Shown here: in pieces, positions 1-64,000 of the stretch
How positions within the stretch are numbered: the stretch's first letter is position 1
How the letters are laid out: each line of letters begins with the position of its first letter
Assembly (NCBI RefSeq): GCF_037975245.1
Contig: NC_092574.1
Coordinates: 7,000,713 to 7,064,712 of the forward strand
Reading direction: 5' to 3'
DNA from: Apostichopus japonicus
Taxonomy: Eukaryota > Echinodermata > Holothuroidea > Aspidochirotida > Stichopodidae
DNA length: 64,000 bases
Made by a program: the position numbers and the translations under genes
Notes under the pieces: model-generated
Database searches by the model: none
Seen by the model: the letters and a program-made list of their open reading frames with translations, nothing else
Told to the model about the DNA's origin: nothing

Positions 1-2906
1 TAACATGTACCCATTATATTATGATAAGTATTCATAAAGTAATTAGACCGTGTCTTTCTCAACGCATTTAGTAAACCAATAAACATATATAAGGTTACAA
101 GCACAAAGGCTAACTTACAGTTGATCAAACTTACTGTACATAGTTTGTCAGTACAGTACTACATAGAGCGCTGATAACACAGTAACTGTGTGTACCTGAA
201 AACTATGACTCACAGAGTACATAGAGTTTACCAGGTGATCCCTGACTGGGTGTAACTATTTACAAAGAACTAACCAAAGAGAAGATAACTCTTATTGGTT
301 TTTATTTAATATTTTTTTTTTAAATATCTGATAATTGATAAAAAAATAAAAAATTGAAATGGTCTTTGTTAGTACCAGGGACAATGACAGTTCTACATGC
401 TGTGTATTAAATCACTATGAAAAAGAAAAACGTCTTTTGTGCGGAGATGAAAGAGCAGGCTCCACAAAGGACAGCTCCCGAAAAAAAAACTATTTACGTA
501 TGCCATAATTGAACGATAGATCATGATGTTTGAAATTGGAAATGAGAAAAATTGGCATCTGGATCACAATTGTATTACAGTATTGAGTCGACTATAAGAC
601 TATAAGTTGTGACCTTTACACAATTTGAAATGTTGAACAAATCCTTCTGTCCATACTGTAGATTGTACAAAGCGTGACCAGACGTTGCAAAGTTTGAGAT
701 CCTTAAGCATTTTTGTCTAACTGTCTCCATTACGACTTTAATTCAAAGACAATGGAGTCGTTAAAAAGATAATAAATTTTCTAATTTTATTGAATTTTAG
801 TTATTTTGTCGCAGGAATGCTCCCCAAAATTCCCTTTCATAGTTCAATTGCTATTTAACCAATGCTCAACCATCAAACCATAAACTTGTCATTACACTGT
901 ACATACTATCCAGTCAAACAAGAATTTAGCAGTGAGAATGGCATATCATTATTTACATTGACATCTGTAAGTGTCAAGCCACACACAGACAGATTGTGTA
1001 CTCAAAAAAAAACATTGGAACGCTCACTACAACTTCTCTATGACAGACAGCATACTGCATAGATAATGTCACACTCACTCGCACAAATAATGTTTTCCCT
1101 GCAAATTTTGCAGAGTTAGTTAAACATTCTTGTAAATGGAAAAGATAGTTTGCACAGTTTATAGTATTGTCTGAGTGAACTCTTGGGTACATTAGACTGT
1201 GAAACACTCACTCTTAAATCTGCGAGATGTTTACGAGCGGTTGTGCTTTGATTTACTTTCAATGGTACTGTAAACTTGAAAGTGATGAGAAGGTCATTTA
1301 TGTTAGGAATAGGAGTGGGTACTGTGCGTCATGCGATGAATCGGATGAAAAGGATCTATCTAAATTTGTTTAGTGACAGTGTTAGACCTACATTATGAAA
1401 CATTATATACCTGTTATGGGTGGGTTTGGAAGTGGGCCTAGCCACTTACTCACTTAGGCAAAGTGGGGGTAGTGTTAGTATAAAAAAGGTCATTTGTCGA
1501 GGCAGTAGGCAAAAAATGATCGCGAATTACAGGTACAGTAGCAACTTCTGGTGGCCCTGCTGATTACTTTCGATGCAACGTTCTAACAATATTATACTGC
1601 ACATGGTTTTTCATTGAATTGCATGGCAAGACAATTTACACAAGTTTTTGCCTTTGGTCTGCAATTTTGAGAAGCCTTTCAAGTATCACTCAAGGGATGA
1701 CAACAATTGACCTTGAAGTAAGAAATCCTCCTCTCTCTTTTTGTTTCATTTTATGAAGGGTTTCGAGCAAACTTAACCGTTAATGATTCCAATTGCTTCC
1801 AGATCTGAACATTTTGTCACCGAGCCGGGGAAAATCCAGGCTTTTATCAAGGAGGAGCTGTGTACCAGGGGTCATTGAGGACTACTCCCATGTAAGGGAG
1901 GGGGGAGGGATAGGGTCATGTACAGTAGGGGTCCCTCCAGAACGAGTAAAATACATACGTAGCTGTGAAATGGTGCATTGTGAACGTATATTTAGGTTCT
2001 AAACAAGGTCTTAAACTTTGTGCTAATTAACTAATTACAGTACTTTTGAATTTTTTGTTGAAATTCCTTCCCAATATGCACTTTCTGCTAACCTGTCCAT
2101 ACTGGACTAATTAATAATTTTAACAAACTTAAGAAACCTCAGGTCTTTACCAATTATCCTCCAGAATTGTAGAGTCAAATTGAAAAATATATCTGAATGA
2201 AACAATCCGACCAGACTTTAAAACCTCACATCTAACAGATACTGTATTCTGTGTTGCTATGCACGGGGAATTAATTTACGGAATCATTTATCATTAAGAC
2301 CGTTTTATATGACAGCTTCGAATCAAAATTGATTGTGTCGAGGACTCGGGATAAACACTGAAACCTCTCCCAACAGGTGTTAATGACTGAGTTCGGACTC
2401 TCCATCACCCGAGGGAGGAATTAACTTGCAAGTAATGACGACATACTATAAATATAGAAGACGGTTGCGTCATTCAAGTTGGAAGCCTACTTGACATTTG
2501 ACGATAAGGAAATTTTATCAGTGCACAGAGCCATAGTCCAATGCCTCGGAGAAGCTGTTTAATAGCAAAAAATGAGTTGAGATTACAAGGAAACAGGAAG
2601 TAAAAAGATGTCTTTTCTAAGCCATATCTTGAATATATGTGTACAGTTCACATAGTACGTGTAAAAACACACATTAATGTACACGTAACAGAAGTTGAAA
2701 TATAGGATTATTATAAATACAACTTCTAAACAAGTGTTGTTTGCCTAGATGTTAGTCAATTTCGGTTCACCTACTGTTGGTAACAAATGTACATAGCGTC
2801 GAGTACAGAATAAATTTTCACAATGAGACGTGCATGCACCCGAGACTATCAAGACATCCAACTAGACAGCAATTATCATACAATGCCATTTGAATGCCCA
2901 GTCACT

Positions 2907-3118
2907 CAGCATGGTTACGAAGGCAGGATTCTGCGTATGGGACATAATCTTTTAGGATATTTTGTTTGGGGGGGCGGGCAGGGGGGGAACAAACCCAAGT
3001 ACACACACTCACAACTAGGCCTTGATGCAAAGCATAACAAACACTTTTTTGAATATCTTTCTTTCGTTCTTTTCAAAAAAGTGCCACTTCTCAAAAAACC
3101 CAGAATTTCTTCCAATCC
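2907..3118. repeat. Dispersed repeat, copy 1
   Basis: This stretch matches 50372-50613 over roughly 200 bp, with shared words such as GGCAGGATTCTG / TGCAGGATTCTG near the left end and CTTCCAATCCT near the right end. The two copies differ by substitutions and a G-run present only here (2967-2989). No terminal inverted repeats or coding capacity are evident, so the class is unknown. The second copy sits exactly where an HYR exon has been cut off. Confidence 0.65.
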
Positions 3119-4147
3119 TTTGTGCATGAATTGATGAAGAGTTATTTACATGTATACTGTAATGGGAAAGGGTTGGAACTGGCTAGGGTTGGGCCAACTT
3201 GCCTATATATAGTGGTTGGGGGAAAAAAGGAATCTTTGTTCTTGAACTATATAAGATCTCTTTAAATAAAAAAGAATAAAATTGCATTGGGTTTGTACAG
3301 TTAATGGTAACTTGCGGCAGAGGCTCATAAACTTTGTGAGCAAGTACTAAGTTAGGGGAGTGTTCTTGTGTCGTCGAGATCTATACGTAATATTTACTAA
3401 ATCATTTAAAGGGCCTCAATTAAATCAGTTAAAAGTGCAGTACTTTTATTCTTGATTCTCTCTCCAGGCACTTGTTTGACTTTAATTTGGTTTCCGACAT
3501 TTACAGCGTATTCATAGCCAACAAAAGTTTCACAGACGCTATGTAAGGGAGTTGTATACCCTGTACAGAAGGCCAGTATGGTAACTCATCTACGACAAAT
3601 ATCCTGTTTTAGAATCTGACAGTAACTTTATTGTATACTAGTTACAGCTTTCATCATTCCATTTTTTTTCTTCATGAACATTATAGACCTATCACTATAG
3701 ACTTCCGTTGCGCACAAACCAACGTTTTGTCAGGGGTCATTGTGACAAAGTATCGTGCGTTCCTATTGGGATATTTTAAAGTTCATGTTTTCATTGAGGA
3801 CTGTAGGGACGCAAGTTTTTCTGAGCGGACGCAAACATTTGTAAGATGTTGCGCCCCGCTGACGCAACTTTTAAAATCCTGGTAACATTATTGACACTTT
3901 TATACATGTTTTATCATATGAAAGAGACAATTAAAAATTTGTCAAAACTTATATGAATTTTTCTTCTAACTATATGAAAGGAGACTTGATAATGACTAAA
4001 AGTAACCTCAAAATAGTCCAAAGTGATTTGGTGCATTGCTGAGCAAACTTTTTAAAATCATTTGGAATATATCAACTTTTTATCAATTTTTTTTTTCATA
4101 TCAATTTTTTTAATCAAAATCATGACTTTAGGCTTCTTGCATCTAGA

Positions 4148-4182
4148 GGAGGAGTAGGGGGGGGGGGCGGGGAGGGGGAGGG
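4148..4182 (+). other. G-quadruplex-prone G-rich tract in a GRXCR1 intron
   Basis: A run with at least four G-tracts of three or more, lying about 40 bp downstream (in transcript direction) of the GRXCR1-like exon 2 donor at 4224. The G-rich strand is the template strand for that gene, so the transcript would be C-rich here. Quadruplex formation is inferred from composition only. Confidence 0.45.
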
Positions 4183-4223
4183 TGCTCTTACTTAGAAGGA
4201 AATAAAGAAAACCTTAAACTTAC

Positions 4224-4460
4224 CCCTATAAGTTCACCGTCTATGAAGATAATCGGTAAGGTAACAGGATGGCCCTCACCGAGTCGGGCAATAAGCTCGT
4301 CATGGTACTCTGCGTTCATGAATAGGTCCTTCTCTTCATATCTCACACGATGGTTCTGGAATATTTTTCGCACCAACTGGCAGTCGTCAAACGTCTGTCG
4401 TACGATTCTCATGCTCGTTGTGAAGATGACTATCTTGCCAACATCCTCTTCAAACATTTG
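4224..4460 (-). CDS. GRXCR1-like coding exon 2 (glutaredoxin fold)
   Basis: 237 bp, acceptor TTCTAG at its 5' side and donor GTAAGT at its 3' side, phase 0 at both ends. It starts QMFEEDVGKIVIFTT and ends IIFIDGELIG, covering the first strands and helix of the glutaredoxin-like domain and stopping just before the segment that in GRXCR1 continues GAEK. Confidence 0.85.
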
Positions 4461-5319
4461 CTAGAAAATTTCAAGTGTGGTTAAAGAAAGAAACACATAA
4501 AAAAAAATGAAAGGAAAGGAAAATAAGATGACTTTTTTAAGAAGTTTAGAGTTGATATGCCATTAAATCAAATCATAAGGAATCTTTTTCAATGCATGTA
4601 TGTCGTCCTTCTTTTACATTGTGGTATGCCAGCTATTTTTAAAACTTTCCAAACATCTGTGAACCAATATATATATTACATATAGACAAGTCTTACTAAA
4701 AAATTGTGATATTATAATACAAATTTATATACTTCTTTGCTAGGCTCTTTTGGATTCACTGAATTTGTTGTCCAGAAGTTGTTCAAGTGTAACTGATTCG
4801 ATGTTAATTATTTCACAAAACCAATTTTTGTTTCTCGTGGGGGGAGGAGGGGAGGCTAAATTTTGTATTTAACAATTGTTGAAATTAGACTGTGAAGGGA
4901 TAAATAAGTTTTTTTTATGTGAAAATGAGATCAATACTTACACTTCCTTCATGCAGTGGATGAAACTCAAAGTTAGCGATTCCAGCTCTCACTCTATTTT
5001 TGACTCCTCGCACTGTCCCTTTAGCACTTTTGATATCCTCGCCATCACCAATTGCAAGCCCTCTTCTTCCCACAAATCTTAGAGTTCTGTTTTCATCCAC
5101 ATGCTTTGACGACGACCGTGGCATGACGTGACTGTATTGGTTGTCCTTATAATAAATTGCATCACCATTTGAACTACCGATGGAATCTTGAGCAGAGCTT
5201 GTACTCGACGGACTGTCTAAATCGATTCCTTCGTCCACTTCTCCTTCCACAATGATGTTTAAGCTATTAGCCAGTCCTTTACGCCTAGACGTGAGTGTTG
5301 CATTAGTATAGTTAGCCAT
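4224..5319 (-). CDS. GRXCR1-like gene, first two coding exons (3' partial)
   Basis: Glutaredoxin-domain Cys-rich protein. In vertebrates GRXCR1 is a stereocilia protein of sensory hair cells. Two exons are visible: 4942-5319 (126 codons) and 4224-4460 (79 codons), joined in phase 0. Exon 1 is low-complexity and Ser/Asp-rich, then carries a basic segment ending in VRGVKNRVRAGI, which I recognise from GRXCR1. Exon 2 begins the thioredoxin-like fold, with VRKIFQNHRV and LPIIFIDGELIG. The usual glutaredoxin CPYC motif is absent (FTTSMRIV at its place), as expected for GRXCR proteins, so disulfide reductase activity is unlikely. The start chosen is the ATG at 5319, in good context (GTGACCATGG). 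The last donor (GTAAGT at 4218-4223) leads to exons outside the window. A GRXCR2 or other paralogue cannot be ruled out. Confidence 0.82.
4942..5319 (-). CDS. GRXCR1-like coding exon 1
   Basis: 378 bp from ATG to a GTAAGT donor in phase 0. It encodes an Asn/Ser/Asp-rich N-terminus (EGEVDEGIDLDSPSSTSS) followed by the conserved basic stretch and FEFHPLHEG at its 3' end. The final ~63 bp plus about 70 bp of the following intron are duplicated, in the opposite orientation relative to the window, at 12252-12402. Confidence 0.82.
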
Positions 5320-6271
5320 GGTCACTTCTTATCTTCGTATTTTCTCCCTCAATCAAAACAAAGAGGTCAAAATCCAACAAACAGTCTCAGTGTAATTAAA
5401 TTAAGTGTCCACACACTTGCTAGGCAACGTTGGAGCAAAATTGGCGCAAAAGGAAAAATAATTAACTTTGAAAGTTTTCACAGGTCAAAACTAAACAAAT
5501 AATTATTATGTAGGCCCACTATAGTTTTCTCCAGAAAATGAGGGTTTAAATATTGTGATGGGACATTGGCCTACTGCATTAATTATTCATTAAACTTTGG
5601 TTCTTGCCAAGTGGAGGCTTTAGCCTAATTACCATTTAGGCCTAGGGTTACCAATGAAAGTAACCAAGTTCTTCATGGACCCTGAGTTACAACTGGCACA
5701 ACCTCGATAACAAATGCAGACCCTTGTCGCGTAAATTACTGCTGATTTGATGTGGTATTGGTGGCCTAGCTTGTTAAGGCCTAGATAGCTATGGCTAAGT
5801 TAGGCTTAAGCTCTAACAAGTTACAGTAACAAACAGAAGGATAGGCAACACAAGTCACGTTCACAATTTTCGTCTTAGGCCCTAAAATGTCTCACCCAAC
5901 AAACAACAATGTTCGCAAACACACAATAGGCTTCAAAGTGAGGAGAAGCTTGTTTATATCACCACAATCCAGTTTGAACTTGAGGAAGATAAGATAAAAG
6001 TTACTTTTCTTGTGCAAACAACATAGCCTAACTCGGCCGTCCTTATCGTCCAAAGGTTACTACTGTTTGAACGTCGAGCTGCTGAGTGAGCCTAAGTATA
6101 TTTATACTCAATTACATCCTACAGCCTATAGGCCTAACCCATGAGCAAACCTATTATTGTTTGATGCAACTAGGCAGCAGAGGATTTCGTACGTAATAGA
6201 GGACGCTGTTCTGGAATGTTTATGGCTCTGTTGTTTGTATAGATATGGAAGGCAGTAAATAGGACTCTTCG
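5320..6271. other. Upstream region of the GRXCR1-like gene; nothing recognised
   Basis: Probable 5' UTR and promoter side of the GRXCR1-like gene. I see no clear TATA box, conserved element or coding sequence. The right end abuts a tandem-duplicated segment. Confidence 0.4.
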
Positions 6272-7020
6272 GTGATTTATAACTAATGTGTACTTCGACA
6301 CGGTACCACAAGGTACCCAATTTTAAGGTAGATTCCATGATAGTTTACCTTAACAATGATGATCAGTGGGCACAATGCAAGGGCGTAGGAACCGGGGGGG
6401 GGGGGGGGCTGGGGGGGCGCCAGCCCCCCAGTGAAAAATGTGGAGGGGCGGAAGTATCATTCCGCCCCCCCGCTTCGCAAGTCAGAAAACCCCTTTTTCA
6501 TTTCCAAATGAGAAAAAAAACCTCATTTGGAGCACCAAATTGCATCTAAGGCCAGGTGAAAATACAAAATTAAGTTTACAAAATGGAGTGGGTGTTGAAG
6601 TGTGCTATATTGCACCAAATCGCATCTGAGGCCACCTGGAAATGCAAAAAATTCCAAAGGGGAGGGGGACACCCCCTCCCCTTAGACCCCTCCCCCAGGT
6701 CGGCCATCAGTCTTCAGCCCCCCCACTCAAAAGTACCTTCCTACGCCACTGGCACAATGCAATGTAATTAGGAGTAGAGAATAAATGGCGAACGTTGTCT
6801 CATTATTGATGAAACAAAAGCAATTACATCGCAAGGTTTTGTGTTTATTAACTACTACGACACGGTACCATAAGGTACTCAATTTTACGGTAGATTCTAT
6901 GATAGTTTACCTTAGCAATGATGACCAGTGGGCACAATGCAATGTTATTAGGAGCAGAGAATAAATGGGGAACGTTGTCTCATTATTGATGAAACAACAT
7001 ATGTGCATCACAAGGTTTTC
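6272..7020. repeat. Tandem duplication of ~165 bp; left copy carries a MITE
   Basis: The sequence around 6290-6377 plus 6752-6840 is repeated at about 6841-7020, with shared words such as CACGGTACCA, GATAGTTTACCTTA, GGGCACAATGCAATG and ACGTTGTCTCATTATTGATG. The left copy is split by a 374-bp transposon; the right copy is uninterrupted and shows the pre-insertion site. The two copies differ by scattered substitutions, so the duplication is not brand new. Confidence 0.85.
6378..6751. mobile_element. hAT-type MITE, copy 1 (non-autonomous)
   Basis: A 374-bp element with imperfect terminal inverted repeats (CAAGGGCGTAGGAA at the left; the right end reads as CAGTGGCGTAGGAA on the other strand) and an 8-bp target-site duplication GCACAATG at 6370-6377 and 6752-6759. 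TIRs of this form and 8-bp duplications point to the hAT superfamily. It has no coding capacity and is rich in G and C runs. A second copy lies at 32064-32430 with a different 8-bp duplication. Confidence 0.8.
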
Positions 7021-10000
7021 AAAAGATCACTAATATCAAACTAATTTTCCGAGTTACAGAAAGTTTGATGGAAAATGAACTAACAAGGGTGGAAAAACCA
7101 CACTCTAAAATTTTAGTTGACAGCAAAATCTGTTTACTAAAAAACAAAATCTATCCCTATACCATCTTTCTGGTCATCTAAATTTGAGCACAGCAACAAC
7201 AAAAATGATGAAGCTACAATATGGTAAAAGTACTTTTTGCTAGTATCTGATTCTCCAAATTATTCATATCTATTGAGGATTATTAGCATAGACAGTTAAA
7301 TATCTCAATGTGGGGAACTGTTCTTAGAGTGGTAGTAAAATGCAAGTTGGATTATTTGTGACCATTATGTGAATCCCTCCGGCATATTTGTTGACATGAT
7401 GATCATGCATCTGTGATTCTGGTCTGGAAACTTGCCATCCCACTGATAAGATTTATCTCTTACATGTTGTGAAGGGGCAAGGGGAAAGGGGGGGAAGGGA
7501 GATGGATTCACAACAAAAATCACAACATAAAGAAGGTAATTTTGCAATTTTATTTCATTACGATCAAACCACCAATTTAAACATTAAATTATATATATAC
7601 ATAGGAACGGCTACGATTCCTAGATAATACAGACGAATAATCCAATCGATATTCACAGTTAAAATTGGATAAGGAAAAATCTAAACAAACAAGACTAGTT
7701 AAATTCGACTTTAAATAAAAGGAAATAAAAATGTCAATAATGGGAAAAGGTGAATAACACCAGTCCCTAAAAGAAATCCTCAAAAAATTCAACTTCGCAG
7801 GAGGTGAGGAATAAATCAAGTACCCCATTTTGGTATATGGATGAATACATACTTCAACACTACTAACTCACTCCCATTGATATTAAGATAAACTCTTGCA
7901 GAATGCTCACCTTTCCTGAATTCAGGATGTAGAAACGACTTATGATGGGCGACGGTATTTTAAAGCAACCATCCCACATGGCTGGCGGTGGTACTTTATA
8001 AAAAATGTTTTATTTCTCTGTAAATAACATTTTATATATAAAAAAAAAAATCCATTGACATACATAAAAAGAGAAAAATAGTACTAGTGTATGCATTATA
8101 TTTGTGCCAGATATAACAAACACCTTCAAAATTCTCTCTCAGAACTCTTATATTTCATGATTTTGAGAGATAAGGTTAAGAAATATTGAATGTATCTATG
8201 TGAAGTTCTTCTTGCACAGGTGTTACAAAATTCACCAAAGGTGGTATTAGTTCCTCCAATTCTTAGCTTTGTTTTCAATATTTATGATGTAATTCAATTG
8301 TTCCAAGTATGGCAAACTTAAATAGTCTCTGCATACATGAACAATTTGTTGAATGAACCTACTATGAAAAGAAAAATATAAGAATTAAAAAATTGGTCAC
8401 TTCATATGCTTGCAGTAGCTATTAATTACTATACACAAATCTTTGACATATTAGTAGACATCAACAAATCAATACAAACAGTCTGCTTATCGTACTACTT
8501 CTTTCAGCCTCGGAATGTGATGGAATTAATATACCTTTTCAGCCCAAAAAAATATCTATATATACACAAATAATTTTCAGATTGATTGGGGTGATGAGAA
8601 TAACTTTGACCCTGTATTGTCCATATTCACACGGCAATGTGTCGTATCTGATGACGTTTTCGAAGATAAAACTGAAAAAAATTCCAAATTTTGAGAGAAA
8701 GTCAAATGATGTATCATGAATGAAAAAAGACTTCTGTCGCTTTCTCGTCTGTCCAGAACGAGGACACCAAAGACGAAGGACAGATGACTGGACAAGCTTG
8801 AAGACAACAGGACATCTTTGTAAGAAAGACAAAAAATGACCCTTCATTGTTTCTTTCAGTTTTACTTAACATTTAACATGTCTGGATGTCTTTGTAAAAA
8901 AAACAACAATAAAACAAAACAGTAAGAGATGGACTGAACTGTTTCTGCACAGAGAACATAAAATTCACCAAAAACCATTTATGCACAATTTCTGAAGGTA
9001 CAGACGAGACTAGTCCTACCTACTTAGTGAGGGTAGGTGGCACAAAGGCAGTGATCAATTACATTCCCCAAGCTTAGGAATGGAGTAATGGAGTGGTTTT
9101 TCCTCCCTTTTCAATATGAAATAAGTTGGCCCCTTACTTGACATCCATCTTCACATGATCAAGAGCAAACATTGTTTTCGGATAATTCAACTTCCATATA
9201 TCCCAAAGAGAGGCATAGGCTGAGTTTTCTTGATGAGTGTCACCAAACAATTTCACGCCGGCGTAATTGCTCAAGTTGGAATCGATGAGAAATCAGGAGG
9301 CTTACATTTCTTAAACAGATGTTGAGAGTCGCTTGTTCAAATGATTGGAATTGTGTTTTGTCTTTCAATTATTATCCTTTTGCAACTTTTGAAAATTCAA
9401 CAGCATCCAACAATGATGTCTTTTTCTACCATAGAATTTTGGTCAATGTTTTTTAATTTTTTATAAACCTTCACTGCTTTCATGCAAATTGAAATAAGAC
9501 TAAAATATAGACAACAGAGCAGAATTATTCCACCTAAAATACTCTTTAACATTTAGAATTGGTGAAGCTTTATAACGATAGCTGCATATTTCAGTGGTTG
9601 AATTCAACGTACTTTAAACAAGAAAAGCAAATTTACAAAAAGGAAATAAATACTCTTAGTTCTACATAATTCTCTGGTTTATATAATCTGTCCAACAAAG
9701 ACTTGTGAGATGATTCCATATTTTCCAACTTCTCTGATCCAAACTTAACACACTATCGTCAAACTCTTCTTGGAGGACTTCTCCTGTCCTACAGCACGAC
9801 TATGGGTTTCCAAACAATGGTATGCACCTTAGCAAAATTGTCTGACGTTGCTTTAAACATCTCGGATGATACGTTAACAGATGGTATTTTAATTCACAAG
9901 TTTTCAAAACGGAAGAGAAATAATTAACACCTTCTACCCGAGCCTTCTAATGGTGTCCACCTGCAAACTCTGCGAGAAGCACAATTGGAGTTTCTGTTTA

Positions 10001-10040
10001 TATTCTATCTCAACTGATGCAACCATCTGTACATCTGGCT
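7021..10040. other. Intergenic region; nothing recognised
   Basis: AT-rich sequence downstream of PPAT (whose transcript runs leftwards) and upstream of the GRXCR1-like gene. I see no coding sequence, array or structured element that I can support. The end of the PPAT 3' UTR may lie here. Confidence 0.4.
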
Positions 10041-10049
10041 GTTCATTAT

Positions 10050-10510
10050 CTGGGTACCAAGTGAGTTCTCGGGACCACACCAGTCGAGCTCGCAGTGATG
10101 AACCATTTATTTACCATTTGTGTACCAAGTGAGTCCTCAAGACCACACAGAGTTGTGCTATCAGTGATGAACCACTTACATACCATTCGTCCACACCAAG
10201 TGAGTCCTTGAGATCAAACCAGTTGTGCTTGCAGTGATTATCATCCGTGTACAAACTGAGTTTTCAAGACCACAACAGTCGTGCTGGAAGTGATGCACCA
10301 TTTGTTTTATCATCTAGGTACCACGTGAGTCCTCAAGACCACACCAGTTGTACTCGCAGTGATGAACCACCTATTTACCATGTGTACCAAGTGAAACCTC
10401 ACAACCACACTAGTTGTGTAAGCAGTGATGAACGAGGAACCACTAACATACCATTCATCCACCGAGTGAGTCCTCGAGACCCACACCAGTCATGCTGGCA
10501 GTGATGCACC
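10050..10510. repeat. Minisatellite of 57-75 bp units downstream of the PPAT stop
   Basis: About seven imperfect units, each holding a GTGAGTCCTCAAGACCACAC-like core and CAGTGATGAACCA. Core positions at about 10061, 10129, 10200, 10256, 10325, 10391 and 10466 give spacings of 57-75 bp. It begins about 40 bp beyond the PPAT stop codon, so it probably lies in the 3' UTR. A minus-strand AATAAA at 10106-10111 lies within a unit and is a possible polyadenylation signal. Confidence 0.75.
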
Positions 10511-10552
10511 ACTTCTCACCTCGCTGGAATGCTGTCAAAACTCGCTGCCGCA

Positions 10553-17845
<7,293 letters not shown>

Positions 17846-20800
17846 TGTGATTCTCTAAGATGAGCTAGATTGTTTGATCAAGATTACGCCCGGAGCAGGA
17901 CTCTGCTAATCCATGGTTCACTGATAAAGTTGTACCGTCTTTAAAGCTAAGTAAACAAGATGATAAGAAAGTACGTCATTGCAGTGTTAGTGTGGAACAC
18001 TGACTATTTATGTTGTATGAAAGATGTAAGTTTAAAATGCATTTTTTCTTATGAGTGCCGGAAATGTTTTGATGCCAGATAGATCTAACACTTTTATAGC
18101 AGCTAATGGAAGTCTAGGCCTATACCAATAAACATGAAACTGCATGCAAGCATATGTAACACTAACACAGTAACAGTGGGCACTGAGGTGGCTGGCTGGG
18201 GCTTAACTACCTTCAACTTACTTGGAACATACACGGACCTTAAGTAAGGCAATACATGTTTCTTAAACTTTAATAATGAATAGGCTAGGCCTAATCGTAG
18301 CTTTCTTTTTGAGCTAGGCTATCAGTGCCAGGCATTACGTTAGGCCTAACCTAAGTAAGTGAGGATACCTAAGGCAGTATGTCTTTATATTGATTGCCTT
18401 TAGACTACTCAAAAAAATGGTATCAAAGATTCTACCTAAACGTTACTTCAATGCCATGTAGGCCTTTGTGACGAATCAATACTTGAATGATAATGACCTT
18501 CCTTGCCAGAGTCAGTGGTTAAAATTCTCTGAAGAAATCGGCCGGTAATTTTGCGAGCGAAAGTACAGTAGTATATTATTGCCCAGGACTATACTACAGT
18601 CTACAGTACTACAACACGCACTCGCTCGTACGAAGAAAGCTACCGCGTAAATGATATTCAAGCCATGTGTGTATCACGCTCACACTGGACAATAAATAAT
18701 ATTCCGGAAATTGAAATGTTCTAATGTACTGTACGGATAACGCATGTAGCCATATTAAAATTTCGCAACTTAATAAATACTGAAGCTTAACTAGTCTAGA
18801 ATCGCTGGTTCAAGTGTTTTTATGTACAACCTCCACAACACCACCAAAATAATAATTAAAATAAAAATTAAATCTCGTTTTTGAATGATTTCACTTAGTT
18901 AATCTACAAAATTAGTGGAACATAAAAACTAACAAAATCAAACAAATATAAACAAATGACAAAATGTATTAAGATACACTATGTCAACTTGCATGGCCAC
19001 GTAGTATTGAACTGTACAGGTGAGGTTACAATTGTCTTAAGAATTCTTTGGCGTTGGTTCCTGTAAGTAGTAAGTGACGAAATTGTTCCTGTTCGTGATA
19101 TGGCTACACGAAAGTTAAGTCCCCTAATTAAATTGTTGGTTAGTTAATTAATAGATGACATGACAATTGAAGAAACACGCGGAAATTTGTGAAATATCCT
19201 AGTCATGGATGCGTGTTATTATTCATCGCTAGCTAGCTTACTGTCATGAAGGTTGCAACCGAGCCTATGGGCTCCGGCGGGACTGAGGACTTTCACAAAT
19301 ATAGAAAGATACAGTGAAAGACAAATATAGCGCATATATACGCATACTAAATTAATTCCACAAGAAGTAGGAGGAAGAAAACATACCATAGTAGGCTTAT
19401 ATCACTGAGCAGAAGACGATGGTGTGAAATTAGGCCTGCTTAATGATCCAAAGTCCTATACGAAATTAGCTAGAAGGCATACATACAAACCATGCATGCA
19501 CAATACTGAATCAGTGGTAGGGTATCCGGCATCAGTGCAACTTTTAAAATCTTCAGTCCCTGTTAATTCAGTAGCCTAATTGTATGGTCTGTCCCGCAGG
19601 TACATTGCACTCTGTGATTGTGGACTTCAAAATTTAACAATGAGCTTAATTAGAACACACGGGATCGATCGATACACTGGCCCTCCGGTTTAATTAAATG
19701 GACTACGGTTATTCACTCTATAGTTCGAGATATCCTATCATTCTTCAAGGAGATAAGGAGGCAAATTATCCCTTCACATCAAGACTTCAGGAACAGGGAC
19801 TCCATTCAAACTGAACTTGAGAATTTTTTAATTGCAGGCATGCACAATTACTTTGCCAATTAATTAACCCTTTTGCAATGCCTGAATAGCCCATGTGACC
19901 TAGTTTAGTAAGCAGTAGGCCTAGATAGTGATTTTTCTTGGACTCAATTTACATCAATTAAAATTTTATACCTTTATCCGCCTTTTTACCATGTCTATTT
20001 GTATCTCCTGTTCTTTTAGGTGTTTTTTTTTTTTTTAGTGTTTTTATTCGTTGTTTGATATTTTGTAGTTTTGCATTTTTCTGTTTCACCTTTTATTGTA
20101 AAGCGCTTAGTGGCCTTTGTGATGTTAGGCGCTATATAAATGCTTTATATTATTATTTATTATTAAGAGGAATCATTTTACAAGAACCTTGATATCAATG
20201 GAAAGGGTAACAATTGTTGATTTCATATCTAATAAGTTTCATTAATTTTGGGCTACTTATGTATGCAAATTAGGTCCCCAAATAGCTTATTTTGGAATAC
20301 ATACTACCAATATAGTAATAACCTTTTTGTTTTTGGTGTATTTTATGTGTTAATAGTATTATCTAACATATTTCCTATATCCTTTGAGGCTAAAATTGTG
20401 GAAATTGGTTGAAAAATGACCGACATATATAAGGATTGTTATAAGAACTGCGGACGCGCCCCCTCCTCAGGATATACAATACATGAACAATACACATATA
20501 TACAAAACACATATATACACGCACACGTGTATGGCAAGCCATGTAATACATCTTCCGCATAATATATCCTCGTATTATAATAAGGTATATGTGCGTATTA
20601 ATTCGAACATTATACGCGTATTAAATCAGACAATAACTGTCATGACTTTTAGCTTACATCCACAATGTAGCCTCGTTAGTGCAATAAGTGACCTTTTGCA
20701 AAGTATTATCTATTGATGTACCTTGTACACCCAGTCCATTTTGCAAGTTTTTCCTACGTTGAATTGGTGGCGCTATGCCGATATTCATTGCTTCACTTTA

Positions 20801-22513
20801 GTAAGGAAGCCTGTACAAAACATAATATTTATTAGATTTTCGAAAAAGGGTGTAGGGTGCGCGAGATATGATTTTTTGAAACACTGACGAGTTTTTCAAG
20901 AAATTGAAAAGAAGAATTTAGAAGAGGAGTTCTGCCACCACCATTTATTCTGCAATAATCCACCATGATAAGGATATCAGAATACATACAATTAAATGGT
21001 ACTCAGTCAATGAGGGGTGACCACTGCATAGGCCAACCCAAGTAGGATGTATGACCAATAAATAACAGTCCCAAAAGGAATTGGCAACATATACTTTACA
21101 ATGAAAACAGTTTTGCATAATTCATACAACACATCAACCATTAAGTATGACTTCTGATACAGGTGCATGATTGAACAGGTCTATATTGTGATGTCTTGAC
21201 TGACCTGTAGAATACCTGCAGAGTTTTAAATGTACCTTTTGAGGGAGTAAAAATCAACATTCACTGCCGGAGTGATATGACTGAAATTTACCTTAACAAC
21301 AATAAGAAAGGTAGATATTATAAAGAAATGCTGTCAGCGCTTCAGGACCTCAGAAGAAAGTGACACGGAAATAAAATGAGATGTGCTAAACCTAAATAAA
21401 GGGAGGGAAAATGTGACAGATTTTAATATCTGTCAACAAATATTACCTTGTTTTTTTTTTGGGGGGGGGGTAATTGAATTCTGACATTGCCTTGTAATGA
21501 GGAGAGTCACTGGGTGGTTGGTAAATTAACAATTATTGCCACCTTATGATAGCCTTTATCAACTGACCCAGTTAAATTGCATAGCATAAGACTCATAGTA
21601 CACTTGGTTATGATAGAAGGCACCATTCTGCCTTGCACGCCAAATGGTCAGTATCATCATACCTATGGTCCTATAATTGGGCCCAACCTTCTTGGCGGTT
21701 ACACCAATTAGCTATTCAAACAACCTTTTCACACATTTAGCATGTGGAAGAGAATATTTAAACCCCTCTTTCTTTCTGAGTACCAATTAGTTTCATAACA
21801 ATGAAGTAAGATAAGAACTATGGAAAAAAGATACAATTGGATAAAATCTGAATACTATTATTATTGACCGAGAAAATTTGAATATTCATATCTGCACAGC
21901 AGATAATATGCATACAAATGTTTCCTCTGTCAACCATTTAAACCATGTTTGTGCCATTGGCATAGGTGCTGAAATCAAATTGTGCAACTAAATTCAGTAG
22001 GCAGCTTAATTTTTCTACTAAAACTTAAAATGACGATTGAGTTTACCAGAAACTCTGACTCCATCAACCTTGATTTAAGAAAATGCATCATAACTTGAAT
22101 CAAACAGATTATAAACTAATCCTAGGTTTAGGTAAACATTTGAGAATTAATGTTAGGTTTCATACACATTTTGGGAGTGAATTTTAGATTTAAATAACAT
22201 TTTAAAAATGATTCATAGGGTGAAAAATTTCATGTCAATGTAACGTTAGGTGAAAACATGTTGTCATGTGGTGCATAATGGTAAACAGTCCGTGGATCAA
22301 TTTAGTTTGAATCTTATTTTGCCAACTCCCTTAGAAAAAGAGTCGTAAAGTTTGTAGGATATGGATATCAATATGTATCCCTCAAATACATTTTATGCTT
22401 TTAACCAGTAAAAAATATTAAAAGAAATACAGAAAAAAATCACAAAACAAAAGACAAGCAATATAATAAACAACCACCACCATTTTGTAGTGCCTTATTG
22501 ACTTTTATAGGGC
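17846..22513. other. Intergenic region between PPAT 5' end and the HYR/EGF gene 3' end
   Basis: Contains the PPAT promoter side (right of 17845) and the 3' flank of the large gene (left of 22514). I see no coding sequence. The only recognisable item is a SINE/LINE-like tail at 20020-20165. No PAICS coding sequence is visible next to PPAT. Confidence 0.5.
20020..20165 (+). mobile_element. 3' tail of a SINE or non-LTR element
   Basis: Carries the common animal tail pattern GTAAAGCGCTTAG ... AGGCGCTATATAAATG followed by a (TTA)n-like end (ATTATTATTTATTATTA). The body upstream is T-rich and not recognisable, so only the 3' end is claimed. Confidence 0.6.
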
Positions 22514-22587
22514 CTAGGACTTGTTCAAGCTCAGCAATGAATCAGTCAGGGCATCAGCACTGTAAGTCCATTCAGTTTCGGTGGTGT
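22514..22587 (-). CDS. Terminal exon of the HYR/EGF gene
   Basis: Acceptor TTTTCAG and then 74 bp ending in TAG. It encodes [18 protein letters not shown] and then SLNKS. The tail is acidic and short, with no membrane anchor or GPI-type hydrophobic end. Confidence 0.7.
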
Positions 22588-25500
22588 CTGAAAAGAGAAG
22601 GAAGAAGAAGAAGGAGAAGAAGACCAAAAAGAAGGAACTGAATACAACTGGATCGTGTTAAAGCAGATTAACATAATACACAAGCCACAAAACAAGTTTA
22701 CAAACAAACGGACAGAGTGTACATAATTTTTAAAATAATTTTACACATTTTTCAACTGAACAAATGAACAAAAGTGTAATTAAAAATGGCAAGATAACAA
22801 TAACTAACATATCTGGCTGTCTGTTTGCACAACTTGTTATCTTAGGGATTTATCCAATGATATGCCCCCGAAAAAGACCCTGCTAGGAATTTCAGACCCT
22901 CTACCTTATGTACATGCAACTAAGCATGATTTTAGTGAACAATCAAGTGCTCTTGATTAATGAACCTTGGCTTTATGGTATTACTAGGGACAAAAGGAGG
23001 AAATACAATATTTGAAACTGAAAAAGAGGGTAATGCATTGTGAAGATGTCATAAATGTCACATGAAAGACATACGACATACGTTGTTTTGCTCTTCTTGG
23101 CCTTGTTACACAGTTTAAAGGAGCAGAGTAAGGGTTTATTTAAGCTGTATGTGTGATACTTTCACATCAAATAATCCCAAAAATGAACTTAGTACAAACT
23201 GTGTCAATAAGTTTATTTTCACATTAAATTAATCATGGTTTTTCAAATGTACTTAACACCAAATTTAAATGTCACAACAGGTTATCACTCACCAGTCATA
23301 TTAGCTCCAATGGATCGACGTTTCCGTCCCATTGTTGGAGCTTCTAAACCAAAGTAATGTAAAAAATATCACATTATCGTGCATGTTATTTCGTTATGTA
23401 CAGATGAGAGACGATGAGGATACATGTAACTATGCAGGGCTCCAATTGACCATTGGGGTATAGGGCAAATTGTTGATCAGTGATCGTACCATTTACCATA
23501 CCATTAAGAATCATCTGAAATCAATGGCAACAAACTGCAGTGGCCCTTTAATAAAGTTGCAGAAGGTATCTTCATAATGCTCAGAAATTTCAACAAAACT
23601 CAAGTGATATAGGGAGCAGCAGTAAACGTGGAAAGACATAGATGTACAGGTTTACAAATGATTTCAAGAATATGGTGCTGTTTGCTGTCATTTTCTATAC
23701 ATGTTTTTTTCTCAATTTGGTAAAATATGCCTTTGTTCAGTTATGAAAGCTACATCATTGCCGTGGTTACCTGGCCATTAATGATAAATTGGCTACAAGG
23801 CAATACCTAACTTACTCTAAAATTGTTGTCAAGGTTCTATCTATCATTGATGACTTGTAATCTGAAAGAACTCTTGTATTCCTTTTACAATTCTCTATAG
23901 ATGATACACCTGACAGAGGAATATTAAAAGTGTTACACAAAGTTAACAAAGTGGATTAAGTAGAAACGTTGTCCAACTACAGACACTGGGTTGGATAGCT
24001 TAGAAAAAACCCAGAAACTTTGAATGATATAAAGTCATTAAGCTACTGTGTGGTTATATGCAAAAGCAATAACATGCAGTAGAACTACATACAATCAGCT
24101 TACCTTCTATTTGGAAGACGAATCCACTATTCGTAGGTATTTCATTGGGAAACGTGCTCACAAATCTAATCCAGAGTGTGTTGTCACCAATCACAGTTAA
24201 CATCGGAGCTCTTACTGTGTCATAGGTGTTCAAAACATTATTTCCAATGACCCCGCCTGCACCAATGGAGAGAAGCTCAGTGGGATTGCCATTAAACGTG
24301 GGTACCATGAAAAAGACAAGTACGGCCTGTAAGTTGACAGTTGATGTCACCACAGTATTCAGTATGAGGCCTTGAGGATACGTATTAGGAAATCCGTTTG
24401 ATACAACAAAGAAGCTTTGGGGTGATTGCGGATCAAAGAGTCCTGTTTGAAGAAGAAAATGAAATCATATAGTTATAACATCGTTATAATGTACGTACGA
24501 TTCCTCATGAAACTGTACAACTGATATAAGCAGCGTCATATAAATCTATTCTTTGAATTAAAAGTGGTAAAAAAAGTGATAAAAAGTGATAAAGTATAGT
24601 CATTCAGAGTTTTTTTTTTCAAGACAAGAACATGAACTTCAAAGCTTTGATTTTTTTGGTTGTTGTTTCACAATTAACCAGATTAAAAGTGAATGAGAAT
24701 TTGATAGCAGTAACTGATTCATTACAACACATTATAATGATGGGACAGTAAAACATAAACATGCACCCAAATACACATTTCCCAACATTGGTTAGTTCTG
24801 CGAGTAGTTCGTTCATCATGCATTTACTGAACTTAAAATCATAGCAATCAAAAAGAAGTAAAATACAAAGAAGAAGAAACAACCCCCCCCCCTCCCTTTC
24901 AACAAAACACACATAACCGTTAATTAGTTTTCAATGAACTTTCCCTTTGATTGCTGTTGTCTGCTGATGCAGTAATTTGATTTGAGTGTTTAATTTACTT
25001 CTAATATTACTGATTCATCAACCAAATATGGGATTGATTGCACTTACTTGCAAAACAACATTGGCTTTCTAATTGGCCTAGAGAACATGTGCAGCAGACA
25101 TCGACAATGTCCAATGCACTCACAAGGGCATTGTTCGCTTGAGTACACGATGATACTTGTCCTGCAGGACACACCGGACTGGCAAATGAAAGCCTTATCA
25201 TACCATTTCCAACTGCTGTTTCCATTACCTGACCAGGGCATTCTGCAAACGCTTGTGTCACAGCTAAGAGTAGAAACAGACAATTACAATCATAAACTCT
25301 ATCAGTGCCGTAAAGGATTCAATACATCGGTGCGAATATATATAAAAAATTGTAGGAATGATACAATCAAGCACAGAGATCACATTTTAAAGCAGCTGTG
25401 TGCATTTAGGTCATCAATAATGTAACAAAAGCTATAGAATATCACAGATTATTCATAATCATAGTAATCAATGATTTACCCAAAATTCTTCCACCTACAC

Positions 25501-28500
25501 ATATTTTATCTGATTTTTGCCTATCAATATTACATGCATTGTTTTGTAATAATACATTACTTGTTCTGGAAATTGGATACTAGTCAAGCTCAAAACTTAA
25601 ATATTACAAATTATTATAAATCTTATGTTAACAGATAATTTGTTTAAGTTAAGGCTAGTACTTATTTGGTCTCTATCTTAGTTCAAGTTCAAACTGTCCT
25701 CATGTTCTGATATGTCTGACTACATGAAAAGCAAAGAAAGGCAATGTGTGCAACAATGTTGTAAATAACACTGAACCACAGACACACCGTATTAAAAACC
25801 AGTTAACCAATATAAACAGACATTGATCTCTGATGAAATGCATATAACATTTCAAAGCTAAGAAAAGAAATATATCTTTCAGTCGAACTTTGCTTCCCAA
25901 AATAAAGATTACATCGATACACTGTGACAACAAATGAAAAGGTGGCAGTATTTCAATTTGCATTAGCATAGACATAAAGAACATTTCTTGATCCGATAGG
26001 AAACAAATAGAATTTCTCCTACAGGTTATCAGCTGCTACTGTGGCGATGCATTCCTGGTATCAATGTATCTATAAATATACTAGGACCAAGTAGTGTACT
26101 TACGTGTTTGACAGATGTTGCCTGAGAATCCTGCCACACATGTACATTGGAAGGTATTACCAATATTAGTACAGGTACCACCATTTAAACAAGGTGAATC
26201 ACTACAGGGATTAGTAACTAGTAACAAAGAGATGGGGAAATATAGAAACCATTAATGCCAGAAAAATCATTAAAATTTAAAGATACAAAACTGAAATATC
26301 TGTGATAGATCTTGAAGAAAGTTAGAGGTTCAAGATTGTCCACTGTAGGATTTAAACTAACACGGGATGACAGACAAACATGATCTGCAATGCATATACA
26401 TTCAAACTGCAGTCAGATATTAACAATGTTGAATAGTAGAACACAGATGCCAGGTTATTATTGGTATATCAAACCAATCCATTAAGTTAATATTATAGCT
26501 CTATTAACTGTGAGGCTCATGTGGCAGAGGTTAAGCAGTATGTCCTTCCAAAAGAAATATTAAGAAATAACTTATTTCTGGTTTTCAGAACATGTGGTTA
26601 CAATATAGATTTAAACAAGGTGAAATAAATTAGATGGACAAAAAATGGTATTTATATGTATCTTAAATTGTAGTCGGTTGTGTTAAATGTGCCACGATCT
26701 AGTATAAATGTTATTAAAAAGTTTATGGCAAAATGATTGTTTACCGGCAACGCTACCTCGAACCTCTAGAAAAAACCAATAGGAATGATAAACTCAATAA
26801 GGTGGGCTCCACATTCAAACTACAAGGTAGATAAAACTATAATATTGGTGTTATCATGTTTACAGTGTTTCAAACTTCATGTGACCTTTAATGACCTTTG
26901 AACTCAAACAAAAACGATAGAAGTTCTTGTACTTGATGAATTGCCAAGTGAATTAGCTTAGTTTTATCACATGTATACACACTCACTCTCGCCTTCAGCA
27001 AGAGCTGGATCAAAAACTGATCAAGACCAGATGACAGCTTACCAAACTTAATAATGTTAATTAGTGTTTAACTAACTGTAAGTTAGTGTGTCTTCCAAAC
27101 TTAAACAACGTTACGTTGAAAGGATTGGTGGCACAGACATGGTTTGTGCACAATTGATTTGATAATTAAGACAAATGTCCCACAAGTGATTAAAGGTGCA
27201 ATTATTTGTTGCAAATGATCCAACAACAAAAAAACTCGGCAATTTGTTTATACCTAGACTCATTTTGCAATGATTACTATTTAAGGAATTATTTACAAGA
27301 GTGGTTATCAATTGCATTTATCCTGCTCAAGAAAACTATTGATTATATAAAACTGGAGTGATAAAAGGCATTTTAAGAAGGTCGACCTCAATATTTCGCT
27401 GGTGAAATGGGAAGATTATTTTATCATGGGCAACCACAAGTGTTGGGAAGAAGGATGTGAAAGACTGTCACTGCTTCTTGTTCAATGATCATGGTGTGTC
27501 AATTTGCCAGTGCCAAATAAGTCCTTACCATCAACTATCACATAAATTACAGTGAGACTTATTTGGGCAGAAAAAAAACAGAAATTATAACTGGATATAA
27601 CTCCAAAAGTTACATAGTGCGTCAACAAGGTGCAATGCTGCCTAAAATCCTCAACTAATTCATTTGACTGTACAGAAAAAGAAAAGATATAAGACGTCAT
27701 GCAAGTCTTGTATTTATTCTTACCCACAGACACACTGAAGGTACAGATATCTGATAAGCCAAGATTATCTGAGCAAAAGCATGTAACAGTATTGGTTCCT
27801 GATTGGAATGTTGTTCCAGCTGGAGGGTTGCAATTGACTGCTAGAGTACCTTGTTCAGCATCATTACAAGTAGGGGATGTTGTGAAACTGTTGACAGTGC
27901 CAACTGGACAACCAGAAAGCATAGGTGCAGTGTTTGCTGTTGCTGAATTAAACAAAGAAATCCACAACTTGAAGAAATATAAAATAAATGAGATTATTTG
28001 ATTTTAAAAAGTAGAAAGCAGTCCTAGTTTCTGAATTCCACAATTTTATTTTTAGAGTACTTATATGAAATTCATGCATAAAGGCCTAAATTAGTGTTCT
28101 AGATTTAATTATAAGTAGTCCTTTTATTTCAATATTGAGAATCTGGATAAAACAATCAGAAGAAATGACATTTATAACTGGATATAACTCCAAAAGTTAC
28201 ATAGTGTGTCACCAATGACCAATGTTACCTAAAATCCTCAACTAATTCATTTGACTCTACAGAAAACAAAAAAAACACAAAAAGAATTTCAATGATATAA
28301 GACGTCATGCAAGTCTTGTATTTTTTCTTACCCACAGACACACTGAAGGTACAGAAATCTGATAAGCCAAGATTATCTGAGCAAAAGCATGTAACAGTAT
28401 TGGTTCCTGATTGGAATGTTGTTCCAGCTGGAGGGTTGCAATTGACTGCTAGAGTACCTTGTTCAGCATCATTACAAGTAGGGGATGTTGTGAAACTGTT

Positions 28501-31500
28501 GACAGTGCCAACTGGACAACCAGAAAGCATAGGTGCAGTGTTTGCTGTTGCTGAATTAAACAAAGAAATCCACAACTTGAAGAAATATGAAATAAATGAG
28601 ATTATTTGATTTTAAAAAGTAGAAAGCAGTCCTAGTTTCTGAATTCCACAATTGTATTTTTAGAGTACTTATATGAAATTCATGCATAAAGGCCTAAATT
28701 AGTGTTCTAGATTTAATTATAAGTAGTCCTTTTATTTCAATATTGAGAATCTGGATAAAACTATAAGAAGAAATGACATTTATAACTGGATATAACTCCA
28801 AAAGTTACATAGTGTGTCACCAATGACCAATGTTACCTAAAATCCTCAACTTATTCATTTGACTCTATAGAAAACAAAAAAACACAAAAAGAATTTCAAT
28901 GATATAAGACGTCATGCAAGTCTTGTATTTATTCTTACCCACAGACACACTGAAGGTACAGACATCTGATAAGCCAAAATTATCTGAGCATGAGCATGTA
29001 ACAGTATTGGTTCCTGATTGGAATGTTGTTCCAGCTGGAGGGTTGCAATTGACTGCTAGAGTACCTTGTTCAGCATCATTACAAGTAGGGGATGTTGTGA
29101 AACTGTTGACAGTGCCAACTGGACAACCAGAAAGCATAGGAGCAGTGTTTGCTGTTGCTGAATGAACCAAAGAAAACCACAACTTGAAGAAATACAAAAT
29201 AAACGTGATTATTTAATTTAGTAGTAGAAAGCAGTTTTACTTTCTGAATTCCACTCTAGTATTTTTAGAGTATTAATTTGTAATACATGCATGAAGGCCT
29301 AGATTAGTATTCTAGATTTAATTATAAGTATTGCTTTTACTTCCATATTGATAATCTGGATAAAAGTATAAGAAGAAATGACATTGATAACTGGATATAA
29401 CTCCAAAAGTTACATAGTGTGTCAACAAGGTGCAATGCTGCCTAAAGTCCTCAACTAATTCCCTTCGCTCTACAGAAAACAAAAGGAGGAAAAATGAATT
29501 TCAATGAGATTATATTTCACGCAAGTCTTGTATTTATTCTTACCCGCAGACACACTGAAGGTACAGATATCTGATAACCCAAGGTTATCTGAGCAAAAGC
29601 ATACAACAGTAGTAGTTCCTGCTTGGAAAGTGCTTCCAGCTGGAGGGTTGCAATTGACTGCTAGAGTACCTTGTTCAGCATCATTACAAGTAGGGGATGT
29701 TGTGAAACTGTTGACAGTGTCAACTGGACAACCAGAAAGCATAGGTGCAGTGTTTGCTGTTGCTGAATGAACCAAAGAAAACTACTACTTGAAGAAATAT
29801 ATATATATAAGAGATTATTTGATTTTAAAAAGTAGAAAGCAGTCTTAGTTTCTGAATTCAGCAATTGTATTTTTAGAGTATTAATTTGAAATTCATGCAT
29901 CAAGGCCTAGATTAGTGTTCTAGATTTAGTTATAAGTAGTGCTTTTTTTTCAACATTGAGAATCTGGATAAAAGTATAAGAAGAAATGACATTTAAAACT
30001 GGATATAACTCCAAACGTTATAAAGCGTGTCACCAATGACCAATGTTACCTAATGTCCTCATCTAATTCCCTTGGCTCTACTGAAAACAAAATAAAATGA
30101 AATTCAATGAGATTATATGTCATGCAAGTCTTGTATTTATTCTTACCCGCAGACACACTGAAGGTACAGTCATCTGATAAGCCAAGATTATCTGAGCAAA
30201 AGCATACAACAGTAGTAGTTCCTGATTGGAAAGTGCTTCCAGCTGGAGGGTTGCAATTGACTGCTAGAGTACCTTGTTCAGCATCATTACAAGTAGGGGA
30301 TGTTGTGAAACTGTTGACAGTGCCAACTGGACAACCAGAAAGCATAGGTGCAGTGTTTGCTGTTGCTGAATGAACCAAAGAAAACCACAACTTGAAGAAA
30401 TACAAAATATACAAGATTATTTGATTTTAAAAAGTAGAAAGCAGTTTTATTTTCTGAATTCCACTGTAGTAATTTTAGGGAGAAAATATTGCTACAAAGG
30501 ATACATTAAGTTCAAATTCGTGGTAAAGAGAACATTGACAGCTAAGCAAATATTCCAAATATACCAGGTTACAATGATAAATCAAGAAGAAGACTGTAAT
30601 AGCTTAAGTAGAGCTTTTAAAGATAATGATGACATCACATGTCACTTACTGTGAACTTGAATAATTATTCACAGTAAAAAGGGGTCCTATTCCACCCATG
30701 GTTTCTTTTAAATTAATCTTAGATATGCAGGATAAAATATTTGATTTGATTTGATTTGATTTATTTGATTTTCCACTGGATATATACATGTGGAGGGAAG
30801 TCCTCTAAAAAGCCAATTCAGGCTTAACAAGGTAAAGGACTCCCAGGAAAGAAAGAAAGAAAGAAAGGGAAAACAAAAAACAAACAAAAAGCATATATAC
30901 ATAAATGAAAATATAACTAGTGTCTTAATAAAGAATAATTAATAACATACAATATAAACGATGTATCAATACTGAGAAATTACTTCTTTTTTTAGTGCTT
31001 TTCTAAATGTTTCTTTAGATGGTTTAGATTTTATAGTAGCAGTTAGATCAGCTAAAAATTCAGCTAAAATTCAGCTAAAAATTCAGCTAAAAATTCAGCA
31101 GGATATTCAGCTAAAAATGGAAGGATATATTTATGGGTCATAGCTTTACATCGATCTCTGATAAAATACATATAACATTTCAAATCTAAGAAAAGAAATA
31201 TATCTTTCAGTCGAACTTTGTTTCCAAAATTATGATTACCTGGATTCACTGTGATGACAAATGAACAGATGGCAGTATTTCCATTTGCATCAGCAAAGTT
31301 ATAAAGAACATTTCTTGATCCAATACTATAGTTTCCAGGGGCTCCATTTGAGCTGACAAGATTTACATGGCCGCTGTTATCAGTGACAATCAAATCTGGC
31401 CAGGTGACAAATGCAAAGTCAACTCCAGCATCGGCTGTGACGGTTACACCTTGTGTTGGGCAGTTGGAAATGACAGGCATCTGGTTGTCCGCTGGAAAAC

Positions 31501-34500
31501 CAAGAAATTACATGACGACTTGTTGAACAAAACCAATAAATGCTCCATTTACAAGGAATATAAGTAAAATGAACAATGAAAACTAACTGTGAAATCATAT
31601 AAAAAATGGGATAGAGAAAATAAGATTGGAACCTGTGATTTCAGGGTTTATATGACCTACACTCTGAGGGCTATCCAGCCCTTAGTTAGTAGCAATCCCT
31701 ATATAGCCATATATTTTTCTGGGGGGGGGGGAGGCAGTCAGAAGCCAAGATATCACACAAACCATTTAACCAGAGTTCATGCTCTGGTTGCATTCGAATA
31801 CAGCCCAGAAATTTGTTGGGAAGGGATTCAGAAAAGACAAAAGTTCTTACTTCTTTTCCATAGTTATAAGTATATATGATTTGTTGTATAACAGGTTGAA
31901 TGTATGTTACATTAAGCTGAAACTAATTGGTTAAGAGAATTACACTTAATGAGAATACTGGGTGGTATCCCCCAGTCAAATGTTTTGCCCCTCCACTTGC
32001 CCCCCATATGAAATTGGTGGGGGAAACAAAGATTGGACGAAAATAACAATATACATTTAAAGGCAAGGGCGTAGGAACCGGGGGGGCTGGGGGGCGCCAG
32101 CCCCCCCAGTGAAAAATGTGGAGGGGCGGAAGTATCATTCCGCCCCCCCCGGTTCGCAAGTCAGAAAACCCCTTTTTCATTTCTAAATGAGAAAAAAAAT
32201 CTCATTTGGAGCACCAAATTGCATCTAAGGCCAGGTGAAAATTCAAAATTAAGTTTACAAAATGGAGTGGGTGTTGAAGAGTGCTATATAGCACCAAATT
32301 GCATCTGAGGCCACCTGGAAATGCAAAAAAATCCAAAGGGGAGGGGGACACCCCCTCCCCTTAGACCCCTCCCCCAGGCCGGCCATCGGTCTTCAGCCCC
32401 CCCACTCAAAAATACCTTCCTACGCCACTGTTTAAAGGCTCCTGAGGGTACAACAGTGTGGGGTTGCCGTTAACCTGTAACTTATGGGAATTCTCAAATT
32501 AATATACCAGCCAATGACGTCTCAAGTTAAGTAGATAACCTGCTACCATGCTTGTTATATATCATTAGTATGTTTTTAACTTTATACTATGGTTATACTA
32601 TGGCTATACAGACCATCCGAAATTAATCCGAAATTCATATTGGAAGCTGCAGCATGATATATTATGTAATTTCAACATCACATGTGTGAACTCGCACAAA
32701 CTGATCAGTAGTTAGAATAAGCCTTACCGAAATATTGTTTCCAAGGACTATACAGGTTTAAGCTTATAAATGTAAAAAAAACTATGGTTGTAGTGGGTGA
32801 GCGAATGAAGCCTTAGTCGATGAAATTGAATTTCATATACAAATTGAATGTAAAACATAACTAGTAAATCGCAGACTATGAGACAGCTTAAACTGCACTG
32901 TTCAAAGAATAGTTCAAACCGAAATGAGAGCTTCAGACAAAATAATTGAAAGGACGAAAAACTGCCCCCAATTGTCAAAATCCCATCGCTATACTATTTT
33001 AATATTTTAGTTTATCCAAATTCTAAATTTGATTTGACAAATAACCGATTTTACCTCAAATATGAATCATTAAATTATAAAGAAATACATAGGTTTTGTA
33101 GACTAAGTGTGGACGATACATTCATGTAATTTAAACAGTATCAGAACAGAGTACATAGGGTTAACAGCTAAGAGTATAGTGACTTTTTTCCAATCACGTA
33201 GCCTGGGGGAGCAATAGGGGTATAGTAGCACCCTTAAACAAGAAATGAGAGAAAAAAGAGAGAGGCAGAAAAAGAGGGAGAGAGAGGGGAAGGAAGAGAT
33301 AAAAAGGGGGACCATGAGTAGGAAGAATTTGGAGAACAACATAGAGAGACCTCACACAAACTTTCAAAAGTGTGGAAATTGGAATATTCATTCCCATTTA
33401 TGACTTAAAATAGTTTTTATAGGCATAGCAGTATATTTAAGCCTTTTGTCCCCCATACTTTTAAAAAGCTTTCTATGCCAGCAGCCTACATAAAGTAGCT
33501 ATATCCAAAAGGATTGCAAACTACCAAATTGATAAAATTTGAAAGCTATGAAGCCTCTAAAGTCCAGCATTTCGTATACTGTAGCTACCGTTCAGCAAAG
33601 AGACCCCGGACCCTATCAGGGACACAGATAGCACATGGGGTTCTCATTGACAAGACACTAAATTGAGTCCGACCCATCCCTAAGATGAAATCATGTATAC
33701 GCACTTGACTTTCTCTTAAATATATCAAGTTTTTGTTTTTAGTTGGAATGTCCGTTCAACATCATGGAATTCAGGAATAAACTGTGCAATTTGGGTAAAG
33801 AGACATTGATAACAGCTCCATTACCATGGTTTCAAGTGTTTGGGAATGGGTTATATTGCAAAAGTATATAAAACGACCGAACTGCTCGCGCACCTAACTT
33901 GTCCCCAAACTCGGAACTCTTTGCCCCACTCACCCCCCCCCTTCGTCCCACGATGAAAAAGTCTTGTTATGCCACTGTTACCCTATGTAGCTGAATATGT
34001 AAAATGAACTGTACAAGCATGCTGAATGTAGAATGCATAGTTCTACCTCACATCTGTTACATAATCCATGTTAGTATACTCCATAGCTGTGTGGCCATAT
34101 AGTCTTTACTTTGACACTGAAATAAGGATACCTGAGTAACATATTTTGTATTTGTGTGTTTTATGTTGTAGTGGCAAGAAATGGTTCAGAAATTCAATGA
34201 AGAGCAAATTACTCACCACCTGTTACTTCGCAAGTGGTTCCACCAAACCCTTGAGCACATGAGCAGACAAAGAATTTACTGAATGCAGTACACTGTCCTC
34301 CATTTCTGCAAGGTGAGCTTGAACAACGATTAACATCTGTAAAACAGTAAACGTTTGCTTTAACCATTTGAATAACACGTTTAGGCTTGTAACATATAAC
34401 CTATGTGCACAAGAGGTTAACATACTCATTACATACTACCATTATTACTTTATGAATAAATAAATGTGTCTGTAACACATTATCTTTGTCTATATATAAG

Positions 34501-37500
34501 AGCATACCTATTTTTAATTTTTTTTTTTTCAATTTAACTATTAACCATTTCAGTACACCATTATTCATCTTCACTTTACTTTTTAATCTAATAATATATT
34601 GCAGTAATACAAGTTGAGCAATATGTTCCTCATTATCTTCACATATCTCCAACGACCATAAATATTTACCATTTCTGTGTTAATGTCTTTAAAATAATAC
34701 ATTTTGTATCAAATAATTTCTGTTATATGATATTATCTCCAGAGCTCAAAATGTGGGTTAGATGGCTAATAGATTTCACTGTTTGCTAGAAGAAAATATA
34801 GGCCCAAGCATTATTCTGTCAGTGCAAAACTGATATTGCTTTTGTACAAACTCAAGTAGGGAGTTTTATTTTAATCAGTATATTTTCGTGAAATTCTTTT
34901 ACATAACCATTTTCCTTTCATAAATTAATACAATATCATCAGAATTTACATACCATTACCTTATATATATCTCTTTATCGTATCTTATGATTATTATTGA
35001 TATCATAACCATGTTACAATACATAATTAACAGTTTTTGTCTAATCTGTACGTCTGGGATATTTCGATCATTGCTGGTTCATTTATAAGTTAGTATTATG
35101 TTTTTTTTTTGTGTAAATTAAGATTGAAAGATCAAATTCTGGTATATTTAAACTGAGGTCAAACATGTGCACAACTTTTTCCTGTTGGGTGTTCCATCCC
35201 TGCAATTTACCTTGTAACTGACATCGTTCACCCAGGAAGCCAGCTGAGCACTCACAGAAGACTCCAAGATCATCGGTGGCACTGCAATAAGTATTGCGAC
35301 AAGTTCCACCATTCAGGCAACTAACTCCAGTAGAAGTACAAATATCAAATTGTGGGAAGGCAGCTGGCGAAAACATAAATATACAGAAACCATGACCATA
35401 CCAGAGAGCAAAAAAAAGGAAAGAAAATACACAAGACACAGAGATAAATAATCAGGAACAGATGCTAATATGGATGTTAGATAATAGTTTTAAGGAGATA
35501 GATAGATGCTATGGACATGTGTATTATAAGATAGCAGTGTTATGGCAGTGTGTTTTTTCATCCAGCAGTATGCAGTGCAGTACGTTGTCAATATTCTTTG
35601 CTAGTTTCAAGCTTTGTAACCTTATGAAAATAAATACGTCAAGAATCATTCAAATTTTGAGAAAGGAATAAACTATATGAAGGTGCCGAAGGGTTATTTC
35701 CGTTCGAAGAGGGAATTTAGTAATCTGGTTTAGGTATGACGGGTCATCAGAATTGGGGCAGGCTAATTCTTTGCAGGCTGAGCGACACAAATGTCGTGGA
35801 ATAAAGTTAGAAACAGTTGGGGAAAAAAAAGGAAAATGATGACAAACTTTAGTACTAAAATAGACTTGTAACATGTTGTGCTCATTGTGTTGTTTTTTGA
35901 AATCCAAATGGTTAGTCTTTTTGGTGGTGTCCAGTTGGTACTTGACATGTCACATAAACAAAATATCCTATCAATATTGGCTTTTTGATCACACAAGAGA
36001 TCATGCTTTTGCAAAAGTTTTGTTACATTTTGCAATCATGTATTACAAAACCTAGTCACTGGGACAGCCAACAGTTAACACTTTTTCAAAGTAGAATTCT
36101 TGGAGATTCAGACCCATAAAATTATGTATGGAATGTTCTGTTGTGTTAAGTTCACTGTGTTATTTATCACTTTAGCCATCACCCCTTTGCCTTAAAAGTT
36201 TAATTATTAACTATTTCCTGACTTTGTGTTTTCAAATTTATTCACCCCTCACCCCATGCCAGAGGAACCTCTGTCCTCTTTGTTAGAATTAAAATCAAAA
36301 GACATCCAGTTATAATTTCAGGATTTTTTGCTGCTTCTACTGGGATGAACAATATTATTGAAATTTTTGTCATTTCCTTTCGTTCTTTCACAAATGTATT
36401 AAGATTCCTATCGCTGGCAAACAGTAAATTGAAAATGATAAGCAGGCGTGCCTTCAAGACTGCATCATATGACAAAGCCTCAGGATCTTCACTCTTATCC
36501 CGTTTCAAAGATTTGAAGAGAAAATAATCTTTGTACTAACCCAAAGGGAATTGGCAATTTTGTCCAACAAATCCTGGTTGACAGGCACAGGTGTATTGTG
36601 GTACAAACACAACATTATTGGTATTACTATTGTAGCTGTTGTAACATGTTCCGCCATTAGTACATGGGTTGTTTCTGCATGAGTCACTGCTAATAATGAC
36701 ATTGCCTGTAAAAACAGAAGAAAATGAAAAAATATATGTAATCAGTTCTATACAATCATTGCAGTTTCAGCATGTAAAAGAAATATTCACATGTAATCAA
36801 CACCTTCCTAATTAGAAACCTCTGCAATTACATCACACATACATGGTACACATGCTTCCTTGTAGCGACAGGCCTAACTTGTTGCAGGTTCATATAAACT
36901 GTCAACATATTTGCACTGATAATGTCTTACTGGAATCTTTGAAATCACAACATAATTCTAACACTTTTTGCACAAATTAAAAAAATTGTAGATTGGATGA
37001 GTTTCTTCATAATGTTAATAGGTTTACATTAACATTAAAACAAAACATGTGTCTTTCACACCAAGACAATGTTGTTTCTCAGACAATAAAGTTTTTGTAC
37101 ATAACTGAAGTTTTTGTTCTTTATACATCCTTTCCTTTAAATTCTGGAGCTGTCCTGAAATATACCTCGGATCTTTGTCATATTCCATTTTTACCCCTTA
37201 AGGATGATCCATAATTATTACCTTCAGTATTGCTGATGATGTAGCTGGCTATGCTGTTGTATTTACGGAATCATAAAGTTACATTATATATACATCGTTC
37301 ATGTGTATCCTCACTTTACATCCCCATCAGCTTTTGAGACGCAGTTTTAAAGGTCTACTGATGTTGACAACGAACAACAGTGTCTTCCAAAAAAGTTCAT
37401 TTCTCAATGATAAAAGAAATGGTGGCACAAACCATTTCATATTGAATTGGATTAAAAATTGGTCATACTCACCCTGCCACGAGTATACTATATTGTTTGA

Positions 37501-40500
37501 ACTCCCTTACCCCCCAGGGTATCTTAATTGGATATGCTCCTCTTTCCCAGGGTATCTCCAAAATGTCTTCAGCCATGGCAAAGAGGGAATCTTTTGCAAG
37601 GATTATTGGAGAGATCATTACCAATCCATTAACTTGTGAGGAAACTTACTTGCTATCTCTCCACAGAGTATACCAGTGTATCCATTCCTGCAAATGCACT
37701 TGTAGTTATTGTTTCCAAGGGAGACACAGCAACCATCATTCATGCATGGGAAGGTATTACAAGGGTTATTAACAACTGCAACATCTGAAAATAATGAATA
37801 CATAATGTGATACCTCCTCAATCTGAATGGCTACATATTCACCTGCTGAGGTTATCGTTTATTGATCATACTCTACCAAGAGGATCTTCTATTAGTTATA
37901 CTGTACTTGCCCAGAGTAACTCTAATTGGTCATACTCACCCTGCCCAGAGTATACTCCATTGCTAGAACTCTCCCCACCCAGAATATATCTAATTGGATA
38001 TACTCCTCTTTCCCAAAGTATCTCCAATTGGTCATACTCACCCTGCCCAGAGTATACTATATTGTTTGTACTCCCTTACCCAGAGTATCTTAATTGGATA
38101 TGCTCCTCTTTCCCAGTGTATCTTCAACTGGTCATACTCACCTTGCACAGAGTATACTATATTGTTTGTAATCCCTTACCCAGAGTATCTTAATTGGATA
38201 TGCTCCTCTTTCCCAGAGTATCTTCAATTGGTAATACTCACCCTGCCCAGAGTATACTATATTGTTTGTAATACTTTACCCAGAGTATCTTAATTGGATA
38301 TGCTCCTCTTTCCCAGGGTATCTCCAATTGGTCATACTCACCCTGCCCAGTGTATACTATATTGTTTGTACTCTCTTACCCAGAGTATCTTAATTGGATA
38401 TGCTCCTCTTTCCCAGAGTATCTTCAATTGGTCATACTCACCCTGCACAGAGTATACTATCTTGTTTGTACTCCCTTACCCAGAGTATCTTAATTGGATA
38501 TGCTCCTCTTTCCCAGTGTATCTCCAATTGGTCATACTCACCCTGCCCAGAGTATACCATATTGTTTGTACTCCCTTACCCAGAGTATCTTAATTGGATA
38601 TGCTCCTCTTTCCCACAGTATCTCTACTTGGTCATACTCACCCTGCCCAGAGTATACTATATTGCTTGTAATACTTTACCCAGAGTATCTTAATTGGATA
38701 TGCTCCTCTTTCCCAGGGTATCTCCAATTGGTCATACTCACCCTGCCCAGAGTATACTATATTGCTTGTAATACTTTACCCAGAGTATCTTAATTGGATA
38801 TGCTCCTCTTTCCCAGGGTATCTCCAATTGGTCATACTCACCCTGCCCAGAGAATACTATATTGCTTGTAATACTTTACCCAGAGTATCTTAATTGGATA
38901 TGCTCCTCTTTCCCACAGTATCTCTACTTGGTCAAGCTCTCCTGCCCAAAGTATACTTTATTGTGTGCACTCTCCACCCAGAGTATTGTAATAGGACATA
39001 CTCCCCCTGCACAGCATATCCTCTATTAGATGCTATATTTCCATTGATCGCATTCTCTCTGCCAGAAGTATTCACTATTGGTCATACTCCCTTGTTCACA
39101 TTATCTTATAGTATCATACTTCCACTATCCAGAGTACCCTTTACTGTTCATATTCTCTATTTTAAGTATTGATTTCTATATTGGTCATACATGACGAGAA
39201 TTAGTCCATTAACCATAGGTTGTATATTTCAGCTCTCTTGACCTCAACTTACTGAAACTTTATCTCTCCTGCAAACAGACTCGTTAGTTTGGAAGAATTG
39301 ATTTGTTCACACCTTGCCATGTCTGCCTTGATCTGATACTGATTTGGCTACTAGCTGAAGAGTTGTGAAGAGTTGCATAATAGACGAATAGGCAGCTCAA
39401 CTAAGGTGTGAATAGATGGGACTGATCACTCAGCTAACCAACTGGAAAAAAACCTGCCCTTCAGTACAAACGGCTGGTTGTTGGATGCAACCTATGTACA
39501 TAATGGACACTTTCAGGGCATGTAAGCTCTGTGTGCGGAGTGTTATCTATTGGCCATATGTTCCCTGCAAATCATGCTGAGGATATGCCATACTAGTCAT
39601 ACTCCCTCCGATCAGAGAATTATGTTGGTCCTACTCTCCTTGCTCACAGTATCCTCTCTTAATCATACTTTCTTTGTATTGAGAGTATCTTCAACTGATC
39701 AAGATTCTCTCTTTTAGGAATATCCTCTATGGGACATATTCCCCCTGCTCAGAGTATCAACCTTTGGCCCAACTCCCCTTGATCAGATTATCCTCGACTG
39801 ATCATACTCAACATACTGACAGTATCCTCTACTGATCATACTCTACATGCTGGCAGTATGCTCTACTGATAATACTCTCCATGTTGAGAGTATCCTCTAC
39901 TGATAATACTCTCCATGCTGGCAGTATCCTCTACTGATCATACTCTCCATGCTGGCAGTATCCTCTACTGATAATACTCTCCATGCTGGCAGTATCCTCT
40001 ACTGATCATACTCTACATGCTGGCAGTATCCTCTACTGATAATACTCTCCATGCTGGCAGTATCCTCTACTGATCATACTCTACATGCTGGCAGTATGCT
40101 CTACTAATCATACTCTACATGCTAGCAGTATCCTTTACTGATCATACTCTCCATGCTGGCATTATGCTCTACTGATAATACTCTCCATGCTGAGAGTATG
40201 CACTACTGATAATACTCTCCATGCTGACAATATCCTCTACTGATAATACTCTCCATGCTGGCAGTATCCTCTACTGATCATACTCTCCATGCTGGCAGTA
40301 TCCTCTACTGATAATACTCTCCATGCTGGCAGTATGCTCTACTGATAATACTCTCCATGTTGAGAGTATCCTCTACTGATAATACTCTCCATGCTGGCAG
40401 TATGCTCTACTGATCATACTCTCCATGCTGACAGTATCCTCTACTGATAATACTCTCCATGCTGGCAGTATCCTCTACTGATCATACTCTCCATGCTGGC

Positions 40501-43500
40501 AGTATCCTCTACTGATCATACTCAACATACTGAGAGTATCCTCTACTGATCATACTCTACATGCTGGCAGTATGCTCTACTGATCATACTCTCCATGCTG
40601 GCAGTATCCTCTACTGATAATACTCTCCATGTTGAGAGTATCTTCTACTGATAATACTCCCCATGCTGGCAGTATCCTCTACTGATCATACTCTCCATGC
40701 TGGCAGTATGCTCTACTGATCATACTCTCCATGCTGGCAGTATCCTCTACTGATCATACTCCATGCTGACAGTATGCTCTACTGATAATACTCTCCATGC
40801 TGAGAGTATCCTCTATAGATAATACTCTCCCTGGTTGGATATATCCTCTTTTGATGATAATTATCCCTGTTGGGAGTAATCTCTATTGGTCATACTCCCC
40901 CAGATCTGTTGTTCAAACTAACTTTCTCTAACTATTACACATTACTGGTTTTACTCACTAAGGCATCATCTTTTTTAAAGGGGAGTTAATTCAATGATGT
41001 CACAAACTTTAAAAAGCACTATAGTACACCAAAACAATACAGTTTAACAAGGTTGCTTAGAGGATTCCACTGAATAACCATAGAATGTTCATTTATAGAT
41101 GGGAAGTATTGCCGGAATGTATTTACATAATGGCATACTGGGAGCAATCCGATTTATGGAATGTAGTTTCAGTAACCGATGTGCAACTACCGATGTGATT
41201 TAGTTATATGTGAGTATGACCAATTGGAGATACTTTGGGAAAGAGGAGTATATCCAATTAGATATATTCTGGGTGGGGAGAGTTCTAGCAATGGAGTATA
41301 CTCTGGGCAGGGTGAGTATGACCAATTAGAGATACTCTGGGCAAGTACAGTATAACTAATAATGTGTAATTTGTTTGAATAATCTAACACTGCAATAGTA
41401 ATGAAAGTAGGCCCATGAAAAATATTGAACACGGTTAATACCACACGTTATGCCATAAACTAAATGAATCTAAAGATAAAAAGGAACACTTACTATTTCC
41501 ACACAGTACACCGCCAAATCCAGTTTGACAACTACAGGTAAAGCCCAAGCATGTTCCTGCAACCCTCTGGCATATTCCATCATTCAAACATGGTGAAGCC
41601 ACGCATGGATCAGGGATCACTAGATAAAAAAAAAAAATCAAACTTAGTATGAAACAATCATCTTATCAAACTGTGTCAGACTTTGAACCAACTTTACTGC
41701 ACTATTTTCTATCTATCGCTTCAACGACCCCACTAAGTTTCTCAAATTTGTGTATTGAATAACAATTTAGACGACCTAGTCCCGTTTAAGTGGTCACCAA
41801 CTCTCATATGTTCATACTTACCAGTTTGACAATTGTATCCAGTGAAGCAGCCGGTACATTGGCAGGAATAACTGGTACAGGATTCAGCAATGTTAGTACA
41901 GGTACCGCCATTCAGGCATGGAATCATTGAGCATGGGTTGAATACTGAAAAGTACAAAAGGTTTAAACATGATAAGACATGGTGGTGGATCTACCAGGAG
42001 CCGTGTAACAGTCACACAGCAGACTCTCTAATATCACGGCCACCTAAATAGATTAACATTTCTAAAGCTTTTTTAGGTAAACAACCTTTTATTGTTTGAT
42101 ATTTGTAATACACACTGATGAAATACACTATGATATATGGCATGCACTACTCACTCGACATCTGCAAAATGTTGATTTGGCTGCTTCATCTACTTTTTAC
42201 CTATCCACAATTATAAAAGCAGGATAACGTTTGTTTGAGACAACCAAGTTTCTGTACAGACAAACAAAACCAGCTTTGTAGGTTGTTCGGTGGATGACTA
42301 GTTGTTGACATCAAGTTCAAATTGCATTGTAAACTAAATTGCATAACTAAATACCCCCCCCCCCAAAAAAAAAAAATAGGTAAACTGATTGAATTGGTAT
42401 CACCCTCAATTACTTTGGCGATACTGAAATCAAACAAATATAGTAGGCATGTTATGCACATACCAGAAGGAGAGTTCTACGAGCCCAAGGCTGGTTTTAT
42501 ATACCAAACCTATATGTCTCTCCCACAATGTGCATATTAATCATTCTTTGTTATTTTGGCCCATTTTGCGACAACCAAATTCGCTGTTTGGACACAACGA
42601 AATAGTGTAACAATAATAGTAAAACCTTAAAATTGGCCATGCAAATTGGCCAGTACCGCACAATACTATTGTACATATTTGTACATATTAAAGAGACACA
42701 ACAAAAGTGTTTTAATTAATGTCACAGGATATATTCATAATGAATATATCGCAATTGCGCTGTCATATAATGATATACTGTACCATCATTATTTAATGCA
42801 TATGAATAAGGCATTTATACTATATCATATATTTTACTGAATATATTAGTATAGTGTTCTACTGCTTTGCTTTCTAGTAGAGGGTTCTACAAGGATAAAT
42901 ATTGAATATTACATTTTGAGTTACAATTTCAGATAAAAATCCATATGGTTAAATTCTAGCACCTATTTTGTTTATTTATTTATAACAGAGTTATTTTCAA
43001 GGCAACAATTTTGAAATCTGATAATTTAAAAAAAATAGTACCAGATATTCAATTCACTTCAGTTTTTATCTGAATCAATCACCTGTAACAATCAAACATT
43101 ACTAAGAGATAGATTAAACATAAGAGTGATAACATCAGTATTGACAAAAATAATAGGAAAATATATTTTAAATCTCAGAAAGTACAACATACAGGGGAGA
43201 GAAAATTGACTGATTTAGGAGACTACCATGAGGGTTAAAGAAGAAAAACTTGTGGAAAAGAAGTTCCAGGAGAGAAAAAACCCCGAAAAAACTAGCAGAC
43301 ACTAAAGGACTAGTAAGAGACTGACATATACTAAGAATACAATGCAGATCCCCAACCTGCCCACACCACAATGTTCCCATATCACTATGAAGCAGGTTAC
43401 ACATCTGAGATTTAAGACAACCAGAAGTAATTTACATACACCTCAACAAAACTTACTCCTTGACAGACTGTCATTCAATCTGACATCCATTATTTTAGTC

Positions 43501-46500
43501 AATGTTATCGGAAGATTAGCAAACTCACCCCCTTGACAGAATGGTCCGGTCTGGCACCCTGAGCAGACACAGGTGTAGGAATCACAGTTTGTTGCACTTG
43601 GAACACAGCCACCACCATTGCCACACTGGTTGTTATCACATGGATTGGAAGCTGATAAGACAGGAATAAATCACAAATTAGGAACTGAAAACAGTAACAT
43701 CTTTCTCATCAAACTCTCCCTTAACCTCCAGCCTTCATTAGACATCAACCTCAGTGTCACAATAGATGCCACCAACTGAGATCGCCAGCTCAAAAGAAGT
43801 TATACCATCCATATACAGAACAAGTTAGACCCATAAATTGTATTGAACATTTATCATCAATCTCTTCCACTTACCTTCACCACCTCTGGTATTAAAAATG
43901 TTATTACATGAATTACCAGTTGTAACGCTACCAACGTCCAGGTGTGGGAAACTCCCTCTCACGGAACCAACCGGAGGGGCGGGGTAGGTAAGAGGGAGGT
44001 ACAAGAAAGACTAGAAACCGGACATCACACAGCTAAAGGGTAAAGTTAATAAGTATATAATTCTCATATGATTCTTTACACTAGTTTAGATACTGTACAT
44101 ATATATATGTAACACATAGCTGCGCTAGGATCGGGCACCATTCATGACTGTCGTAGCCTTACAATCGCACAGCGCAGGGGTCGGGCACTGCACAGGAATT
44201 GAATAATTCAGGCTGGAGGTGTCCGGCAATCGGCAGGTCCCGGGCAGCGCAGGTGTTGTGCAATACGCAGCTTCTGGGCAGTGCAGGTATCGGTACAGCG
44301 CTATGAAAATACATATTTTAAAAATCGGTGCTTCTATCATACGTTTCTCGCAGCCAAACGACACACATCCAGGAGAAACTTTTATTTAAATACCCCGTTA
44401 CAAGTAACCCTTGTGGACTCTCACTTCCGTACATACACTGTGCAAAGGCCTTGACCAATCTGAGACTACCTGTACAGTCCTACGATGAGCCGCGACCGAT
44501 GAGGCCAACTGACACACCTAATATATTCCCTGTCCGTAACAAGCACGATTGAACACCCAAACACAAGTTAATGATAAAACTATTCTGTAACCGTTGCGTG
44601 GCTTTAAAATGGCTTGTTGCCTCCCCACAGTTCAGCGGACGTTTAAATTAAATACATGAAACCCGTAGATTTTCGCTACATAGGTTATGACAGACTATAG
44701 AAACAACAATATGAAGAATGATATAGGGCAACGAAACAGTCACATCTGCCATTTCACCTTTCCTACACAGTTCTCCTTCCCGATGCAACTCCTTTCTTCC
44801 CAATTGAACATCAGCTTCGTTAACACATTGTCTTTTTTACGACTATGACAGGTAGTCGACAACACATAGAAACATCAAAACGCAGAACATGTTACACCAA
44901 AACTTATGATATGTTTCATACTTGGCATTCGCCAGACTTATATATCCTTCTTTAGAACACCCATCATACTTCCAAGAGACTGGTAACTATAAACCAATCT
45001 GTTCTTGTAGATGGTATGATACTCAACTGTCCACCAGTAAGCAAGATCTACATAAAGGAGAAGAGCCCTCAAGCTGCAAACGTTGATAATACTCACATAT
45101 CTGGCAATTAGCACCAGTAAAACAAGGTGGACATTCACAGAATGTTTGAGTGCATGATCCAGCATATACTCTACATTGGCCACCATTCTGACACTGGTTA
45201 TTATTAGTACATGGATCCTGAGCTGAAATAATAAAAAGCACACATTATGTCAACCTTTTCTTTATTTTCATTTTCCTTCCATCTTTTCTATGAATCTTAG
45301 TTGTAATTGTTTTTTTCTTTATCTTTTGCTTTCAATTCTGTAAAGAGGTCCGAGCTGCTGCCTTGTAAAACCATCTAATTTTTCTTCAGCTCTCCTTCAC
45401 TATTTTGTATCTTGATACTTGCTACATCTTTGTTATTTTTCTCTTTTGGTTTGGGTTTCGTTACACTTTTGGAAATAAACTGAAGTGGACCGAACTGAAC
45501 TAATGTCTATTTCTCTCTCTGCGTTAGTGTTGAAATGGCTCAGTCTATACCTATAATGCTGCCTGTAACTTTTTACCTTATTGATTCGTAGCTGAAAAGT
45601 CCTTGCTGCCGACTGGCAAATGCAAGCTAAATTTAAAAACACAGCTAATTGATTGCTTAAGTCTAAAACAAATCAGGCTTAATACTGAGTGATGTAATGG
45701 TTTTTTAACTTACAGACACTGCATGTATCTCCAATGAAACAGTCTGGACATACACACCAGAATCGGCTGTTATCCACTGCAAGGCAGACTCCTCCATTAA
45801 AACAGGGATTACTGTCACAGGGTGAAGCTACATACAAAGACACAAATGAAACAACACTTCGTTTTAACCACCCAAAATGAAGGTTCATTATTAACATACA
45901 ATACAACAGATAATGCATATAGAATATTATATAAAACAAGACGTAACGAAACATTGTTACATGCTTTTAAATTAAGCACAATTAGAGGACTCTTCGTAAC
46001 TAGTAGTACGAGGATGGGAAGACTCTCCCTAAATACTTCTGTTTTAATATTACTAACTTTTCTGTCAAACTCCATTTACTGCTACCTTGGCACCAAATTG
46101 TAAATAACATTCAGTGTAGGCGATTGCCTGATGGCTTTGAAATATTGCTATATTGAGTAAAATATTTTAGATTAATGCATTAGCTGAAAACAACCAAACA
46201 AAAAACAAAACTTAGTCTTTTCAGATCAAATGCAAGGTGAAAGTCTTCTTAACTTTATAGCGGGATACCCAGAATATAACAGACAGTAAACAAATTTACA
46301 GAGCATGGATTCCAAATTTATCATACACTACTGAACTAGTCTAACAAGTAGAATGGAGCGCCTCTCCTTAAAGACCGCCTGTTCTCACCTTAGACGAAGC
46401 AATGAGAAAGGTACCAGTTGGTCAATAACATAGCTTTTACACTCTCTTAGTGCCTCGAGAAACATCTAAAAACGTAATCAAACTTTCCAGCAGTTAAGGA

Positions 46501-49500
46501 AATTTCAACTCATGCACCAAGGAAAGAAGATTGTTTTCATGTCCATCTAAGCTTGTATTATTTTGGAAAAGATGACAACTATCATTAGCAACAATAGATT
46601 TTAGAATACATTTAGAAAAGTAAACAAGTAGAATATATCGGTAGCCTATTATGAAGGCTGAAATTTGGATTTGGCAAGATCTGATGGAATATTACTTGGC
46701 ATTTGTTGGCAATGACAGAAAGTCAGAGCGTAACCTGCTAATTCCACACACACAAAAATTGTAACAGAGATGATGTAGTTAAGGAAAGTCTTAAAATGTA
46801 ATGTAAAAGTATTTTACATAAAGTTTTGTAGGACCAAACTTGTTTGGGATTTGACAGAACTGTCAATTTGACAAAATGTTTCTAACCACACCGGTCTCCA
46901 GTCTGAAATCATATAATACATAAATATGTTCTTCATCAGATTTTTCCAAAGTTACAACTCTTTAAGTTAGAGATAGAGAGAGAGAGAGAGCAGTCATTAT
47001 GGTTGTGTGGGACATTATACAAACCTGTGTTAACTGTGACTGTGAATGAACAAGTTGCAGTCAGAGGTACTGCATTGCTGAATATGTAAGTGACAGTTGT
47101 ATCACCGAGAGGGAAATAAAAGCCACTGTAAAACTGAGGATCGTTAGAAACAAACACAGAACCAGAAGTATCCTCTGCTACCGGAGTTGGGAAGCTGACG
47201 ACACCACCCGACTCTCCTGTCAGTACTGTCACCGCTTGATCTGGAGGACAGAACACTATGGTGGGAGGTCCACCTGCAAAGAAGGAACGTGAAACCAATT
47301 GGAACACTGAAGATTGAAGAGCAAACTTCTATCAATCACTATATCTGGCAATAACCAATATCATGAATCAGCCAATGAGCTAATCTATCAATCATGGAGC
47401 AATCATTTCAACCTAACAGACATTTCTTACCAGCAATTCAAATCCATCAATGAATTAAATATATTGTAAAGAAAAACCTGACAAATTTGACCAATAAGTC
47501 TATCTATATCAATCCCTTTAATTCAATTATTGAGTTTGTGATGAGTATAGATAGACTTTGTTGGTATTACGACTTTTGATTACTACATGAATAATACACA
47601 GTGCTAGTTTCATAATGGAGAACTTACACGATAGGTACTCATTTAAAATTACCTACCATCTACCAACATGGCTGGTCTCATTAACACTATAGAAATCAAC
47701 TGCTTCCTACACCTTTGATGCTAATTCTGAATTAGATCTTGAAATGATTTTGATGAGTAAAAACTACTTCAGGAATTAAAATTTTGCAATAATTAGTCAA
47801 TAAAGTCATTGCGATACACAATATCGTTTTTAATGTTTTCCTTGTAATTCTGAAGCTATGATTTGTAGAGTTTCCATACTACCATAACTGAGGCTGAAGG
47901 TGAAATCTACCATACATAATTATACTTAACCTTCAGTTGATGAGAAACCATCCTGTTATACAACATTATAAGCTTTAAAATAATTCCTTTTCTTTTCATT
48001 TGTAAACAAGCACGATGGTATTGAGAAATTAGGTCTACTTTAGCAAAGTTTCTTAATTGTCTATTTGTGATATTTACAATATACTATCAGTATTGCCATT
48101 TTCCATTTATATCACTAAATGGTGAACAATGGTTCATCAGAACCTTTTACAGTTTCAACAGAGCGTTCTAATTTCATTCTCCATTTGCCATGACTATCCC
48201 TTCTCATTAGTTACTAAAATGTCAACAAAAGTTAATAACCAAGTGATAGTAGCCCACATATAGGCCTACACAAAATAAAAATGATCTTGCATGGCCTCTC
48301 AGTTACTGATTAACGCTAAACTTTACCAAACATAGAAAAATAAGAGCATCTCTGTAACTTCCCCCTTTCATTTTCTTTACAAAACAATTTGTGCCCATTT
48401 TGCAACTTAATTTGGGAGTGCAGTGAAACAACAAGTCTAACGTTCACTAAAAGCTGTAATAATAGCTAAATTGGTAGACAGATCCAATACAAGATTTCTC
48501 TTGTGAGAAATTTGGCAAGTGTCCAAGGTAACTGTCAGTCAGTCCTACGTACATGAAGCATCTGGGAAATCCTTTTGACATACAAGATGTAAAACGTATA
48601 TCACATATTCAAGCCTAAAAACAAAAATTGTGGTATCAAGACTAAACTTCTACTTAATGTCATCCATCAGGAGGTACCAATTGTTTACCCTCATCCATTT
48701 CAATGTATTATCCCATGAATTATCATGTAACACCCACTGTACAAAGACAATATATATACAACAAATTGAGGGTACAAACGTTCCTTTTAATATAGCCACA
48801 CAATCTTGTCATGTCAATATGATGCCAACCTAATTTACAAAGATCAATCCTCTCAGACTAAAAGCTTAATACTGGTTTTTACCAGGAGGGTTTGATTTCA
48901 CCTCAAAGTGGGAAAACCTCAAAATTCTTTGACTATATTTAATTGCAAATTACACATATAAGTCATTGCCGACATGCATGTAAACAAACTTCCTTAAATG
49001 ATTAGAAAATAGAGTATTATAATTACTTTACTACCTACTATTAACTACCTAAAAAATTTGGACCTCTGTTGACTCTGACATTTGACCTCCACCAACTGCA
49101 ATAGCATTATTGTAATCTATAAGGTGCAAGCTACATACCACATATTACGACCATCCACCCCATACATATTGGGTTATTGTGTTTCTAAGACATAGCTTCC
49201 TCACAATAACAACTCCGCACAGTACTACACACACACACTATCATCATCGCATAGATTCCCTTTGCCTTTTTGACAAGGAATCAATATCCCAAGCAACAAA
49301 CACTGGAACCAATTAACATACATTAATTAAAGTAATATGTTTAGGAAAGTACAACATGGAAATAAAATCAAGGTACCATGCTTTGACTATGAAAAAACTC
49401 AAATTCAACGTGTTTCTGAAGAAAGGGTCATTTTGTTGTACAAAGTATGGCACACTATGGGAGCAAATACTTAATATCATTCACGTGAACTGTGAATGTG

Positions 49501-52500
49501 CAAGATTGTGACAACTCTTAAAACTGCCGCTCTTGAAACCTTTCCATCTTATATGAATTGAATGCAAAATAAATTGGATATTTGGATTTTCTCTTTTTAA
49601 ATTTATCTATCTGTTTTTTGGGGGGGGGGGGGGAGTTTCTTTATTTGCTTATTTGAAATGAAACTGAAGCCAAATTGATTTACACCTTTATCAGATTCCA
49701 GGATCAATTCATCATGATAAATCAGTTAATAATAGCTTTGATAATGCTATGTGTTTAAGAGATGGCTCCTCTAACGTGCAACAAGAAACAGACAAAATAT
49801 CATCCAATTATTAGTGAAAAAGTCTAAATGAGTTTTGCTTACTTTAGGCAAACTTTTAGAGAAGGTTGTTAATTAATCTGTGATGCTGGTTGTACTACAT
49901 GATCAAGTCATATTAACTTAAGACCATCGCGCACTGCCCGACTGATCGCTACCCAACTCAACCAGATTGTCTTCGTGTGGGAAATCGTGGATAGTCTGGC
50001 AGTGCGGACAAGACTACAACTAATCAAGAGTAGTGAGGGAAGTTTACTCATAAAGCCTCAATTAGTACTCTAGAATTAATTAGAAGATTGTGCTTCCGTT
50101 TCAATGCAGAGATCTGGATAAACAAGATATAAGAACAAATGAAATTTATAATTGGATTAAACCCCAAAAGGTTACATAGTGTGTAATCATGTGACCAATT
50201 ATATGTTCCTGAATGTCCTCAACTAATTCCCTTGACTAAACAAGGCAAAATGAAAATCGATGAGGTTATATATCACGCAACTCTTGTATATCCTTACCGA
50301 CGAACACACTGAAGGTACAGACATCTGATAAGCCAAGATTATCTGAGAATGAGCATGTAACAGTAGTAGTTCAGCATTCTTATGAATGCAGGATTCTGTG
50401 TCTGGGACCCAATGTTTTAGCCAGGGACTCAAAATCTTCAAATTGCTTGGATCTGGCGGACACAAACTTTGTATTACATAACAAACTCAAAGTACACACA
50501 CTCAACACTAGGCCTATGCAAAACATATAAAAAAAATTTTTTGAATGAACATCTTTCTTTCTTCTTTTCAAACTATCCACAACTTCTGAAAAGAACAAAA
50601 ACTTCTTCCAATCCTACCGATGATTGAATTTGTTTGAAAAAAAATAAATCATAACGATTAAGCGCAATGTACAGTGTTAACAATTTCCATTACTAAGACT
50701 TTCATGCTAAAATATAGTCAATGATGCTTGTCCAAATTTCCAGTGATTTGATTGGCTAATAGTCCCTTATTCAATGTCTGCAGACATTCTTGCATCTGTA
50801 GTGATCCATGAACATAAAGTATGCAACTACACGAACTGTATTTATTCTTACCTAAACACACACTGAAGGTACAGAAATCTGATAAGCCAAGATTATCTGA
50901 GCAAAAGCATACAACAGTAGTACAGGGAGTTCCTGGTGGGAAAGAGCTTCCAGCTGGAGGGTTGCAATTGACTGCTAGAGTACCTTGTTCAGCATCATTA
51001 CAAGTAGGGGATGTTGTGAAACTGTTAACAGTGCCAACTGGACAACCAGAAAGCATAGGTGCAGTGTTTGCTGTTGCTGAATGAACCAAAGAAAACCACA
51101 ACTTGAAGAAATATAAAATATATGAGATCATTTGATTTTAGAAGTAGAAAGCAGTTTATTTTCTGAATTCAATTGTTTTTATTTAGAGTATTAATTTGAA
51201 ATTCATGCATAAAGGCCTAAATTAGTATTCTAGATTTAATTATAAGTAGTGCTTTTGCTTCAACATTGAGAATCTGGATAAAAGTTTAAGAAGAAATGAC
51301 ATATATAACTGGATATAACTCCAAAATAAAAATAAAATAAAACTGTTAGCAAACTGCTTATCCACTAGAGAGCCTGTGTAATAGAATGTGTAAAAGTAAG
51401 TTGGCCTGACGTTTCGATCCTTGTAGGATCATCTTTTCAGAGGCTAAATGACAAGTAAAAGTACAGTAACAGAAGGGACAAAAACATGCACAGAATACAG
51501 ACAGGTCAATGAGCACGGTGAACACAATGAGATGGGTGAAAGGGGATTATAAGTGGACAAGGCATGGAGAGAAGAACGCTTCAGGGGAAGAGGAGAGGTA
51601 GGAGATAAACAGTGGAGGGACAAAGTGAGGATTAAACGAACAGGGTAGGGAATAAACTGGAGAGGGACAAAGACAGCAATGTGTGGAAAAAAAAGGAGGG
51701 GAAGAGAGCTATGAAAAGGTGAGTGAAGGGGGGGGGGGGAAACAAAGGGAGAAGGAGTGGGACACAGAAGAAAAGTTAGTCATGTCCTTCCTGAATGTTC
51801 AGCCCATGAGGTTGAATGGTGCGAAGGCATTGCATCCACAGCCTCTCTCTGCTGATTCGTACTAGGTCAGGACGGCTACCTAAGGATTCAATCCCCTGTA
51901 GGGACATGTCGTTAATGGTATGGTTGGGAAGGTTAAAATGTTCTCCAACTGGGGTCTCCAACTGGATATAACTCCAAAAGTTACATAGTGCGTCAACAAG
52001 GTGCAATGCTGCCTAAAGTCCTCAAATATTTCATTTGACTAAATTACAGAAAACAAACAAAGACAAAATGAAATTCAATGAGATTATATGTCATGCAAGT
52101 CTTGTGTTTATTCTTACCTAAAAACACACTGAAGGTACAGAAATCTGATAAGCCAAGATTATCTGAGCATGAGCATGTAACAGTAGTAGTTCCTGATTGG
52201 AATGTTGTTCCAGCTGGAGGGTTGCAATTGACTGCTAGATTACCTTGTTCAGCATCATTACAAGTAGGGGATGTTGTGAAACTGTTGACAGTGCCAACTG
52301 GACAACCAGAAAGCATAGGTGCAGTGTTTGCTGGTTCTGAATGTACCAAAGAAAACCACAACTTGAAGAAATATAAAATATATAAGATTATTTGATTTTA
52401 AAAAGTAGAAAGCAGTCTTAGTTTCTGAATTCCACTGTTGTGTTTTTAGAGTATTCATTTGAAATTCATGCATAAAGGCCTAAATTAGTGTTCTAGATTT

Positions 52501-55500
52501 AGTTATAAGAAGTGCTTTTGTTTGAACAAATGATGGATAAAAGTACAAGAAGAAATGACATTTAAAACTGGATATAACTCCAAACAATACATAGTGTGTC
52601 ACCAATGACCTATGTTGCCTAATGTTCTCATCTATTTCCCTTGGCTCTACAGAAAATAAAATAAAATGAAATTCAATGAGGTTACTGTATATGTCACACA
52701 AGTCTTGTATTTATTCTTACCTACACACACAATGAAAGAACAGACATCTGATAGGCCAAGATTATCTGAGCAAAAGCATACAACAGTAGTACAGGGAGTT
52801 CCCGGTGGGAAAGAGCTTCCAGCTGGAGGGTTGCAAGTGACTTGTAGATTACCTTGTTCAGCATCATTACAAGTAGGGGATGTTGTGAAACTGTTAACAG
52901 TGCCAACTGGACAACCAGAAAGCATAGGTGCAGTGTTTGCTGTTGCTGAATGAACCAAAGAAAACCACAACTTGAAGAAATATAAAATATATGAGATCAT
53001 TTGATTTTAGAAGTAGAAAGCAGTTTATTTTCTGAATTCCATTTTTTATTTAGAGTATTAATTTGAAATTCATGCATAAAGGCCTAAATTAGTGTTCTAG
53101 ATTTAATTATAAGTAGTGCTTTTGCTACAACATTGAGAATCTGGATAAAACTATAAGAAGAAATGACATATATAATGGATATAACTCCAAAAGTTACATA
53201 GTGCGTCAACAAGGTGCTGCTTAAAGTCCTCAAATATTTCATTTGACTAAATTACAGAAAACAAAAGGAGACAAAACGAAATTCAATGAGATTATATGTC
53301 ACACAAGTCTTGTATTTATTCTTACCTACAAACACACTGAAGGTACAGCCATCTGATAAGCCAAGATTATCGGAGCATGAGCATGTAACAGTAGTAGTTC
53401 CTGATTGGAATGTTGTTCCAGCTGGAGGGTTGCAATTGACTGCTAGAGTACCTTGTTCAGCATCATTACAAGTAGGGGATGTTGTGAAACTGTTGACAGT
53501 GCCAACTGGACAACCAGAAAGCATAGGTGCAGTGTTTGCTGGTTCTGAATGTACCAAAGAAAACCACAACTTGAAGAAATATAAAATATATGAGATTATT
53601 TGATTTTAAAAAGTAGAAAGCAGTCTTAGTTTCTGAATTCCACTGTTGTGTTTTTAGAGTTATCATTTGAAATTCATGCATAAAGGCCTAAATTAGTGTT
53701 CTAGATTTAGTTATAAGAAGTGCTTTTGTTTGAACAAATGATGGATAAAAGTACAAGAAGAAATGACATTTAAAACTGGATATAACTCCAAAAAATACAT
53801 AGTGTGTCACCAAAGACCTATGTTGCCTAATGTCCTCATCTATTTCCCTTGGCTCTACAGAAAATAAAATAATAGAAATTCAATGAGGTTACTGTATATG
53901 TCACACAAGTCTTGTATTTATTCTTACCTACACACACACTGAAGGAACAGACATCTGATAGGCCAAGATTATCTGAGCAAAAGCATACAACAGTAGTACA
54001 GGGAGTTCCTGCTGGGAAAGAGCTTCCAGCTGGAGGGTTGCAATTGACTGCTAGAGTACCTTGTTCAGCATCATTACAAGTAGGGGTTGTTGTGAAACTG
54101 TTGACAGTGCCAACTGGACAACCAGAAAGCATAGGTGCAGTGTTTGCTGTTGCTGAATGAACCAAAGAAAACCACAACTTGAAGAAATATAAAATATATG
54201 AGATCATTTGATTTTAGTAGTAGAAAGCAGTTGTACTTTCTGAATTCCACTGTTGTTTTTTTAGAGTATTAATTTGAAATTCATGTATAAAGGCCTAAAT
54301 TAATGTTCTAGATTTAATTATAAGTAGTGCTCTTGCTTCAACATTGAGAATCTGGATAAAAGTATAAGAAGAAATGACATTGATAACTTGCATATAACTC
54401 CAAAAGTTACATAGTGCATCTACAAGGTGCAATGCTGCCTAAAGTCCTCAACGATTTTATTTGACTAAATTACAGAAAACAAAAAAAGACAAAATGATAT
54501 TCAATGAGATTATGTCATGCAAGTCTTGTGTTTATTCTTACCTACAAATACACTGAAGGTACAGACATCTGATAAGCCAAGATTATCTGAGCATGAGCAT
54601 GTAACAGTAGTAGTTCCTGATTGGAATGTTGTTCCAGCTGAAGGGTTGCAATTGACTGCTAGATTACCTTGTTCAGCATCATTACAAGTAGGGGATGTTG
54701 TGAAACTGTTGACAGTGTCAACTGGACAACCAGAAAGTATAGGTGCAGTGTTTGCTGTTGCTGAATGAACCAAAGAAAACCACAACTTGAAGAAATATAA
54801 AATATATGAGATTATTTAATTTTAAAAAGTAGAAAGCAGTTTATTTTCTGAATTCAATTGTTTTTTTTTAGAGTATTAATTTGCCATCATGCATAAAGAC
54901 CTAAAGTAGTATTCTAGATTTAATTATAAGTAGTGCTCTTGCTTCAATATTGAGAATCTGGATAAAAGTATAAGAAGAAATGACATAAATAACTGGATAT
55001 AACTCCAAAATAAAAATAAAAATAAAACTGTTAGCAAACTGCTTATCCACTAGAGAGCCTGTGTAATAGAATGTATAAAAGTAAGTTGGCCTGACGTTTC
55101 GATCCTAGCAGGATCTTCTTCAGAGGCTAAATGACAAGGAACAGTACAGTAACAGAAGGGACAAAAACATGCACAGAATACAGACAGGATAATTAGCACG
55201 GTGAACACAATGAGATGGGTGAAAGGGGATTATAAGTGGACAAGGCATGGAGAGAAGAAAGCTTCAGGGGAAGAGGAGAGGTAGGAGATAAACAGTGGAG
55301 GGACAAAGAGAGGATTAAAGGAACAGGGTAGGGAATAAACTGGAGAGGGACAAAGACAGCAAGGTGTGGAGAAAAAAAAAGGAGGGGAAGAGAGCTATGA
55401 GAAGGTGAGTGAAGGGGGGGGGGAGGAAACAAAGGGAGAAGGGGTGGGACACAGAGGAAAAGTTAGTCATGTCCTTCCTGAATGTTCAGCCCATGAGGTT

Positions 55501-58500
55501 GAATGGTGCGAAGGCGTTTCATCCACAGCCTCTCTCTGCTGATTCGTACTAGGTCAGGACGGCAACCTAAGGATTCATTCCCCTGTAGGGACATGTCGTT
55601 AATGGTATGGTTGGGAAGGTTAAAATGTTCTCCAACTGGGGTCTCCAACTGGATATAACTCCAAAAGTTACATAGTGCGTCAACAAGGTGCAATGCTGTC
55701 TAAAGTCCTCAAATATTTCATTTGACTAAATTACAGAAAACAAACAAAGACAAAATGAAATTCAATGAGATATGTCACGCAAGTCTTGTATTTATTCTTA
55801 CCTACAAACACACTGAAGGTACAGTCATCTGATAAGCCAAGATTATCTGAGCAAAAGCATGTAACAGTAGTAGTTCCTGATTGGAATGTTGTTCCAGCTG
55901 GAGGGTTGCAATTGACTGCTAGATTACCTTGTTCAGCATCATTACAAGTAGGGGATGTTGTGAAACTGTTGACAGTGCCAACTGGACAACCAGAAAGCAT
56001 AGGTGCAGTGTTTGCTGGTGCTGAATGAACCAAAGAAAACCACAACTTGAAGAAATATAAAATATATGAGATTATTTGATTTTAAAAAGTAGAAATCAGT
56101 CTTAGTTTCTGAATTCCACTGTTGTGTTTTTAGAGTACTCATTTGAAATTCATGCATAAAGGCCTAAATTAGTGTTCTAGATTTAGTTATAAGAAGTGCT
56201 TTTGTTTGAACATTGAGAATCTGGATAAAAGTACAAGAAGAAATGACATTTAAAACTGGATATAACTCCAAACAATACATAGTGTGTCACCAAAGACCTA
56301 TGTTGCCTAATGTCCTCATCTATTTCCCATGGCTCTACAGAAAATAAAATAAAATGAAATTCAATGAGGTTACTGTATATGTCACACAAGTCTTGTATTT
56401 ATTCTTACCTACACACACACTGAAGGTACAGACATCTGATAAGCCAAGATTATCTGAGCAAAAGCATACAACAGTAGTACAGGGAGTTCCTGCTGGGAAA
56501 GTGCTTCCAGCTGGAGGGTTGCAAGAGACTTGTAGATTACCTTGTTCAGCATCATTACAAGTAGGGGATGTTGTGAAACTGTTAACAGTGCCAACTGGAC
56601 AACCAGAAAGCATAGGTGCAGTGTTTGCTGGTGCTGAATGAACCAAAGAAAACCACAACTTGAAGAAGTACAAAATATACAAGATTATTTAATTTAGTAG
56701 TAGAAAGCAATTTTATTTTCTGAAATCCACTGTAGTATTTTTAGAGTATTAATTTGAAATTCATGCATAAAGACTGAAAGTAGTATTCTAGATTTAATTA
56801 TAAGTAGTGCTCTTGCTTCAACATTGAGAATCTGGATAAAAGTATAAGAAGAAATGACATTTATAACTGGATATATCTCCATAAGTTACATAGTGCATCA
56901 ACAAGGTGCAATGCTGTCTAAAGTCCTCAAATATTTCATTTGACTAAATTACAGAAAACAAACAAAGACAAAATGAAATTCAATGAGATATGTCACGCAA
57001 GTCTTGTATTTATTCTTACCTACAAACACACTGAAGGTACAGTCATCTGATGAGCCAAGATTATCTGAGCATGAGCATGTAACAGTAGTAGTTCCTGATT
57101 GGAATGTTGTTCCAGCTGGAGGGTTGCAATTGACTGCTAGAGTACCTTGTTCAGCATCATTACAAGTAGGGGATGTTGTGAAACTGTTGACAGTGCCAAC
57201 TGGACAACCAGAAAGCATAGGTGCAGTGTTTGATGATTCTGAATGTACCAAAGAAAACCACAACTTGAAGAAATATAAAATATATGAGATTATTTGATTT
57301 TAAAAAGTAGAAATCAGTCTTAGTTTCTGAATTCCATTGTTGTGTTTTTAGAGTACTCATTTGAAATTCATGCATAAAGGCCTAAATTAGTGTTCTAGAT
57401 TTAGTTATAAGAAGTGCTTTTGTTTGAACATTGAGAATCTGGATAAAAGTACAAGAAGAAATGACATTTGAAACTGGATATAATTCCAAACGTTACATAG
57501 TGTTTCACCAATGACCTATGTTGCCTAATGTCCTCAACTATTTCCCATGGCTCTACAGAAAATAAAATAAAATGAAATTCAATGAGGTTATATGTCACAC
57601 AAGTCTTGTATTTATTCTTACCTACACACACACTGAAGGTACAGACATCTGATAAGCCAAGATTATCTGAGCAAAAGCATACAACAGTAGTACAGGGAGT
57701 TCCTGCTGGGAAAGTGCTTCCAGCTGGAGGGTTGCAAGAGACTTGTAGATTACCTTGTTCAGCATCATTACAAGTAGGGGATGTTGTGAAACTGTTAACA
57801 GTGCCAACTGGACAACCAGAAAGTATAGGTGCAGTGTTTGCTGTTGCTGAATGAACCAAAGAAAACCACAACTTGAAGAAATATAAAATATATGAGATCA
57901 TTTGATTTTAGAAGTAGAAAGCAGTTTATTTTCTGAATTCAATTGTTTTTTTAGAGTATTGATTTGAAATTCATGCATAAAGACCTAAAGTAGTATTCTA
58001 GGTTAAATTATATGTAGTGCTCTTGCTTCAACATTGAGAATCTGGATAAAAGTATAAGAAGAAATGACATTTATAACTGGATATAACTCCAAAAGTTACA
58101 TAGTGCATCAACAAGGTGCAATGCTGCCTAAAGTCCTCAAATATTTCATTTGACTAAATTACAGAAAAAAAAGAAGACAAAATGAAATTCAATGAGATTA
58201 CATGTCATGCAAGTCTTGTATTTATTCTTACCTACAAACACACTGAAGGTACAGAAATCTGATGAGCCAAGATTATCTGAGCATGAGCATGTAACAGTAG
58301 TAGTTCCTGATTGGAATGTTGTTCCAGCTGGAGGGTTGCAATTGACTGCTAGATTACCTTGTTCAGCATCATTACAAGTAGGGGATGTTGTGAAACTATT
58401 GACAGTGCCAACTGGACAACCAGAAAGCATAGGTGCAGTGTTTACTGGTTCTGAATGTACCAAAGAAAACCACAACTTGAAGAAATATAAAATGTATGAG

Positions 58501-61500
58501 ATTATTTGATTTAAAAAAAGTAGAAAGCAGTCTAAGTTTCTGAATTCCACTGTTGTATTTAGTTTAGTTTAGTAGAAAAAAGGATCAGGAGGGACACTTA
58601 AGTCCCCATCAAGGACCCTATAAAGAGAGGGAAAAAAACTGAAGACACAAACACTCAGACCCGATTACAATGCTTAAAGTGCTTGTCCAAAGCATTCTTA
58701 AACCCATTGACACTACTTGCAAGTACAACTTTCTCAGGCAAACTATTCCACTCATTCACAACCCTATTAGAAAAAAAGTTATGCCGAATATTAATCCTAC
58801 TATGCGACTTTTGAAGTTTAAGACAATGACCTCTAGTACAACTACTGTTTGCAAACATGAAAAAGTCGGTAAAGGATAAATTGTCGAAACCATACACAAT
58901 CTTGAAAACCTGGATCAAGTCCCCACGTAACCTCCTAAGCTCCAGTGTGGTGAGATTCAACAGTTGTAACCGCCTATAATAAGGAACCCTCTTTAAGGAA
59001 CTAATCATCCTAGTAGCCCTCCTCTGGACCCTTTCAAGTACTTCCTTATCCTTAGCAAAATAAGGGTTCCAAGCCTGCACAGCATACTCCAGATGAGGCC
59101 TAACCAACTGCTTATAAAGCCTAACTACGATGTCCTCTTTCAGAAAACTGAAGTTCCTCTTGATCATACCTAAAACCCTATTACCTCTTTTAGCAGCTTC
59201 AAGACAATGTTTGGAAGGTTGCAGAGACGAGTCAATGTAGATACCTAGGTCTCTTTCAACAGAGACCTCCTGTAACTCCACACCATTTAGATTGTATGTA
59301 AACTTTTGGTTACTACTACCAATGTGCATTACCTTACATTTATCAATATTAAAAAGCATTTGCCACCCCTGAGACCAGGAAAAAATCTTATCTAAATCCG
59401 CTTGAAATTTCTCAGAATCGCTTTTGGAAGAGACCTCAGAATACAATTTGGTGTCATCAGCAAACTTCTTAGCTGTACACAAAATATCTCCGTCGATGTC
59501 ATTTATATAGGCAACAAACAACAGGGGACCTAATACAGACCCTTGTGGAACCCCACTAGTAACGTTCTGCCAAGAAGAAGCACAGCCATTAATTACCACC
59601 CTCTGTTCCCTATTACCAAGCCAATTCCCGATCCAAGACAGTAAATTCCCTTTGACACCCATGCTCTTCAGCCTAAGTAAAAGACGCTGGTGGGGAACTT
59701 TATCAAAGGCCTTCTGGAAATCCAGGAACACAACATCTACAGACCTCTGCCTATTTAGTGAGCTTGTTACATCTTCCATAAACTCAAGGATATTAGTGAG
59801 ACAAGACCTTTTTTGACAAAAGCCATGCTGAGACTCTCTGATCAAAGACTGACTGCTGAAGTGACAGACCAAAGACTTTTTAACAATAGACTCCATGACC
59901 TTACAAACTACACTAGTGAGACTAACGGGCCTATAATTACAGGGCTTAGTCTTATCACCCTTCTTGAAAATTGGGGTAATATTAGCACATCTCCAGTCCC
60001 TGGGAACATAACCTTCATCCATAAATTTACTAAAAATCAACGAGAGTGGAACGCAGAAATAGTGTGCAAAAGTCTTCAACAAATACGGATGGATTGCATC
60101 CGGTCCAGAAGCTTTAGAAACATTTAGACGAAGCAGCTCCTTTAAGACAACGTCATCCGAAAATAAGACCGTATCCAGTTTAGGCCTATCACTGCCCCCC
60201 TGAAAATCTGGAATACTACTCGTATCTTCCCTTGTGAAAACCGACACAAAATAGTCGTTCAAAAGATCTGCAAGATCCTGACTATCAGTAACTATCTTAT
60301 CAGCCTGTGGTGCCCTAAGGGAAACAATTGCATCTTTAACTTTCTGCTTAGACCTGACATAAGAAAAGAAGGCCTTTGGGTTATCCTTAATTTTTAGGGC
60401 GATGCTTTTTTCGAAATTCAATTTTGCATCAGAGACTAAGCATTCTACTTTCAGCTGATGAATTTTAAACTTGGCCAAAAGAGATTCAGATTTAGTCCTC
60501 CTAAACAACTTCCACATTCTACGTTTTTGCCTAATTGCACATCTAACTTTCTTATTCATCCAGTGAGGCATACTGCTTTTACGACGACGATTCTTCCACG
60601 GAACATGATTTTCCATAATGACCTTTAATTTATCAGCAAAACAAATCCAAGACTGAGAAGCACTCATATCACTAAACAAATTAATCCAATCTGTACCCTT
60701 TAGTAAAGTTTCAATTGCCTCTGTATCTGATCTCGAAAAATCAGGTACTTTTTCCTTGCTAATAGAACTTACGACCTTACAAACAACATCAAAAGCTAGT
60801 ATATCATGATCACTAGTTCCTAGTTTTCCTAGACCGGTCAAATCAACAACATTGCTTGGATTAGAACTCAAAACAAGATCCAGGATGTTATCCCCCCTAG
60901 TAGGGAAAGTAACATGTTGATGTAAAAAGCAATCTTGCACAACATCTAGAAAATTACTACCTTTCCTACTACTAGAACCATCTATCCAATTAATGTCAGG
61001 AAAATTAAAGTCGCCCATTATAACAACATCACCTTTAGCAGCCTTTCTAATTGAATCAAACAGCACGACATCATTATCATCGCTGCTGTTAGGAGAGCGG
61101 TAAACAACACCTACAGTGATAACGTCCCTGGACCTCTTGGAGTTGTTTGTGGACAACTCGCACCAGACAGAATTAACAAAAGACCCTTGCAACTGAGATT
61201 TCTCAACACTTACAATGTCATCCCTAACATACAGTAAAACTCCCCCACCAACCCCATTATGAGTATCCCTTCTGTCCTGACGATACACAACATACCCCGG
61301 GTGAGAAACCTCAGCACTATCAATGTCCTCCCTTAACCAAGACTCGGTGATACCAAACACATCCGGTTTCAGATCCTCGAGAAGCACAGTAAATTCAGCA
61401 AAATTTTTACGAATACTTCTAGCATTGGTAAAGACAATCTTCAGCCTATCCCTGAAACTATGTACCTTAGCATGCCTCCTAAAGTTAGAACTATGACTAT

Positions 61501-63886
61501 CACTTATTTTGCTCTCAAAACGCCTATAATCGCCTCCACTAGGAACATAATCCTTATCCAAACTAATTCCTGACTTCATTTTTAGAGTACTCATTTGAAA
61601 TTCATGCATAAAGGCCTAAATTAGTGTTCTAGATTTAGTTATAAGAAGTACTTTTGTTTGAACATTGATAATCTGGATAAAAGTACAAGAAGAAATGACA
61701 TTTGAAACTGGATATAACTCCAAACGTTACATAGTGTTTCACCAATGACCTATGTTGCCTAATGTCCTCATCTATTTCCCATGGCTCTACAGAAAATAAA
61801 ATAAAATGATATTCAATGAGGTTATATGTCACACAAGTCTTGTATTTATTCTTACCTACACACACACTGAAGGAACAGACATCTGATAAGCCAAGATTAT
61901 CTGAGCAAAAGCATACAACAGTAGTACAGGGAGTTCCTGTTGGGAAAGTGCTTCCAGCTGGAGGGTTGCAAGAGACTTGTAGATTACCTTGTTCAGCATC
62001 ATTACAAGTAGGGGATGTTGTGAAACTGTTAACAGTGCCAACTGGACAACCAGAAAGCATAGGTGCAGTGTTTGCTGTTGCTGAATGAACCAAAGAAAAC
62101 CACAACTTGAAGAAATATAAAATATATGAGATCATTTGATTTTAGAAGTAGAAAGCAGTTTATTTTCTGAATTCAATTGTTTTTTTTTAGAGTATTAATT
62201 TGAAATTCATGTATAAAGACCTAAAGTAGTATTCTAGGTTTAATTATAAGCAGTGCTTTTGTTTCAACATTGAGAATCTGGATATAGGTATAAGAAGAAA
62301 TTACATTTATAACTGAAAATAACTCCTAAAGTTACATAGTGTGTATACCATGTGCAATGCTGCCTAAAGTCCTCAACAAATTCATTTGACTAAATTACAG
62401 AAAATAAAAGAACACGAAGAGAATTTTAATGAGATTATAAGTAATGCAAGTCTTGTATTTATTCTTACCCACAACACTGAAGGTACAGTCATCTGATAAG
62501 CCAAGATTATCTGAGCATGAGCATGTAACAGCAGTAGTTCCTGCTTGGAAAGTGCTTCCAGCTGGAGGGTTGCAATTGACTGCTAGAGTACCTTGTTCAG
62601 CATCATTACAAGTAGGGGATGTTGTGAAACTGTTGACAGTGCCAACTGGACAACCAGAAAGCATAGGTGCAGTGTTTGCTGAATGAACCAATGAAAACCA
62701 CAACTTGAAGAAATACAAAATATACAAGATTTTTTAATTTAGAAGTAGTGAGCAATTTTATTTTCTGAATTCCATAGTATTTTTAGAGTATTATTTTGGA
62801 ATTCATGCGTAAATGCCTAAATTAGTGTTCTAGATTTAATTATAAGCAGTGCTTTTGTTTCAACATTGAGAATCTGGATATAGGTAAAAGAAGAAATTAC
62901 ATTTATAACTGAAAATAATTCCTAAAGTTACATAGTGTGTATACCATGTGCAATGCTGCCTAAAGTCCTCAACAAATTCATTTGACTAAATTACAGAAAA
63001 TAAAAGAACACGAAGAGAATTTTAATGAGATTATAAGTAATGCAAGTCTTGTATTTATTCTTACCCACAACACTGAAGGTACAGACATCTAATAAGCCAA
63101 AATTATCTGAGCATGAGCATGTAACAGCAGTAGTTCCTGCTTGGAAAGTGCTTCCAGCTGGAGGGTTGCAATTGACTGCTAGAGGACCTTGTTCAGCATC
63201 ATTACAAGTAGGGGATGTTGTGAAACTGTTGACAGTGCCAACTGGACAACCAGAAAGCATAGGTGCAGTGTTTGCTGTTGCTGCATGAACCAAAGAAAAC
63301 AACAACTTGAAGAAATACAAAATATACAAGATTATTTAATTTAGTAGTAGAATTAAAGCAATTTTTTTCCCTGAATTCCGCTCTAGTATTTTTAGAGTAT
63401 TAATTTGAAATTCATGCATAAAGACCTTAAGTAGTCTTCTAGATTTAATTATAAGTAGTGCTCTTGCTTCAAAATTGCGAATCTGGATAAAAGTATAAGA
63501 AGAAATGACATTTATAACTGAATATAGCTCCAAAAGTTACATAGTGCGTATACCATGTGCAATGCTGCCATAAGTCCTCAACAAATTCATTTGACTCTAC
63601 AGAAAATAAAAGAACACGAAGAGAATTTTAATGAGATTATAAGTAATGCAAGTCTTGTATTTATTCTTACCCACAACACTGAAGGTACAGACATCTGATA
63701 AGCCAAAATTATCTGAGCAAAAGCATATAACAGTGGTTCCTCCTGCTTGGAAAGTGCTTCCAGCTGGAGGGTTACAATTGACTGCTAGAGTACCTTGTTC
63801 AGCATCAATACAAGTAGGGGATGTTGTGAAACTGTTGACAGTGCCAACTGGACAACCAGAAAGCATAGGTGCAGTGTTTGCTGTTG
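22514..63886 (-). CDS. Giant secreted HYR/EGF/CUB-like gene (5' partial)
   Basis: About 36 exons read right to left give about 2,290 residues; the 5' end lies beyond the window. The N-to-C order is 15 Cys-rich HYR, 1 canonical HYR, 9 EGF-like, 1 canonical HYR, 5 Cys-rich HYR, 1 EGF, a Cys-rich module, a CUB-like domain, a furin-type site and a short tail. HYR modules have an immunoglobulin-like fold and build extracellular matrix proteins such as sea urchin hyalin, so a secreted matrix, adhesion or recognition role is likely. Every internal exon is phase 1-1. No membrane segment is visible, and the signal peptide is not in the window. The Cys-rich HYR exons sit in ~605-bp tandem units. One transcription unit is inferred from strand, phase and order; two adjacent genes are possible, because the 47.3-50.3 kb gap has no exon. 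Confidence 0.75.
23293..23340 (-). CDS. Small exon with furin-type cleavage site
   Basis: 48 bp, phase 1-1, donor GTGAGT. It encodes [19 protein letters not shown] followed by Ser fits a proprotein convertase site, and NMT is a possible N-glycosylation site. The acceptor reads TAGAAG, a NAGNAG tandem site, so a 51-bp version starting at 23343 is equally in frame. Confidence 0.65.
24104..24442 (-). CDS. CUB-like domain exon
   Basis: 339 bp (113 residues), phase 1-1, acceptor CAAACAG, donor GTAAGC. The pattern PNTYPQG ... [17 protein letters not shown] ... [10 protein letters not shown] matches the strand order and spacing of a CUB domain (YP near the start, LWIRF and GF near the end). Two features of classic CUB domains are not seen: the four conserved Cys and a Ca-binding Asp pattern. 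I therefore call it CUB-like. Confidence 0.6.
25048..25263 (-). CDS. Cys-rich exon of unrecognised fold
   Basis: 216 bp, phase 1-1, acceptor CTCTTAG, donor GTAAGT. Eight Cys fall in AECPG, PVCPAG, SSCTQ, VCCTCS and QCCFA. I do not recognise the family. It lies between the last EGF and the CUB-like exon. Confidence 0.65.
25820..26000 (-). pseudogene. Degenerate partial copy of the canonical HYR exon
   Basis: Matches about 31149-31330 (the 3' half of the HYR exon at 31240-31491 plus its downstream intron). Similarity stops near 26000, so the 5' half of the exon and its acceptor are missing. The conserved Cys before SFV is changed to Phe, and the donor side reads CGATGTAATC instead of CCAGGTAATC. 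This looks like a dead exon in the intron between the Cys-rich module and an EGF exon. Confidence 0.75.
26104..26217 (-). CDS. EGF-like exon (6 Cys)
   Basis: 114 bp, phase 1-1. [15 protein letters not shown] and [14 protein letters not shown] give the standard six-Cys EGF pattern. No Ca-binding DxDE signature precedes the first Cys. It is the last EGF before the C-terminal modules. Confidence 0.9.
26218..27723 (-). other. Intron; nothing recognised
   Basis: 1.5 kb between the EGF exon and the C-terminal HYR cluster. No further exon, repeat or element could be supported. Confidence 0.5.
27724..27942 (-). CDS. Cys-rich HYR exon, C-terminal cluster copy 1
   Basis: 219 bp, 73 codons, phase 1-1, acceptor ATTCAG, donor GTAAGA. 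Starts [13 protein letters not shown] and ends with a CTFSVSV strand. Six Cys. The variable codon before CTFSV is ATC (Ile) at 27746-27748. Nearly identical to copy 2, including the intron. Confidence 0.88.
28332..28550 (-). CDS. Cys-rich HYR exon, C-terminal cluster copy 2
   Basis: 219 bp, 608 bp from copy 1. Differs from copy 1 chiefly at the variable codon, here TTC (Phe). Six Cys. Confidence 0.88.
28939..29157 (-). CDS. Cys-rich HYR exon, C-terminal cluster copy 3
   Basis: 219 bp, six Cys. Variable codon GTC (Val). It uses TCSCSD where copies 1 and 2 have TCFCSD, a trait shared with the A-type exons of the distant cluster. Confidence 0.88.
29544..29762 (-). CDS. Cys-rich HYR exon, C-terminal cluster copy 4
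   Basis: 219 bp, six Cys. Variable codon ATC (Ile). It has [17 protein letters not shown] and a PVDTV variant of the usual PVGTV. The upstream intron contains a short (TA)n run. Confidence 0.88.
30147..30365 (-). CDS. Cys-rich HYR exon, C-terminal cluster copy 5
   Basis: 219 bp, six Cys. Variable codon GAC (Asp). It has [17 protein letters not shown]. It is the first of the cluster in transcript order; the unit's intron similarity stops at about 30475. Confidence 0.88.
30738..30768 (+). repeat. Short (TTGAT)n tandem repeat
   Basis: Four TTGAT units followed by TTATTTGATTTTCC. This type of pentamer run often marks the 3' end of a non-LTR element, but no body is recognisable here. Confidence 0.6.
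31048..31119 (-). repeat. Short tandem repeat (about 13 bp) in an intron
   Basis: Repeats of CAGCTAAAAATT with slight variation, between the two HYR exon types. Confidence 0.8.
31240..31491 (-). CDS. Canonical HYR exon (2 Cys)
   Basis: 252 bp (84 residues), phase 1-1, acceptor TTCCAG, donor GTAATC. It has [42 protein letters not shown] and VITV: the usual HYR length and two-Cys pattern. A degenerate partial copy lies 5.4 kb downstream. Confidence 0.9.
31492..34216 (-). other. Intron with a MITE; no exon recognised
   Basis: 2.7 kb between the canonical HYR exon and the next EGF exon. It holds MITE copy 2 (32064-32430); I see nothing else to call. Confidence 0.5.
32064..32430. mobile_element. 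hAT-type MITE, copy 2
   Basis: 367 bp, highly similar to the element at 6378-6751 and in the same orientation. Target-site duplication TTTAAAGG at 32056-32063 and 32431-32438. The two unrelated 8-bp duplications fix the element ends independently. Confidence 0.85.
34217..34336 (-). CDS. EGF-like exon (6 Cys)
   Basis: 120 bp, phase 1-1, acceptor TTTACAG, donor [21 protein letters not shown] and [16 protein letters not shown] give a standard EGF. Confidence 0.9.
35211..35363 (-). CDS. EGF-like exon (7 Cys)
   Basis: 153 bp, phase 1-1, acceptor CGCCAG, donor [22 protein letters not shown], then an inserted NTYCSATDD and [13 protein letters not shown]. The Cys in NTYC is extra to the EGF pattern and has no partner inside the module. 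Confidence 0.87.
36541..36705 (-). CDS. EGF-like exon (6 Cys, long loop)
   Basis: 165 bp, phase 1-1, acceptor TTACAG, donor [20 protein letters not shown], then an Asn/Ser-rich loop between Cys3 and Cys4, then [14 protein letters not shown]. The loop makes it the longest EGF in the window. Confidence 0.88.
37457..37560. repeat. Solo unit of the 100-bp minisatellite
   Basis: One unit (GGTCATACTCACCCTGCC ... GGATATGCTCCTCTTTCCCA) matching the array at 38023-38925 but separated from it by an EGF exon. Confidence 0.85.
37650..37784 (-). CDS. EGF-like exon (7 Cys)
   Basis: 135 bp, phase 1-1, acceptor TTTCAG, donor [21 protein letters not shown] and [16 protein letters not shown]. The double Cys in DGCC gives an odd total. 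It lies between the solo minisatellite unit and the main array. Confidence 0.87.
37890..38041 (+). repeat. Minisatellite variant, left arm of a 152-bp inverted pair
   Basis: This segment reappears on the opposite strand at 41210-41361, with one mismatch that I can see (GAGTAACTCT versus GAGTATCTCT). It includes the variant CCATTGCTAGAACTCTCC that the array units lack. Confidence 0.85.
38023..38925. repeat. 100-bp minisatellite array, about 9 units
   Basis: Units of exactly 100 bp, with GTCATACTCACCCTGC recurring every 100 bp from 38031 to 38831. Each unit holds several CAGAGTAT-like words. The units are close to identical. A degenerate continuation runs to about 39780. Confidence 0.95.
39786..40845. 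repeat. 34-bp minisatellite array, about 31 units
   Basis: Units of 34 bp built on CTACTGATAATACTCTCC plus CATGCTGGCAGTATCCT, with variants GATCATACTC and GAGAGTAT. Variant units read ATACTCTC-CATGCT-GAGAGTAT, a perfect 8-bp hairpin stem. It shares CATACTC and AGTAT words with the 100-bp array, so both probably derive from one ancestral repeat. There are no unique spacers. Confidence 0.93.
41210..41361 (-). repeat. Minisatellite variant, right arm of a 152-bp inverted pair
   Basis: Reverse-complement copy of 37890-38041, about 3.2 kb away, just beyond the 34-bp array. It is the only piece of the 100-bp family seen in inverted orientation. Confidence 0.85.
41494..41619 (-). CDS. EGF-like exon (7 Cys)
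   Basis: 126 bp, phase 1-1, acceptor ATCTAG, donor [38 protein letters not shown]. It has the extra Cys between Cys3 and Cys4 seen in the 8-Cys neighbours but lacks the second extra Cys. Confidence 0.88.
41822..41944 (-). CDS. EGF-like exon (8 Cys)
   Basis: 123 bp, phase 1-1, acceptor TTTCAG, donor [39 protein letters not shown]. The extra pair is the Cys in AESC and the one in CTGC. Confidence 0.9.
43529..43651 (-). CDS. EGF-like exon (8 Cys)
   Basis: 123 bp, phase 1-1, acceptor TATCAG, donor [39 protein letters not shown]. Same 8-Cys layout as the exons at 41822-41944 and 45097-45222. Confidence 0.9.
44163..44300 (-). CDS. Possible Cys-rich exon (doubtful)
   Basis: 138 bp bounded by TCATAG and GTAAGG, in phase 1-1 and open. 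It would encode [21 protein letters not shown] and VQCPTPALC. It is much more GC-rich than its surroundings and built partly of repeated CCTGCGCTGCCC-like words. A second frame is also open, so it could be a GC-rich repeat that fits the phase by chance. No family recognised. Confidence 0.3.
45097..45222 (-). CDS. EGF-like exon (8 Cys)
   Basis: 126 bp, phase 1-1, acceptor TTTCAG, donor [38 protein letters not shown], with both extra cysteines present. Confidence 0.9.
45714..45827 (-). CDS. EGF-like exon (7 Cys)
   Basis: 114 bp, phase 1-1, acceptor TGTAG, donor [34 protein letters not shown]. It carries the CxxC extra Cys but not its partner between Cys3 and Cys4, the mirror image of the exon at 41494-41619. 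Confidence 0.88.
45828..47024 (-). other. Intron; nothing recognised
   Basis: 1.2 kb between the canonical HYR exon and the first EGF exon. An (AG)n run lies at about 46973-46991. Confidence 0.5.
47025..47273 (-). CDS. Canonical HYR exon (2 Cys)
   Basis: 249 bp (83 residues), phase 1-1, acceptor TTTGCAG, donor GTTTGT. It has [44 protein letters not shown] and ATCSFTVTV: a textbook HYR layout. It joins the N-terminal HYR cluster to the EGF block. Confidence 0.92.
47274..50297 (-). other. 3-kb gap without recognised exons
   Basis: AT-rich sequence with a G-run at 49620-49634. No HYR, EGF or other exon could be supported. It is the widest exon-free stretch that no repeat complex explains, so a gene boundary here is possible. 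Confidence 0.45.
50298..50371 (-). pseudogene. Truncated Cys-rich HYR exon
   Basis: Only the last 74 bp of an HYR exon remain, with an intact donor (GTAAGG). Similarity stops at 50371, where the dispersed repeat begins. In the remaining part the second Cys of TCSCSD is changed to Phe (TCSFSD), and the variable codon is GTC. It has no acceptor, so it is probably not spliced in. Confidence 0.8.
50372..50613. repeat. Dispersed repeat, copy 2
   Basis: Matches 2907-3118. Its left edge coincides with the break in the HYR exon at 50371, so the repeat replaced or displaced the 5' two-thirds of that exon. Confidence 0.65.
50852..51076 (-). CDS. HYR exon, N-terminal cluster, type B (7 Cys)
   Basis: 225 bp, 75 codons, phase 1-1, donor GTAAGA. 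It has [18 protein letters not shown], where the TPC insertion gives the seventh Cys. Variable codon TTC (Phe). The intron upstream of it in transcript order carries Penelope-like insert 1. It is the last intact exon of the cluster. Confidence 0.88.
51327..51959 (-). mobile_element. Penelope-like element fragment, copy 1
   Basis: 633 bp flanked by a 20-bp direct repeat (51307-51326 and 51960-51979) of the host intron. On the minus strand it encodes [28 protein letters not shown] and [10 protein letters not shown], the C-terminal part of the GIY-YIG endonuclease of Penelope-like elements. A purine-rich tract and a hammerhead-like motif at 51403-51443 follow. The motif core here is disrupted (CTGAAAAGATGATCC). 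Confidence 0.75.
52118..52336 (-). CDS. HYR exon, N-terminal cluster, type A (6 Cys)
   Basis: 219 bp, phase 1-1. It has [17 protein letters not shown]; variable codon TTC (Phe). The first residues are EPANTAP. The intron downstream of it contains Penelope-like insert 1. Confidence 0.88.
52721..52945 (-). CDS. HYR exon, N-terminal cluster, type B (7 Cys)
   Basis: 225 bp, phase 1-1. It has [20 protein letters not shown] and ends VCSFIV rather than VCTFSV. Variable codon GTC (Val). Confidence 0.88.
   Translation of the reverse strand, partial: QQQTLHLCFLVVQLALLTVSQHPLLVMMLNKVIYKSLATLQLEALSHRELPVLLLYAFAQIILAYQMSVLSLCV
53326..53544 (-). CDS. HYR exon, N-terminal cluster, type A (6 Cys)
   Basis: 219 bp, phase 1-1. 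Variable codon GGC (Gly), the only Gly among the copies. Starts EPANTAP. Confidence 0.88.
53928..54152 (-). CDS. HYR exon, N-terminal cluster, type B (7 Cys)
   Basis: 225 bp, phase 1-1. It has FTTTPTCND where the others have FTTSPTCND, and SSFPAGTPC. Variable codon GTC (Val). Confidence 0.88.
54542..54760 (-). CDS. HYR exon, N-terminal cluster, type A (6 Cys)
   Basis: 219 bp, phase 1-1. It has [11 protein letters not shown] and a Pro-to-Ser change in CNPSAG. Variable codon GTC (Val). It is followed in window order by another A exon, the one break in the A/B alternation. Confidence 0.88.
55011..55646 (-). mobile_element. Penelope-like element fragment, copy 2
   Basis: 636 bp with the same junctions and flanking 20-bp repeat (54991-55010 and 55647-55666) as copy 1, so it is the same insertion duplicated with its host block. 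It encodes the same GIY-YIG C-terminal segment. Its hammerhead-like motif at 55088-55127 keeps an intact core on the minus strand. Confidence 0.75.
55088..55127 (-). ncRNA. Hammerhead-ribozyme-like motif in the Penelope fragment
   Basis: On the minus strand it reads GCCT, CTGAAGA, then a stem II hairpin GATCC-TGCTA-GGATC, then GAAA, CGTC and AGGC. GCCT can pair with AGGC as stem I, and the CUGANGA and GAAA core elements are present. Minimal hammerheads with almost no stem III are known from Penelope-like elements. Activity is not shown by sequence. Confidence 0.55.
55802..56020 (-). CDS. HYR exon, N-terminal cluster, type A (6 Cys)
   Basis: 219 bp, phase 1-1. Variable codon GAC (Asp). Starts APANTAP; has TCFCSD. 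Its position is equivalent to 52118-52336 in the 3.69-kb block. Confidence 0.88.
56409..56633 (-). CDS. HYR exon, N-terminal cluster, type B (7 Cys)
   Basis: 225 bp, phase 1-1. It has [20 protein letters not shown]; variable codon GTC (Val). Equivalent to 52721-52945. Confidence 0.88.
   Translation of the reverse strand, partial: HQQTLHLCFLVVQLALLTVSQHPLLVMMLNKVIYKSLATLQLEALSQQELPVLLLYAFAQIILAYQMSVPSVCV
57020..57238 (-). CDS. HYR exon, N-terminal cluster, type A (6 Cys)
   Basis: 219 bp, phase 1-1. Starts ESSNTAP; has GSSDDC, where Leu before Ser is changed and the variable codon is GAC (Asp). Equivalent to 53326-53544, which has Gly there. Confidence 0.88.
57622..57846 (-). CDS. HYR exon, N-terminal cluster, type B (7 Cys)
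   Basis: 225 bp, phase 1-1. It has PILSGCP and [20 protein letters not shown]; variable codon GTC (Val). Equivalent to 53928-54152. Confidence 0.88.
   Translation of the reverse strand, partial: QQQTLHLYFLVVQLALLTVSQHPLLVMMLNKVIYKSLATLQLEALSQQELPVLLLYAFAQIILAYQMSVPSVCV
58232..58450 (-). CDS. HYR exon, N-terminal cluster, type A (6 Cys)
   Basis: 219 bp, phase 1-1. Starts EPVNTAP; has GSSDFC, variable codon TTC (Phe). The intron on its 5' side carries the CR1 element. Equivalent to 54542-54760. Confidence 0.88.
58561..61577 (-). mobile_element. CR1/Jockey-type non-LTR retrotransposon, probably 5'-truncated
   Basis: A 3.0-kb insertion into an HYR intron; the interrupted intron resumes at 61578 with a flanking ATTT on both sides. 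It has a 3' UTR of about 90 bp and a short (CTAAA)n-like 3' tail at 58561-58573. It is not present at the equivalent place of any other unit, so it postdates the block duplication. The body carries one long intact frame, described separately. Confidence 0.88.
58655..61579 (-). CDS. Endonuclease/reverse transcriptase of the CR1-like element
   Basis: 974 codons open from the ATG at 61579 to TGA at 58655, with no stop or frameshift. Order by residue in the extended frame that starts 10 residues upstream in the host intron: an AP-type endonuclease at about 55-280 ([23 protein letters not shown]); a linker; reverse transcriptase at about 500-760 ([52 protein letters not shown]); and a C-terminal segment ending [17 protein letters not shown] is the catalytic pair. 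There is no RNase H. The ATG is formed at the insertion junction, two bases from the host and one from the element, so the native start is probably lost. Clade placement (CR1/Jockey) is from motif style, not a tree. Confidence 0.88.
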   Translation of the reverse strand: MKSGISLDKDYVPSGGDYRRFESKISDSHSSNFRRHAKVHSFRDRLKIVFTNARSIRKNFAEFTVLLEDLKPDVFGITESWLREDIDSAEVSHPGYVVYRQDRRDTHNGVGGGVLLYVRDDIVSVEKSQLQGSFVNSVWCELSTNNSKRSRDVITVGVVYRSPNSSDDNDVVLFDSIRKAAKGDVVIMGDFNFPDINWIDGSSSRKGSNFLDVVQDCFLHQHVTFPTRGDNILDLVLSSNPSNVVDLTGLGKLGTSDHDILAFDVVCKVVSSISKEKVPDFSRSDTEAIETLLKGTDWINLFSDMSASQSWICFADKLKVIMENHVPWKNRRRKSSMPHWMNKKVRCAIRQKRRMWKLFRRTKSESLLAKFKIHQLKVECLVSDAKLNFEKSIALKIKDNPKAFFSYVRSKQKVKDAIVSLRAPQADKIVTDSQDLADLLNDYFVSVFTREDTSSIPDFQGGSDRPKLDTVLFSDDVVLKELLRLNVSKASGPDAIHPYLLKTFAHYFCVPLSLIFSKFMDEGYVPRDWRCANITPIFKKGDKTKPCNYRPVSLTSVVCKVMESIVKKSLVCHFSSQSLIRESQHGFCQKRSCLTNILEFMEDVTSSLNRQRSVDVVFLDFQKAFDKVPHQRLLLRLKSMGVKGNLLSWIGNWLGNREQRVVINGCASSWQNVTSGVPQGSVLGPLLFVAYINDIDGDILCTAKKFADDTKLYSEVSSKSDSEKFQADLDKIFSWSQGWQMLFNIDKCKVMHIGSSNQKFTYNLNGVELQEVSVERDLGIYIDSSLQPSKHCLEAAKRGNRVLGMIKRNFSFLKEDIVVRLYKQLVRPHLEYAVQAWNPYFAKDKEVLERVQRRATRMISSLKRVPYYRRLQLLNLTTLELRRLRGDLIQVFKIVYGFDNLSFTDFFMFANSSCTRGHCLKLQKSHSRINIRHNFFSNRVVNEWNSLPEKVVLASSVNGFKNALDKHFKHCNRV
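61856..62080 (-). CDS. HYR exon, N-terminal cluster, type B (7 Cys)
   Basis: 225 bp, phase 1-1. It has STFPTGTPC; variable codon GTC (Val). It is separated from the next A exon by the CR1 insertion. Confidence 0.88.
   Translation of the reverse strand, partial: QQQTLHLCFLVVQLALLTVSQHPLLVMMLNKVIYKSLATLQLEALSQQELPVLLLYAFAQIILAYQMSVPSVCV
62469..62678 (-). CDS. HYR exon, N-terminal cluster, type C (6 Cys, short)
   Basis: 210 bp, 70 codons, phase 1-1. Lacks two codons at the start (begins ANTAP) and one at the end (CTFSVV). It has [17 protein letters not shown]; variable codon GAC (Asp). Confidence 0.87.
63065..63280 (-). CDS. HYR exon, N-terminal cluster, type C (6 Cys)
   Basis: 216 bp, phase 1-1, acceptor TGCAG. 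It has AEQGPLAV where the others have AEQGTLAV or AEQGNLAV, and GLLDVC with a Ser-to-Leu change; variable codon GTC (Val). Confidence 0.87.
63671..63886 (-). CDS. HYR exon, N-terminal cluster, type C (6 Cys)
   Basis: 216 bp, phase 1-1. It has [10 protein letters not shown] where the others have CNDAEQG, and [17 protein letters not shown]; variable codon GTC (Val). The intron beyond it (63887-64000) matches the unit consensus, so the array continues past the window. Confidence 0.87.
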
Positions 63887-64000
63887 CTGAATGAACAAAA
63901 GAAAACCACAACTTGAAGAAATATAAAATATATGAGATTATTTGATTTCAAAAAGTAGCAAGCAGTCTTAGTTTCTGAATTCCACAATTGTATTTTTAGA

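Follow-up and report, generated by a model that had tools for sequence, protein, structure and literature searches.

A tandem array of phase 1-1 HYR exons in a deduced sea cucumber gene for a probable secreted mosaic protein

Organization of the Locus

The window, a stretch of 64,000 nucleotides of Apostichopus japonicus contig NC_092574.1, carries on its minus strand an array of fifteen HYR exons (U1-U15); all 15 were found where a sequence-only reading of the same DNA had placed them, in exon-plus-intron units of about 605 bp between 50,852 and 63,886. The U exons are 210-225 nt long, every length is a multiple of 3, and stops are absent; each follows an acceptor AG, precedes a donor GTAAGA and has two leading bases and one trailing base, which agrees with the phase 1-1 build claimed for all exons in that reading. 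Eleven of the 14 unit spacings are 598-613 bp; the remaining three (3,630, 1,260 and 1,260 bp) are long because of inserts in those introns. The features of the array are as follows.

50852-63886, minus strand: HYR exon array U1-U15, with U1 (63671-63886) first in gene order and U15 (50852-51076) last
62469-62678, minus strand: U3, of a third, 6-Cys type
61856-62080 (U4), 57622-57846 (U6), 56409-56633 (U8), minus strand: 8-Cys (A) type exons, by cysteine counts
53928-54152 (U11), 52721-52945 (U13), 50852-51076 (U15), minus strand: 8-Cys (A) type exons, by cysteine counts
58232-58450 (U5), 57020-57238 (U7), 55802-56020 (U9), minus strand: 6-Cys (B) type exons, by cysteine counts
54542-54760 (U10), 53326-53544 (U12), 52118-52336 (U14), minus strand: 6-Cys (B) type exons, by cysteine counts
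58560-61578, minus strand: LINE-type retrotransposon insert in the U4/U5 intron, with RVT_1 and endonuclease domains
55010-55646, minus strand: 637-bp insert in the U9/U10 intron, with a 20-bp direct repeat on both flanks
51326-51959, minus strand: second copy of this insert in the U14/U15 intron, 95.8% identical to the first
50305-50370, minus strand: broken copy of an HYR exon, closing the array on its 3′ side; the domain end alone remains

A sixteenth array exon, U0, lies outside the window at about 64,260-64,472, where the array profile matches 64,267-64,467. A search of 60 kb upstream with the array profile found no copy beyond U0 at E ≤ 0.01; the proposal that the array continues past the window thus holds for one exon, and an array extending far beyond it is ruled out. 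With 16 copies of one domain that are all open and look spliced, a chance repeat is likewise ruled out.

The remaining exons assigned to the gene include a second block of array-type copies, D1-D5, and two single, more divergent HYR exons.

47025-47273, minus strand: single divergent HYR exon (Pfam HYR, 50.4 bits)
45714-45827, 45097-45222, 43529-43651, 41822-41944, 41494-41619, minus strand: EGF-like exons 1-5 of nine
37650-37784, 36541-36705, 35211-35363, 34217-34336, minus strand: EGF-like exons 6-9 of nine
31240-31491, minus strand: single divergent HYR exon (Pfam HYR, 57.7 bits)
27724-30365, minus strand: HYR exons D1-D5, array type, phase 1-1, all 6-Cys
26104-26217, minus strand: EGF exon after the D block (Pfam EGF, 37.9 bits)
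25048-25263, minus strand: Cys-rich exon, phase 1-1, with no Pfam match at E ≤ 0.1
24104-24442, minus strand: exon that is CUB-like without cysteines by eye, with no Pfam match
22514-22587, minus strand: proposed last exon, with a stop and matching phase

By exon order and phases the deduced gene spans about 74.2 to 22.5 kb; its predicted product begins with a signal peptide, a Reeler domain, an HYR-like exon, 16 HYR domains, a further HYR and nine EGF-like domains, and continues with an HYR, five HYR, an EGF, two exons without a domain match and the stop. The same order and phases suggest that the array and its flanking exons form one gene, in which the link from the Reeler exons to the HYR-like exon at 67.3 kb is putative. 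A secreted product, as had been proposed earlier, is supported by the deduced signal peptide and Reeler domain and by a stop at the C-terminal end, where no membrane segment is obvious; the signal peptide and membrane segment were judged by eye. The D1-D5 block, the broken copy at 50,305-50,370 and the inserts in three introns are absent from the sequence-only reading.

Repeat Order and Growth of the Array

The copies of the U array share a mean identity of 93.3% (88-99%) in exons and 88.5% (81-98%) in introns. The 8-Cys and 6-Cys exon types alternate, forming a two-unit higher-order repeat; U1-U3 are of the third type, which has six cysteines and a shorter tail. Exon identity is 95.4% at lag 2 (13 pairs) vs 92.1% at lag 1 (14 pairs), and intron identity is 92.2% (12 pairs) vs 87.7% (13 pairs); the higher-order repeat that had been claimed for the array is therefore borne out in exons and introns.

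An open frame from 61615 to 58658 reads into the LINE-type insert and yields its RVT_1 and endonuclease domains; the 637-bp insert of the U9/U10 intron is probably a retroelement tail. Two introns that lie five units from each other carry this insert in copies that are 95.8% identical, the mark of a five-unit duplication. Both ends of the array break inside an exon: the start of U0 is made of unrelated, non-array bases, and the copy at 50,305 is reduced to its end, beyond which unit homology extends to 50,049. The shared insert and the ends broken within an exon support tandem duplication with segment-sized gains, of the kind that unequal exchange, invoked in the sequence-only reading, would give.

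Domain Content and Predicted Structure

The HYR domain is named after hyalin. On a typed pair consisting of one 8-Cys and one 6-Cys exon, the Pfam HYR family (PF02494) scored 45.7 bits (cut-off 21.7); the Pfam scan of the array covered this pair, and the remaining array exons were matched by the array profile at E 4e-43 or better, a profile that was built from those exons. With two exons joined by hand, Reeler (PF02014) reached 38.3 bits, above its cut-off of 21, and the HYR-like exon at 67.3 kb gave no match in the Pfam scan. EGF (PF00008) was over the cut-off for 6 of the 10 EGF-like exons and below it for four; within the nine-exon run those at 45.7, 37.7, 36.5, 35.2 and 34.2 kb exceeded it and the other four fell below, the exon at 41,494 having been scanned solely joined to three others. 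CUB and TSP families were not detected by Pfam in the scanned exons, which represent part of the gene.

An AlphaFold2 model of the 20 window exons reached a mean pLDDT of 78.7 and a pTM of 0.58, with the five models ranging from 39.7 to 78.7. None of 486 Foldseek matches against the PDB had E ≤ 0.001 (best 0.011); those listed include Ig-like, Big_3 and PKD-like β-sandwiches, all at E ≥ 0.011. A sequence profile search of the PDB gave antibody matches at chance level only (best E 0.39).

Substitution Pattern between Copies

The pN/pS ratio between copies is 0.99 over all 20 exons and 1.18 within U; a ratio of about 1 does not alone show protein constraint. Within the 8-Cys and 6-Cys types the ratio is nominally 1.45 and 1.55, respectively, values that come from a small number of synonymous sites (about 54). 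Codons 1-42 of the array exons are nearly frozen, at synonymous sites too, and are common to both blocks, which lie 20 kb apart. Codon 67 displays five amino acids and, when mapped on the intron tree of 18 units, changes eight times; its hypervariability is weakened as a signal of selection, as 3 of 326 ungapped intron triplets also show eight or more changes. An exon built as a two-part cassette, with a frozen front kept uniform by conversion and a diversifying back in alternating 8- and 6-Cys versions, could, if copy number also varies between individuals, act as a germline generator of diversity in a recognition protein; this design is decidedly unlikely.

Relation to Known Repeat Genes

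Published descriptions give hyalin of the sea urchin as a matrix protein for cell adhesion that consists of HYR domains, three of which also occur in a footprint protein of a sea star (PMC9382459). The likeness to hyalin, at the level of domains, is that of an extracellular protein made of HYR domains (PMC9382459); the present gene differs in that Reeler and EGF domains flank short HYR copies with 6 or 8 cysteines. The sea urchin egg-surface proteins EBR1 and EBR1_5 also carry multiple HYR repeats (PMC8403831, PMC5521101). CUB and TSP repeats are reported for EBR1 (PMC8403831), and a transmembrane and a SEA domain for EBR1_5 (PMC5521101); neither description names Reeler or EGF.

In-gene arrays of one-domain repeats are described for DMBT1, whose alleles hold 7-21 SRCR domains (PMC9038570); the domain family is a different one, and copy-number variation is demonstrated in DMBT1. 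LPA alleles contain 1-40 KIV-2 (kringle IV type 2) units (PMC11462820), which are likewise coding tandem units with introns; the LPA unit is 5.6 kb with two exons per domain, whereas the present unit has a single exon in about 605 bp. The locus shares with DMBT1 and LPA the tandem repetition of in-frame coding units and their introns within a single gene, here deduced from order and phases. A literature search found no paper combining the HYR domain and hyalin with tandem exons, an absence that proves little as subscription literature was mostly outside its scope; PMC10381214 makes no mention of hyalin or HYR.

Elsewhere in this 672-Mb genome, five further HYR regions consist of repeat units of 1.46-4.6 kb that are about 98-99.96% identical; the genome holds larger and more uniform HYR arrays than U. 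Those on contigs C2 and C3 are also tandem HYR units with one exon per HYR; a phase-1 acceptor motif is present at 74 of 75 matches, and at least 54 of the 75 have a phase-1 donor motif nearby. They differ from U in their longer units (1.46, 3.4-3.6 and 4.6 kb, with one to six HYR matches each), in their identity of about 98-99.96% and in their canonical HYR domains without the 6-8 Cys pattern. The sequence-only reading knew of no described gene with this exact layout; that none exists is not supported, given DMBT1, LPA and these arrays. The build of the array is real, but resembles known repeat-domain genes, and its layout is not unique. The locus offers one fully bounded coding array with readable growth steps (a pair repeat, a five-unit duplication dated by an insert, and broken ends), and comparison with the more uniform arrays elsewhere in the genome could show, within one animal, how fast arrays in extracellular proteins turn over.

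Interpretation and Alternatives

The array is probably the repetitive part of a single gene that encodes a large secreted mosaic of Reeler, HYR and EGF domains; it would have grown by unequal exchange, and the protein would act within an extracellular layer, either as spacer or as adhesive. Each HYR domain would correspond to one phase 1-1 exon, and repeated unequal exchange of exon-plus-intron units would have driven growth: units would at a first stage have become alternating 8-Cys/6-Cys pairs, and a five-unit segment already carrying the transposon insert would later have been duplicated. If spliced as drawn, the gene would encode β-sandwich domains strung together in a long row, as a spacer or adhesive, for example in the hyaline layer or egg coat; the sequence suggests a secreted protein of a matrix, of an egg coat or for adhesion, and the hyaline-layer setting is a guess.

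A recognition protein of the egg surface, comparable to EBR1, the sperm receptor of sea urchins, is unlikely; in such a protein gametes would be bound by the HYR string, and selection would act on the number of repeats and on the variable half of each domain. EBR1 is described as species-specific, with multiple HYR repeats (PMC8403831), three of the seven HYR domains of EBR1_5 contain codons under positive selection (PMC5521101), and the ratios within each Cys type and the five residues at codon 67 point the same way; however, the deduced Reeler, HYR and EGF content departs from the CUB, TSP and HYR named for EBR1, the ratios derive from few synonymous sites, and the intron triplets equal codon 67. 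If copy number varies and the protein lies on the egg or body surface, the gene would lend itself to testing the role of length polymorphism in adhesion or recognition. A recognition repertoire of many isoforms, made by splicing the symmetric exons variably, is given little weight; phase 1-1 throughout means that exon skipping preserves the frame, but exon-shuffled extracellular domains usually have this phase pattern, which is uninformative on regulation, the GTAAGA donors of all 20 exons leave none standing apart, and DMBT1 transcripts are described as mostly matching the genomic number, with splicing minor (PMC9038570).

Neither an artefact nor decay accounts well for these observations. 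Assemblies are known to be prone to error in tandem repeats, but introns differ by up to about 19% between units, three carry inserts, both array ends are sharp, and the 28-Mb contig has no N in this stretch; the 14-kb array is also shorter than common long reads, and a wrong copy number or order is the least probable of these explanations. A decaying or unused array (a pseudogene section), to which a pN/pS near 1, the truncated end copy and the LINE insert in one intron could point, is very improbable: all 20 U and D exons of the window are open and phase 1-1 with intact splice motifs, though introns differ by 12% on average, and the length differences between array-type copies are all multiples of 3.

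The HYR exon array

Structure gives good grounds for reading these HYR exons as a fast-evolving tandem array, in which length variation and diverse splicing are possible. All 15 HYR exons that the sequence-only reading had proposed are present where it placed them (U1-U15, minus strand, 50,852-63,886, U1 being first in gene order). Together with a second block of five (D1-D5, 27.7-30.4 kb) they make 20 exons, each with an open frame of 210-225 nt preceded by AG and followed by GTAAGA, in phase 1-1. Unit spacing in the U array is 598-613 bp in 11 of 14 cases, the other three being lengthened by inserts; mean identity is 93.3% for exons and 88.5% for introns. The U exons fall into the following types.

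8-Cys type: U4, U6, U8, U11, U13, U15
6-Cys type: U5, U7, U9, U10, U12, U14
Third type, 6-Cys: U1-U3

Units two places apart (lag 2) are more alike than neighbours (lag 1), with identities of 95.4 versus 92.1% for exons and 92.2 versus 87.7% for introns. Exon identity is also raised at lags 5, 7 and 9 (94.5, 95.1 and 95.3%), as is expected from an alternation displaced by one at U9/U10. The additional cysteine pair co-occurs in 6/6 8-Cys copies and is missing from the remaining 14; the main site of type differences is codons 43-57, which differ by 23.9% between types and 2.7% within them.

Inserts and duplication

The introns after U9 and U14 have in common a 637-bp insert, flanked by 20-bp direct repeats, whose copies are 95.8% identical. 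The simplest reading is a single insertion followed by a five-unit duplication; conversion could also have spread the insert between introns. One reading frame of the insert closes with a stop, the stretch before it presumably being a typical tail of Penelope-like or similar elements; the insert has no match in Pfam. The intron after U4 contains a 3.0-kb LINE-type insert (58560-61578) that encodes a reverse transcriptase domain (120.1 bits) and an endonuclease domain; its 986-codon open frame begins within the flanking intron.

Divergence between copies

With all pairs of the 20 copies taken together, pN/pS comes to 0.99. For pairs inside the U array it is 1.18, for U versus D 0.82, and inside the 8-Cys and 6-Cys types 1.45 and 1.55. 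Synonymous divergence (pS) is 0.022 in codons 1-42 and 0.139 in codons 43-74, with 0.122 in introns. Segregating synonymous sites number 4 of ~32 in codons 1-42 and 11 of ~23 in codons 43-74, against 158 of 375 intron columns; Fisher comparisons with the introns give p values of 0.0006 and 0.67 respectively, which, the copies being related, serve as a guide only. Protein constraint alone would not explain the frozen synonymous sites of codons 1-42; conversion centred on the front of the exon would, as would constraint on the RNA.

Both ends of the array fit exchange points within the exon. One extra exon past the window (U0, ~64,260-64,472) has initial bases unlike those of other copies and resembles the array from codon 7 on; upstream of it no further array copy is found at E <= 0.01 in the rest of 60 kb. 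At the downstream end, a copy at 50,305-50,370 retains the domain's end only.

Other HYR regions and known relatives

The assembly comprises 671,581,487 bases in 35 contigs, the window being C14:7000713-7064712. First-look candidates for PF02494 in the genome number 1,534; the 150 that were scored and listed all exceed the cut-off, and none of these 150 lies on C14. Six HYR regions on contigs C2 and C3 were examined. In five of them the main repeat unit measures 1,466, ~1,460, ~3,430, 4,608 and 3,628 bp, and its copies are ~98-99.96% identical, which makes these regions much more uniform than the U array; from this comparison, the window's array is small and comparatively old. A phase-1 acceptor motif is present at 74/75 HYR matches in the six regions and a phase-1 donor motif near the domain end at at least 54/75; the two 1.46-kb arrays show no such donor motif in the stretch inspected near the domain end. 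Units and splice motifs together indicate that one-exon-per-HYR arrays are a habit of the A. japonicus genome. The sixth region (C3, 10.386 Mb) has diverse HYR matches and, among the repeats listed, only a minisatellite (96-bp unit, ~2.9 kb, ~6602-9527) lying among HYR exons.

The HYR exon array is an already known kind of system. EBR1 carries HYR repeats (PMC8403831), and three HYR domains of EBR1_5 are under positive selection (PMC5521101); hyalin is treated with sea star footprint proteins in PMC9382459 and with EBR1 in PMC3528131. DMBT1 has 7-21 SRCR domains, the genomic number being mostly followed by transcripts (PMC9038570), and LPA KIV-2 has 1-40 units (PMC11462820).

Deduced gene and neighbours

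The deduced gene, in order, is as follows.

~74.17 kb: start, with a likely signal peptide, then a Reeler domain (38.3 bits)
67.3 kb: HYR-like exon, no match in Pfam
50,852-63,886, minus strand: U array
47.0 kb: HYR exon, followed by nine EGF-like exons
31.2 kb: HYR exon
27,724-30,365: D1-D5, followed by an EGF exon, a Cys-rich exon and an exon CUB-like by eye
22,514: stop, in the last exon

Exon phases agree at all junctions read; the Reeler-to-67.3-kb link is tentative. Beyond the 3' end lies a glutamine amidotransferase gene (minus-strand exon 16818-17327, Pfam GATase_6, 33.8 bits), which we take to be amidophosphoribosyltransferase. An open reading frame at 4918-5328, with no match in Pfam, is presumed to resemble glutaredoxin-domain cysteine-rich protein. 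Introns of the HYR-array gene hold two minisatellites, at 37906-39004 (100-bp unit x 11) and 39789-40830 (34-bp unit x 30.7). Open frames at 25703-26035 (near 25.8 kb) and 31067-31256 (after the 31.2-kb HYR exon) are alike by eye, which suggests an ancient duplication of an HYR exon end plus intron.
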